Shown here one piece after another: positions 1-64,000 of a stretch of 64,000 bases of DNA. The DNA lies in contig RSEE01000157.1 of the NCBI GenBank assembly GCA_003971905.1, positions 1-64,000 on the forward strand. Reading direction: 5' to 3'. A program made the translations under genes and the position numbers. The stretch's first letter is position 1, and each line of letters starts with the position of its first letter. The DNA is from Moniliella sp. 'wahieum'. Lineage: Eukaryota; Basidiomycota; Moniliellomycetes; Moniliellales; Moniliellaceae. The notes beneath the pieces are model-generated. The model ran no database searches, was not told the origin of the DNA, and saw nothing but the letters and a program-made list of their open reading frames with translations.

Positions 1-209
1 GCACCTCGTGGTCTTGCACGCACTGTTCGGCGTAGATGCTGGTACACCTGTGCGCTGTCCTGTAGGCCAAGCAGGATTCCCTGCCCGCATCTGATATCCG
101 ACGTCTGACGCTCAACGCGCCCAGCTGGGACAACATCTGCCCCGCAGGGTAGGGGGGGGCGATGGATCTGTATAGCAGGCTGCAGGCTAGCTTAGTTTGC
201 TGTATGGAT

Positions 210-272
210 GAAGCTTGAAGCTTGAAGCGTGAAGCTTGAAGCGTGAAGCTTGAAGCTTGAAGCTTGAATCTT
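210..272. repeat. Tandem heptamer GAAGCTT, nine units
   Basis: Nine consecutive 7-nt units. Six are exact GAAGCTT, two are GAAGCGT and the last is GAATCTT. Each exact unit is G plus the palindrome AAGCTT, equivalently TGA plus the self-complementary AGCT. The same unit recurs at 58904-58930, 59039-59087, 59616-59640 and 59690-59755 at the other end of the window. Confidence 0.95.
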
Positions 273-1110
273 GATCGGCATGCCGTTGCTGCGGCCATCG
301 CCATGCACCATGCGTCATCGACATCATCGATCACCGCTCATCGCTCATCTCGATCATCGGCCATCTACAGCCTAGTGTGCCAGTAACTATAGTAACCCGT
401 CCAGCTACGTCGAACCTGGGAACGTGTGCGCACGCGGGGGGCTGAGATCTGAGAAACGGTAGGGCACACGCGCAAGCGCCATCTGCGCCTCCATCGGCTC
501 ACTTGCGGGCAAGTGCCCATCGACCCATCGAGCAGCGCCCCTGCTGCAGAACTAACCAGTGACCAACCGGCCGCAATCCAAGCACGCCTACCGAGTACTG
601 AGTACCGCCTGTCAGAGCGAGGCAGCTGATCACGAGTATGGGGGAACGAAGTATCGAATGAAAGCGGTGTCGGCAGGTCGTGGCGAGAAAACAGAAGCGG
701 ACCGACCACGCAGCACAAATGAAGTGCGAGCGCGGGCAGAGCACTGGCCTAGTGCCCGCGTCCCATAGCGTCTGTTTAACGTTGACGTTACGTTGAGGTC
801 AAGCTACTGTTTCCACATCCCCACCGACCCTTCGCGGAATGGGGAACAAAAGAGTGAAAAAATTATACATCATTCACCACACTCTCAACTCACAACTCTC
901 AAATCCCAGCCCGGTACTCAGTTATTCACCACCAGCAATAGACTACCCTCCTATTGTCGAGCCTGACCAACGCGAGCCACCATGCCCTGAGGGCTGATGG
1001 TCGAGCAGGGTGATCGGCGAACGTGAAGAACAAAACAAAGGGAGTGAAATTGAACCCGTCTCGCCCGAGGGCGGGAGGGTAGAAATGGCCATCACACAGG
1101 ACACAGGGGA

Positions 1111-1137
1111 GGTCACCGGTCACCGGTCACTGGTCAC
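1111..1137. repeat. Tandem heptamer CACCGGT
   Basis: Two exact CACCGGT units followed by CACTGGT and CAC, all in 7-nt register. Read on the minus strand this is GACCGGT, that is TGA plus the palindromic tetramer CCGG. It belongs to the TRA-plus-palindrome family seen throughout the window. Confidence 0.9.
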
Positions 1138-1223
1138 GACGACCTCCCTCGCACGAAGAAAGAACCTGGCCAAAGAAGCAGGCCAGGAATCAGGGAATCG
1201 GAGGCAGAGGCCCGAAGTGGCCG

Positions 1224-1251
1224 GGGAATTGGGAATTGGGAATTGGGAATT
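1224..1251. repeat. Tandem heptamer GGGAATT, four units
   Basis: Four exact 7-nt units of GGGAATT. The tetramer AATT is self-complementary, but the spacer is GGG instead of TGA or TAA, so this is a variant of the heptamer family. It lies 36-63 bp beyond the PMP3 stop codon (gene on the minus strand). Confidence 0.95.
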
Positions 1252-1286
1252 GGTGAGGTGCGCGTCGGGCCAGCGAGCCGAGCGGT

Positions 1287-1563
1287 TTACTCGTCCCGGA
1301 GCGCAATGTAGAGCGCGTGGATGAGACCAGGGAAGTAACCAAAGCACTGGAGGAGCAGCCAAGCACATGGATGGTCAGTGGTGGGTCGGGCAAGAGACGG
1401 GAAGAAGGCAAACAAAAGGCGCGCGGGGAGAAGGATTAACAAAACGTACGGTAAGAACAACGTTGATCCAGAACTGGGCCGTGCAGCCCACCTTCATGAA
1501 CACGCCAAGAGGCGGGAGGATGATGGCAAGGATGATGTCAAGGCAAGTAGCGCCGCCGCCCAT
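1287..1563 (-). CDS. PMP3: Plasma membrane proteolipid 3 (Pmp3/UPF0057 family)
   Basis: Small hydrophobic membrane protein that in fungi maintains plasma membrane potential and tolerance to salt and cations. Two exons on the minus strand, 1450-1563 and 1287-1346, give 57 residues, close to the family's usual 50-60. The intron (1347-1449) runs from GTACGT to CTCCAG and falls in phase between Thr38 and Cys39. Two membrane segments are visible: roughly residues 8-22 (DIILAIILPPLGVF) and 30-54, which contains CFGYFPGLIHALYI. The LPPLGVF motif and the YFPGLIHA motif are the Pmp3 signature. The chosen ATG (1563) gives a conventional short N-terminus. The frame is intact. The identification rests on both conserved motifs meeting exactly across the intron. 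Confidence 0.9.
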
Positions 1564-4441
1564 GGTGGAGAATGCAGGAAGTGGTGGTGGTGGTAGGTCA
1601 ACAAGCTTCGGAGGGTTAAACGCTACAAAGACAGCCACGGCCCGAGGGGACTGGGCCAACTTGCCGGAGCGCGTGCGCAGCCAGAAGGAAGCCGGCAGCA
1701 GCACACTGGCGCCGCGCTGCCGACGCCTGCTGCGCCCCGTCGCGCATGGAGGGTTGAGATTGAGGCCGGGGCACAGGGCGCGCATCCAATTCTCCACGCC
1801 CGATCGGAGGGCAGCAGGCTGCCCCTGTGCCTGGGCCAGCAGGCCACCGGATAGACGGGGGATGCATCGATGACATCACCCTGCCGCCGTCTGCGCGCGT
1901 CCTGACGTGCATGATGCATGATGCATGATGCATGAGTCATCACCCATGGTGGATGTTCGATGATGTCAGAGGCAGGCGGGCCTGCAGGGGCTGGCCCAGT
2001 GGGCAGGACGTAGGCTTGCGCGCGGTGGGCGTGGAGGGTGGCGTGACAGGTGGCATGCGGCAGGGCGCATGTCGTGTGCAACCTCGCGTCACGCGTCGGC
2101 CAAAGTCAGCGGTGCATGTTTTGCAGCCATCTCTCCGATCTCGACGCACCTCGTTCGCTCCGTTGCCTTGTCACATGTCGCCTGGCAAGGACCACGTTGA
2201 GCCTGCGTGGTGCACTCGAGAGGGGACCAACGACGACACGCGTCAAGAGCGTACACCGCACACCCAGCCATCTCGGACGGTTCCCTCTGGTCTGTGTGCA
2301 AAGGCAGTACCCTTAACGATAAGGATTAAGGTTGGTACCGGCTAGGACCCATGGAGTAACGATCTCAGACCTCAGCGCACGCTCTCGGCCGGCCGCGGTG
2401 ACAGGTGCCCCCCCCGTGGTACTCATCCTCACCGCCTCCGGCTCACCGGAGTGTCGATCGCTTCGCACCTACCAGCACCAGGTACCGCTTGTGTCTTGCC
2501 TCTGTTTTTACATGGCCAGGGTCGATATTGGGCTGAGTGCTGTGAGCCTCAGCGCTGAGCGGGGGTTGGGTAAACGTTAAACCGGAAAAACGGTGAAGGA
2601 ACGAGGAAGGCTCTGCGCGCAGCGCAGCCGCCGCTTTGTACTGATCGAGAGAGACCTTGGTACCCACGTTCCATCCAACCATCAGTTACTAGTTACCGCA
2701 AAGCGGGTCCTGCGCTTCGCCCATATGGCACACATGGTTTTCTTAATGAGACAGCAGCGGCGGATGAGCTGATGAGCGGGGGAAAAGACAGCATGCAGAG
2801 GGAGGAAGGAAGGACTCTCCCGTCCACTCCAATCGCGGTGAAGGTACCAGGTTGGGTGTTGGATCAGGCCTCAGGCTGAGGCCTCAGGGATGCAAGTGGG
2901 CCATATCCAGACGGAGAGGCAGGAACGAAGGCGACGGCCCAAAGGATGCACACTGTCCCAACAGCGATGCACATAGCGACGCCCACCATCCGTTTTTTGC
3001 ACTCCAAATGAAGGTACTGCTGGCGCGAGGATGCTATGCCACCCCGACTGCTAGGAAGATGGTCAAGACTGGAACACGTGAGCCACAGAGTTTGGTTGAA
3101 TAACCATGGCTTCCATGTGCCCGACGTGACGCTACGGTATTGTATGCCCTGGCGCTACACCAGACTTGAACAGGCGGGACGGCCGGACCTACTGACACGG
3201 CCGTTTGGGCGTCCTCCTTGAGTGGACCTGACCTGCCACAAACGCCTGCAGCACGAGCGAGCCCAGTGACCAGTGCCTAGTGGCTGAGCGCGGCGCTGGA
3301 TGTCCCCTCAGTACTCAGTCGTCTGTCCCTGCTCAGGTGCTAAGCTTCAAGTACCTCGAGTAACGTTGATGATAGATATATATCTGTGGAGACTATCATG
3401 GCCCTCTTTGGCCACAGGACATTGCACCGCCCTTGCCAGGCAGGCATCTGGAAAGGTGGAACTCACTCCTCACCCGGACCGTCTGCGACGTAGGGCACAT
3501 CCTCACCGTGGTCCAGGGAAGAGAAGCGTCCCACGGGCCTAAACTCTAAACCCTCAGCACTAAAAACAGGCCCACGTGCTACCGTGGATAACCTACTAGG
3601 TAAACGTTGGCCTGTACCGTACTATACGCCTCGTGCATTGTTCGGGACCCACAACTGCGCCGAACCGCAGGCGGACAACAAGCACGCCAGCTGCCCCGCA
3701 AGGCCGCTGTGGCGACCATGACCAACCGGGACGACGACAGAGGCCGCTGAGGGGGAGAGGAAGACTCAAGCCTGACTGGCTTCTTGGCACGCGGCCTCCC
3801 AGACAGCCGCAGCGACGCTGGCCACAGCGGCGGACAAGGACCAGGAGCGTGGCGCGGGCTGGGGCGGGAGCTGGTTGGGCGGAGCGGTGGGCAACCAGGC
3901 AGGCGCATGGGCCGGAGCCAAGAAGAGCTGTTCCCATTCCGGATGGCGCGTGCGACGTTCGACATAGGCCGTGGTGGCGGTGGAGGTGAGTGTGTCGCCA
4001 TCGTCGGTGCTCGGAGGCGGGAGGGACCGCGGAGTGAGCCGTACCTCCTCCACCACCAGCACGGCGTCCTGGGCAGTGGCCCAGCCAGCAGGCGAGCCTG
4101 CCATCCCAGCGGCCTGCTGGGCGGCCGCGGTAACCGCTGGCGGATCCGTGGCGCACCAGGCCGGTCCGACCCCAAGTTGGTCCACTGAAGACGCATGTCG
4201 ATCGTCCGCAGGGTGCGGTTGCGGCGCGAAGGACGCAGACGCACTTGGATCCGGCGCGCTGAGCCCGGGTCCGTAGGTACCTCCGCGGCGGGCGGGCGTC
4301 CGTGTCGTTGAGAAAGAGGAGATCATCTTCTCCCCACGCGGATCCCTCGAGCGGGGTCCAAGGCAGACCTGGGTCGTGGTCTTCCCCGCCCGAACGGTCC
4401 TGCTCAAAGGTAGGATAGCGCGCTCTCGTTCTTTCCACACT
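1564..4441. other. Long spacer without a supported gene
   Basis: No gene is supported between PMP3 and the CENP-O candidate. A GATGCAT tandem sits at 1913-1940. On the minus strand, 3579-4440 carries overlapping Pro/Arg/Ala-rich frames whose most sensible reading is acidic (around 4290-4430). This could be a further exon of the downstream CENP-O candidate or a separate small gene, but I see no domain and leave it uncalled. Confidence 0.4.
1913..1940. repeat. Tandem heptamer GATGCAT
   Basis: Three exact GATGCAT units followed by GAGTCAT in the same 7-nt register. The unit is TGA plus the self-complementary tetramer TGCA. Further pairs of this unit lie at 6512-6525, 38263-38276 and 59858-59871. 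Confidence 0.95.
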
Positions 4442-5511
4442 TCAATGTCGCGCTCCGACGGAGAGGAACGAGCCAGCGCATGGCGATGCTACCAACCCGG
4501 CTGTCGCATAAGCCGAAAGGGCGAGGGAGGGAGGCCCATCCTTGGATTGCACCAGGGCAGGGTTCGTGGCTTCCTCGGGCACTTGTCCCTCCGCGTCGGG
4601 AGGAGGTGGAGGTGGAGCACTGGGCCCAGCGGGTTTGTCGGTGCGACCGGGGAGGTCGAGGAAGGCGAGGGCATTGGCCTGGGCCCTGCGCGAGACATAC
4701 GCTTGAAGGTGGGTGTTGAGGTGGGCAATAAAGGGTTGAAAGCCCGGGTGAGCTTGGAGGAGTGGCAACCCCAAATCCACCTGTGAGCTCCGCGTTGGCG
4801 TGGTCCAAGTCAGGCGTGTGGGAGTGAAGGTGAGTGGCGAGCAGGGTGGTGAGCGGAACAAAAGGAGGGATGGTGTGTCGGATCAACAGGAGGCTTTTGT
4901 CGTTGACTGCCTTGGTCATCCCGGTGGAATGAACGGGCAATGCGGCGCGCAACACAACCGTTCATCTCCCACTTGGAGCTGGTCATTTCGGGCAAAGACG
5001 AGGTAGAATGGTTCGCAAAACGAGCCTGGTACAAGCAGTGGACAGCGTCAGAGAACTGACTGAACCCGAGACGGAGAGAACGCACCTTGAGCAAACGTAT
5101 CGATTCGCACGCCCAGACCAAGAGCGGGCGCATCGTCCGACTGGTTCTCGACAGCTGGGAGCGGCGTGCAGCGCGGCTCGGCGGGCAGCCCGGGCGCGCC
5201 GACCAATGTCCAAGTCGATTTCAAAGCACGTAGCCCCACAGAGGGCGCGGTAGAGGACAGAGCGTTCCTCGACGTCGACCAAGTGGCGGCCGACGCGGGC
5301 GATGCGTTGTGGACGCGCCTCGTCTCCGGGCGGGAGGCTGGACAGCGAGGCGGGCGGGTCGGCTGCGGCCAGGCGCGGAGGTCGGCGGGCCGCTGGGTGC
5401 GGAGGACAGCCAAGGACACGAGGGAGGCACGCTCGACTGGAGCGAGGAGTGGGTGGCGCGTGCCTGGCTGATCTGTGCGCGCAGCACCTCGCGGACGGGG
5501 TCGGTGGCCAT
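4442..5511 (-). CDS. Probable kinetochore protein CENP-O/Mcm21 (COMA complex), frameshifted
   Basis: Candidate CENP-O homologue. In the family this subunit joins CENP-P in the inner-kinetochore COMA/CTF19 complex through RWD domains. Reading from the ATG at 5511, an N-terminal segment containing DPVREVLRAQI precedes a Pro/Arg-rich linker. The RWD-like stretch GVRIDTFAQG is joined, across a putative intron (GTGCGT...TACCAG, about 5009-5077), to SFCEPFYLVFARND. Then comes KSLLLIRHTIPPFVPL (about 4870-4920), which matches the family pattern of an RHTIP..IPL strand, followed by an amphipathic stretch with HLQAYVSRRAQANAL. At least two frame changes are needed, near 4950-4985 and in the linker. 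The 3' limit used here is the first in-frame stop. I rely on the order of the two conserved blocks; no search was run. Confidence 0.55.
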
Positions 5512-7027
5512 GGCGCGGTGGGAGGAGCAGCGGCGGGGGGCGCTGCCTTGCCTGCCTGCTTGCTTGCTGTAACCCAGCTGCCTCCCACGCGACGCGCCGG
5601 CTTCGATTTCAGTTTCAGGCTGCGCCCGCCACGGTCACGTGCCTCCCCTGGGGCCACCAGGTGGCGAGCCGACCACTGGTGTCCTGCCTCCCGGTCGAGC
5701 CCCATACGCACCACGCCCCGATGCCAACCAGCAGCACACTCGGCGTTCGTTCCTACCGGGCCACCTGCGTCTAATGATGCTAAGGTGATGGACGGTACTC
5801 TCACGCCCAAGATGGGTTGGTTAGGAGCAATGGGTGCGCCCCGGTAACGTTGCGTTCGCGTGGTGCAACCCAAAGAACAGCCATCACGATCGCAGTAGAG
5901 CCAAGCTACTCCACTCGGCCCCCTTCTGTCGTCAACAGGAGTATCGCCGCAGATAACTACCCAGCGTGCCGAAAACTACACACATACAAAGACTACTACG
6001 TCCAGCAGAGTGTTGGCAACAATGCAAATGATTTGGGGCACACGGGCGCAGGCGGCCACTTGGACAGGGGGCATGCCCGACCGGCAGGCGGGCCGGCAAC
6101 TTCACATAGCTGAGAAACAACGGCGAGCAGAGCTTCGAGCCATTGGCAAGCTCACCCAAACGGGAGCTGCTTACTTGGAGCGGGCACGCATCTTTCTGCG
6201 TTTGCGGCGCAGACGGCGCATGCGTTTCTTCCTCCACTTCGCTCTCACTGCACCACAGGCAACGTTAGCCACAGTCCTTCTCACCGCAGCAGCAGCTGCG
6301 AAGGGACCCGGATAGGCGGGGGAGGCAGACACTCACTTTTCGGGTGACCGGTACTGAGAACGCTGGTGGAGAAGAGCTACACAACTAGGGCAGTAAACAC
6401 CATATAAGAGTCTGGGGCGGGAGGGTAGGGTTACAGCAGGCGCATTTGCCGCAGCAACCCTAAGGTGTGGCGACATGGGTGACGCTGACAACATGAAATC
6501 GATGAGCCGCTGATGCATGATGCATGATGGCCTGTGGATTTCCTTAGGCACTAGTCACTTGTCACACGTCACATGTCACTGCCTCTGCGAGCGTGTCCGG
6601 TCACCGGTCAGGTGACCACATCGATGATTGATGTCGATGACTCTGACGCGTGACGTCATCATTACCGGTTGATTGGTCAGCATCTAAAGTTGGGGGACTC
6701 AACTTTATTATCACAGTGTCCAACCCAAGCACACGACCCAGCGTAACTCTAGCTACATCTATAAGCCGATCTGGGATGCTCTGGCAGAGCATGCAGCAAC
6801 CACTTGTCCAGCCACTGGCATCCTTCTCTCGAAGCAACGAGCCCAATGGGGGTACCATGTAACAGGTAGCCATGAATCGTGTCTCATGCATCATTATGCG
6901 TTACGCGTTACGCAGCATGGACCCGCAGATCCACCAGCCGACTCCTCTCTCCCATCCGATCGGGAGCACGCAGTCAACCATTATGATCCTAGGATGGGAA
7001 CTGCCTTGCAGTAGCTCTCAATCGCTC
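5512..7027. other. Spacer with TCAC-type heptamer phasing and teloboxes
   Basis: No supported gene. It contains two telobox-like words (TAGGGTT at 6426-6432 and AACCCTA at 6456-6462), a GATGCAT pair at 6512-6525, a four-unit period-7 series ending in GTCAC (6551-6580) and a TGACGCG/TGACGTC run (about 6643-6657). A TTACGCG-type repeat lies at about 6897-6914. Confidence 0.5.
6551..6580. repeat. Period-7 NNGTCAC series
   Basis: TAGTCAC, TTGTCAC, ACGTCAC and ATGTCAC follow each other in exact 7-nt register. On the minus strand this is TGACATG, TGACGTG, TGACAAG, TGACTAG: a fixed TGAC..G frame with two variable bases. It is a degenerate member of the heptamer family. Confidence 0.9.
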
Positions 7028-8739
7028 TCAGGAGAAAGAAAAGGTCCCATTATAGGTCTCCCATACGCTCCTATCGCCCGCGTCGTCATCGGACTCGACG
7101 GAAGCGGGCGACTGCAGAGGCGGCGCGACGGACGGTGCCTGTGCCTGCTGCGTCTCTGTCGGTTGGGCCGCGCCAACAGCGCGTGCGTACGCGTCGATCG
7201 CCGTGCCTGGTCTTGCGTCCCGCAGCACTTGGCCCACGGACGCGACCAGCGCCGGGTTGCGCGTCAAGAGTCCCCGTCGCAGCCACCCATTCTCCTGCAC
7301 CAGCAACCCATTCTCACTTTGCAGCTCCCCCTCGCGCTGGGTCAGGTAGCGTATATCGGCCGATCGGATCGCCTCCCGTACCTCGTCGCGCGCATGTTTC
7401 TTGTCCTTGGCAGTGTCTGCGATGAGCCGAGGAACAAAAGAAAACAACACAACAAAGTAAAGTCAGTACACCGTAGCCATCGCACGAGACACGGCTAGCA
7501 ACCAATACGTACGCGTCGACATCTCCCCGATCGCCATTGTATTTCGCCGTTGTTTGGCCGCAGCGAGCGAGTTGGTAAGCTGCGCCTCGTCGTCCGTGCT
7601 GGGCTCCGACTTGCCCGGCTCCTCATCTGCCGATCCCTCCGACACGACGGGGCTCGGCGCGGCAGCAATCGTCACCCCGGGCGGCAACTTGCCTGGGAAG
7701 ACGACATTGTGCGGCAGCGGTGCTGGCGGCGGCGCGCCCGGGCGCAAGTTGAGGATGATGGCGCTCTTCTTGCGTCCGCGGAGACGTTGGCCCGACGTGA
7801 GCGGGTTGATGGGTACCAGCGGGGTTTTGCTCTTTTTCCGCAGGACGGGCGTGGGTCGCGCTGGTGCCGGTGCCGGTGCCGGTGCCGATTCCGGTACCGA
7901 TGACGGTGCTGCGCGGGGGGAAGGTCCCAACGGCGACGGGTTGGACACCGACCCACGCGGGGACGAGTGGTGCGAGCCAGGCCGGCGAGGCGAGGTTTCC
8001 CGTGAAAGTGTTCTTTCCCCACGGATTAGATGGGAGTGGTGGGGCGGTAGGTGCAGGGGGGCGGATAGGAGAAGGCGAGGAGCGGCGAGAGGACGTAGAG
8101 GGATGTGCGGCAGTTTCATCCAGAAAGGCAGCCAGCCACTCGGACTGGCTGGCGGGAGAGAGCCAAGGATCAAAGGGGGGTATCCCACCTGGTTCATGAG
8201 GCGCTGATAAGGGCCCAGGACGAGGTGCCAAAGCTGCCATGACCTGAGGCGTGGGGCGAAGAGGTGCGTCTGCGGGAAGAACGGTTAACGATTTCAGATG
8301 TGCTGTCGGGCGCGGACAACGTACCCAAAGACGGAGCCCAAGCCCGGGACCTGCCATGGCGAGAGCACCGCTAGGCCCGGGCCCGATTCGGGTATCCAAA
8401 CTGTGGCTACGACGGGGAGGCGGTTGCGAGGGATGGTGGATGAGGTGCTGCTGCGCCTCGAGATGCGAAGGGAGGGGCACTGGCCATGCCGGCGCTACCT
8501 CCTGGGTGGGTGTATGGTTTGGCGGGGTGGGACGAGGGGGCGCAAACGATGGCGGGGGGACGATCATCGGCTGTGTTGGATGAAAGAGCGGCGGAGGCGG
8601 TTCCTGCATTATCTGATCCGGATGTGGGGGTGGGGGGGTGGTACCGGGTGGGAGGAAGGAGCGGGATCAAGAGCGAAAGGGAGTTGACGCTGTGCCAGAA
8701 CGCAGCGTCGCCGGCTCCGGGGGGCTGGTTGCTGCTCAT
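7028..8739 (-). CDS. Proline-rich protein with C-terminal basic/coiled-coil segment; bZIP-like but unproven
   Basis: I do not recognise a family with certainty. From the ATG at 8739 the protein has a long Pro/Ser/Ala-rich, probably disordered region, a short hydrophobic patch (SEWLAAFLDE, about 8130), a lysine/arginine patch with LRKKSKTPLV and RLRGRKKSA (about 7780-7850), an acidic stretch and AAAKQRRNTM (about 7545-7560). An intron (GTACGT...ATCGCAG, about 7417-7512) joins this to a charged coiled-coil segment containing LQSENGLLVQENGWLRRGL. A basic patch followed by leucine/asparagine heptads resembles a bZIP transcription factor. However, the N-x7-R signature of the basic region is not preserved, so the call stays generic. 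Frame changes are needed in the Pro-rich half (about 7950 and 8600). The stop at 7028 follows a Ser/Asp-rich tail. Confidence 0.45.
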
Positions 8740-10197
8740 GCCAGCAGCGGGCGCATCCAGCGAGAGAGATGGAGGGGGGTGCACAGAGGCGGTTGAGCGC
8801 GTGGGCGTGGGCGTGGGATGGATGGGGTGGTGATGGACTGGGCAAAGCAGGTGTGCGCAGCAGTGGCAGCAAGATAGGGGCACGGGCGGGATGGTGTGGG
8901 GGGGGCATACGCGTCTGCAATGGCGTAAGTATGAACCGGTGGCGTATGCTGTGGGTGCGCGCACACAACTCAAGCAGCTCCGCCAGGTCAGCCGGGCACC
9001 GGCAGAAGCGAGGGAGACCGTGTGGCACTTACCCAGCTGGCTATCCGGCGGGCCGAATCCCCCACGGAGCAGAGCAGTGCGGCGTGGACCGCGTATGGAT
9101 GAGGACAGCAGGCGCGACGAGGTGGGCAGGCGGGCATCGGTGACACACGAGTCGCCCACGGCGGAGGACATGCATTGAATCTAGGCACTACGTCGTTCAC
9201 GTACTCGTGGATCTGTGTATTGCGCGTGGAGACTACTACTGGTGTTGCTCCGCTGTGCGCGGCTGGGCCAACGCACGAACCCACGTGCGTGCGCAGGGGG
9301 GCGGCGGCGTTTGAACGCAGGACGTGCCGCGGGGGGCTTGAGCTTGCCGCTGGAAGCGGACGCAGGCGCTGGGGGCCTGCCGCCTGAAGCAGCATGCTGG
9401 GCGCTGGCGTTGGTGTCGCTGATGGGGGGTGCCGACGCGGATGGCGTGCTGTTGGCCGGCGCTCGACACAGACGCGAACACTGGCGTATCGGCTGGCCCG
9501 ATCACAAAACGCTCCACAATGGTGTGCTCATTGCGTTCCCTGCTAGGTTTGGCTGGGCGCTACGCCGTGAATCGCGCAGAGTAGGGTTATTCTCTCGCTT
9601 AAAACGGGTGGCGTATTGGCTTCAAGCTTCAACCGTACATAGGACAAGGCAGGTCAGCCGGTCAGCAGACCGCTCGGGCTTAGCAGCTGCCCGAACTCCG
9701 CCGAACTGCGTCAACATCGACGCAAACCGACCGCGCCCCTTGGGGGCCATCCCCGTTTACCACCTGTGACCACCTGACCACCATCCCGACACGAGCACCC
9801 ATCGGCCTAGTCAGGGTATGCCGCAGCGCCCGCGTGGAACGGGCCAAGCCCGTGCCCTTAATAGGCCTCATGCGCATCCCACATCCACCGTGCACGCCAG
9901 TTCTGTATTTCTCACCATCATGGCCAACTACATCTATCCACACAGTCAACAAGGAGGGGGCGTAGAAGCGCCACAGAGTGGCAGGCATGCGATTGTCAAA
10001 CCTTTTGGGTTCGGGGTGGCCAGTAGCACAACCATCCCCTGGGGGCGAGCGAGTCGAGGCAAGTGTCTGACTCGCTCAAAAAGAAACCATGACAGGAGCT
10101 GTGGTGACAAGGGAGCGTCCCATAGGAGCATCGGCAAGGCCAGGCAAGTCCACGTTAACCCTTAACCAACCACAGTAAACGAACCAAGCTACCCGGT
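8740..10197. other. Spacer without a supported gene
   Basis: No family match in any frame. One TAGGGTT word occurs at 9582-9588. Open frames here are GC-driven shadows with no conserved blocks. Confidence 0.5.
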
Positions 10198-10815
10198 TTA
10201 ACGGTTGCTCTTGGCCACACGCTCCAACTCGTCCTTCTTCTTGATGGCGTACGAGTTGGAAGAGCCCTTGGCAGCGTTGATCAGCTCGTCCGCAAGGCAC
10301 TCCGAGATGGACTTGACGTTGCGGAACGCCGACTCGCGCGTGCCAATGGTCAGGAGCGAGATGGCCTGGTTGACGCGACGGAGGGCGACACATCCACCGC
10401 CTGGCGACGCACCGTGCCGCCCGAGCCAATGCGCGTCGAGTCTTCACGCGGGCCCGTGTTGATGATGGCGTCGACCAAGACCTGGATCGGGTTCTGGTCG
10501 GTGAGGAGCGAGATGATCTCGAACGCGTGGGCGACAATGCGGACGGCCATGAGCTTCTTGCCGTTGTTACGGCCGTTCATCATGAGCGCATCCACAAGAC
10601 GCTCAACAATCGGCATCGACGCCTTCTTGAACGCCTTGGAAGCGTACCGGCCAGCCGTGTGGGGCACGTACACCGCATTGCGCAGCGAAATGTAGTCCTG
10701 CAGCGACAGGTCCTTCACCTCCACATCCTGCACGTCGTACTTTCCAAAGAGGAGCACAGCACCCTTGAGCGGCCACAGCCGCAGCCTCCTTGGGGATAGT
10801 TTGCACGGTCGCCAT
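10198..10815 (-). CDS. RPS5: 40S ribosomal protein S5 (uS7), frameshifted
   Basis: Small-subunit protein of the head and mRNA exit region. Strong uS7 blocks are readable on the minus strand: [51 protein letters not shown] and [12 protein letters not shown]. After one frame change the family C-terminus follows, with [16 protein letters not shown] and [17 protein letters not shown]. The change lies at about 10385, where VDVSP should continue into LRRVNQ but one C of a short C run is missing. A second change sits near 10765, between the N-terminal [14 protein letters not shown] and [10 protein letters not shown]. Such breaks in an essential gene point to sequencing error. The gene is divergent from RPS28, sharing a 414-bp promoter with a perfect telobox palindrome. 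Confidence 0.93.
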
Positions 10816-11137
10816 CTTAGGTTGCTAACTGGGTAGACGGAGGAGGATCAGCCGTCTGCATACACCATCGCAAAACCGTGGCCTCGAACCACGCAACGAG
10901 GGAGCGCCGCCAGAGGCGCAACAGCAACCCCCGACTACACCCACACGCATCGTATGCGTACTCACCTTGCTGGGCCGGACCGTCGGAGTAAGTGTTGCAC
11001 ACAGAGTCGAGCACGATGGCGGGGCGGCGGACCTAAGCCGTCCGGCTGGCTGGCGTACGCGGGCGGCAAAATTCCGCCAACCGCAGCAGAGCCGGTAACA
11101 CACTGCCCTCTTCCTAAATTACCGCATTGCTATTAAC

Positions 11138-11153
11138 TAGGGTTGCAACCCTA
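11138..11153. promoter_or_regulatory. Palindromic telobox in the RPS5/RPS28 promoter
   Basis: TAGGGTTGCAACCCTA is a perfect 16-bp palindrome made of two facing teloboxes (TAGGGTT/AACCCTA). It lies 77 bp upstream of the RPS28 ATG and 323 bp upstream of the RPS5 ATG. Teloboxes are bound by Tbf1/TRF-like Myb proteins at ribosomal protein genes in several fungi (family knowledge). That this copy works so is inference. Confidence 0.6.
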
Positions 11154-11229
11154 CTCTGCGCCATGCAGGAATATGCCAGTCTCCTTGGCGAGCTCACCCG
11201 TCTCGTGTCCCCCCCCACCCTCATCCGCA

Positions 11230-11494
11230 ATGGAAGCCGTCTCGAAGCAACCCGTCAAGCTGGCCAAGGTCACCAAGGTTCTCGGGCGGACTGGCTCGCG
11301 TGGCGGTGTGATTCAGGTGCGTGTCGAGTTCATGGACGACTCGACCCGCTCCATCATCCGGAACGTCAAGGGCCCCGTCAAGGTGGACGACATTCTTGCC
11401 CTTCTCGAGTCGGAGCGTGAGGCACGGTACGTTCTACGCCCTTGTTGTGGTCTGGTCTCCCTTGTACTGACTCCCCTGCAGTCGCTTGCGTTAA
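11230..11494 (+). CDS. RPS28: 40S ribosomal protein S28 (eS28)
   Basis: Small-subunit protein near the mRNA exit channel and decoding region. Exons 11230-11426 and 11482-11494 encode 69 residues, matching the family's 64-69. The core [18 protein letters not shown], the [12 protein letters not shown] block and the invariant C-terminus ESEREARRLR are all present. The 55-nt intron (GTACGT...CCTGCAG) splits the penultimate arginine block, leaving a 13-nt last exon, so an ORF search alone would miss the true end. No frameshift. It starts 77 bp after the palindromic telobox shared with RPS5. Confidence 0.96.
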
Positions 11495-12106
11495 GCAACC
11501 TCGGTCCTCCCTCTCTGGACGGGAATCTTGTCTCTTGTGCTCCGCATTTGGGTTCTGTCTTGTTTTTGTGCGGTTCTATCGTTTGTTCGGCACACACGCA
11601 TCGGGCCCCGATCCCTCTTTGCACCGGCAGCCTCTTCCCGGCCTGCTACGCCTCAAAACGCATCTCGCTTATGGCATTGCACACGCGCGTGCCTCCATGT
11701 CATAGTTCTGAACTTGCTGTATTCATGCCAGCATGATGTAGGTGTCCTGAGGCATTCTGGTCGCCGCAGGCAGAAGAGCATGCCTCGTCATGTGCACGTG
11801 GGCGGTCACGATTGCGGCCGCCTCTTCTGAGGTGAGAATGGTCCGTCAGGTGGCCGCCGGGCTCACTGGCGAAGGGGCCAAGGAGTTTGCTTCGCTCCCT
11901 GATAGGTAGGGCAAACACATACTGTATTCGCGCGGACGCCACGCCACGTTCATCCATACCCGATACCAACCGAGATGCGAACGAGCTGGCCAAGCCATGG
12001 TGAAATGGCGTTTGAGCGGAATGCCTAAATTCCGCCCTTCTTCGCCCCCCGAGCGAAGCTACCTGCCTAGGCTGCGTCGGGCTCCACCACCTCCCAGTCC
12101 TTCGTC
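11495..12106. other. Intergenic, nothing recognised
   Basis: 612 bp between RPS28 and TIM8. I see no conserved coding block and no RNA gene; it probably holds the RPS28 3' region and the TIM8 promoter. Confidence 0.5.
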
Positions 12107-12441
12107 ATGGCCAACACGCTGAGCGAGACGGACCAGAAGGAGCTGCAGGGCTTCCTGGAGGCGGAGCAGGCCAAGGCGCGTGTCCAAAGCTCGGTGCATC
12201 AGTTTACCGATATGTGCTGGGACAAGTGCGTCACCTCCATTGGTTCCCGCATGGGCAAGGAGGCCACCTGCCTGTCCAACTGCGTTGAGCGCTTCCTCGA
12301 CTCGTCGCTGTACATTGTACGTGCGCGTTGCCACTGCCTGTTGACTGCTCGTCTGACTGCCCCTTTCTCTTTTCGCCTCGCTGTGCTTCCCAGGTCAAGC
12401 AGATTGAAGCCCAGCGCGCCCAAGCCGGCTCGTTTGAGTAA
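12107..12441 (+). CDS. TIM8: Small Tim chaperone Tim8
   Basis: Intermembrane-space chaperone that pairs with Tim13 and escorts hydrophobic precursors to the TIM22 complex. Exons 12107-12316 and 12394-12441 give 85 residues, typical for the family. The twin CX3C motifs are CWDKC and CLSNC, 13 residues apart here. The preceding VQSSVHQFTDMCWDKC and the following CVERFLDSSLYIV match Tim8 better than Tim9, Tim10 or Tim13. The 77-nt intron starts GTACGT, ends TTCCCAG and lies in phase 0 after Ile70. There is no signal peptide, as expected for this import route. The frame is intact. Confidence 0.93.
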
Positions 12442-14376
12442 GCCGATCCGCATCCTCGCAATTGTACTACTCCTGCCACCCAAACCCCGTCTGCGTAGAG
12501 GAGAACACATCGAACTCCGCTGTGCTCGGCCTGTCCTCGTTTCATTCAGTCAAATAGGCGGCCAAACGCCTTGCATGGGTTCGTCGTGGCCTCACCCATC
12601 TACATTGATCGCGGTGCCCGCTTGACAGACTGGTTCTTGGCAGTCGAAACCGTCTCGGTCCAGTGTCCGGGCTGGGAATGCGGGACCCAGTAGCTATTTT
12701 GTTGACACGGAGGAACGGGCCGCTGCACCTTGTCCTTGCTTTCGGGGTGGTATAGCAAGTGGCCCAAGGAGTGGCACGTGCAAAGAGCGGGGGGGAAACC
12801 AAGTCGAAACTGTACCTTGTACCCCGTAGCCAACAAAGATAAACAAACCTGCTTGCCCAACCGCTTCTTGGCAGCGAAATGGGCAGTGCACTGACTGGTT
12901 GCTGGCGTGAGTCGCTGCCGTTTCCCGGTTACGGTTCAGCCGTCTACCCTGGGTACATGAGCACAAAGCGTTGCACATCAGCTCGCACAGAACCAATTCG
13001 GTCCGGCCCTCAATAGCTCCAAAGGCTCCACCACCGATAGTGGCTGTGGGGTTTCAGTTAGCTCAACACAGCAGCGATCGCCGACTCTATGTGAAAAAGG
13101 GAAGATTCACCTGCCAAAGAAACGCACGGATGGACGGAGCAGCGTGGTTATACGTTACGGCCTACAAGGGAGTGGTTGTGTGTGCCATACGGTTGGCGTA
13201 CCGGAGAGAGTTCGTTGAAATTGGTCAACACACAAACGACTTATTGCTATCCGTTTGAACGCTGGCCAGGAATGGGATTGGCACTGAACATGGAGATGTA
13301 CCAGGTACGATTGGCGCCACCGAAGATCCGGTTCCCTTGACCACCTGCACACGCCAAGCTGACGGGCGAGAGGGTAGAAACGGATGGTGGCGCTGAAGGC
13401 TGAAGAGCAAGACTACGGCGATAGGGTCCGCAGTGTGCTTATTGATCTGGGCGCGAGAGATATCCATTGAAGGTGTCGGGATGTTGCGCGATTCCCGTCA
13501 CGGTGACACGGCCGTTCCCATTTCAGTACCAGTTCGCAATGCTTCCCTTACAATGGGGGATCGCGCCATCTTGAAGCGCACTGCCAAGGCTGTACAACTG
13601 CCGCACGAACGCGGCCCGAGCTACTGGTGCGCTGCAGCGCGTACCCGTCTGACACTTTCCCACGAACGTACGCCGGAGGCCGTGCTCCCGCCCGGACACC
13701 ACCTGTAGCCTCGTGCGGAGCAAACTGCAAATGCTGTGCGCTGCGACTGAGTACTCAGACTGAGTGCTCAGGCTGAGCGCCGAGTAGGTCCTAGCTGCTG
13801 GGCAGGCCCTTCTCGAGCGTGCGGTGGGGTAAAACGACAACGTATCGGCTCCGCAGCAAACACCTCGGCGGCAACAATTTTGAGTGCACGACATGCACGC
13901 GGCACGTGACATGCAACGAGGGGGTGGCAATCGGCCAGGGCACAACCCTACCTGAACTGCTGCGGTACGGCGGAAGAATGGACCGAAGCAAGGTACGCTT
14001 CCTCTGCGGAAGAGCGGTACAAATATCAGAATTCCGACAAGACTGGCGAGGTGCCAGGAGGCAACCCTAGGTCCCGCGAAGCCAGCGGCGCCTCCGGGCC
14101 CTAGGTGGCTGGGAGAGGGTGTCGGACACCACCAGCCAAGCAAGGTCGTCAGTCAAGTGCGTATCTGTCCCTGTCCTTGGGAAGCGCAGTTGGGTCCGGC
14201 GTGACAGAGGGGGAGGAGAGATCGATGTGGTTCCGGATGCGGATGCGGATGCTGATGCCGGTGGACGATCGCACGGTTGACCCTCGAGTGCTGTCCGCTG
14301 GGATGGGGTGCTGGAGCGGTGGGACACAAGGGCTGACCTTTTGTTTGTTTGCATTTTCCGTTTGCCGTTTGCCAGG
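12442..14376. other. Spacer without a supported gene
   Basis: No conserved coding block in 1.9 kb. A mirror-like run of TGAGTACTCAGAC, TGAGTGCTCAGGC and TGAGCGC lies at 13748-13782. The telobox GCAACCCTAG (14061-14070) and pyrimidine-rich sequence before 14376 belong to the RPL13 promoter or 5' leader. Confidence 0.5.
14061..14070. promoter_or_regulatory. Telobox GCAACCCTAG upstream of RPL13
   Basis: Exact 10-mer, 307 bp upstream of the RPL13 ATG. The reverse complement CTAGGGTTGC occurs in the RPS5/RPS28 promoter (11137-11146) and the same core precedes PAB1. Role inferred from this recurrence. Confidence 0.5.
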
Positions 14377-14993
14377 ATGGGTTTCCGTCACAACAACATT
14401 CTCCACAACAACCACTTCCGCAAGGACTGGCAGCGCCGGGTCAATGTGTGGTTTGACCAGCCCGGGGCGAAGAAGCGCAGGCGCAATGCGCGTGCTGCCA
14501 AGGTGGCGCGTTCGGGGCTCAAGCCGGTGGACGCGCTGCGCCCGGGTGCGCTGCCCGACCCTCAAGTACAACCGCAAGCTGCGTGCCGGTCGTGGGTTTA
14601 CGCTGGAGGAGTTGAAGGCGGCTGGGGTGCCGCAGAAGCTGGCGCGCGTGATTGGGATTGCGGTGGACCACCGCCGCAAGAACCGCTCGGAGGAGGGCCT
14701 GCGCCTGAACATTGAGCGCGTCAAGGCGTACCGTGAGCGCGTGGTGGTTATCCCTGCCAAGGGTAAGGGCGCCAAGCTCGCGGCTCGCCTCGGCTCCCAA
14801 GGTGCAGAACGTGGCGGCTGCCTTCCCCATTCCGGCCGGCACGGTCGCGGAGAAGCCCCGCGCGATCACCCAGGAGGAGAAGGACTTTGAGGCATTCAAG
14901 ACGCTCCGTCATGCGCGCAACACCCACCGCCAGGCCGGTGCCCGCGCTGCCCACCAGGCCAAGAAGGAAGCCGAGGAGAAGGCCAAGAAGTAA
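14377..14993 (+). CDS. RPL13: 60S ribosomal protein L13 (eL13), two frameshifts
   Basis: Large-subunit ribosomal protein. The N-terminus [19 protein letters not shown] followed by [17 protein letters not shown] is diagnostic. After a +1 shift near 14545 (a GGG run in CTGCGCCCGGGTGCG) the frame gives [20 protein letters not shown], then [20 protein letters not shown] and [12 protein letters not shown] second shift near 14785 leads to [16 protein letters not shown] and the family tail [20 protein letters not shown], ending KAKK at 14993. The ATG is preceded by a pyrimidine tract and GCCAG four bases upstream. This suggests a 5'-UTR intron ending just before the start codon (inference). Confidence 0.94.
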
Positions 14994-15363
14994 ATTGGCG
15001 CTTGACTATCTTTGGACGATGGAACAGGAAAGAGAGGATGATGAATGCTGTGATCGTGGGTGGATCACAGTCTGTCCCTCTCCTCCTCCTTTCAATATGG
15101 CATCAAAAAAGTACGGCTTTGGATCCTCTTTGTGGGGGCCCTGGCCGCACCAGCTCCCCCCTGTGGACAGGGCGTCAAGGTTTGGGGCGCGCTTTCCTAT
15201 AGCGGAAGAGCTGAAACCTCGCTTTCATTTTATGCTCCCAGGCTCCCCTCATGATCCTTCCCACCTCCCTATAGCGCGATCGGAATCCGGATCAGTCCAT
15301 AGCGGTATGCATAGCTGGCTCGGTCTGACTCGAAAAAAAGGGCCATACGGGTGCTGGATAGAG

Positions 15364-16270
15364 TTAGGAATGGAACAAGCCTGCTTCGCGCTCGATGCGC
15401 GGCACCGTCCCTGACCGGGCCATGTTGAGAAGCGACAAGTAGATGGTCCAGAAAACCTGATGCGGGGGGTTAGTACCTAGTTAGGATCGGCCCGGGCATG
15501 AGAGCAGAGAGGAGGGGGACGCACCCCGCACGTCGACATGAACGGCACACGGTACTTGAGCGGCATGAAACGAAAGTTGACCAATTGGACCACGGGCCAT
15601 ACTTGCCAATTGGCCAATAAGGCTTCGGTGTACATCTGGTGAGTCTCCAAAGTCAGCTTGGTTGTATCGTGGGTGGGAGGCACGTACGGATCGGTACTTG
15701 TCCCCGATCTCCTTGGGAGCCTGTCCTTCCAAGACGGAGATGACGCCAATGAATGCCGCGACGGAGAAGGGGCCACTGGGAAGGTGTAACATGTAAGCAG
15801 GACAAGCACAGATCAGATCAGGGCAGAGCAGAGCCGCCGAAGCGGAAGCAGGAGCAGGAAGCAGAAACAGAAGCGGACGAACAAGATGGTTTGATCTACG
15901 ACGACCCGTCGGAACAGGAGAGGCAAGCGGACCACGCCCGCTTGCACAATGGGAAACCGGCGCTCCAGCATCTTGTTCCATACATCCAACGGCGGAGCCA
16001 TGAACATGCCAAAGCCGAGAACGGGCGGAGCGGGCCAGGTCAAAGCCCACGGCCGATGGGGCTGCTGCTACGTCCGGCACGACGGCGGGCTTTTCTTCCA
16101 GCTCGGAGCTGGCTGCAGCAGGCCGAGTGGGGGGCGGTGGCCGCGTACAGCTCAAAGCCCTGTGCACACGCATCAGCCACGACGCTCAGGCCGCCATTGG
16201 TGGCAGCCAAGGTGAGCCACGGATGGCGCTCAAACGAGCGGCCATAGAACGCAGAGAAGCGAGCGAACAT
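15364..16270 (-). CDS. SYM1: SYM1/Mpv17-PMP22 family inner-membrane protein, frameshifted
   Basis: Mpv17-type four-helix membrane protein; yeast Sym1 sits in the inner mitochondrial membrane and is needed for ethanol metabolism at high temperature. From the ATG at 16270: FYGRSFERHPWLTLAATNGG and LSVVADACAQ, then DLARSARFLGFGMFMAPPLD with VWNKMLERRFP after a frame change near 16120. An intron (GTTCGT...TTCCCAG, about 15776-15895) leads to GPFSVAAFIGVISVLEGQ. The signature VNFRFMPLKYRVPFM follows (about 15545-15595), and a last exon reads VFWTIYLSLLNMARSGT, with the stop at 15364-15366. Every block is in family order. At least one other splice lies near 15660-15700. The gene is convergent with RPL13. 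Confidence 0.87.
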
Positions 16271-16989
16271 GTGGGCGCAGGTTGGCGGGGGGAAGCAGCA
16301 CGCGACGGCACGTGGAGCTGCTGGACTCGTCTGATCATTTCAGTGTGCTTGCCTTGTGGCGAGGGATGGGGACCAGGCGGAGGAGGATGGCATTCAGGCA
16401 CGACGTGCTGCCGACGACGCTGACGGGCGGAGGAGGGCGCCGTGCGCTGCTAAGCCTTAGCGCTACCCCCCGGCCGGCGGACGGAGGAAGTGCGACCAAG
16501 ACGACGCAAGCGGGACGTGCCCAGAGGCACAGCCAGCCCATCGTAGCCCGTCGCCCAGTCCCGTCAGCGTCTCGGCTGCAACACGGCCGACAACAAGACT
16601 GCTTCCACGGTGCTTCCGCCTGCGCACTAGGGTTGCCGTTTCTGAGCCACACTCGCGTCCCTGCGCGTCGATTTTTCTCGCGTGCTGCGACGCGGACGGA
16701 CGCGACCTGGAAGTGTACAGGGAGCACGCCCCGCTCCCGCCCGTCCCCCCCCTCCGTCGCCCCCCGTCCCCGCCTCACCACCGTCCGCCTCTTCCCCAGT
16801 AGCACGCCCTCGCGACGTCGGCCCTGGCTTGGAGCATAAAAACCAAAAAAGTATGTTGTTCTACCGTGTATGCCTGCCCCTGCTGACGCTCCATGTGCTT
16901 ACTCTCCAGACCCCCCAAAAACCATAAAACACCTGAACCCCCCCCCCAGGAACCCCCCTCCCCATTCCCTTCCCTTGTGCTTGACCATC
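16271..16989. promoter_or_regulatory. PAB1 upstream region with telobox
   Basis: Intergenic between SYM1 and PAB1 (divergent). CTAGGGTTGCC at 16627-16637 carries the same telobox 10-mer found upstream of RPS28/RPS5 and RPL13, here about 360 bp before the PAB1 ATG. A small palindromic TAAGCCTTAGCGCTA cluster is at about 16452-16466. The C-rich stretch before 16989 is a plausible leader. Confidence 0.5.
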
Positions 16990-18873
<1,884 letters not shown>

Positions 18874-19232
18874 CGGAGGGGGGCAGGATGCATGCTGTAT
18901 GCATGCTGTAGGGGTCGGCGGGTGTGTGTGCGCGGGGATAGGGTTGGGGGTAGGCGATGCTGCAGACGTACAACGAACGGTTGGATAGCTCCCTCGCGCG
19001 CTGACGTACGCAGCCACAAGCAGCCATGCCTGACGCGTGCTGACGTTGAACGTTCAACCCGCGGTGAATATTGGATGCTGATCAGCACAGCCAGCACGGC
19101 GCATCGATCACCGATCCGCTCACCGCGGCCCCCAGCCAGCCCAGCCACCCACGCCGGTGGCGGCCAGGCGCGCTCCACGCCCACACCCACACCCACGCCC
19201 ACGCCCCCCACCACCACCGCCTGCTCCTCGCC
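18874..19232. other. PAB1-VAC8 intergenic region
   Basis: Contains a GCATGC-rich repeat (about 18888-18909) and a TGACGCG/TGACGT/TGAACGT run (about 19031-19054) of the heptamer family. It is otherwise unremarkable and probably holds the VAC8 promoter. Confidence 0.5.
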
Positions 19233-21071
19233 ATGGGCAACCTCTGCAGCTGCGGCCGCTCCCGCCACGCCCAGTACGAGCCGCTGCTGCTCGACACGGA
19301 GCGCGACGCCGTGGCCGACCTGCTCCAGTACCTCGAGAACCGCTCCGAGACGGACTTTTTCCAAGGCGAGCCGCTCAAGGCGCTGTCGACGCTCTCCTTT
19401 AGCGACAATGTCGACCTCCAGCGCAGTGCCGCGCTGGCCTTTGCCGAGATCACCGAGAAGGAGGTCCGCGAGGTCGGCCCCGACACGCTCAAGCCCATCC
19501 TCTTCCTGCTCCAGAGCCCGGACGTGGAGGTGCAGCGCGCGGCGAGCGCGGCGCTGGGCAACCTGGCCGTAAACAGTATGTTTGGTTTGGTTTTGTTTGC
19601 GCTCGTTGTGTTTGGTCTGCTTGTTGACCATGTGCCTTCTCGTCCTCTTCTTTCTGACCCGTGCGCCGTGCTCCTCCCCAGAAAACAAGCTGCTGATCGT
19701 GCGCATGAAGGGGCTCGAGCCGCTCATCCACCAGATGCTCAGCCACAACGTCGAAGTCCAGTGCAATGCCGTCGGCTGCATCACCAACCTGGCCACCCAC
19801 GACGAAAACAAAACCAAGATTGCCCAGTCGGGTGCGCTGCTGCCCTTGACGCAGCTGGCGCGGTCGAAGGACATGCGTGTGCAGCGCAATGCGACCGGCG
19901 CGCTGCTCAACATGACCCACAGCGACGAGAACCGGCAACAACTGGTCGCTGCCAATGCGATCCCTGTGCTGGTCAGCTTGCTTTCCAGCAACGATACCGA
20001 TGTGCAGTACTACTGCACCACCGCGCTCAGCAACATTGCTGTCGATGCAGAGAACCGGACCAAGTTGGCGCAGACGCAGCCCACGCTCGTGCAACGCTTG
20101 ATCGCCTTGATGGATAGCAACAGTCTGCGCGTTCAGTGCCAAGCTGCGCTCGCACTGCGCAACTTGGCCAGCGACGAGAAGTACCAAGTGGAGATTGTCC
20201 GCTTTGGCGGGCTGACTCCACTGCTGCGCCTGCTCCAGAGCTCCTTCCTACCTCTCATCCTCTCTGCCGCTGCGTGCGTGCGCAACGTCTCGATCGACCC
20301 CCACAACGAGACAGCGATCATCGAGGCGGGCTTCTTGCACCCGCTGATTGAGCTGTTGAGCCACGACGACAATGAGGAGATCCAGTGCCATGCCATTTCG
20401 ACCTTGCGCAACTTGGCAGCCAGCAGCGAGCGCAACAAGGCCGAGATTGTGGCCGCGGGCGCGGTGCAGCGCATCAAAGCACTTGTGCTGCATGTGCCAC
20501 TGGCAGTGCAGAGCGAGATGACGGCCTGTGTCGCGGTGCTGGCCTTGAGCGAGGACTTGAAGCCGCAACTGCTCGGGATGGGCATTTGTGAAGTTCTCAT
20601 CCCGCTCACGGCGAGTGAGAATGTAGAGGTACAGGGCAACTCGGCCGCCGCACTGGGCAACCTGGCCAGCAAGAGCGAAGACTATGCACCGTTCAATGCG
20701 GTTTGGGACCACCCAGGCGGTGGGTTGGAGGCCTATCTCGTTCGTTTCCTCGAAAGTGGCGACTCGACCTTCCAGCACATTGCCGTCTGGACCGTGCTCC
20801 AATTGCTCGAGGGCAAGGACCCGGAGCTGGAAGAACACTTTAAGCGATCCCCAAGATCCTGCCCTTGGTGCGCCAACTCGCCTTTGCCCCGTCCGAGTAC
20901 CCGCCGGACACGTCCGAGCACAAGGAAGGCGGGTCCGACGTCTCGGGGTCTCCCGAAGGTTCATCGATCGTGCCCTCCAACTCGGGCTCGGACGACCAAG
21001 GCGCCGAGGCGGAAATTGCCAACTTGGCCCAGCGCCTGGTTGCCATGCTGGAGGAGGACGAACAAAATTGA
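19233..21071 (+). CDS. VAC8: Vacuolar armadillo-repeat protein Vac8
   Basis: Vacuole membrane scaffold for inheritance, nucleus-vacuole junctions and selective autophagy. The N-terminus MGNLCSCG has Gly2 for N-myristoylation plus nearby cysteines for palmitoylation, which fixes the start at 19233. One 106-nt intron (19576-19681, GTATGT...CCCCAG) splits the first armadillo repeats. Exon 2 carries about ten ARM repeats, with blocks such as [55 protein letters not shown] and [21 protein letters not shown] one-base loss at about 20844 (AAGGCGATC read as AAGCGATC) shifts the frame after EEHFK. Restoring the register continues as [13 protein letters not shown] and an acidic tail ending EEDEQN at 21071. 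Length and repeat order match fungal Vac8. Tandem with PAB1. Confidence 0.95.
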
Positions 21072-21674
21072 GTTGGTGAGGTGTGCGTGCCGTCTCTCCC
21101 CTGTTCCTGCTCCCTCCCCCCCCCGCCCCAACCTGGCCATACGTAACCCGCACGCAACCCAGGTTGGGGCGGAGGGTAGGAGGGAGTAGGATACCACGTG
21201 TATCCCTTGCCATGCGGGCAATCAACGAGGAGATCGTGGCCCACCCTCTGTGCCGCTCCGAGTGTTTCTCCTGCATCTGTTTCCCACTATGGTCCTTTCT
21301 TTTCCGTAGGTATCTTTTGCTCCACGGCCCTTTCCCCCGCCTCCCGCCATGTTTCGCTTTCCTCCCTCTTCCCATCTGCCCTACCCGCCTTTCCTGCCCC
21401 CGTCCCGAGGTGAACTTTTTTTTTGTCTATTGTTTGGTGCTGGAACGCCGACAAGCTGCTTCCCCCATCCGCCATTGATCTACATACACCATTTCCTCAG
21501 GTCCTTCTTCAGCTGCGAGCCGCACAGGTGGAGTGGCGGAGAGACGGTTGTAGGTGGCAGCGGGTGAGATACAGACAACGTGCTATAACACGCACTGATT
21601 CGATTGCTCACATGGGGAGCGCAGTGACTGGTGAGGGCGATCGGATGGGCCGTCATTACACAGTACACAGTTCC
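21072..21674. other. VAC8 3' region, no gene
   Basis: Pyrimidine-rich downstream sequence with no conserved coding block. Confidence 0.5.
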
Positions 21675-21679
21675 AAAAA
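21675..21679 (-). terminator. Pol III T5 terminator of tRNA-Ala
   Basis: Five T residues on the minus strand, starting eight bases after the tRNA discriminator base. Confidence 0.7.
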
Positions 21680-21686
21680 GTATAAA

Positions 21687-21758
21687 TGGACGAACAGGGA
21701 ATTGAACTCCGGACCTCATGCATGCTAAGCAAGCGCTCTACCCCTGAGCTATCCGCCC
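21687..21758 (-). tRNA. tRNA-Ala (anticodon AGC)
   Basis: Minus-strand cloverleaf. The acceptor GGGCGGA pairs with TTCGTCC at all seven positions (two G-T), with discriminator A at 21687. The D arm has AGCTCAGGGGTAGAGC, the B-box region reads GTTCAATTC and the anticodon loop TTAGCAT carries AGC at 21724-21726. No intron. The T stem has one mismatch. The T5 terminator lies just downstream. Confidence 0.93.
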
Positions 21759-22477
21759 GTACTGGCCTTCGCAGGTCATTCAGAGGGACCTGGAGATGAT
21801 CAAGCCAGGGGCTAGAATTGGCAATTCCCCGCCACTGATTAACCTACTTTCGTCCCTCAGTCCAAGCGTAGGTGCCGGCAGCCAAGGCGGACAGACCCAG
21901 CGTAGGAGAAATCTTGGCCAACACGCGCCCCCATCTACCCTACCACCCGCCTACAACCTCTCCAGTACCCTGGCCACACGGGCGTACAGCGTCCGAGCGC
22001 TGGCCGTGCCTGCCCGTCGGGAAGAAGCGATGGGAAAACTCTCCTGTTTGGGGCCGACCAAACCACAAGCGGGCGGCGTAGGGAAGCACCAGGGTGAAGC
22101 TGGTCACCGAAGGAGGAAGGCGTGCCGAATCAGATTCGCGTGTCGGACGTCCTCTCTTTCACTTTCACATTCACTTTCACTCTCTCGTTCGCTTGGCCAG
22201 GGTCGCACGCCCACCCACGTACCACTGTCCCCGCCCGGCAGGCTATCGGGGCAAAAGAGGCACGCGCGGGGCCGCCAAGCGGCGGCGGCTCAGGCTGAGC
22301 AGTGCGCCTGAACGCCGCGAGGGATCGGTGAGTAGTTGGTTCGAAACGAGCGATGGCGAGCAGGCAGAACACAGGCCGCGCGAAGCACCCAGCAGTGGCA
22401 ATGAATTTTTTGAGAGTACAAGTACAGCGACCGCGTGCGGGGCCCAGGCGCGAGGCTAGGGAGATGGGGCGAGGAGA
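21759..22477. other. Spacer between tRNA-Ala and RPB12
   Basis: No supported gene; a TTCACTTTCA-type imperfect repeat lies at about 22158-22182. Confidence 0.5.
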
Positions 22478-22768
22478 CTAGCGCGCCTCAAAGTGCAACT
22501 GGACGAAGAAAAGGAAGGAGAGGTCAGCCGAGTGATCGCATGGCAACCCAGACCCAGTCCGAAGGGTAGCGCAGCGCAGCGGGCGGGCAGATGGCCAACG
22601 TACCATCTTGGTCGTCCGGGGCTTGTACACGATCCGGTGGCCGCACTCTTTGCAGCGGATGGGCTCCTTGGGCCGGATCTCGACCTTGGCGGAACACGCT
22701 CCGCAGATGTACTGCGGCACACTCTGGGGCTTCGAGGCGTAGGGGGCGCCGGTGGCGTAGGTGCTCAT
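22478..22768 (-). CDS. RPB12: RNA polymerases I/II/III shared subunit Rpb12 (ABC10-alpha)
   Basis: Zinc-binding small subunit common to the three nuclear RNA polymerases. Exons 22604-22768 and 22478-22498 encode 61 residues. The zinc ribbon reads CGAC...CKEC, within QYICGACSAKVEIRPKEPIR, followed by CKECGHRIVYKPRTTKM. The second exon is only 21 nt and gives the invariant-type end LHFEAR. The intron (22499-22603) runs GTACGT...GTCCAG and is in phase 0 after Met55. The frame is intact. It is divergent from GAR1 with 198 bp between the two ATGs, suggesting a shared bidirectional promoter for two growth-related genes. Confidence 0.95.
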   Translation of the reverse strand: MSTYATGAPYASKPQSVPQYICGACSAKVEIRPKEPIRCKECGHRIVYKPRTTKMVRWPSARPLRCATLRTGSGLPCDHSADLSFLFFVQLHFEAR

Positions 22769-22966
22769 GGCGCGCAGGTGGCGGTGGTGGCGGCAGCCTA
22801 ATCGAAATCCCCCTCGCCCCGCCCGACAAATTTAGATGGGCTCGGCGCGGCTTACTTCAGCCTCTCCCCCGCCAGGTTCCGCTAGCGACGCCAGCCCAGC
22901 AAGAAAAAATACCGTCCCACGCTTGGCTGTCCTCCATCGGAGCTTCCTGGCCTGCTCCCCGCCCCA

Positions 22967-23669
22967 ATGTCGTTCCGTGGTGGCCGTGGTGGCTTTGGCG
23001 AGCGCGGTGGCCGTGGGGGATTCCGCGGCGGGCGTGGAGGTGCGCGTCCCTTCACTGCTGGCCCGCCCGACACGGTGCAAGAGATGGGCAGCTTGGTGCA
23101 TGCCGTGGAAGGCGAGATGCTGTGTGCGTCAACGGACGCCAAGCACGTCCCTTACTTCAACGCTCCCATCTAGTATGTATCTCTTTGCGCGCCTGTGCGC
23201 CCCGCGTCCGCGTCCGCCACCGCCCTTGCGCCCCAACACCCTGACCCGTTGTCGCTTTCCGATAGCTTGCAAAACAAGTCGCAAATCGGTAAGGTGGACG
23301 AGATTCTGGGCGCGATCAACCAAGTGTTCTTCACTGTCAAGATGGATGCTGGCATGGTCGCGTCCTCGTTCAAGCCGGAGGATAAGGTGTACATTGGAGG
23401 CGACCGTCTGCTGCCCATTGAGCGGTTTTTGCCCAAACCCAAGGCACCCAAGGTGGCCAAGAAAAAGTCCAGCTCCCAGCGCGGCGGCTTGGGTGGCAGC
23501 CGCGGCGCCCCGCGCGGTCGCGGTGCATTTGCCGGCCGCGGTGGTCGGGGGGCTTCTCGACTGCGCGGGGGTGGACGGGGCGGGTTTGGTGCGCCCCGCG
23601 GAGGGGGGTGGGTTTGGTGCGCGCGGCGGCGGACGCGGTGGCTTCCGCGGCGGGCGGGGAGGATACTAA
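22967..23669 (+). CDS. GAR1: H/ACA snoRNP protein Gar1
   Basis: Subunit of H/ACA ribonucleoproteins that guide pseudouridylation of rRNA. Exon 1 (22967-23172) starts [18 protein letters not shown], a GAR (Gly/Arg-rich) N-terminus. It continues to [13 protein letters not shown] and VPYFNAPI. The 93-nt intron (23173-23265, GTATGT...CGATAG) is followed by [36 protein letters not shown] and [20 protein letters not shown], the complete Gar1 core. A second GAR domain closes the protein, ending [10 protein letters not shown] at 23669. One base of the G6 run near 23605 breaks the frame inside this GAR repeat. Both GAR domains flanking the core are typical of fungal Gar1. Confidence 0.94.
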
Positions 23670-24964
23670 ATGAGCCTCAGATTCCCCCCCCCACCCCTCC
23701 CTCTGTGGGAGGATTGAGCGCTCATGTCGGCCAGGCGTGAGAGGCGCGTGGCTCGTCCTGCGCTGGGTGTACGAAGGCAAGGTTCGTTGTACTAGTTACC
23801 TTTCTTTTCCTCTCGGTCTGCTAGACTGGACAAACAAACGGTCACGATAGAGCTGTATGGTGTGATGGGATAGGACAGGGCTCATGGACGGTAAGCATGG
23901 AGGGTATCTGGTACTGGGCGTCCCGCCGTCCCCCTTTGGATGGCGTGCAGGTGCAATGCGATCGGGATGAGGAAAGAAAGAGGAGCAACGGGGACGAAAC
24001 AGATGGCCCTGTCGCCCTCGTTGTGGGCAGCTTGATGGTGGTAAACAAGGAGGATGTCATCGAGGAATGACCGTGGCAGGAAAAGGGCATGTGTGATGCG
24101 CCACTCTTCCATCCCACACGGACTTCTCATTTGCCCCGGGGTTGGCTTAAGGAAAACTGAGGTATAGGTTGGATTCACTTCGAGGGACTGAGAGACTAGC
24201 AATGACTTTGATCGTCCACTTGTGTTCGTTCATTAATCATTTCTCTCCGACCTATTTTGGGAAACAGTCTCCTTTTTGTGACTTATATTGTTATTCAGTT
24301 TCTTCGTTGACAGCAGACCTATATCTCGTGGATCTCGTGCTCTGCTTCTGTGGTATGAAGGTTTCGGATTTGGTCTGATGCCGGTTGCGACTTTGGTTGA
24401 GCGCCAGGATTCGCTCGTTCGGATGCAAGAAAAAGCCCACAGAGTGGAGGCGCCGTTCTGCCCGCTAGGGGAACGTCATTCTGTCGGTGACGGTGCTGAT
24501 ACAAATGATACATTGTCACCAACAGCCCACTAGTAGCTACAATATGGAAGGGCTACAGCCAACAGAGGATAGTAGGAACGGAACGGAAGGACCTAAGACG
24601 GAGGTTGGGACGGTGGGGGTTAGGTGGACAGGTGCATGGATAAAGTGAAGTTGATATATGGCCTGCAAATGGGAAGTCCCATTCCCAGGAGAAAGGAGAA
24701 GGCGCTTGAGGCCGTGTTGAAAAAGGCTGCCCCCGTGCGGTGCTCTACCGCAGGTGGCCAGAGTGGTGGGGTTGCGGCAGGGCGGAATGGGGTGGTGGTT
24801 CCGCTGGGCGGGTGGATAGCTGAGGTGGTGGGTGATTGGGTGCTGGTTGGTACTGTTTGGTGCGGTTGGTGCGGCTGTGGGGGCGCGAATTGAGTGTTGT
24901 TCTCTCATGGCCTGGCCACGACCAACATCCCCGCCGCCACCACCTCCTCTTCCTCCTCCTCCCC
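23670..24964. other. Spacer, nothing recognised
   Basis: 1.3 kb between GAR1 and BRR6. No conserved coding block and no RNA gene seen. Confidence 0.5.
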
Positions 24965-26190
24965 ATGTTTCCACGCTCCAAGGCTGCCCCCATGGACTGG
25001 GAGCGGGACGAGGAGATCATCTCCTCCCCCATCTGGACCCCCCGCGCACCGCACCAGCCCCCACCACAGGCGGCGGACGAGTCGGTGCCGGATGTTGAGA
25101 TGGCGGACCAGTCGCTCCTGTCCCCCGAGGAAGATGCCAATCAAGCACAAGCACTTACCCACGCCGGTGCTGCTGCATCGTTCCATTCCGCAGTGGCGGG
25201 TGGGCCCGCGGCTGCAGCGCACAGCGAGGAAGAAGAACGGAGGCCGCGGGTGTTTGAGAAGAACCATTTGTTCCACGCTACGCGGGCGCGCGGAGCGGCC
25301 GAACGTGCGCGTGGGTTGCGCCACCGCCGCTCGCAACGTGCTTTGGTTCCGTCCGGCTCAGTGGACGATCCGGACCAAGACGACGCCGACGAGAGCGATA
25401 AAGCAGGCGATGTGAGTCTGTCGCGTGCGGCGGGCACGGCGATCAATTATTTCTTCTCCTCGCCTGTCCCGCCCCCGTGCCAACATCGTTGACTCACTTT
25501 GATTGGCCCGAAGTTCTGCTTGGGTACGTCCCCCCCCCCCGCCCCCCCCCCCCGCCCCCCTCCTTTCCATGATCGTCGTCGCTGACCAACGCAAACTAGC
25601 TACGCCCAGTTCATCTTTAATGCCTCGTCCTCGTTGGCATCCTGTGGGTGGCCTACATTATTCTTGCCACCATCACCAGCGATGTGCGGGAACGAGTGGA
25701 GGAGACGATGGACTCGATGAGCCATGTGCTGGAATGCTCAAGGCTGTTTGACATGTACAAGTGTGGCACGCCCCAAGAGCTAGCGCCGTCCTACAACAAC
25801 TGTCGGGAATGGGAACGGTGCAAGGTGCGCAACCCGTCGGTAGTCGGGCGTACGGCCGTCGCCGCCGGTTTGTTGGCCGAGACGCTCAACCAATTCTTCG
25901 ATGGCCTGTCGTGGAAGACAACGCTGGTGCTGCTGGTGCTAGTTGCGCTTGTCGTGCGCGCCGCCAACTCCTTCTTTGCCTACTTCCGCATCCAAACGGC
26001 CCAGCGCCGCTCCCAGCGTTCTCGCTCTCGCTCTCGTTCCCGCCCACGCTCCCGCCCCCACCCGGACGACTACTACGCCCATGCGTTGCGGGCGCCGCCG
26101 GCTGCCGTGCGCACACGTACTGCACCAGCTGTTGTGCCTTGGCATCCGGACGACTCGGCAGATGCCTCGGCGGACGTGACGTCGACGTGA
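24965..26190 (+). CDS. BRR6: Nuclear-envelope protein of the Brr6/Brl1 family
   Basis: Double-pass nuclear-envelope protein involved in nuclear pore assembly and membrane lipid homeostasis. Exon 1 (from 24965) encodes an acidic, probably nucleoplasmic N-terminus: FPRSKAAPMDWERDEEII, VEMADQSLLSPEEDANQAQA and later EEEERRPRVFEKNHLF. A first intron (GTGAGT near 25410 to CCGAAG 25511) and a second (GTACGTC... to AACTAG at 25599) leave a very short exon reading LLG. The di-sulphide-bridge domain follows: YAQFIFNAS, ILWVAYIILATITSD, ECSRLFDMYKCG, NNCREWERCKVRNPSVVG and FFDGLSWKTTLVLLVLVALV. The four lumenal cysteines CS...KC and NC...RC are all present. One base is missing near 25625. The tail is Ser/Arg-rich. 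The second intron contains an unusual C tract. Confidence 0.85.
25531..25563. repeat. C-rich tract inside the second BRR6 intron
   Basis: Runs of about ten, twelve and six C residues separated by single G residues, immediately after the 5' splice site GTACGTC. Possible i-motif/G-quadruplex sequence on opposite strands, or an error-prone homopolymer. Confidence 0.8.
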
Positions 26191-27365
26191 GCAGGAGTAG
26201 CACGCCATCGTCGGGCAAGTAGGGGGCCGTGTTCCTATCCTAATGTTTCAATGCGCGTCGTGCTTCCAGCTTTTCGCTCCCTGCCCCGTCTCCCTGCCTT
26301 GACAAAGGAGAACGTCCATTCGTGTAGCCCTGTCCTTTCGGACAAAAACATCATTGTTCCAATCTGCAGATGGGAACCCCGGGTTCAGGTCCCCAAGGAC
26401 CCCATCAGAAGAGTATAATCCGTGTACGAGGCGGTAACAAGGAGCAGGCAAAGTCAAAAGACAGCTAGGGAAAGCTACTTAGCATAAGCGAACCTATTAA
26501 ACCCAGCAGACAACCAAACAAACAACAGCAGAACCGAGAAAGGGGAGCTAAGCAGGAAGTAGAGGGTTCCCAGACAGTCTCAACCCCAGTTGATGCGGTG
26601 AAATGGATCGGGAGTGTGGTAGGGATTGGCAAGAAGCCCGAGCACAGAAACAAGTACGGGGTAGGAGGTTGGGTGTTGTGCGCGGTCACACAGCGCGCGA
26701 AAAGTCAATGCATTACCGGCATCACCCTACTAACATGCTCTAGGGACGCTGTCCGCGCCTCTCCCTGTTCCTGTGCTCCACGGGCACTGGCACCTGCTGC
26801 AGAACTGAGATCTGATGTTTCCTGCTCATGCACTACACTCAAAAGATCAGTTTCGGTTTGGGTTGGAGAAGGGGTACTATTAAGGGAGGAGTTCCATTGC
26901 CCTGTCGGCACTAACCTCGCTAGCCCAGTACACAGAGAAAGTGACGACGCCCACCGCGGTTGGGGAAGAATCGCGATGCGCGATGGGCGACGGAGGAGGG
27001 AAGAGGATAAAAGGGGAGGGGAGCACAAGGGAGAAAGGGGCAAGTCGAAACCAGTCGACAGAGAACCAACGTCATCAAGACCATGGCTGCCCTTGCCTCA
27101 CCTCGTGCCCCCAACCAACCATGGCAACACAGTTGGTGGGGGGGTCTCGGGGCCCCTACCAGGGGGCCCAAACAGTACAAAAAAGAGGGCTGTCTCAGGG
27201 TCCGGACGTGTAGATAGGGCAGGCAAGAGGGTGGCGGCAAGGCACAAAGGGCAGAGAAGAGGACAATACGATATCGAGCGCATACGTGTTCTCCAAGTCT
27301 TACGCCCACACACCCTTGGCGCGGGCGCATGTAGTTGGAAGAACGGTGGTGCGGCATGCGCTTCT
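26191..27365. other. Spacer, nothing recognised
   Basis: No conserved coding block between BRR6 and the PL14 gene (convergent). A tRNA-like GGTTCAGGTCC word at about 26391 lacks any cloverleaf. Confidence 0.5.
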
Positions 27366-28987
27366 TCAGTGAGCTTCGATGTGCGCCTCGGTGCGTGCCT
27401 GAACGGCAGCGTTGCGTTCGGCCCGAGTGGAGCGCCGGCGGCGGCTCGAGCTCGAGCCCGAGCCCGAGCCGAGGTGGCAGAGGAAGAGTGCTTCGGCTTG
27501 CGGTGGCATTGCCCCCTTCTTGGAGGAAGTGGGGGCAGGCTTAACCAGCGAGCTGGACGAGGAGGCACTAGCGCTGACCGACGGGCGCGGCTTGCGGTGC
27601 GACGAAGAGGAAGAAGTGGGAGAAGCTTGGGCACCACTCTTGCTCTTGCTCTTGGACTTGGTGGACGCCGTGGCAGAGGTAGCCGACGAGCTCTTGCTCT
27701 TGGACGCACTCTTGGAGCTGGAGCTGGAACCGGAACCGGAACCGGAACCGGCGGCCGACGAGCCAACCGATCCGAGCCCGAGCTCGGCGCGCTCGAGCCC
27801 GCGCTGGAACCTGAACTGGAACCCGAGCCCGAGCCAGCAAACAAGGCCATGTTCTTGTAGTACGTCTGAACGGCATTGGGGTCGCCCACTCAGAGCCCGA
27901 GCCACCAAAGAAGTGGTGAACATGATCTTGTCGACCCAGTTGTCGACGAAGCACGGGGAGCGAGCGCGTGGCTCTCCCCCGCGTCCAGGGAGCGGCGCGA
28001 CTGGCTCGAGCTGCCCGAACGGAAAACAATGTTGTTCAAGTGAATGCTGGGCTGGGCTTCGCCATTGAAAAAGAGCTCGACCAAGCCGTCGGCCTTGCCT
28101 TCCGAGTTGAGCTTGACGTGCAACGCCAGATCGTTCCATTTGCCCTTTTGGAACGAAAACGCACCGCGGCCGATCGAAGTGCCGTAGTCCGAGTTGCAGA
28201 TCAACTTGGAGCCCTTGGCAGTCGACGAGGCGGCCGGACACAGGTGGTAGTCCGTGCCAGACAGGGTGGTGGGGATGTACGCGTACACTTCCGCCTGGCC
28301 ATCTTTACGCCACATGATACGCGTGGACCAGCACGTGGACCCCACCCCGCCCTCGGAGCCGCCTTCGCACCCCGACGTGTCGGCGTCCAGCGTGTTACCG
28401 CTGCTGGAACCGACAGAGGAGTAGAGACCGGGCAATTTGCCGCCCTGGACAAGTCAAAGTCCTCGGGGAAGTAGACCGAGTACGACAGCAGCAGTTCCGG
28501 GCGCGATGCCGAGTTGGAACCGGCCGTGGTGCGGGTAGATGAGACAAACGGGTTGGACGACGCCGATCGAGCGCCACCCGACCCGAGGAAGGGCTGGGAG
28601 TAGAACGAAGTGCCGCCGGACGGGTCCGTGTGCAGACCATACGACTGGGCGCCGTACTTGACCGACAGCACTTGGCTCGAGCCGCCGACGGGTCCGAGGT
28701 GAGCACCACATTGTCCGGGTTGGAGGAGATGCGGTTGTGGTAGAGATTGACATTGTTGGCCAACCAGCCTTGGGCAGGCTGGTCACCGCGCTTGGAGTTG
28801 GAGCTGCTGGATCCGCCGCCGATTCCCCAGGACCAGCCTGTGGAGCCGACGCCAGAGCCAACGGCGCTTGCCACATTGTTGCCAACAGCCGAGGAAAGGG
28901 AGACGGCCTTGGAGGAGAAACTCGAGGCGGCCAGCGCACTCGTGGCACCCGCCAGGGCCAGCGTAGAGTCGTGAACGTGAGACGCAT
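27366..28987 (-). CDS. Secreted polysaccharide lyase family 14-like protein with Ser-rich tail
   Basis: Probable extracellular uronate-polysaccharide lyase (PL14, alginate/glucuronan-lyase-like fold). The ATG at 28987 gives a signal peptide MRLTFTTLALALAGATSALA after one frame change near 28965. Then come NVNLYHNRISSNPDNVVLTS and VLSVKYGAQSYGLHTDPSGG, followed by LLLSYSVYFPEDFDLSRGG and KLPGLYSS. The next blocks are CWSTRIMWRKDGQAEVYAYI and SIGRGAFSFQKGKWNDLALH. The family end NWVDKIMFTTFFGGS (about 27900-27945) is followed by NAVQTYYKNMALFAGSG. These blocks, beta-strand-rich with the W.TRIMWR and FQKGKWN motifs, match PL14 domains common in basidiomycetes. A Gly/Ser tail with SKSASKSKSSS repeats (27560-27830) follows and suggests a disordered or wall-associated C-terminus. 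At least four frameshifts occur. Substrate unknown. Confidence 0.7.
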
Positions 28988-29972
28988 AGCAGAGAAGGTT
29001 GGTTGGAGAGGAAGTGGGGGGGAGGGAGACGATGGACAGCAGGGAGCAATTGGGAGGAGCAAGGAGCCAAACCGACCAGCGGCAGGAGAGCAGGAGAGGA
29101 AAGGGAGAGGAGGTGACGGTGGTGAGAGGGGAGGGCGGGGCGAGGTCGCCGTGAGGGTGCCGGTATAAAACCGCGCAAGAGATGATTTACCGCTGGCACT
29201 GGCTTGCCCCAAGGGGAAAGAGCAGCACAGGGGCCGTGTGGCGGGGCCAGCACGACGCGCCACGAGGCGGCGTGGCGCCAGCGTGGCGCCCCCTGCGGCC
29301 GCGTGCGTGCGGGAGTGTCGCTCAACCCTCCACGAGCACCTCAGACTGCCGCAGAGGGGCAGTGTGGCCTGCAGCGATCCTCGCCTGATCGTGATCTCAT
29401 CTGCAGCACCGGACTCAGATGGTCGCCGCCGCAGCAGCAGCAGGGCCGTGTCCAGCCAGGCAGCGCATCCACACAGCCCGGTGCGGGCGCCGCCACTTGC
29501 CGCCTCGGCGACATGTCGTTCCAGCGTGGTTGGCAGGCTGCCGCGGGGGCAGTGTGGGCCATTGCACGTTGATCATTGCATCAACACAGGCGGTGTTCAA
29601 TTGTTCAGTTGCACGCTGAACGTTGAATAGGGGAGTTGAACGTTCCCTTTTACAGCACCAGGTATACACACATCTACTACCGCGGCGGCGACGATGCTGT
29701 CTGTCTCTTGGCGCCAACACACATTCCAACCCCAAGCTGGAGCGAGAGACATAGAAGCAGGAGGGAAAGCGGGCGCATGCACCGCGCCAGCCGACGAGTT
29801 CCAATTGGAGTTGGGAGATGGAAGCGAAGAGGAGGACAAAATGATATATTTACGTACGGGGTCCGGGCAGAGGCGCGCCGAGAGGCCAACCAGATGGTTT
29901 TTGCTTCAGGAGAAGTTGAGTTCCAGCGAGTACCACCACTGCTATGCATGTGTGCCGATCCCTGGTCAATCG
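28988..29972. other. Spacer between the PL14 and MFS genes
   Basis: No supported gene. A GTTGAACGTT-type repeat lies at about 29595-29648 (TGAACGT units of the heptamer family). Confidence 0.5.
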
Positions 29973-32380
29973 TTAATCCTCATGGTCCCGCTCCTCGCCC
30001 TTGGGAATGCGCAAAAAGCCAATGCAGATCAGCAGCGAAAGGATGGCACCACCGAGGCAGAAGAGCCAGATGGCATGCAGCTTGTTGAGCGTGACCCCGT
30101 CCCCATGCACCACCCCCCCTCCCGGCCGGTCCAGGTCGTGTTGGAGGTCCGATCGTGCGGAATTGGGTGGGCACCGTGCGTACCACGTAGTGGTTCCGCT
30201 CCACCGCCGAGCCCACCGTCTCTGCGAGCGAAGTGAGCAGCGCCGAAGACAAGTTCTGCATCGTGATCAAGATGCTTGACGACACGCCTTGATACCTGCG
30301 GGACACGGAGTTGCTGATGAAGAGCGAGCAGGCAGCGAACGCAAGGTCGGGCGAAAAGTGCTGAGGGCGATCCCCCACATGCTGAAGAGAAAGTAATTAG
30401 AGTCTGGCCTGTTGAGCAGAAAGAAGAGCGGCATAAACATGGCTGCCAAGCAGCTGGCACCCAAAATGTAGTGGCCGGCCAAAACGTGGAACAGACGGGC
30501 GACCAAGAGTGCGGCCGTCAGACCAATTACCGCATTTGGGATCATCTGCAACGCGCTCGAGAGCGCGCCTGTGCCTTGGATGTCCTGCCAAAACCGGATG
30601 GCATACACTTGGCTCGCAGCAAAGCTGCCGTAACACAGAAAGTAGGAGCTGGCCACACTCGCAAACGACGGGATGCGCCAAAGGTGAGGCGGAACGAGCG
30701 GGTTGGTCACCTTGGTCTCGACATAGACAAACAGCCCCAAAAAGCCCACGCCAGCAATGGCGGTGACATAGGTATAGGGCGCCCAGTTGACACTGCTCCC
30801 TTGGGTCACACCAAAGATGATCAACCCCGATCCTATCACCGCCAGCGCCGCGCCTTTCCAATCAAACGTGCGCCGGGGGTGGGCCGGCGCGCCAGTCATG
30901 CGCTCAAAGCTTTTCATCGTGCGCTCCGTCGGGGCCGTTTTGAGCGCGGCAACAAAGAGGAGGAGGGTGACGATGGCCAAACTGCCAAAGATCCAAGAGA
31001 TGGAATGCGACAGTGCTGCTCCGTGCAAGCCACCCGTCACGTATCCGATGGGGCGATCGAGGCCATGGCGGAAACACCAGGTTCCTCCGTACGCCTGGAC
31101 TGTACACTCTGCCCAGGTAGCTATTCATGGCACGTGGAATGGTTAGTCCATCACCCCGAGAAAAGGGAAAAGCGGGGAAACGACATACCTGACGAACTGC
31201 TTGTGAGCCCACCTACTGCCAGGCCTTGCAGCGCTCGTACCACACAAAACGCCACTGGGTTGTGGCCCGCCACATTGGGAAGCATTAAGATGGCCCCCAA
31301 CGCATTCGCCACCGTCAAAAAGGCCAAAGAAGAACAATCACCACGCGAGCTCCGTAAATGTCAGCGAGGGAACCGGAGATGGTGACGCTCAACCCGTTAC
31401 TGAGGGAAACGCGCCGTTGAGCCAGGGCATTTGAGAGTTGCTCATGCCCAGCCGGTCAGTTAGAACGATGGTCATGACCACCACGTTTCCGAGCAGATGG
31501 CTGAACAACCCCTGTCCGCAGCTGCAGACCATCACGAACAGCACCTCGTCCAAGGTGCTGGGCAGCATCGCTGGACGGCCTGACATGACAGTCTTCGTCC
31601 GCGGCTCGTCTGCTTCGCTTGTCCCGCGCAGGGTCTTCATAGCCACCGCCTGTTGTCCTAGCGACGATTCGTCCGGCTCATTGGGGAGGAAGACGCGAGC
31701 TAGGGTGGGAGCCACGCGCTGAAAAAGGAAGGGGTATACGGGGGCAACCGGGAGGAGAAGGCAGAGGAACTAGGGGCGGGTGTTGTTGTGTACATGGATT
31801 GACCGGCGCCAGCCGAAGAGCGCCGGCGGGAGAGGTGAGGGACGGTAAATGTGCCACTGGCATCACCTCTTGGTGAAGGAGTGACTGGCCTGGGTAGCGA
31901 GGCGATGCTTGCGCGCTACCTCGTCCCTCCTCATCCTCTTCATCGAAGGCCGAATCGAGTTGTTGGGAGGAGAGAAGCGGCGGAAGGCGCGAAGCAGAGG
32001 GGGCCGGGGTGATTTCTGGCCTGGCACCCTCACCACTGCTGACGGGCGGGAGACTAGTGTCGGTGGAAATCAAGGGCTGGCGCATATTGCTTGTGGAGCT
32101 CTGCCGCGAGGGGGCGCGTGTACCGGGAGCAGATGGGGTTCCAGGCAGGGGAGACGGGTCGCCGGCCGAGCCAAAGTAATCCTTCATCCATCCCAACCCA
32201 CGGGAGGGGGGCTGTGCCCGGGGTCAAGGCGCCGCTGGAGGGCGCGGGAGAGCTGGGGCGGGAGAGGGCGAGAAGACGAGCGACACTGGTGGTGCTGGAC
32301 TTGCGGCTGGCGGGCGGGCGGCGGGGCAGGCCTGTGACGGGCGCGGGCAGGCCGGGATCGGCAGCACCGCCGCTGGACAT
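29973..32380 (-). CDS. MFS transporter, DHA2-like (14 TM drug/aminotriazole-resistance type)
   Basis: Plasma or vacuolar membrane proton antiporter-like protein. The ATG at 32380 opens a disordered Ser/Pro/Arg-rich cytosolic extension of about 180 residues (SRKSSTTSVARLLALSRPSS, then GWMKDYFGSAGDPSPLPGTP). An intron (GTGATG...TTTTCAG, about 31727-31872) leads to LLGNVVVMTIVLTDRLGMSN, then SVTISGSLADIYGARVVI, FCVVRALQGLAVGGLTSS and, after a second intron (about 31129-31190), SYLGRVYSPGVRRNLVF. Next are GGLHGAALSHSISWIFGSL, LFVYVETKVTNPLVPPHLWR and the later helices. The last helix, LWLFCLGG-like (IWLFCLGGAILSLLICIGFL), ends with KGEERDHED at 29973. The LADIYG and VRALQG motifs are MFS signatures. 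Several single-base shifts interrupt it. Substrate cannot be told. Confidence 0.8.
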
Positions 32381-32872
32381 GGTGGCGAGGGTGGTAGACC
32401 AGGTGGACGCGGAGACAGAGTGCACGGTGTAGGATAAGAAAACAGCAGCACGCAGAAAATATTTTTTGGTGTTTAGCCCGACGTTTACCCGACCGGGGGA
32501 AAAGCCGGGGGGATGTGGCTGGTGGGTGATGGGTGGTCGGTGATCGACGAGGCAGGATGGATGCGGTCGAGGACAGGATGGGGTAACCCTAGTGGTGGAT
32601 TTGCTGGGTTTTGAAATGTGCACTGTGGACGCAGGCACGGCATGGCAGTGTGAGATGTGCGATGTGCGATGTGCATGTGATCATGTGATCGAGCTGCGAT
32701 CTGGATCTGAGCGATCTGAGATCTGAAGCCGAACGCGCATCTGAGATCTGACACGTGGCTGGAGGAGCCCAAGCGCCAGCCAGAGCACGACGGAACGATA
32801 AGCGCTGAGCCGACGGGAGCGTCGTATACGCTCCGCCTGCCTGAGACTGCTGATCCGTGCAGCGGGTTAAAA
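32381..32872. promoter_or_regulatory. MFS/IML2 divergent intergenic region
   Basis: Contains a telobox (AACCCTAG, 32585-32592), GATGTGC tandem units (about 32653-32673), TGATCATG/TGATCGAG (about 32677-32692) and two GAGATCT units (about 32718 and 32742) of the heptamer family. Confidence 0.5.
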
Positions 32873-35577
32873 GTGCTGCCCAGCCAGTGCGTCTGCTGTG
32901 GGTGCGCATGCGCCCCCCCCAGCCAGCCCCACCTGCTCCGACGCGGCGCCCGCCGCTCCCTCTTCCCTGTCTTCTGTCCGCTCCCCGCCCTCCGCGCCCT
33001 CTTCCGCCCGCCGCCAATTCCCTCGCCTCCATCCCCATCCCCATCCCCATCCCACACCAACCACCGCCGCTTGCGCCCCGCCGCCAGCGCCCCCGACTTC
33101 TCCCGCCCCACCCGTCGTCCGCCTCCCTCGGTGGCCCCGCCAGACGAGGCGCTTGCCACTGCCGCCGCCCACGAGTCGGATGGGGACGATTCGTCCGCAT
33201 CCAGCTTTTCCGATGCACGCAGCCTTTCTGATGCACACAGCCTCCCTGCGCCCCCGCACGCCCAAGGCCCGAGTCGGAACTGTGGCCATCCCGCTGCCCC
33301 GTCCGCTCCGCTCTTGTCTCATTCCGTCGTTCCCGGCCTTGGCGGCAGCGCCGACGCAGGGCTGGCCACAAGCGAGACGAGTGCCGCTCTGTCGGGGTCA
33401 GTGACGCCGACAACCGAGTATGGTTGTCCACCGTCTCCTCTGCCCGATCTGCCACGCCGATCCGGCGGGCGTCCTGTGCGCCTACGTGCGCGCCCACCAG
33501 CCAGCCAGCCTACCGCGACGACAGCGGGCTGCCGTAGCCAAGATGACGTGCGCCGAGTGCTCCAGTCGGACGCGGAGCTCAAGGCAGACATTGAGATGGC
33601 ACGGAGGGCGGTGCACTTGTTTCTCAACTCGCAGATGGTCGCGGCAGAGCAGCTGATCCAGGCCAGCTCCGAGCGCTTGTACGTCAGTCTGGGCGCTGCC
33701 ATCCTAGCGTTTTTAAGGCGGTCATGGTGAGTCGACGACTAGCCCACCCACCCACTCACACAACACACACATATAGAGAGAATCTGACCTTCGTACCGTT
33801 TCTTGTTTGGCAGACGTTTGACCATCAAGACCTGCTGACCGCTGCTCGTACTGCAAAGACGCGATGCCATTGCCTCGTTGCTGCGCAAGCCTTCGAATCT
33901 GTTCAGTAACCTGGGGCGCTTTGTGCGTGGAACGGGCAGTCGGCCGCGACGATGCACAGCATGACACTGGTCCAGCGACATGCCGAGCTCGTGTTGCGAG
34001 CATGTGCTAAAGGCCGTGATGGGCATCCTGTTGTCCGGGGACCTGATCGCCTTTGTCTCTGAGGCACTGAACCTGCGCAGTGTGTATGGGATCTACCGTT
34101 CTCTTACCAAATACCTCGAGTGGCTCGACCAGTCCCTTCCAACCCCGCTGGCGTGGGCGAAGCGGACGAGGATTTCCGCTCCGGCGTACCTGGGCAATGG
34201 GGCGATTAGTCTGGTGTTTGGGCTGCTGCCGGGCAAGGTGCTCAAGGTGGCGGAACTGTTTGGCTACACGGGCAACTGCGCGACGGGGGCCATCCTAGCC
34301 AGATCCGGGCGCTGGCACCCGCCTGTACTTCGACCGCACCCTTGCCTCTGCCCCTGCCCTGCCCTCGTATCGGGCCTCTCTCCGGACCAAGAGGGCATCC
34401 GCCGCGCCGTGTGCGACCTGGCCACTCTCAGCCATCTTGTCATCTCGACCTTTATGCCGGTCCAGGCCGTCAACATTCCTGCCGCCCAAAGTATACTCGA
34501 CCACTACTTGGCCCGTACCCCCAATCTGTTTTTTCTTCTACCTTTCCGGTCGTCTGACAGCTGTCTAGCGCAGCCGGTTGGCCATCCAGCAATTCGCCGC
34601 GCCGCGAGTGCAACGCGACATTTCCTCTACGCCACATTTGTATCTGGGACATGGCGCTCAGCAGCATGAGTCTGTGCGATTGGGCCAGTGCAGCGGGTGC
34701 TTTGAGACGCTGCTGGCTGCGTCCAGTTGGTCCCCGGCAGTGTACTCGTATGGTCTTGGCGCAACGGCGCAACGCTTCTTCATGGCGCTAGAGGCACGGG
34801 AGAAAGGCGAGACGGTAGTGGAGGCGGATCTTGGGCCGGCGAACGATCCTGGCGTGCGAGAAGCTGCTGTCCTACCCGATGTGGACGAGCCATCTGTCCA
34901 CGCGTCCTTGTTGGCGCGGGCCAACGAGTTGATGCTCCGTGCACCGTCGCGGATGCAGCGCATTGCTGGCAAGTCGGTTCCGCTGGAAAAGTTTGTGCAA
35001 AAGAAAGTGGCCAAGCTCGAGGCGCAGGGGTACCTGCTCCTTCCCGCGCTCGAGCTGAGCTACGTACTTCACTGCTTGACCAATGCGCCCGCGTTCGCTC
35101 CTAGGCGCCCAACTGGCCTTGCTCACAGCTACCCTGGCCCAGCTGCAGACCTATGCGTCCAATCCGGCCTCCTACCGATCCGGCGCGGCGGGCTACCGTG
35201 CCGACTGGTGCCTGGCCCACTTTCTTCACGGCGTTGTGCATCGGTACATTGCGCATCCGACCGCCCAGGCCGTGGGTACGAGTACGACCACGTGCCAGCC
35301 CGAATCGGACCAGGCGGCCGAGACGAGTTTGCAGCTGGTGGCGCACGACGGTGCGCAGTTGACCACCGACGCGTACCTAGTGTACTTTGCCCACTTGGAG
35401 CTGGGCCGTCTGTTTACCGCCCGTGGCGCTTGGCACGACGCACGAACTCACCTCGACTTGGTCCTGTCGGGCCAAACGCTGGACCGCGCGCCCCGCAAGG
35501 GCAAGTATGCACTGCAAACCATCTGCTTACTCCAGGCACACGGCGCACTCGGTTTACTTCCCCCGCTGGCCACGTAA
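32873..35577 (+). CDS. IML2: IML2/TTC39-family TPR protein (inclusion-body clearance), frameshifted
   Basis: Mitochondrial/cytosolic TPR protein; yeast Iml2 helps clear inclusion bodies together with lipid droplets. The start is uncertain; the Ser/Pro-rich leader is in one frame to 33720. Diagnostic blocks follow: MARRAVHLFLNSQMVAAEQL, then YVSLGAAILAFLKAVM, an intron (GTGAGT...TTGGCAG, about 33727-33813), TFDHQDLLTAARTAK and LISGDL-like LLSGDLIAFVSEALNLRSVY. The hallmark is GLLPGKVLKVAELFGYTG (about 34210-34265). Further blocks are DQEGIRRAVCDLATLSHLVI, SSWSPAVYSYGLGATAQRFF and KFVQKKVAKLEAQGYLLLPA. The C-terminus HLELGRLFTARGAWHDARTH resembles a TPR, followed by GKYALQTICLLQAHGALGLL. Frame changes at about 33860, 33920, 34160, 34280, 34540, 34640 and 35100. 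Confidence 0.75.
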
Positions 35578-36081
35578 GCCGCGTAGAAACCTGTGTACCG
35601 CGCACCGCGTACCGCATCTCCCCAGTGACCAAGTGACTAGGGACTAGGGACTAGGGACCGTGACTGCGGCAAGAGGTTTGCCCTGCTTTGCGTTGCGGCG
35701 TGTTACGTTTCGTCGGCCCCATCTACTGCCAAGGCGTAGAATGTTGAGACCACACCACCACTACCCTCACCACAACACAACCTCTCTCTCGTTCCTGTTT
35801 CTTTTTTTTTGGCTTACCTCTCTCGGCCGTTTGTTAGGGAGAGGGAATGGATACCCCCTGCATGATCGCCATCGCTTGCCCTACTATCCAGCTCTTTGGA
35901 CAAGGTCAGTTGCTATAGCTCCTGCTGCTGTCCAGGGGTGTGGGCTGGGATGGGGTGGGGCTGTGCTGGCAATAGGGAACTACTTGCATAGCGCAACACG
36001 CGGCCTCGCAATTGCCCTACAAAAGTACATTTGCTGGTTCCTCTGTGTTCGGCCGCCAGAAGACAGAAGCACGAAGCCGCC
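35578..36081. other. Spacer, nothing recognised
   Basis: Contains GGGACTAG-type direct repeats (35638-35657); no gene. Confidence 0.5.
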
Positions 36082-36087
36082 AAAAAA
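36082..36087 (-). terminator. Pol III T6 terminator of tRNA-Lys
   Basis: Six T residues on the minus strand, separated from the discriminator base by one nucleotide. Confidence 0.8.
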
Positions 36088-36088
36088 G

Positions 36089-36173
36089 CGCCCCACGTGG
36101 GACTCGAACCCACAACCGTGAGATGGACCTCTGAAGTAAGAGTCTCAAATTCTACCGATTGAAATAGCGAGGC
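36089..36173 (-). tRNA. tRNA-Lys (anticodon CTT) with a 12-nt intron
   Basis: Minus strand. The acceptor GCCTCGC pairs with GTGGGGC at all seven positions (two G-T), the B box is GGTTCGAGTCC and the D loop AATCGGTA. Anticodon stem TGAGA/TCTCA, loop CTCTTAA after removal of the 12-nt intron CTTCAGAGGTCC (36125-36136) placed at the canonical site one base 3' of the anticodon. The D stem is weak: TTTC against GAAT has one T-T mismatch and two T-A pairs, instead of the usual GCTC/GAGC. So either a slightly decayed or a relaxed tRNA. The strong T6 terminator argues that it is still transcribed. Confidence 0.87.
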
Positions 36174-36565
36174 TAATTAGGTACGTGTAAGCCTATGCAA
36201 ACCAACCACGGCTTTAAGTCCCCGTCTATCTCTAGGGGGTGTGATATGAGCTCAGACAGCAGAGAGCGTTCAGGAAAAGAGAGGGATACTAGCGTCATCA
36301 GCTATATACATCCTGAGCAGAGCAACAATGTCGAGCTGGACGCAAGAACCGAAGGAGAAACAATAAACTAAGAGGGGGGATCAAAACGCAAATCAGTCCT
36401 CGCGTGTGAGAGGGATGGTGGATACGCTCACATGGTGGCATTTCGTCACGCGCAGCACAGAGCAGCAAAACGTATGGTGGCTCGATAGGTACAAATAGAT
36501 AGAAACGGGTGGGGACATAACCCAATCGACCAAGCAAGAGAGGGGGGGAAGAGGGGGAGGGAGGG
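36174..36565. other. Spacer, nothing recognised
   Basis: Purine-rich sequence between tRNA-Lys and the unrecognised gene; no coding block. Confidence 0.5.
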
Positions 36566-37953
36566 TCACTTGTACAGCCGGACGACAGTCGAGCCATTGA
36601 TCGGCATTCCATCCTCCTCGCTCACCAGGGAGGGGGAAAAGGAGGAACTGTGGGGCGCGAGGTCGGGGCGATGAAAATGGACTTGGCCGGAATACTCCAA
36701 GTCCTGGACAATGCTCTTGGCGCCGCCCAATCCAACGCCCCCTACGGCGGTGGCCACATCGCGCGCGGGCAAACGGCCCTGGGTGGCAATCAACTCGGTC
36801 CCTGGCCTTGCCTGGCCCATCGCTTGCGAAGCGGTCTGGACAAGACATATGGTGCCATCCAACAAGGATTGGGTATCCAGGAAGGCCAGTGCCAAGCTGC
36901 CCCTGTGAGCTTGCTGATGAACGGTGCGGACAATGGTCTCCATCTCCTTCACTGCGTCTTGGTTTGTTCGCGCAGCCGTGCCGAGCCAGTGTACAAACAC
37001 CGTCGGCATCATCCACTCCCGTGCACCTTCAACCACAGCCCGGTGCAGCACGTCATACCCGTCCATCTTGGCGGACGCCTCAGGAAGGACAAAGACGACG
37101 ACGGTCTTGTTGTTAAAGTGCTCCATCGGTGGCAACTTGGTACCGATGGGGAAAGTAAGAACAGGATGCACCGACGCATTGCTCGTCACCGCCGCCAATT
37201 CGTCCGGCGCGGCATGGACGGAGCAGGACCATTTTTGGCGTGCGAGCGAAAGGATCCTTCGTGGTTTCTTTGCGTCCTGCCTCGGGGAGCTACCGGGTGC
37301 AGTGGCAAGCGTATGCGGCGGCGAAGTGTACACGACAAGACCGAGTGGTCGATTCCCATGGACTTCAACCCATTCATCTGCCCCAGCACCTCCCGTGCCG
37401 CATACCCAAACGAAGCACACAGATGCTCGGCCGAGCGAGTGGGGCTGTGGGGCCGGTCAACAAACACCAACGCAAGCGGCGCCGTATCCCGCTGCCAGAC
37501 GTAATGGGCGATCGCTTTGACAGTGTTGGCATCGCCGTCTTGTTCGTGCTGGGGGCAAAAAGAAGCAGGCGGGGTCAGCTGCCTCGCACTCAATTTCGGT
37601 CCAACAACGGGACAAGTACCGTGTGCGAGTAACTAGTAACTCACCTCCCAAGGATGGAAGACAATCTGTGTCCCCAGCTCGACCGCCGACTCGTTCATCG
37701 CGGTCTGGAGAGCGGCCTCGGTGGCCCGTCCCAAATGGCGGGTGAGAAAAAAGACCCACGTGTTGCGCTGGGCGCGTCGGCTGCTGCCCCGTCGGGGGGG
37801 GGGAGGATGCTGCCGGGCAAGCCAGCTGGCTCGGCTGGATCGCCCGGCGTGGCGGGCGAGGACAAAGCGGAGGCGGCGTGACGGGGGGACAGGGGCATGA
37901 ACCGTGGCTAGTGAAGCGAATGACGGGGGGGAAGCAACCGGGAGAAGCAGCAC
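36566..37953 (-). CDS. Unrecognised protein, two or more exons
   Basis: I do not recognise this gene. The last exon (stop at 36566) is long, coherent and free of low complexity: VVVFVLPEASAKMDGYDVLH, MMPTVFVHWLGTAARTNQD, LALAFLDTQSLLDGTICLVQ and HRPDLAPHSSSFSPSLVSEE, ending STVVRLYK. Upstream in another frame, HYVWQRDTAPLALVFVDRPH, then AEHLCASFGYAAREVL and NGLKSMGIDHSVLV (37330-37540). An intron (GTGAGT...CCCCAG, about 37553-37647) joins this to FFLTRHLGRATEAALQTAMN and TQIVFHPWE. Alternating hydrophobic strands and helices (VVVFVL, TVFVHWL, LALVFVD) suggest an alpha/beta fold. No catalytic motif stands out. The 5' end and start codon (listed at the first ATG of that frame) are uncertain, with one frameshift near 37350 and another near 37770. 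Confidence 0.55.
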
Positions 37954-38142
37954 GCACGCCCACCTCCCCTCGCCGGGCCAGACGCCGAGATGGTGCGTTG
38001 GTCATGAAGGAAAAGGCCAGGTGCGACGCAGGCTGTGATGCATCCCGACGGCCGTTTCCTGCAGCGCTGCAGCGTCGGCCTACAGCACAGGCACGCACTA
38101 GCCCGCACTCCCGCCTGCGCCCGAGCGGGCCAGGGTGTCGGC

Positions 38143-38163
38143 GACGCGTGACGCGTGACGCGG
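38143..38163. repeat. Tandem heptamer GACGCGT
   Basis: Two exact GACGCGT units and one GACGCGG in 7-nt register: TGA plus the palindrome CGCG. Confidence 0.9.
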
Positions 38164-38216
38164 ACCGCTGCCGGCCGAAAGTGGTCACGCATCACGCACC
38201 GCATGGTGTGTGACGA

Positions 38217-38230
38217 TCGATCATCGATCA
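38217..38230. repeat. Tandem heptamer TCGATCA
   Basis: Two exact units; on the minus strand TGATCGA, that is TGA plus the palindrome TCGA. The same pair recurs at 53230-53243, there followed by CCGG. Confidence 0.9.
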
Positions 38231-38624
38231 TTAACATTTCGATCGATCGGACGCGGGATGTGTCATGCATCATGCACCGGCAGGCCGCAACCGGGGAACC
38301 GGAAAGCCTTAAAGCTTAAATGAGCACCATCATGCATTGCATCTCCACTGCCGCCTGTGCATGCCACATGTCACCCGTCCATCGGTGGCAGCTGCATTGC
38401 AGGCCCCGCGACGAGATCTGAGGGATCGGAGACCCGCTATCCGAGTATCCAACAGTATCCAATCCGACCGGTTCCCACCTCTTCTATCCAAGGGGGGGGG
38501 TAAGCGCTATTAGGGCATGCTACTGTAGTTGGCCATTCCTGGCTCTTCTTCCCTGTTGGAAGCCGTTGGAAGCCCGGCAAGCCTGCCTCTGGGCCCAGGA
38601 AGCGTGGGCAGCATGTTCATGGCA

Positions 38625-38655
38625 TGACATGTGACATGCATGTGACATGTGACGC
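38625..38655. repeat. Tandem heptamer TGACATG
   Basis: TGACATG twice, a CATG insertion, then TGACATG and TGACGC. TGA plus the palindrome CATG. The reverse form TCACATG twice is at 51366-51379. Confidence 0.9.
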
Positions 38656-39419
38656 TGTGATAGAATGCGAGTGTGATGCATGTGATCTGAGACTCAGACC
38701 CATGGCGTTCGGGGTTTCGGGTGGGAGGCTTCGGGAGCTATGTTGGTACGCGTTACGCCTTGAAACTGACCTTGTGAGTGCTGGGTGGCCGCCGGTGGAA
38801 GTCATTGATCATTGGGTGCGTGGCTGGGCGCACTGACTGGGCGCTGGGGAAGGGAACAGAAACGGGAACGGGAACGGGAACACGGGGACGGGGGACAAAA
38901 AATTCTAACTGCCGCTGCATGTGATGCATGCATGTGACATGTCAGGGAGATGCGGTGTGTTTGTGATACCTGTGATGGGGGCTTTCCCTCGCTTTCCAAG
39001 CCTTCCCTCGTTTTTCCCAGCTTTCCCCCCCTTCTTGCTAGAATGCGACTTGGGATCGTCTCGTGAGCGCGCGTGAGCCTCATGGATCAGTAGCTGCAAA
39101 ACAGCCTAGCCTTCAAACAAGGCGTGAATTAGGCAAAGTGGTGAGACGCAAGTCTTGAAGCAAAACGTCTGCAGGGAAAGGAGACAGGAGAGAGAGAAAG
39201 GAGGGTGATGGAGCGAGCAGAGGGTGCGCAGCCAGCGAGGGGAACTCTCCCGCCCGGGTGGCGGGCATCGCCGATCAACAAAGGATAATAGCGGGGAGGA
39301 TCGTATCGACGGATACCCTCTGATGTCAACACTCAACATACGGGATAAGTATCATGTCCTTTTCATACAGTTGTTCACACACTGATTCATCAATGCCTGT
39401 CCTCTCTGTTAAAAATCCT

Positions 39420-39720
39420 TGCATCCGTAACAGGATATATGGAGATGGGGGAAAGGATAAGGATCATATTCATCGAGTGGAAAGAGAGCAAGATATATAT
39501 GCCTCGGAGAAGAAGAGAACATGCGAGCTATGTCACACGGAGGGAAAGAGGGAGCACACTCCAAAGGGGGGAAGCAGGGTCTAGAACAAATCAAGGGGGC
39601 CAGGCAACTTGGTGACAAAACGTGATCAAGTGAGTCTGATCCCGACAATCTGGACGGTCTCGTTTCTTTTGAGAATACATACCTTAGGTTCAATGCATCT
39701 CTCTATATCTACCCCCCTCC
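39420..39720 (-). repeat. Dispersed repeat, copy A
   Basis: On the minus strand this stretch aligns with 57400-57690 on the plus strand. Shared words include TGATTTGTTCTAGAC, CTCCGTGTGAC, TTCTTCTCCGAGG, TTTCCACTCGATGAATATG and ATCCTTTCCCCC (or close variants), in the same order and spacing. Both copies have a TATATATA box after CCGAGG. I see no reverse transcriptase or transposase nearby. It may be a solo-LTR-like or promoter-bearing relic. Confidence 0.75.
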
Positions 39721-41310
39721 GTACCTAAGCATGTACCCTCCCCCCCATCCACCACGGCGTCAGTAGTGCAGTGTCAGCTATGCGACGGATGCTTTGGGAG
39801 AGGCAGAAAGTGTGGAGCAGCGGTCGCGTAAGACTCCCTCCAGTCTCGGTGCTGCTAGCCACACTTGGCATATTGCCTTTAGTTCCTCGTAAGGGGTATA
39901 ACCATAGCGCCCATATCAACATCTTCAGAATATATACATGGAGGAGACACTTGTCTTCCTTCCCACCAAACTATTGGGTTGCTGTCTATTGCCCTTGTCT
40001 GTGCGCCGCGTAGCACTAGAGGAGGGAAAGGGAGGGGGATTGAGATGAAAGGGGGCCGAAAATTCGGCTATCAGTTGGGAGAGAGGGAACATGTGCCTCC
40101 AGGTAAAAACCGGATTTTACCAACGGAGAAACCCTGTGCAGCCGCTATCCGTTTGGTGAATGGAAAAGAGGCTTTTCCCTTCGAACCTCAACCGTTACTT
40201 CCATTGGCTGCCACATAACAGAAGGAATTACCCTTGGACCAAGCCCACTCGATTCGTGCTGGTGGCAAAACAGATGCGAGGGTATGAGTGTTGTGTTTCA
40301 TGTATCCCTTCATGACGAGGGAAAGACTAAAATGGTGTGCGCAACGTAAGAATGTTGTAGAATGCGGTTGTGGTTCACCGATTTGGATGCTTGTGGAGGG
40401 GATGTTCAGATGGACGAACGACTCCGAAAAGATCAAACAAAAATATATGGTAAGTGTGCGTATCTTAATGTCCTGCACCTTTTTTTGGGAGAGAAGAAAG
40501 AGAGGAGTGGTGTAGACAGCCAGGGCCTTTGCCGCAAATGGAGTTCGGAAAAGTGGCAACGGAAGAGGGGGCATGAGGAGCGGTGGCACCAACGGCACAC
40601 CACGAGATTCACGCAGGTCTCACACTGTCACTACTTTTTTATTCGTCTTCGTGCATCGAACGGAAGTTCTTTCAAGGGCTGTTTTGGGATTTGCTCGAGT
40701 GTGGCACATGCTTCGACCGGTCGTTGACATTTTCTACCTGGACCTCAGAATTGGATCAAGACGTTGATGGGTGTTATGATACTGTGTGCGATGGAGACCC
40801 TATGAGGAGGGGCGCAGAAAGAGCGAGAAAAGGTGAGTATATATAGCCGAGAGAAGATGAGTCTTCGCGAAGGGATGACGAAAAGGAGACCTCAGCACCT
40901 TGTCGGCCGCAAAAGGCCTTTGCATCCTGGAAGGATCCAATTGGAGAAGGGTCGCATGATAGGCCTTGAGCAGGTTGATTGAGTACGCAGGGCTGTAGAA
41001 ACTGCCGGGTACTAGAAAAGAAAGCAGATCTACTATGCAACACACGGAGGTGTGCACGGGCCACGGTCTGCGATGGCGCAGGTCCGGGGGTGAACATTTC
41101 AGGGTGCACTCAGGGGGTGGGTGCTATAACCGCGGTGGGACATCGCCCCATTCCGCTCCGCTCTGCCCCAACGCCTGGCCTAGGAGGAGCCACCACCGCC
41201 GACGCCACCACCACCACCTACTCCTCCACCACCACACGCGCCCTCTCCCGCCCTCCCCGTCTCCTCCTCCCCGCCGCCCATGACAACCGCCCCGTCCCCT
41301 CCCTCGGCCG

Positions 41311-44300
41311 ATGCAGCCACCGGCCGGGACGTGCGCCATGAAGGGGCTGTGCGGCAAGACGGGCCTGTTTGCGCCCGAGATCCCCTGTGCCGTCGACGAT
41401 GCTCCGGCAGACGAGGTGCGTGTCTGGAGGGCGTACGCTGCGGATGTAGTCCTGCGGACTGAGTACTGACCCCCGCCGCTCCATCTGATGGTCGCCAGCC
41501 GGACTCTGCCTTTCGCTCCCTGCTGCTGGATGTGTGCGGCGCCGAGTTTGCGTCGGGTCCCGTGTGCTGTGAGCCAGGCCAGGTCGAAATCCTGGCTGGC
41601 AACCTGGACCAAGCGTCGCCGCTCATTTCCTCGTGCCCGGCCTGCAGCAACAACTTCCGCCACTTTTGGTGCTCCTTCACCTGCTCCCCTGCCCAATCCC
41701 AGTTCCTCGAAGTAGCCCAGACACAAACGATCGACGGAAAGGAGGCTGTCAAGCAGGTCAACTACTTTGTCTCGAACCAGTTCCGCCAAGGGTTTTACGA
41801 TTCCTGCAAGAACGTCCAGTTTGGTGCGACGAATGGGTTTGCGATGGACCTGATTGGCGGTGGCGCACGCAACGCCGATGACTTTCTGTCGTACATGGGC
41901 CAGGAGCGGCCGCTGCTCGGCTCTCCGTTCCAAATTGACTTTCCTCCTCCCCCCTGCCCACAGTGGCGGGACAACTCAACCGCACCTCTCCTCTTGCTTT
42001 TTCCAAGCCTCTTCCTACACCGTTTGATCCGCCAGCTCGCAACTGCTCCGGGGGATCTGCGGTCGCGTTGTGCGTGCATTGATTGCCCCGACGTTTGCAC
42101 CTCGCTCCCTGATGTTCCGGCACCATCGGAGCAGCAAGAGTGCAAGCTGTTTGCTTGGCCTTGCAACCAGCTGGTTATCACCATGTTGTACTTTTTCGTG
42201 CTGTTCCTCTTCTGGGCTGGATTCCTGTGGAAACGCTCTGCCCCATCGGCCTCCAAGAATTCAAACCGGCGCCACACCGTGCCTGTGTCAGCGCCCGTAC
42301 CCGAGACAGACCAACCTAGTTTTCGCCCAGACGAAGGTACTGCACCTCCCTCCCACGCCGGCGTACCGGAGCCACAGGCGGACTCATCTGCGTACGACAG
42401 GGAAGCGCACACGCCCGCGCCTGCATCCCAGCAGCCTGGGGCGCATGCGATCCAACGTTGGCTGTCCCGCAGTATGTACCAGCTGGGGCTCATGTCGGCG
42501 CGCAACCCGTGGCAAACCTGTTCGCTGGCTGCGCTCTTGCTTGGCGTAGCCAACCTTGGCTGGATCTGGTTCCGGGTCGAAACCGATCCGGTCCGGCTCT
42601 GGGTCGCGCCCAACTCGACGGCCAAGAACGAGAAGGATTTTTTCGATCGCCAGTTTGGTCCGTTTTACAAGACGGAGCAACTGTTTGTTACCGACCGAGC
42701 TGCCGCTGGGTTTTACCGCCACCGCGACCCGTTGGATCATGACAATGCGATTGAGGACTTACCTCCCGTGTTGACCTGGCCGCGCTGCAGTGGTGGGCTG
42801 ATGTTGAGGCTGAGATCCGCGCGCTGAAGGCTGGGCCGAATCAAACGTCGTTCCAAGATGTGTGTTTTGCTCCGAGTGGACCTGGGGGTGCCTGTGTGGT
42901 GGAGAGCATCATGGGTTACTTTTCCGACGACCTGGTGCGTGCCGGGGTCACCAAGCACAATTGGCGCAGCAGCCTGAACCAGTGCGCGGCGCGCCCGGCC
43001 GAGTGTCTACCGCTGTTTGGTCAACCGCTGAAACCGAATTTGATTCTGGGTGGGATTCCGATCGATGCGCCTCCGGCCGACGCACGTGCGTTGGTGGGCA
43101 CCTGGGTGGTGGAGAACAGTCTCGATAAGCGCAAGCTCGCCCGTGCCGAGGCATGGGAGCGCGTGCTGCAGGCGTTTTTGCTGGACTTGGCGGGAAAGGC
43201 GCCCACGGGGAGCAAGCGCCATCCCTTGGCTCTTCGTGCCAAGCAACTCGGATTGCACGTCTCCTTTAGCACCGGTGTCAGTTTGGAGGAGGAGATTTCG
43301 TCCAGCACCAATACCGACACGGGCATCGTGGCGCTGAGTTATCTTCTCATGCTTCTGTATGCATCCTTGGCCTTGGGCGGAGGCTACGTTCCCGCACGTA
43401 GGGTGGACGCCCAGGGTCAGGTTGTGCATTCTACGTTCTGGGGGGACGTGAAGACGGCGCTATCTTGCCGCCCGAGAGGCATTCGTTTGCCGGACGACAT
43501 GCTGGATGAGCAAGATGCGCGGGCGAACGCCCGTTCCCGCCTCATTGCCGGCTTCTTTGTCCGTTCCAAGGTCACCCTCGGTCTGTTCGGCATCTTGATT
43601 GTTATGGTAGCCATCTCATCGGCGGTGGGGATTTGGTCGGCGCTGGGAGTGCGGATGACTCTGGTGATTGCCGAAGTCATTCCCTTTCTCGTGCTGGCTG
43701 TCGGGGTCGACAACATTTTCCTCCTTAGCAACGAGATGGACCGTCAAAACACCCTTTGCAGCACCAGCAACCCGTACTATGATACCCGTGACGACGACGT
43801 CCACGCAAGTTCCCTGGGCGAGAACAACGAGGTGGATGCGATGCAGGCTGGCCATCGGCCTACAGAGTCCATGCCAGCCTTCCACCTCTCTGCAGAGGAG
43901 AGGGCGGCAAGAGCGTTGGCGCGCATTGGGCCGTCAATTGTGCTGAGTGTGTCGATTCAAGTCAGCGCCTTCTTACTGGGCGCGCTGGTTCCCATGCCGG
44001 CCGTGCGCAACTTTACGCTGTACGCGGCGGGGAGCATGGCGATTGCCGCCCTGTTGCACTGCACCGTCTTTGTCGCTGCGCTTGCGCTAGACGCACGACG
44101 GAACGAGAGCGAACGGATCGACTGTTTCCCCTGTGTCCGAGCCCGCAAGCCTGCCCACCTGCCGGTCCAAGCGCTCTCGGTAAGCTCTAATACGGACCTG
44201 GTCCCGGAGAGCTGGCTAGCCAAATTTATGCGGGAAACGTACGCTGGCTTCATTGTCCGGCCGAACGTCAAGCGTGTTGCTCTGGCTCTCTTTGTACTGT

Positions 44301-45780
44301 TGGGTGCCAGGTCCATTATGCTTACTCACCAGATCCACATGGGCCTCGACCAGCGTCTCGCCCTTCCGCCGCACTCGTACTTGCGGGGGTACTTTGACGC
44401 TGTCGATACTTGGCTCGATGTAGGCCCACCAGTGTACTTTGTCGAGTGGAGGGCGGATACCAAGTTCCGCTATGTCCAGCGGCAGCTGTGCGCACGCTTC
44501 ACCACCTGTGCGCCTTTTTCGGTGGCAAACACGTTGGAAGGCGAGCGCAAGCGCCCCGCATCGTCCTACATCATCGAGCCTGCCGCCAGCTGGATCGATG
44601 ACTTTTTCCAATGGCTCAACCAGCCATCGACAGCTGCTGCCGCGTGCGGATCAACGACCCGTCCAAATTCTGTGCGCCGCGCGATTCCGAGTTCTCGTGC
44701 CGGCCCTGCTTTGAAGGGAGAGAATACAACACCACGCTCCAAGGCTTGCCGGAAGGAGACGAGTTTATGATGTTCTGCGCCAGTGGCTCAAGAGCCCGAC
44801 GACGGCCGAATGCCCCCTGGGCGGTGCAGCGTCCTACTCGTCGGCCCTTAGCCTCAAGCGCACCAAACTGAACGCCAAAGAACCCCTCTTGGACTTGGCC
44901 TTGAACAAGACCGAGGCCGAGTGGGCCTTACAATGTGGCAGGGCCCCCGCCCGGATCGGGAGGACCGCAAGATGAACGTGTTTGCCTCTCACTTCCGTAC
45001 CTCGCACGTCCCCCTTCGCTCGCAAGCCGACTTTATCAATGCACTCAAGGCAGCCCGCCGCATTGCCAAGGAGACGAGCGAGCGGTCGGGAGTGAGATTG
45101 TTTGCCTACTCTCTCTTCTACCCTTTCTTTGACCAGTATCTCCACTTGCCCGCGCTGGCGGTGCAAGTGCTTGGATCGGCAGCTGTGGCCATCTTTGGGA
45201 TCAGTTATGTGGTGCTGGGCTGCTGGCGGACCGCAGGAGTAATCTTGGTGTGCGTCGCATCAACGTTGCTCGGCGTGGTTGGCTCGATGGGCCGATCCGG
45301 AATCGAGTTCAACGCGCTGACGCTGGTCAACTTGTCGGTGTGCGCGGCAAGGGGTGGAGTTCTGTGTGCACGTTGCCAAGGCGTTTATGCGTGCGCCCGG
45401 CGACGGCGGGGCAAGCGGGGCGAGGAGCGCATCTGGGAGAAGGAGCGCGAACGGGGGTGCAGGCGGCGGTCGGGGATGTGGGTGCGTCGGTGCTGACAGG
45501 CATCACGGGGACCAAGCTGGTGGGGCTGTCGGTGCTGGGGTGGACAAAGTCGGAGCTACTGAAACTGTACTATGCCAAGATGTGGATGGCGCTCATCCAG
45601 CTCGGCGTCCTGCATGGCCTCGTGCTCCTGCCTGTTCTCCTCTCCTTCTATGGCGGGCCCAGCAATGCCGGACCGGAGGACGAGAGCGAGGCACGCCGCC
45701 GTCTGCTCCGGGCGCAGGACAGCAACGCGAGCCGCCCCTTCGCCCCCACCGGTACAGAGGGCGACGAGGACGAGGCGTGA
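41311..45780 (+). CDS. NCR1: Niemann-Pick C1-type sterol transporter Ncr1/NPC1, frameshifted
   Basis: Vacuolar membrane protein moving sterols and sphingolipids out of the lumen. Exon 1 carries CAMKGLCGKTGLFAPEIPC, the start of the cysteine-rich N-terminal domain; its signal peptide is not cleanly readable and the ATG is tentative. An 83-nt intron (41416-41498, GTGCGT...CGCCAG) leads to LLLDVCGAEFASGPVCC, SCPACSNNFRHFWCSFTCSP, YDSCKNVQFGATNGFAMDLI and, after a hydrophobic stretch, CACIDCPDVC. TM segment ITMLYFFVLFLFWAGFLW follows. The middle domain includes NQTSFQDVCFAPSGPGGACV and LVGTWVVENSLDKRKLARAE. The sterol-sensing domain spans about 43560-44150, with LAVGVDNIFLLSNEMDR. Later come VDTWLDVGPPVYFVEW and a C-terminal helix bundle from IFGISYVVLGC to LGVLHGLVLLPVLLSFYG. 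About six frameshifts (near 42790, 44630, 44760, 44950, 45350, 45400). Confidence 0.9.
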
Positions 45781-46402
45781 GATCCGAGAAGACAGGGCCG
45801 CGCAGGACATATGCGAGCGGAGTTCGGTCGGCACACTGCCCGCCAAGCACCAATGGATTCGCTTCTGGCAAGCTTGAATCGATTCCCACTGACATACCTC
45901 ACATGTAGTCAGCTAGTGTATATTCGACGAGAGTCGATGCGCTCCGTGCCACATCGTCACCAACACCGCCTGGGACAGGTGGTGCTTCACCGCAGAGCGT
46001 CCTTCGCTTCCCGCGAGCCTCGTTCAGGACGTTCAGGCCGCGTTGAGCGTGCCCGAGGTGATTCTCTCAACCCCGCTGATCATCGACCAATGCATTACGT
46101 TCCGGGGCGATGGTGCAGGCGCGGAGACGAGCGTGATGGGGGGAGGCAGTGCGTAGATGACTTTCCTCGTATATATTGCGCACCACAGCGGGGCTGCGGC
46201 CAATGATAATGAGGCCAACGGCTATCTTATTACCGCTTCTTCTTTGTTGTCCCCTTGGAAGGACCAGACTGTGCTTGCTACGGCATACAAAATGAGACAC
46301 CAAAATGACGGGGGGCAGGGAGCAAGTAGGATTCGATGAAAGAGACCAGATAAGTGTTACATGACAGTGCGTGCAGCCCAACTGCGCGGAAAGCGCCTTT
46401 TC
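45781..46402. other. NCR1/PES1 convergent spacer
   Basis: No supported gene; it holds the two 3' regions. Confidence 0.5.
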
Positions 46403-48390
46403 TTACTGGCGCTTGGCTTGCTTGGCCAAACGCTTTTTCTTGTCGGCCAAGACCTTGGCCTCCTCCGAGCGCCGCTCTGCTTTGCGCTGGACAGAGGCGT
46501 GGATCTTGCGCTGCTTGTTGGACAAGAGCATGGTCGACATCTTTTGTGCTTCCGCTTCATCTGCCGCCTCCTGCTCCGCCACACTCTTCTTCTTGTTCGC
46601 CCCCTTGTTCTTCTTGGCCTCCGCCAGGGCAGTCTTACGCGCTGCCTGGTACGCCTTGCGCAACGTCTCCACCTCCGCCTCGCCACCGACAGCCTCGGCC
46701 TCGAGCTCGGCCTCGTCCAACAAGCTCTCCTCCAGCGGGTTGGCCAGGAGCGCTTTCCGTGCGGGCCGGTTGATCGCGACCTGCTTGTCTGCCGCCTGCT
46801 CTTCGTCGGACGCCTCGGACTCGGACTCGGACTCGGATTCGGACTCGGATTCGGACTCGGACTCTGCTTGGGCCTCGGCCTGGTCCAGGCCAGCCTCGGC
46901 GGGCACGTACCCGCCCGCGGCGCGCACCGCCTCGTTGTCTACAAACGGCGACAAGTGGGGCGGCAAGGCCTTGCCCGGCGCGTACGGCTCGGTGGGGAGC
47001 AAGGTGCGCGCGTTGGCCGAGTCAATGAGCCATTGGGGTTGAATAAAGGTGCGTGCGCCGCCGTACCGGGCCGGGTCGTAGGGGTTGGTGCCCTTGGCTG
47101 GGACGGGGCGATCGATAATGTGGTGGGTGATCCGCGGGTCCGTCTCGCTCAATGCCGAGCCGGCACCGACGACCGCGTCCCACCCAATGTGGGATGCGTC
47201 GGCGCCAAAGCAGCGGAGGACAAATTCCAGCAGCGCACGCGGCGTCTCGCGAGAAAGGTAAAAGTAGTAAGGCTGGAACACGTTCAAGCTCTTTTCCTCC
47301 TTGGAGTTCTGCGCCTCGAGCTGGGCCAGGGTGGTGAGCTGCGCCGGGTCAGCGGCGGCGGCAGCCGTGTCCAACTTGGAAGGGTGAGCAACAAATTCCT
47401 CGTCTTCGTCCTTGTTCTGACCAGCCGTGGCAGCCTCGACCATGGCCTCGTCCTCGTCCGCCTCGACATTGGCCTTGTTAATGGCTTGGATCTCCTTTTC
47501 AACGTCCTTGGCCGACACGCTGGACTTGGCCGCTCGGGTGGAAGCGGCAGGCTTGGGGCCCTGGAGCACCTGCGCATTCTTCTCGGTGAGCGTGATGGAA
47601 CCCATGCCAGCACCAGCGTCCTCCTTGGCCTTGTCCAGCGGCGGCGGGTACACCAGGTTCTCATCCTTGTACAGCTTGAACAGAACAAAGCCCGACAAGG
47701 TCTGGTACAGGTCGAGGAAGGTGACCATGATGCGGAAGTCGACATCGTCTGGTACATTTTGAGTAAAAGGTAAGGGACAAGCCAGGTGACCACTTGGCCC
47801 TTGACCTCCGCTTGCAGATAAACACCCTTGATGGACAGGAAGACCTTGCGAAGCGCATGCGCATGCATGCACCACACCTGCCACTCGGTCATGAGGCGCG
47901 AGCACCGCTCAATCAGCTTGTGGTTCACAATGCGCCCGCCCTCGGCGCCGGGGTGAGCGGGAGGTGAGAAAAGAGACTGAGCATCGACAGGGCATCGTCC
48001 ATGTCGTGCAGCGCCTCGGTAAAGCTGGGGTAGCGCTCGCGGATGAGGTGGTCGAGCTTGATGACGGGCCGCTCGAGCTGGTCGATGGACTGGGCCAGCG
48101 CATAGTTCTGCCGGCCAATGGCGCGCGAGAGACGCTTGGCAAAGGCCTTGTGGTCGCGTAGGTGCTGGAGCACAGGCTCGTGGAGAAGGAACTGGATGTC
48201 CTTGGCGTAGTAGAAGGTGGCCTGCTGGCGGCCGCACGCTTGGCGTGGCGGGGCTGGCGGGGGAAGACGCCCTTGAGGATGCACAGCCGGCGGAAGTCCG
48301 AGAGGCTCACCTGGAGCTTCTTGAGCGGGCGTTGCGCGTGACGTAGTTCTTGGTCGCGCCGACCTTTCCGCGCTTCTGCATCGACCCCAT
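46403..48390 (-). CDS. NOP7: Pescadillo homologue Nop7 (PeBoW complex), frameshifted
   Basis: Nucleolar protein of the PeBoW (Nop7-Erb1-Ytm1) complex, needed for 27S pre-rRNA processing and 60S assembly. The start [20 protein letters not shown] at 48390 is the family N-terminus. Then [60 protein letters not shown] and [20 protein letters not shown], followed by [40 protein letters not shown] leads into a charged linker. A BRCT domain (about 47050-47290) contains [20 protein letters not shown] and [12 protein letters not shown]. The acidic Glu/Ser-repeat and lysine-rich C-terminus ends KQAKRQ. Frame changes near 48330, 48225, 47945 and 47765; the last 500 codons are one open frame. Divergent from FUM1. 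Confidence 0.93.
46815..46866. repeat. GGACTC/GGATTC hexamer repeat inside NOP7
   Basis: Eight or so GGAYTC units encode alternating Glu-Ser on the minus strand, part of the acidic linker after the BRCT domain. Confidence 0.85.
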
Positions 48391-48927
48391 CGTGCAAACG
48401 GAGCTGGGGGGGGGTGGTGGGGGCTGGATGGCCGCGGCCGCCGGCCGAACAGGCGTGTTGGCCAGAGAAAAAAATTGGAGGGCGGAACGGGGCACGCCCC
48501 CGCGCGGCTATTCCGCCCGGCGTAGGCCTCGCGGGTTGCACCGATAGCCCATGGCCCAGGCGCGCATGACACATGGCATGCATGACACATGGCGCATGAC
48601 ATAAGGGCTAATCGGTGCAAGCGCCGCTGGGCCGGGTGCGGTGCATGTGAGAGCCATGGTGGCTGCTCGGCCAGCTGGCACACGCACACCCGGCCGCCGC
48701 ACCCCGCAGCACCTCTGCCTTCTGGCCGCCGGGAACATCCGGAACGGCAGCCCAGCAGTGTGCTGCGCCCCCGCTCTCACCCGCTCTTATGTCACAGTGG
48801 CTGGTCGCTGGCCAGCTGGCTATCCATCGGAGCTGGCACTTGTGTTGCGTTCGCTTGCTTCTGCTTCCGCTTCTGCTTCTGCTTCTGCTTCCCCACCACC
48901 CCAGCCCTTCCCCCCGTGTTGTCCGCC
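48391..48927. promoter_or_regulatory. NOP7/FUM1 divergent intergenic region
   Basis: Contains a TGACACA/TGGCATG/TGACACA/TGGCGCA/TGACATA series (about 48566-48602), a degenerate period-7 array, and a TTCTGC hexamer run (about 48858-48888) close to the FUM1 start. Confidence 0.5.
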
Positions 48928-50514
48928 ATGGTCCGCATGCTCCTCCGCCCGGCTCTTGCCACTGCCTCCAAGGTGCGTACCCAACGCCAGCGCCTCCTCT
49001 CCCCCACGCACTAACCACGCCCTCCCTCGCAGGCCCGCCTGCCCGCCGCTCGCACCGCCGCCCTGGCCCGCCCGCTTGCGGTGCGTGGCCTGGCCACGTC
49101 CGCCCCTGCGCTGGCGGTGCGTGTGGAGAAGGACACGTTCGGCCCGCTCGAGGTGCCTGCCGACAAGTACTGGGGTGCCCAGACGCAGCGCTCGCTGCAG
49201 AACTTTGACATTGGCGGCGAGCGCGAACGGATGCCTGTGCCACTGATCAAGGCGTTTGGTGTGCTGAAGAAGGCGGCGGCGCATGTCAACAAGACCTACG
49301 GTCTGGACCCGAAGATTGCCGATGTCATCTCGACGGCGGCAGACGAGGTGATCTCGGGCAAGTTGGTGGACAACTTCCCCCTCGTTGTCTTCCAGACCGG
49401 CTCGGGCACCCAGACCAACATGAACACCAACGAGGTCATTGCCAACCGTGCGATCGAGCTGTTGGGCGGCCAGTTGGGCTCCAAGACGCCCGTGCACCCC
49501 AACGACCACGTCAACATGTCTCAGTCTTCCAACGACACCTTCCCCACTGCGATGCACGTGTCGGCGGTGCTGGAGATCACGCAGGAACTGCTCCCTTCGC
49601 TCAAGGAGCTGCACCAGGCTCTCCACGCCAAGGCGGAATCGTTCAAGGACATTATCAAGATTGGCCGCACGCACTTGCAAGACGCAACGCCGCTCACGCT
49701 TGGCCAGGAATTTTCCGGATACGTTCAGCAAGTGGAGAATGGCATTGCCCGCGTCGAGGCGTCCCTGCCTTTCCTCCGCCAGCTTGCTCAGGGAGGCACC
49801 GCGGTCGGCACTGGGCTGAACACGTTCAAGGGCTTTGATGTGGCTGTTGCTGCTGAGATCTCCAAGCTGACCGGCGAGCACTTTGAGACGGCACCCAACA
49901 AGTTTGAGGCGCTGGCGGCGCACGATGCCGTGGTCGCAGCGTCGGGTGCGCTCAACACGGTGGCTGTGTCGCTGATGAAGATTGCCAACGACATTCGTTA
50001 TCTCGGCTCGGGCCCTCGCTGCGGCCTGGGCGAACTGCACCTGCCCGAGAACGAGCCCGGGTCGTCGATCATGCCGGGTAAGGTCAACCCGACGCAGTGC
50101 GAGGCGCTGACCATGGTCGCGGCCCAGGTGATTGGCAACCACACGGCCATCACCGTCGCCGGTTCGTACGGCCAGTTTGAGCTGAACGTGTTCAAGCCGG
50201 TGCTGATCCGCAACCTGCTGTCGTCGGTGCGCCTGCTTTCGGACGGTGCTCGCTCCTTCACCAAGAACTGTGTGGTGGGCATTGAGGCCAACAAGAAGCG
50301 CATCGACACGCTCCTCCACGAGTCGCTGATGCTTGCCACCATCCTCAACTCGACGCTGGGCTACGACAATGTGGCCAAGGCAGCCAAGAAGGCGCACGCG
50401 GAAGACCTGACGCTGAAGCAGTCGGTTGTCGAGCTTGGTCTGCTCACCCCGGAGCAGTTTGACGACAAGGTGCGCCCCGAGCTCATGATTGGCCCCAAGG
50501 ACGTGCCCAAGTAA
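48928..50514 (+). CDS. FUM1: Fumarate hydratase, class II, mitochondrial
   Basis: Reversible hydration of fumarate to L-malate in the TCA cycle. Exon 1 (48928-48972) encodes [15 protein letters not shown]. After a 60-nt intron (48973-49032, GTGCGT...CTCGCAG) the Arg/Ala-rich presequence continues to about residue 40, a mitochondrial targeting signal. The mature enzyme begins near [20 protein letters not shown]. Active-site and class II motifs are intact: [54 protein letters not shown] and the fumarase/aspartase signature [15 protein letters not shown]. Total 508 residues, the expected length. The open frame has no interruption over 1.5 kb, in contrast to most neighbours. Dual localisation to the cytosol, as in yeast, is possible but not visible here. 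Confidence 0.98.
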
Positions 50515-51859
50515 ACTGCTCGGGCAAGCATCCTGATGGCGCGCCTGCTCGTGTGGCCATCCCCCTTGGCTTCAGGGGGAATGGACAGAGAGCAGCTCGT
50601 TTGCAATTCATATACATGCGTCCTACCTACTCCCACAATGGTATCAATGACGAGGACATCGGGCAGCCATAGAGGCACTCCAGGCACCTAACGAAGATGT
50701 GAGCGCACGTGATGGTGCACGTGACCCGCACGTGTGCTTGCTTGGCGCATGCTTGATGCGATTGCACCGACTAAGCACTAAGCCTTAGAGCTTAGGCTTA
50801 GCGCTACGCTTCGCAGCGTCGGGTGAGCCTCAGGCTGAGCTCAGCGTGCCCAGCGCCAAGCGCCAAGCGGTGGCACAACAGCGCTTGTGCGCCCTCGAGC
50901 GTCGCTTCCTCGTGTCACCGTGACATCTGTCACGCATCACATGCCACATGTCGATGTGACGTCGAGGCGGTTGGCCCAGGCTGCCGCGGTGCGCCGCCAC
51001 GCGCAACGGCCGCAACGCACGGGGGTATTGCCGGATGCCTCGTCTCGTCTCGCGTCTTGCCTGGTACGGCCGGCCGCAGTCGCCGGTTTCTGTGTTCTGT
51101 CCGTCCCTGTCGCGACCATTACTCATCGATCATCGCCGTCCTAGTCATCGCTTGCCCTTCGCTCCACTCGGTCCTGCCGTAGGTTGGGCCTTATCGATTA
51201 TCGATTATCGGCCTTGCCACTCTCGACGTCGGCTCTGGTCCATCTTACTAGTTCCTCGGCTCTGCGCAGGCAGAGCGATCAGGGCCGCAGGCCTCAGGCG
51301 GGTCGGGAGTTCCGAGGTGTGCGTTCTAGTCCCCCTCTCTTCCCTGCTGGGTGTTTTGAGGCGTGTCACATGTCACATGCCATGGCAAGTTCGCTGCGTC
51401 CAACCCGATGTACCGGTCTGCAAGAGAAATGAAATGTGGGGCAAGAAGAATTGAGAGAAGAGAGGAGATCGTCAAGCGGATGGGAGGAGGAGGCGGAACA
51501 AGGGGAAGGGAAGGGGAAGGGGAAAGGGTGAGGGTAGGGATCTCGGCAGGGACGAATCAAGTCGAGTGCGGGAGAAGAACGAGAACAGCGATACAGACGA
51601 GACGGGGCATCGACTGGGCCATCCGACGATGGCGCTAGTTGAGGCAGTAGCAGGGCCGCTATTGGTCCAATCATCCTCAGTCCCCGTACGCCTTTCGAAA
51701 GGAAACAAAAACTTAGGAAAGGCGGTGGAGGGTGGGCAAGGGGGGGGTAGGGCAGTAGGCACCGAAGGGGCAGATGATGCGGTGCCTTCCAGCTAGGTGA
51801 GAAAGGGTGTGGGTAAGGCAAGGGACAGCAAAGGCCGGAACGAGAAGGGAGGGGGGGTA
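50515..51859. other. FUM1/RAC1 spacer with palindromic repeats
   Basis: No supported gene. It holds three CACGTG E-boxes (50706-50734), a CTAAG/TTAG cluster (50771-50806), TCACGCA/TCACATG series (about 50931-50951), TCATCGA/TCATCGC (51123-51136), TTATCGA three times (51191-51211) and TCACATG twice (51366-51379). Confidence 0.6.
51191..51211. repeat. Tandem heptamer TTATCGA
   Basis: Two exact TTATCGA units and one TTATCGG. The reverse complement is TCGATAA, the same repeat as the TAATCGA array at 59979-60013: TAA plus the palindrome TCGA. Confidence 0.95.
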
Positions 51860-52510
51860 TCATAGAATGCGGCAATTGTTCTTCTTTCTTTGCTTTCGCG
51901 GAGCCGGAGCGAGAACAGAGCGGATGGCCTCATCAAACACTCCCTTGAGTCCTTTTGGGTCAACGCCGAACATTCCATGTACTTGATGGCACCAATCTCA
52001 CGCGCCAGCTGCGATCCCTGGGCAAAAGTAAGAGGTGCCATGCGGCGCTCACGCAGCTTGGCATTCGTCTCGGGGTCGTCGCGCAAGTCGAGCTTAGTGC
52101 CCACAAGCACGGCGGGGACCTGGGGCGCATGGTGGGTAATTTCAGGCCACCACTTGGTCTTGACATTCTCAAACGACGGAGGCGACACGAGACTGAAGCA
52201 GATCAAAAAGACATCAGTCTGGGGATAGCTGAGCGGGCGCAGGCGATCGTAATCCTCTTGCCCGGCCGTATCCCACAGGCCCAGCACGACGGGTTTGCCG
52301 TCGACCATGACCTGAGCCGAGTAGTTTTCAAAATGGTCGGAAGATATTCGCTAGGGAAAGCATTGGTCGTATAGGAGATGAGCAGGCATGTCTTTCCGAC
52401 CGCACCATCGCCAACGACGACACCTTGGGAGGCGGAGGGAAGGCAGGGGGCGGGGTCAGCAGCAGGGCAGCAGCGGCAGATAGGAAAGACGCACACTTGA
52501 TGGTCTGCAT
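51860..52510 (-). CDS. RAC1: Rho-family GTPase Rac1, two frameshifts
   Basis: Small GTPase controlling polarity and filamentous growth in basidiomycetes. Exon 1 is 16 nt (52495-52510, MQTIK plus one base). The 71-nt intron (52424-52494) runs GTGCGT...CCCAAG. The P-loop reads [20 protein letters not shown], switch I region FPSEYLPT, switch [22 protein letters not shown], and the base-recognition motifs are GTKLDLRDD and ECSAL. The stretch [19 protein letters not shown] favours Rac over Cdc42. The C-terminus [12 protein letters not shown] has a polybasic patch and a CAAX box ending in Leu, predicting geranylgeranylation. Single bases are missing in a T run at about 52333 (after EYLPT) and a G run at about 51945 (after ALTQK). 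Repair of the register gives the normal family length. Confidence 0.93.
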
Positions 52511-54326
52511 CGTGGGCAGAAAGAGTTGCTTTGCGGCTGAGGTGTGTGGGAGGGGGGGGGCAGGAGCAGGAGCAGAAGCAGCGAGGGCGAGCTGGGAAGG
52601 TGGATGGCAAGGTGGGTAGAGAAAGGAGCTGAAACTGAAGGCGAAGCTTAGCGGGAGGCATAGGTGACGTGTGATGGGTGACACGCGTGAGCGGGGATGC
52701 ATGATGGGTGGTGAGCGAGTGCATGGTTGCGTGGTTGCATGATGATAACTGTTTAAACTTTCATTTATTGCTCACCGTGTCAACGTCGAGTGGGTGAGCA
52801 TGAGTACGTTCAGTGTTGAATGTTGAACGTTCAAGTTGAGCGTTGAATATGAACGTTGAGACTGAGTTCAATATCAACATTGAGGGTACTGAGGGTACTG
52901 AGGTACTTGAGTGCTGGGCGCTGGCGAGGCACGGGTGAGCGGGTGAGGCTGGTGCTGGGTTCCCGTTCGAGCTGGGTGCTCGGGTACTCCGACCGGGTAC
53001 TCTGAGATGCGGCTGCCTCGGGATCGTCACGGGTCGGCTGGTGGCTGGCGAGGTGCGGGCAAGGCGGTGGGGATGTGCGGACCACCAGGCTGGCGCGGTG
53101 CCTCGGTGCCGGGCAGCCCCGCTCGCTGCCAGAGTGGCTGGGGCGGACCAGGCCGTGTGCCGCCTTGGGCAGCTCACAATGCACAATGAGAAAGAATGCA
53201 TGATGTACCATGCTGATGCATGGTGTCGATCGATCATCGATCACCGGTCGCCACTGCCTGGCCGTGTTTAAGCGTGTAAGTCAAACGTTGAACGTTTTGA
53301 ACTCAACCGGCCTCTATCGCAGAGTCGATAGGCGCTAGGCAAACTATCGTGCGAACACGGATCGGGCACCGACTTCCTCTCTCACATGTCACAGCCGCAC
53401 CCTACCACATCTCCTCTTCGACTGGATTGAACATCGCATCTTACCGCCATCGCTGTCGTCTGTAGGCGTGGCAAAGAAATCCACACATACAGCGGTGTTC
53501 GCATTCACCACAGCAACACCCCTCCTTCGCCACTCTGTTCTATCTGACATTCCCTTTTACACAGGCTGATTCTTTTCCCTCCCCGTGTGGGCGGGCTTTC
53601 CTCTCTACATGGACCTTCCCGCTTCATCTCCACTCCTTCTGCCGCCCGAGATCTGACGCAGTCAGGCAATGAAAGAAGGAGTGAATCTCTTCTATGATCA
53701 TATTATACCCTCGTCAACGTCCTTTGTTTCTTCGCTTGCGTGCCCCATCCTTCCCCTGTATATCTTCCACATAGCTTCCAAAACTGCGACGCCATATGTT
53801 ATATGAAAACACACTATAAGCCACCTCACCGTGGTAGAGACGACATCTGATGATCAAGTCCCTATACTATTCAAAAGGCGCTACTACTATACTGCTATGA
53901 CTTAACCCATACATAGTGTAAGAACCATCCCGGGACAGCCGAGCTCTCTGGTGAGAGCGTGTCAGTTCAAAGCATCCATGAAGAGCCACTGACGGTGCGG
54001 TCGATGCACACTCCGTTAGTATAGAACTAAACATAGCGTGGCGAGCAACACACACTAACCCAGAGGATGTGAGGAAAGGCATCGGGAAACACCACAAAAG
54101 TCGGACCGTCGGTAGTTCAATACACCCAATTTCCGCACATTTTTCTCATTCACATATCATATTAGCGCCATGTGCAGTCATTTGTCTCCTGTAAGAACAA
54201 CGGCCACGGGCGCTCTCTTCTGAGTATATACCCAGACGCCATCCATGTATGTTTTTGCGAGAAACGTATCACACAAGATGAGGAGTGGCCAGATCGTCAA
54301 TCTTTTTTGGCCCCCATACGAGGGGA
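52511..54326. other. Gene-poor spacer with heptamer arrays
   Basis: No supported gene. TGACGTG/TGATGGG/TGACACG at 52665-52685; GTTGAAT, GTTGAAC, GTTGAGC series at about 52815-52858; TCGATCA twice plus CCGG at 53230-53249. From about 53.3 kb the base composition becomes AT-richer and this continues to about 58 kb. Confidence 0.6.
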
Positions 54327-54351
54327 CCAACCGGGCCGTAGGCCCGGTTGG
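54327..54351. repeat. 11-bp perfect hairpin near the Helitron relic
   Basis: CCAACCGGGCC and GGCCCGGTTGG flank a GTA loop. It lies 3' of the helicase fragment on its coding strand (minus). Helitrons carry a short GC hairpin near their 3' end followed by CTRR; a CTGG occurs further down the minus strand but not at the usual distance, so the assignment is tentative. Confidence 0.6.
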
Positions 54352-54530
54352 CTGGGGCTTCGCTCCAGCCTGTCCTGTTAGCTTTTGTGTTTGGAAGTTG
54401 TTGTGCATGATTATATGTGTCTGTGGCATTGGTTTGGAGCCATGGCAGGCTGTTTTTCAAAGGCAGGAGGTTCATTATCGAAGGCATGTTCAGGTTCATA
54501 AAAAAGGCTAAAGAGTCAGGCTTCTCAGAG

Positions 54531-55280
54531 CTAATAATCTAGGTCCATGTGGTCTTCGGCGACCTCGCGCCGGCGCATGTCCTGATCCATCTGGCGGACG
54601 AGCGTCTCCTCGTTCTCGCCCATCTCGCGCAAGACCATTTCCTCGTCCTCGGCCATGTCGCGTAGGAGCCTCTCTTCCTCGAGGTACATTTCCTCTTCAG
54701 GCATATCGGCAGGAGGCTGATCGGGACCTGGGCCTAGCATCATTTCCTCCAAGTCGCGAAAAGCTCATCAATCTCCTTCTGGTCCAGCTTGTCCATATTG
54801 TCCCTATCAAACAGATCGTCGCCATTGTCTTCGGGAGGGTCAGGAGTGTTGGCCGGTTCAATGGGCGCGCCACCTTCAACGTATTGGATGACCTGGCGGT
54901 AGACAATGTTGCGCGTGATCTTGGAAGGGGGGAGGAGAACTTTGAGGTCGTGGAGGGAGGAGACGCGAGAAAGAGCTACATAAAGCTGGCCATGAGCAAA
55001 AGGTAGGAGTGAGGAGATGAACACCGACATGGCGCAAGGTTTGACCCTGCGACTTGTTGATTGTCATGGCAAAGGCAGGGGTGATGGGAAACTGCCTGCG
55101 GGTAAAGCAAATGGGGCAGTCATCATCCTGCTCGCTTGTTAGAGCGATGCGGGGGATGGGGTAATGCTGTCCGGCAGCCTTTCCCGAGATGATGATGGCG
55201 CCGATGGAATGCTGACCGGGGTTAACAACAATGAGGCGTGTGCCATTGACACTCCACACGGCCGCTTTCCCACCATCTAC
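54531..55280 (-). mobile_element. Helitron-type PIF1-like helicase fragment (decayed)
   Basis: C-terminal part of a PIF1-family DNA helicase of the kind carried by Helitron rolling-circle transposons. On the minus strand: VNGTRLIVV, PIPRIALTSEQDD, CPICFTRRQFPITPAFAM, then TINKSQGQTLRHVGV (a conserved Pif1-helicase motif). After a one-base frameshift near 55030 comes the motif GQLYVALSRVSSLHDLKVLL. An acidic tail follows with EDNGDDLFDRDNMDKLDQKE and, after another shift near 54745, EEMMLGPGPDQPPADMPEEE to 54531. The N-terminal helicase half and the Rep/HUH endonuclease are absent from the flanking sequence, so this is a truncated copy. AT-rich, gene-poor surroundings fit. Confidence 0.82.
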
Positions 55281-56506
55281 CAGTTGAAGTGTTTATTCAG
55301 TTTGGTGCAACTAGCTAATAACGTGCAATTATGATGACCTCTCAGCCCTGGAACACACTGAAGTGCTGAGATGTTTTCGTGTCGCTCGACCTTACCTACA
55401 CTCCTTTCCTTGATCCCGGGCAAAGTAGAACTCGTGAAAACAAGGATCTGCAGGTATGGCGGCCTCACATATTACTGTATCTTTCACATCAGTGGGCTGT
55501 TGACCACCCTCAAATTCATCTTCTTTTTTTATCAGAAGAGGTCGAATGGAAAACAAGCCCCAAAATGTTGGGCTCCAATTTGTATTCGCTGTATGACGGT
55601 CTGTTTGGGTCTATACCCAGCCGCTCGTTACGCATATGTTCCCGTTCGATCAGATTCGATGCCCATATATCGGACTATACTCACGGACATTTTTCAGTCA
55701 TGTCGTAAAGCCAAACATATATATGCCTCTCTCCAGTCCCAGCGAGAGTGTGTGGCGAAGTGATTATCCATGATTGTAACACGCCTGCAAACGGCATTCC
55801 ACACAGTCTGAAAAGGTCCTGGTCGTATATTATGTGCCTTCCCAGAGCTAATACTGATAAGTTAATAACAGTGGCTTCTCTCTTTTTATTGCTGTTTCGG
55901 TACCGAATCCTTCTAGTCCCTTTAAGTAGATGCGTATGGGTTCGTATAAAACTTCATCCTCTCGCCATGCCACTTGGGTCTGGTCGGCTCAGTTCGGAGG
56001 TAATATATGTATGTACCTCGATCAGAAGGAACTGTGGGGGGACAACTGAGAGAGGGACACAGGATCTCCCGACTGATAGGAATCGCGCCGTGAGAGACCC
56101 ATAGGGGACTAGCTGGCCAAAATATCCCCCTAGTACACTGTGAATCTAAACTCTCTGGCCGGAAATACGTTTGTATGACACCGTCGACTTGCCTAAGAAA
56201 ATGTGTATTCCAGAGAAAAGGGACTTTTAGTGATGTGCTCGGAGGTGCCGCGGCATGTTTTGGGAGCTTAGTTGGCTGTGAATGATGTGACGGGACATCA
56301 TCACTAACAACATCTCACCTCGTGTGAAGAACACCACAATCTCTTTTTGCTCAGCCTACCATACTATACATTCGATCATATCATCAAAGTTTTATCATCA
56401 TGGAACTCTCCCAGTGCAAAGAAGCCTTTGTTATGCGGATGGACTGATGTGTGCATCACTGTCGGTGACAGGCGAGTAGAGGGAACTTCACAGCAAGGTT
56501 ATGTTG
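55281..56506. other. AT-rich gene-free sequence
   Basis: Frequent stops in all frames and no recognised coding block; possibly further decayed transposon sequence. Confidence 0.5.
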
Positions 56507-56780
56507 TCTTCTTTCTTCTTCTTCTTCTTTTTCTTCTTCTTCTTTTTCTTCTTCTCTTTCTTCTTCTTCTTCTTCTTCTTCTTCTTCTTCTTCTTCTTCT
56601 TCTTCTCTTCTTCTTCTTCTTCTCTTCTTTTCTCTCTTCTTCTTCTTCTTTTCTTCTTCTTCTTTTCTTCTTCGTTTCTTCTTCTTCTCTCTTCTTCTTT
56701 CTTCTTCTTCTTCTCCTCCTTCCTCCTCCTCCTCCTCCTCCTCCCCCTGCTCTCCCCCTGCTCCTCCTCTCCTGCTCTTG
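56507..56780. repeat. Long polypyrimidine (TTC)n tract
   Basis: About 270 bp of almost pure pyrimidine on the plus strand. It is mainly CTT/TTC repeats from 56507 to about 56715, shifting to TCC and CCCCTG units towards 56780. Only one G interrupts the first ~240 bp. The open frames on it (Phe/Leu/Ser-rich one way, Glu/Lys/Arg-rich the other) are composition artefacts. Confidence 0.95.
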
Positions 56781-57399
56781 TTTATGCATGGGAGCATATG
56801 TCTCTCAGGAGCTAGACAATAAACCCTATATGACATCGCCGCCATCGCCGCATTGCCATACGCCACACATTCCCATCAGTTTTCATCTCTACTTGATAAA
56901 AACATGGGAAAAGCCCTCTGACACTATTGACACAGCCAGCCCAGCATGGGCAATCTAATTTCGCCTCTCCAGCGGTGTGGAACGACGGTGGAACGATAGC
57001 TAAGGTGGCGACGGTGGAAAGGTGGCTAAGATGTCGACGCAAACAGGCTATAGGACCGATGGTCTCCTAGTTGCTGTGTACTACTATAAATCTCCTACAG
57101 TAGGCATGGTGATGGAGGACAACATGTAAGTTCTGCGTAAGACCTCAGGGAAGAGATAGGCCACCCCTAGGTGCTTAGATACAAAAAAGGGGGCCAAAGT
57201 TACTTACCGGAAGGTGGTAGATGAGTAATGCTACGGTAACGCAGTGAACGCCGATGCGAGAAGAGCATAGGCCGTTGTTGAGTCATTGGAATGCAACAGT
57301 GAAGCAAAGTCTCATAGGGGGGCATTCGGGAGCCATTATTCCCCCTGGTCATGACGGAACGCGGGTACTATGCGCCACACAATTGTGTAACCAAGATGT
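56781..57399. other. AT-rich gene-free sequence
   Basis: No recognised feature between the TTC tract and the dispersed repeat copy B. Confidence 0.5.
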
Positions 57400-57690
57400 T
57401 TTGCCACTGGAACGAGCTTATTTTGCTGGCGAGGTACTAACTGTGGAGATGGTTCTGTCGGGATGTGACCCACTTGGTCACTGTTTGATCACAAAGTTGA
57501 TTGGTCCCTGATTTGTTCTAGACTACCCTCTGTTTTCCCTCTTTGTTTATGCTCCCCTTCTTCCTCCGTGTGACTTGCTCACATGTTCTTCTATTCTTCT
57601 CCGAGGTATATATAGACCTCGCCCTCTTTCCACTCGATGAATATGATCCTCATCCTTTCCCCCCTCTCCATCTCCTATTAGGTGCCTCAC
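57400..57690 (+). repeat. Dispersed repeat, copy B
   Basis: Same element as 39420-39720 in opposite orientation. Collinear words include GATTTGTTCTAGAC (57512 region), CTCCGTGTGAC, TTCTTCTCCGAGG, then a TATATATAG box, then TTTCCACTCGATGAATATG. The TATA box followed by pyrimidine-rich sequence resembles an LTR or transposon promoter. Confidence 0.75.
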
Positions 57691-58198
57691 TAGCATACCG
57701 ACCACGCTCAGCACTCATTCCACTTTCGTATCCTCAAGCGCTAGTATATTTCTGTGATTTGGAAGAACATGGCGGGCGTTAGAGGGTCCTGTGAGACCTG
57801 TTGAGAAAACACACCATACAGAACTGAGCTCTTATTGCGTTCTTCAAGCTTGACACGAACTGTCACGGCACCCGTCACGGATGAGCGAGAGCGTGCTGGG
57901 CGCTGCCTTTTCCCTCAAGTTTCGCAATACTATATGTATTCAGATGTATTCAGAAGCTATATACTCTCTTCCTGTTTTCCCTTCTCCTCTACTGTGAAGA
58001 AAAAGCCCTACACTGATTCATCTACGGACGGACTGGAGGTATACGTACCAGCGAAGGAGAATAGCGACGTCCTGATCCACCTGGTTAAGGAGACCGCAAA
58101 ATGGATGCTGAAGCGCTGAAGCGTATAGGACAGTATAGCGTAGGCGATCAATTGCGGGTGAGAGATAGGCATTGGTGGTATAGGAAGCAGGACGAGGG

Positions 58199-58246
58199 CT
58201 TAGCGTTAAGGCTTAGCGCTAAGTTTTAGCCCTAAAAGGCCTAACA
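58199..58246. repeat. Palindromic TTAG/CTAAG cluster
   Basis: CTTAGCG, TTAAGG, CTTAGCG, CTAAGTT, TTAGCCC, TAAAAGG and CCTAAC follow each other at 6-7 nt spacing, giving many overlapping inverted repeats. Similar clusters lie at 50771-50806 and 16452-16466. Confidence 0.85.
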
Positions 58247-58903
58247 GGAGAAAAAGCCGCTAGTCGCTGATTGATTATCCGTGGCTAGGCCCTGCGGCCG
58301 GAAGTGCCCCTCCACGATCGGGGACCACAGTCCCCGTAGCTGCAGGATGCTGCAATGGGCGTAGAAGCGTATGGGATACAGTTGCGTAGGCGATCGTTTG
58401 GGGTGAGATACTATACTACCTTAGCCTTTTTGGCCGCTGCCCCACGGGACTTGTGGATCGAACGCAAGGCGCAACGCGTAACGCGTGACGCGTAAAGCGG
58501 GTATCGTGTAAGAACGCTTATTTCTGCGTTTGCTGTTGCGTCTGCCTATTCGCCTGGCTGTGCATGTGAAGCTCTAGTTCATCTCGAAGTTTCAAATGTC
58601 AAAATCCAATGCCAGTCTGATCCGAACAGCGTATCCATATACACCCCACAGGGCTCTGCTATAGAAGCTGTGCGAGTTTGCTATGTACGCGCCTCCCCCC
58701 TGGTCCGATCCCGTCCGATCCGGGCAGACCTATGTCGGGTCGGATGTAGCGCCGACTTTCGGCGTTGCGGCTCCTCTGGTCGCTGCCGCCCATCTCCGAT
58801 GCTGAGGCGCGCGGGCGGCAGCCTCTCATATCTCAGACTTCACATCGATCTCACACGCCACGACTCTCCTCGATCCTAAGGAACTCGGGTCAGATCCCGC
58901 ATC

Positions 58904-58930
58904 TTGAAGCTTGAAGCTTGAAGGTTGAAC
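58904..58930. repeat. TTGAAGC heptamer array
   Basis: TTGAAGC twice, TTGAAGG and TTGAAC in near-7-nt register; same unit as the 210-272 array. Confidence 0.9.
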
Positions 58931-59038
58931 TAGAGGCAAAAGCCTGAGCCTAAGGGAGGCCAAGGGAGCTTCAGTATACCAGTCTATCACTCTCAGGCCG
59001 GAGGCGCCGCCTGAGGGAGGTCTGAGGATCTGAGGGGG

Positions 59039-59087
59039 CTTGAAGCTTGAAGGGCTTGAAGGGCTTGAAGCTTGAAGCTTGACGCTC
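59039..59087. repeat. TTGAAGC array with 9-nt variants
   Basis: TTGAAGC, two TTGAAGGGC, two TTGAAGC and TTGACGC. The 9-nt units carry a GG insertion. Confidence 0.9.
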
Positions 59088-59205
59088 GAGGAGCTTGAAA
59101 TCGTTCAACGTCCAACGTTCATTATCATTCCTTTCTCAAAGAAGCCTGGTCTGTGCTCGGGATCTTCCGGTTCCCATGGAGTCAAAGGCGTGACGCGTGA
59201 CTGTT

Positions 59206-59233
59206 TCATCAATCACCGATCATAGATCACCGG
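59206..59233. repeat. Period-7 TCANNNN series
   Basis: TCATCAA, TCACCGA, TCATAGA and TCACCGG: the TCA anchor keeps an exact 7-nt register while the tetramer varies. Confidence 0.9.
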
Positions 59234-59325
59234 GTGTACACCGTCACGCGCGTCAGGGAGCCTCAAGACCTCGATCAGTGTCTGGAGAGCAGGGTAGCCG
59301 GTACGGCAGGGTTTGCTGTCGCATT

Positions 59326-59346
59326 AGGCCTTAGGCCTTTGGCCCT
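59326..59346. repeat. Tandem heptamer TTAGGCC
   Basis: TTAGGCC twice and TTTGGCC. The tetramer GGCC is a palindrome and the spacer is TTA (TAA on the other strand). Confidence 0.9.
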
Positions 59347-59615
59347 ACTTAGGGCCTTGATTCAAAAGGGTCACCCGGTCACGCGCACGCTTCAACCTTA
59401 GTTGTCCCCAATTTCCCCACCCAGAAGCTCAGGCCACCCTGGCACAACGTGTAGCGTTTAATTTTTGTGTCTTTGCCACCAGCCACTATGCCCAGGGACC
59501 TTTCTCCCGGACATGCGACCGGCAACTAGAGCGACCTCTGCAAGCCACATTTACTGTCTTTGCAGCTTGAGTACTTGGTACTTGATGCACTTGAGTGCAT
59601 TGAATCAAATTGAGA

Positions 59616-59755
59616 GTCTTGAAGCTTGAAGCTTGAAGCAGGAGTAGCATGGATAGGTAGCATCTTGAATGAGCTGGAGCTTGAGCGCTTGAGCAGGCTT
59701 GAAGCTTGAGGCTTGAAGCTTGAAGCTGAGGGCTTGAGGCCTGGGGGATCTGAGG
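59616..59755. repeat. TTGAAGC/TTGAGGC interspersed arrays
   Basis: Three GAAGCTT-type units at 59616-59640 and about eight TTGA-anchored units at 59690-59755, several degraded. Confidence 0.8.
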
Positions 59756-59857
59756 CTGGCGTTCGCAGACCATATGGCCAGGCTTCTTGGTATCTATACT
59801 CGGGACTGTGAAAGAATCAACAGCTGAGCACTATGATGCATGGTACAACCCTGCACA

Positions 59858-59930
59858 TGATGCATGATGCATGTGACATGTGACGTAGTGACACTAGTGA
59901 CTAGTGACTAGTGACTAGTGATAGTGACAT
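59858..59930. repeat. Compound heptamer array (TGCA, CATG, CTAG)
   Basis: TGATGCA twice, TGACATG, TGACGTAG, TGACAC, TGACTAG three times, TGATAG and TGACAT. Three different palindromic tetramers share one TGA-anchored array. Confidence 0.95.
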
Positions 59931-59978
59931 AGCGACACTCCCCATGGGTGACCGGTGATGCGAGATGCGTGAGATGGG

Positions 59979-60013
59979 TAATCGATAATCGATAATCGAT
60001 AATCGATAATCGG
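59979..60013. repeat. Tandem heptamer TAATCGA
   Basis: Four exact TAATCGA units and one TAATCGG: TAA plus the palindrome TCGA. The same unit is inverted at 51191-51211. Confidence 0.95.
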
Positions 60014-60076
60014 GAATGCGTAGTGCATCATAATGGGGGGGGTGTTTACTTTATGTAGTTGCACAAGTAGGGACTC

Positions 60077-60110
60077 TGAGATCTGATGTATGAGCATGAT
60101 GCGTGATGGG
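60077..60110. repeat. TGA-anchored heptamer series
   Basis: TGAGATC, TGATGTA, TGAGCA, TGATGCG, TGATGGG; the first tetramer, GATC, is a palindrome. Confidence 0.85.
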
Positions 60111-60591
60111 CTAGCAGCACGCCAGAGCAGCCAGAGCACGCCGACCATCTGCTGCGTTGTTGCCACTGCAACGCCACGACGCTGCCAGGGTACTGTTGTT
60201 TCACTCCGCCCAGGCAGCCACTGGCAGATGGGATCTACATAATACAGAGCGTTGTGAAAACTGGTGCATGAGCACACTTGTCAGTAGTACTCTGTACTCA
60301 GGCTGCCAGTAGTACACTTGAGCATGTGAGCACAGAGTATCGAGTACAGAATACTGAGCACGCATCAAGTCCTCCATCCGGTTTCTATAGCCGGAACGGA
60401 TACAGCCTGTGGCCTGAGGTACAGGCCTGACTGGCCTGAAGGCCTGAGATCTGAGACCCAATACAGCTTAATTACCGTCTAATATTTAATGCAATGATTA
60501 GTGATCGAAATGATCAGCGGCTGAGCCGCAGTGCCTCCGCAGCAGTCAACTGCTAAGCTGTCTCAACAGCACAAGCAAACTGGTAACCGGT

Positions 60592-60633
60592 AAACGTGGT
60601 AAACGTTAAACGCTAAACTTAACGTTAACCGCG
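60592..60633. repeat. TAAACGT/TAACCGG repeat
   Basis: Units GGTAACC, GGTAAAC, GTTAAAC and GCTAAAC lie in near-7-nt register (TAA plus ACGT or CCGG palindromes). Confidence 0.8.
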
Positions 60634-60704
60634 CTCAACACTAAGTACTAACTCCTAAAAGCGTTCTTGCTTCCATGTACGTTAGACGTGGTAAACGTTA
60701 AACA

Positions 60705-60725
60705 TCACGCGTCACGTGTCACACC
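60705..60725. repeat. TCACGCG/TCACGTG/TCACACC series
   Basis: Three units in exact 7-nt register; TCA plus CGCG is a palindromic member. Confidence 0.9.
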
Positions 60726-61092
60726 CGGCTTGTTCGCTCTCGGAGCACTCGTCCCACGTTCCTGTGTCTGCTGGCGGGCTTGGCTCTGTTCGGCTTGGTT
60801 TTTGGGCCCTGCCATCAGGATGGCCATCATGCATCAACGGTTCACCTTCACCTTCATCTTCAAGCTTCAAGCTCCAAGCTTCAGCTTCAGCTTCACCCGC
60901 GCGCCCTCGACGCCTCAACAATCCTGTTCCAACAAGCTTTTGGCCCACCATCGGTTTTCCGCCCCTGCGCCTCAGCTTGTTAGGCCCGCCCGCTGTCTGT
61001 TTCCACCATCTTTGAACCTCTTCTTGCTTGCGGCCTCTCGCTCCAACCGCCGGCTTACTCGCCCACCACATACACACCTTACGGCGTGTCCA

Positions 61093-62395
61093 ATGTTCTA
61101 CCAAGATGCAGCTGGCTGTGGCCTCTCGGCACCGTCTCCGCCCCAGCCTCGCCCTGAGCTCCCGCTGCCCGACGTCTTGACCCTCGACACACTCTCTCAA
61201 CCCTTGCCGTCTCAGCCCCTGGTGACCGTTGGCCAAGCGCCATTCCCACCCTTCGACGGCCCGCATCATGGGGAGCCCCCCGCCTTCCCCACACCACATC
61301 CGCACGCACCAGCTTCGAATCCGCTCCCTCCCCTGGCGCTTCCCTCCTCGGACTCGACCCAGCACCCCGTGCCTTACCCGCTAACGAGCCCCCAATCGCC
61401 CTTTGGCCTGGGGGTCTACAGGCACAGTCTCGTTTCCCGTGGCCTGGATCGAGTGAATAGCATTGACACCCCCCCTCCAACTACGGGCACCTGGTCTCAT
61501 TCATCAACCCCAGCACAGCTCGGGGGCGCATCTCTTCTTCTTCGCGCTATCGCCTGCCGGAGATAGTGCGGACACGTCTCCTGTATGGACTGCAGCGGAA
61601 ACCAATTGGGCGCCTACGGATATGGCCTTTGGAGTACCCCCTCTCTGGAGGTAGAGCCACTGGGAACCAACCTGCTTGGCCTTCAGCTTCGGGATCAGTC
61701 GTACTTTTGTGGTCCCCTCTCTGTGCCCCCGACAACTCAGGTACGGTCTTTCCCCGTTCTCTTGACCTAGTTTTGGAGATGCTGGACTGACCCTCCTTGA
61801 CACTCAGCTTGCTACGACTGCTGCACTCTCCCCCTTCTCAAGCCAAGGGCCTTCGACGGACAGGAGTAGTATATCGTCTTCTACCAATATGTTTAACCTT
61901 TTCAGTGAAGCAGGAGACTCCCACCTCCTGCATTCTCCTGGCCTGAACAGTTACACACCAGGAAGGAGGGTCACTCTCCCAAGCCTTCCTGTCCCTTACG
62001 ACTATCCGCCACGTCCCGTGCCGACACCTATCACTTACTCTTTCTTGTCCCGGCCATATGACTGGGGGAGTCTTGACACAACCAAGAATCCCGTCCCTAT
62101 CCAGCGGCGTAAATTCAAGAGGAGCAAGACAGGCTGCCTTGTGTGTCGGAGACGGAAAGTTCGCTGCTCTCAGGACGGTCTTCCCTGCCGACAATGCAAG
62201 ATTGGCAAGCGGGAGTGCCATTATAGAAAGCCACCCCAAGACGATTCTTCATCCCAGCAACAAGAGGATGCTAGTGACAACGCGTCGCCCTCCGGTACCC
62301 CTGACTACCTACCTGTACCTTTGCTCAAGGAGACCCTGAATGATCCAAGTTGCCTGCGCGGTCGGCGTCATTCCGGGTGTGACCTTCCCTACTGA
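61093..62395 (+). CDS. Zn2Cys6 (GAL4-type) transcription factor with C-terminal zinc cluster
   Basis: Nuclear DNA-binding regulator. A long Pro/Ser-rich, probably disordered N-terminus starts at MFYQDAAGCGLSAPSPPQ (61093), but an earlier start is possible. It changes frame near 61540 and 61600. A 67-nt intron (61741-61807, GTACGG...ACTCAG) joins LSVPPTTQ to LATTAALSPFSS. The zinc cluster (about 62135-62219) has the full C-x2-C-x6-C-x6-C-x2-C-x6-C pattern within CLVCRRRKVRCSQDG and PCRQCKIGKREC, preceded by the basic RRKFKRSKTG. Only about 55 residues follow, to the stop at 62395. The binuclear cluster is thus near the C-terminus, and the usual middle-homology domain is absent. Targets unknown. 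Confidence 0.8.
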
Positions 62396-62929
62396 TCTAG
62401 CCACATTCCATCCTGAGGAAATTTTCCAAGTGCCCTTGACCAAGTCTGCTCTGTTTTGAATTTGCCCACGACCTGTACCATCTTCTGCGCCCATCCCACT
62501 TCCCGGCCAATTTCCTTTTGCCTCTTTCGTTTTTCGCACAAGATGAACTCAACTCTCTATATCCTAGATGAATTACTGTGCATGGTGTTCATCTGTGATG
62601 CAGTGTGCGAGACGGTAATTGCATGCCCATATATACAGTAAAGCAGGGCATACGCCTGGCCCGGAAAATGCACGACACGAACACCTACGATGGTGTGGAA
62701 AGGGCATGTTTCTTTCGACATATAGACTGCACCAATAACTGGGAACGATCAGCTGTGACGCTCCCGATTGCTACGCACCCCCGGTGTTCCAACCAAGCGC
62801 ATCGCGCCGACCCCGAGAGATTGTTGTGTCTCTACACAAACGTATGCCCACCAGAACCGCCTGGAAACTCGTAGTTACCAAGTAATTTGTCTTCTAAAAA
62901 GGAAATCATTCCCAGTGCCCCCCATACAC
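62396..62929. other. Spacer, nothing recognised
   Basis: AT-richer sequence between the zinc-cluster gene and the MEF1 relic. Confidence 0.5.
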
Positions 62930-63960
62930 CGAAAAGTTATCCCTGTTGCCGTCTCACAGCAGGCGATACGAGATCTGCTCGTCGTGCATCCCACGTCGTA
63001 CTAACGGCGCATGCGCTCCACGTAAATGTCCAAGTGAAGTTCTCCCGTACCGCTGATAATTGTCTCCTTCGAGTCGCAGTCCACATGGACGCGGAAAGTG
63101 GGGTCCTCTTTCTGGAAGCGATTCAAAGCGCTGCTAAGTTGGCATCCAACACGTCCTTGGAGTCTGGGTTAATCGAGAGCGAAATGACACGCTCCGGCAC
63201 AAACATCTCTGTCACAGTGAGCTCGGTATTACCGTCGGTGACCGTGTCGCCCCCCGAGGAACACGCGACGCCAAACATGGCACAAACCTCATCGGGACCC
63301 ACCTTGTCCACCTCCTCCATTTCGTCGGAGTGCAGGCGAATCAAGCGGGGGACCTTGATGCACTTTCCAAGGCGAATATATGATCTGGTTGTCACTTGAG
63401 CATGCCTTGGTACATACGCATGTACGTCAGTTGTCCATACCGCCCTTCTTCCAGTTAAAACGCCAAACCAACTATGGGTGCCATAGCGACAGTTGCAAGC
63501 TCGACACAGGGCACCGTGGCGGCTTGACGAGCCGCTTCAATCTCATCCTCGTCCTCCAATCCCTCAATAGCCTTGGTCACGGCAACCTTCATGACCGCAG
63601 GGCTGACACCAGAGGCCTCAGCCGTGACCTCCTCTGCGTTGGGAAGGTAGTTGCAGACACCATCTAGCATGGACTTCACGCCCTTGTTTTTAATGGCTGA
63701 TGACCCCATGAAGACGGGAGTGAACTTGCAGGCAATGGTGGCACGACGGATAGCTTCACCAGCTCCTTGGGTGATGGGCTCTTTTCCTCCATGACCAACT
63801 TGGCCGTGCCGCGGGCGAATGTAGACAAAATCCACATCAGCCAGTGCCTCATTGAGTTCTTGGCGTTTCCCACGGGCAAAGTCGATCAAGTCAGCCGGAA
63901 TGTCGTCCAATTCTTGCCTACGACGCTTTCGAAATGGCCAAGTTACCCGCGTTCCAAATC
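62930..63960 (-). pseudogene. MEF1: Decayed mitochondrial elongation factor G1 (MEF1) fragment
   Basis: Minus-strand relic of the mitochondrial translocase EF-G1. Readable in order: [19 protein letters not shown], then [36 protein letters not shown] and [12 protein letters not shown] replaces a conserved Lys codon just after GLAF, then [20 protein letters not shown] and a TGA. After a frame change come [37 protein letters not shown] and [18 protein letters not shown]. Then [32 protein letters not shown], a TAG where the family has Glu, and finally ETATGITF before homology is lost near 62930. Domains IV-V are missing. The GTPase domain would lie beyond 64000; an intron-like GTACGT...GTCGTAG is visible at about 63925-63985. 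Several stops plus truncation mark a pseudogene, not just read errors. Confidence 0.82.
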
Positions 63961-64000
63961 AGCAGAAGCAGAGTAACTAACGTACCCTTGGTACCCTTGT

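Follow-up and report, generated by a model that had tools for sequence, protein, structure and literature searches.

Palindrome-centred heptamer arrays in the spacers of a Moniliella genome, probably built from a stereotyped templated micro-insertion at TNA

The stretch of DNA analysed here, hereafter the window, comprises bases 1-64000 (64,000 nucleotides) of contig RSEE01000157.1 (C157) in the 69.49-Mb, 223-contig assembly of Moniliella sp. 'wahieum'. It carries pieces of a VAC8-like gene and of an NPC1-like gene. A second, diverged haplotype of the window lies on contig C65, with 89% identity over the spacer-rich bases 58000-61600 and 98% over the NPC1-like gene; C153 and C22 form a further related pair in the assembly. 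Two segments of the window, 17126-21063 (against stretch L028) and 41313-45775 (against L040-L043), have related stretches elsewhere in the genome at 74-83% identity, two of which display a conserved neighbourhood, suggestive of an older duplication, segmental or whole-genome. The dispersed repeat at 58055-58201, about 140 bp long, recurs in at least 38 further places at 78-89% identity, three other stretches (L034, L035 and L037) have about 260 bp in common at 93-95%, and a long, imperfect TCT/CTC microsatellite occupies 56507-56777. In the NPC1-like gene region, a short direct duplication of the non-palindrome type (GACGTGAA) is present in one haplotype (window near 43445 compared with L039). 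The 5.8S rRNA gave 14 matches of clearly unequal scores (on C21, C33, C37, C41, C103, C6, C2 and others), indicating heterogeneous rDNA copies such as are also described, in the available text of one report, for the smut relative Ceraceosorus (PMC11687029).

The window further contains short arrays of exact 7-bp period, whose unit is typically TGA or TAA (TRA) plus a 4-bp palindrome, and isolated 12-mers of the form pqTNA-q'p'-pqTNA, in which q'p' is the reverse complement of pq. The loci considered are the following.

209..274, + strand: TGA-AGCT array of about nine units with AGCG and ATCT variants (period-7 scan)
1111..1137, - strand: TGA-CCGG array (TCA-CCGG on the + strand) with one CCAG variant (period-7 scan)
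1908..1935, + strand: TGA-TGCA array of four units (period-7 scan)
15785..15796, + strand: isolated 12-mer TGTAA-CA-TGTAA; a 112-bp segment has an equal span in C65
24230..24241, - strand: isolated 12-mer (TCATTAATCATT on the + strand); the C65 span is 1 bp longer over the matched part
38143..38162, + strand: TGA-CGCG array (period-7 scan)
38625..38653, + strand: TGA-CATG units (period-7 scan)
41458..41469, + strand: isolated 12-mer ACTGA-GT-ACTGA; C65 has GCGGAAGTACTGA, in which the first copy is incomplete, and is not a clean empty site
51123..51134, - strand: isolated 12-mer (TCATCGATCATC on the + strand); by coordinates, C65 is 7 bp shorter over a 112-bp segment
51191..51210, - strand: TAA-TCGA array (period-7 scan)
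58905..58928, + strand: two TGA-AGCT units plus AGGT; C65 has AGGT plus ACGT
59324..59339, - strand: TTA-GGCC repeat (given in + strand letters); C65 is shorter by one unit (7 bp)
59618..59639, + strand: TGA-AGCT array; C65 has two more units
59858..59930, + strand: composite array with TGCA, CATG and CTAG units that share one register or nearly so
59947..59958, + strand: 12-mer GGTGA-CC-GGTGA; at the same TGA, C65 has TGA-TGCA-TGA-TGCA-TGA
59979..60012, + strand: TAA-TCGA array with five TAA (period-7 scan)
60075..60086, + strand: 12-mer TCTGA-GA-TCTGA; C65 has TGATGTA TGATGTA instead
60582..60593, + strand: 12-mer GGTAA-CC-GGTAA; C65 has a base change inside it
60640..60651, + strand: 12-mer ACTAA-GT-ACTAA; C65 is 14 bp longer
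60858..60873, - strand: TGA-AGCT array (TCAAGCT on the + strand); C65 has other units and another length

Arrays were defined by an exact period of 7 over at least 14 bp, and were called quasi-palindromic when their unit reached 6-of-7 cyclic self-complementarity, for which the null expectation is 11.2%. By this measure 32 of the 51 period-7 arrays of the window are quasi-palindromic, as are 72 of 124 in an independent sample of 200 kb (L009-L028, twenty 10-kb stretches at fixed positions on contigs C1 and C2; 264 kb in total with the window), which bears out the original observation of 7-bp arrays built of TRA and a palindromic tetramer. Period-7 arrays are also 8-9 times commoner than in local dinucleotide shuffles (124 versus 15 in the sample, 51 versus 5.5 in the window). 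Other periods likewise exceed their shuffles, about 4-fold for period 6 (200 versus 45), and what distinguishes period 7 is its palindromic fraction, not abundance alone. At the other periods from 4 to 9, neither window nor sample shows palindromic units in clear excess: periods 4-6 lie near the null, period 8 yields 1 of 13 in the window and 0 of 21 in the sample, and period 9 yields 0 of 9 and 2 of 16. The nine arrays of period 11 (1 of 6 and 1 of 3 palindromic) are too few for judgement. Genome-wide, a run of five TGA spaced at period 7 is found 2,309 times, compared with 426 for its backward reading, and (TGAAGCT)x3 is found 1,035 times, compared with 0, overlapping matches being counted throughout.

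These heptamers do not behave as a microsatellite of arbitrary unit: identical adjacent tetramers in TRA chains are palindromic in 50 cases and non-palindromic in one, and isolated sites with only 5-6 bp of identity occur. As in microsatellites, copy number varies by whole units, the two haplotypes differing in length by 7, 14 and 28 bp. Eleven of the 16 possible palindromes had been claimed from the window; 15 occur between TRA anchors in the 264 kb, TATA being absent. Unlike palindromes stand next to one another in one register in eight adjacent pairs; within 59858-59930 the claimed common register is accompanied by spacings of 8 and 9. The idea of a rule on unit structure, rather than of one spreading microsatellite, is upheld; some exact heptamer arrays break the rule, namely GGGAATT (1224-1253), GACTAGG (35635-35658) and GATGTGC (32654-32674). 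At the individual places that had been listed, arrays were recovered at or within a few bases, apart from two weaker items and several single intervals. The GTAC array placed at 593-606 proved to be one TGA between two GTAC, and the ACGT site placed near 52822 reads TGA-ACGT-TCA, which is palindromic throughout and has mixed anchors; the proper form, TGA-ACGT-TGA, occurs at about 52850.

The palindrome rule is tied to the anchor. In TGA-N4-TGA the tetramer is palindromic in 215 of 385 cases (56%) against an expected 6% or so, and in TAA-N4-TAA in 36 of 79 (46%). Among the best 24 triplet rows, the next-ranked triplets reach 4-12%, and we read the highest of these, CAT and ATG at 12%, as overlapping TGA-TGCA arrays. 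Grouped by class, the anchors CNG, GNC and ANT give 1-6%. When the middle base N is equal in both anchors, 251 of 464 tetramers are palindromic; with mixed N the proportion is lower (48 of 265, 18%), yet still above 6%. In 50 kb of E. coli DNA, 14 of 98 TNA..TNA tetramers are palindromic against 3-4% for the other anchor classes. Given the mixed anchors and E. coli, a small part of the palindrome signal may be generic.

Isolated units reveal the elementary product. It is the 12-mer pqTNA-q'p'-pqTNA, that is, a 5-bp direct duplication around a 2-nt reverse complement of pq, with the mirror form TNArs-s'r'-TNArs for the opposite strand. Among 123 isolated TNA-palindrome-TNA sites, 83% carry the period-7 identity on for 2 bp or more into the left or the right flank (about 12% by chance with equal bases), and the distribution peaks where one side has exactly 2 bp and the other none (32 sites, 17 + 15); 144 non-palindromic isolates show a steady fall-off of identity, 31% reaching 2 bp. 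In a grid scored at the turn triplet for detached length (k) and copied-back length (j), with expectations from composition, the large counts at TNA follow the diagonal k+j=4 and are highest at k=j=2, with 303 occurrences in 264 kb against 1.4 expected (1.7 in local dinucleotide shuffles). The window contributes 95 (0.35 expected) and the sample 208 (1.1 expected), and none was found in 50 kb of E. coli (0.39 expected). At other turns the k=j=2 counts are 5 against 3.1 (CNG), 8 against 3.3 (GNC) and 2 against 1.4 (ANT). The remaining k+j=4 entries are also what complete tandem repetition of a palindromic unit gives; k=j=1 falls below expectation (11 versus 21.8), k=j=3 and k=j=4 are rare (4 each), and the k+j=6 diagonal is enriched with small counts (4-8 per cell). 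Over all triplets, 486 12-mers compare with 55 in shuffles. The 60 non-TNA triplets jointly give 183 against 44; 70 of these overlap TNA arrays, and the 113 that do not still represent an excess of about 2.6-fold. TNA therefore dominates by far, and a weak general tendency persists at other triplets.

As the count of 303 takes in array units, we also considered a clean set of 83 12-mers with at most 1 bp of further period-7 identity, which for that reason do not represent intact tandem duplications of 7 bp; 43 such sites stand apart from every other unit. Around the 83 clean events, whose flanks represent the sequence after the event, there is no strong adjoining motif beyond TNA. The only strong departures are T at r5 and A at r7, the place of the next TNA at 7 bp, and mild departures occur at o1, o3, o4 and r3 (chi-square 9-10, 3 df), of which A at o3 is again a 7-bp place. 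With array units included, N = C or G is used about twice as often per site as A or T and some pq are favoured; the clean events show neither preference, which may therefore concern array growth. The insert is the reverse complement of immediately adjacent sequence and is followed by a direct duplication, both of which are expected of a template switch that returns upstream. A pre-existing imperfect inverted repeat, the usual seed of quasi-palindrome mutation, was not detected among the 83 clean events: r1 is complementary to q in 15 (background 28%, the clean filter lowering the figure) and r2 to p in 27 (background 29%).

The units differ frequently between haplotypes. Across four aligned pairs, with 93-97% of aligned bases identical, the units differ at 23 of 28 array loci and agree at 5, the script possibly splitting adjacent loci; since point mutations and whole-array changes are among the 23, not every difference represents an elementary event. 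The clearest allele pair is that of L042 (TGATCGATGACTTATGG) and L043 (TGATCGATGACTAGTGACTTATGG), where TGACT is opposed to TGACT-AG-TGACT beside a TCGA unit. This clean empty and filled pair, which has a 2-bp difference a few bases upstream and of which either state may be the older, shows how unlike palindromes come to lie side by side. At window position 59947, GGTGACCGGTGATG (GGTGA-CC-GGTGA) faces GGTGATGCATGATGCATGATG in C65 (TGATG-CA-TGATG-CA-TGATG) at one and the same TGA, as though it had undergone one event templated on the left and another templated on the right; at 59575, the window has CTTGA and C65 has CTTCA-AG-CTTCA-AG-CTTCA. Spans in the other haplotype were compared, by coordinates rather than letters, for 20 of the 43 isolated sites. 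Thirteen were singly readable, one being shorter by 7 bp (window 51123), nine differing by -1 to +4 and three longer by 8-19 bp; of the other seven, three had no allele match, one lay in a dispersed repeat, two could only be read jointly (-3) and one had a broken match. Most isolated events thus seem to predate the split of the compared haplotypes. A dispersed repeat around L009:2772, several listed copies of which are some 6-7 bp shorter than the queried one, was considered as a source of natural empty sites and set aside when a search with its flank pattern found the queried copy only.

Inside ORFs of at least 300-350 amino acids, palindromic units occur at a density 7-11 times lower than outside; as a proxy for coding sequence such ORFs are biased, in that TGA and TAA end reading frames. 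The anticipated contrast with coding regions accordingly holds for density; the palindromic fraction inside long ORFs is still 14 of 30 and 6 of 14. Orientation is without strand bias (99 versus 98), and neighbours agree more often than they disagree at less than 50 bp (36 to 10), about equally at 50-200 bp (29 to 25) and less often at 200-500 bp (12 to 23). Extrapolation from the 197 distinct places in 264 kb (the window and two contigs) would put the genome-wide number of such places at about 50,000.

We propose that the arrays are probably built from one stereotyped templated micro-insertion, consisting of a fold-back at TNA, a 2-nt copy and a 5-nt recopy. Where the context is pq-TNA-rs, the 3' end of a DNA strand, having just copied pqTNA, would leave its template and fold back at TNA, T pairing with A and N forming the turn. 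The folded end would copy its own bases q and p, adding q'p', upon which synthesis would return to the original template at p and recopy pqTNA. The net result would be a 7-bp insertion converting pqTNA to pqTNA-q'p'-pqTNA, or, for an event on the other strand, to TNArs-s'r'-TNArs. Since the sequence q'p'pq is palindromic and comes to lie between two copies of TNA, each such event makes TNA-palindrome-TNA at period 7; the palindrome would exist because two flanking nucleotides are copied as their reverse complement, and its identity would be set by whichever flanking dinucleotide served as template. Repeated events together with ordinary 7-bp slippage would then yield arrays, slippage probably adding copy number after the initial events, and events templated from the left and right flanks of one TNA would place two unlike palindromes next to each other. 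A fold-back of a single strand, be it during replication or at a break, is what we infer from this product. Two period-13 repeats with long self-complementary units (58197-58235 and 13745-13777; GGCTTAGCGCTAA, GACTGAGTACTCA) are perhaps rare longer fold-back events.

Two related ideas were tried and abandoned. A hairpin across a TGA loop, of the form N4-TRA-N4' without duplication, is not enriched (42 versus 35 expected), and the quasi-palindromic 7-mer itself is only slightly enriched outside tandems (TSA 498 versus 446, TWA 190 versus 148); the TWA excess, of about 4 standard deviations, may reflect array remnants or a weak seed effect. The stability of the turn was likewise rejected as the reason for TNA: nearest-neighbour DNA energies give no advantage to a TNA turn and do not separate the four triplet types, and a 2-bp stem with a 3-nt loop is computed to be unstable, at about +2 kcal/mol. 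Against a simple fold-back, from which other turns and stem lengths would be expected, stand the depletion of k=j=1 and the rarity of k=j=3 and 4. A turn so strictly TNA, together with a copy of fixed length, points to an enzyme or to DNA geometry outside the energy model. Tentatively, and with considerable doubt, one might imagine a dedicated or diverted TNA-specific activity of fixed 5+2 reach, for example a domesticated nuclease, a reverse transcriptase or an end-joining polymerase, writing palindrome-centred heptamers into the spacers of this lineage; if so, tandem repeats would here have a novel, sequence-specific generator, one that has left tens of thousands of scars genome-wide. Searches of the genome gave three matches to the Ku family and 12 to the XPG family. 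A search for family-A polymerases is expected to recover the mitochondrial polymerase as well as Pol theta; here it matched neither, and so carries no weight as to Pol theta.

The main rival to the fold-back reading, which we regard as unlikely, is a hypothetical sequence-specific enzyme making staggered breaks at NNTNA, with a 5-nt stagger that would yield the 5-bp duplication, and a 2-nt fold-back fill-in at one end that, after end joining, would yield q'p'. It would account directly for the TNA motif and the fixed 5+2 geometry, and the Ku-family matches are compatible with it, as are the 2-nt fold-back insertions that, in the available account, require non-homologous end-joining (NHEJ) genes at yeast breaks (PMC11724301). 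A cut symmetric about TNA would, however, give a 3-nt rather than a 5-nt stagger and leave pq unduplicated, and the chemistry invoked is in part that of the fold-back itself. A good deal less probable is hairpin-driven replication slippage, which would expand any self-complementary heptamer and turn the palindrome rule into survivorship. The units of the arrays can indeed fold back on themselves, and the whole-unit differences between haplotypes are those that slippage would leave; yet the palindromic excess is found at period 7 and not clearly at the other periods from 4 to 9, and the single 12-mers with their 5-bp repeat are no slippage product of 7-bp units. Nor does the excess follow foldability, for it sits at TNA anchors although the CAG- and GAC-anchored arrays tested, of three units, fold more stably in silico than TNA-anchored arrays of four. 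Slippage as sole cause, one of the two explanations originally offered, predicts other periods and CNG/GNC anchors; as the latter fold at least as stably and neither is in excess, it is unsupported in that role.

The footprint of a terminal-inverted-repeat transposon, our initial idea, was dropped once the flank correlation was seen and is now judged highly improbable. In that case TNA would represent a target duplication of 3 bp, and xy..y'x' would consist of 2 bp remaining from each terminus, in keeping with the palindromic N4 and with the retention of the same N on both sides in most palindromic cases; the termini of an element should not match the target flank, as they do in 83% of the isolates, and 15 of 16 palindromes would demand almost every possible terminus. 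Least probable of all, in our estimate, are selected sites for two-fold-symmetric DNA-binding proteins or chromatin factors, the other explanation first offered. Symmetry of the units and their position mostly outside long ORFs would suit such sites, but a protein cannot require complementarity between two otherwise free dinucleotides, and with 15 of 16 tetramers in use there is no conserved core beyond TNA. The differing units at most compared haplotype loci and the unbiased orientation argue against them as well.

The origin of tandem repeats from unique sequence has long been a question, and in the fold-back reading the birth event is visible here as a 12-bp product. The rule is sharp (TNA, two nucleotides back, five base pairs again) and can be counted without experiment, the two haplotypes in one assembly supply empty and filled sites, and the whole offers a quantitative natural signature for fold-back template switching. 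It raises the question of why the turn is restricted to TNA and why copying back stops at two bases. Since the arrays differ at most of the compared haplotype loci, they should also be useful strain markers.

In the open-licence literature searched, we found no matching description of the heptamer palindrome rule or of the motif-locked 5+2 geometry; fold-back template switching itself is known in yeast. Heptamers of the sequence TAACTGA in Beggiatoaceae are likewise abundant, intergenic 7-bp direct repeats, and as far as the available text goes they are bacterial and of one fixed unit, without a palindrome rule (PMC4679880). The (A)n/(T)n microsatellites of Fusarium are palindromic simple repeats in a fungus; they are described, in the portion available, as mitochondrial homopolymer pairs and not with a 7-bp period (PMC7218506). 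Quasi-palindrome-associated template-switch mutation and short-range template switching share local reverse-complement templating; in the available accounts the former uses existing imperfect inverted repeats, whereas the sole seed seen in Moniliella is TNA (PMC3820800, PMC7954356). At double-strand breaks in yeast, inverted fold-back insertions down to 2 nt have been reported, with fold-back synthesis inferred and Pol delta and NHEJ genes needed; the part of that report at hand places them beside a single enzyme-cut site where they depend on a 10-bp imperfect inverted microhomology, and describes no heptamer arrays (PMC11724301). In rad27-deleted S. cerevisiae, 21 events were attributed to a nascent strand that folds back and then resumes on the template with duplication, so that there too an adjacent reverse complement is inserted together with a direct duplication (PMC5677150). 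Those events, in the text available, belong to a mutant, lie at inverted repeats or palindromes and vary in length (PMC5677150); the Moniliella events, unlike them, combine a turn of three letters with 2 nt copied back and 5 bp duplicated, and occur in large numbers, building tandem arrays.
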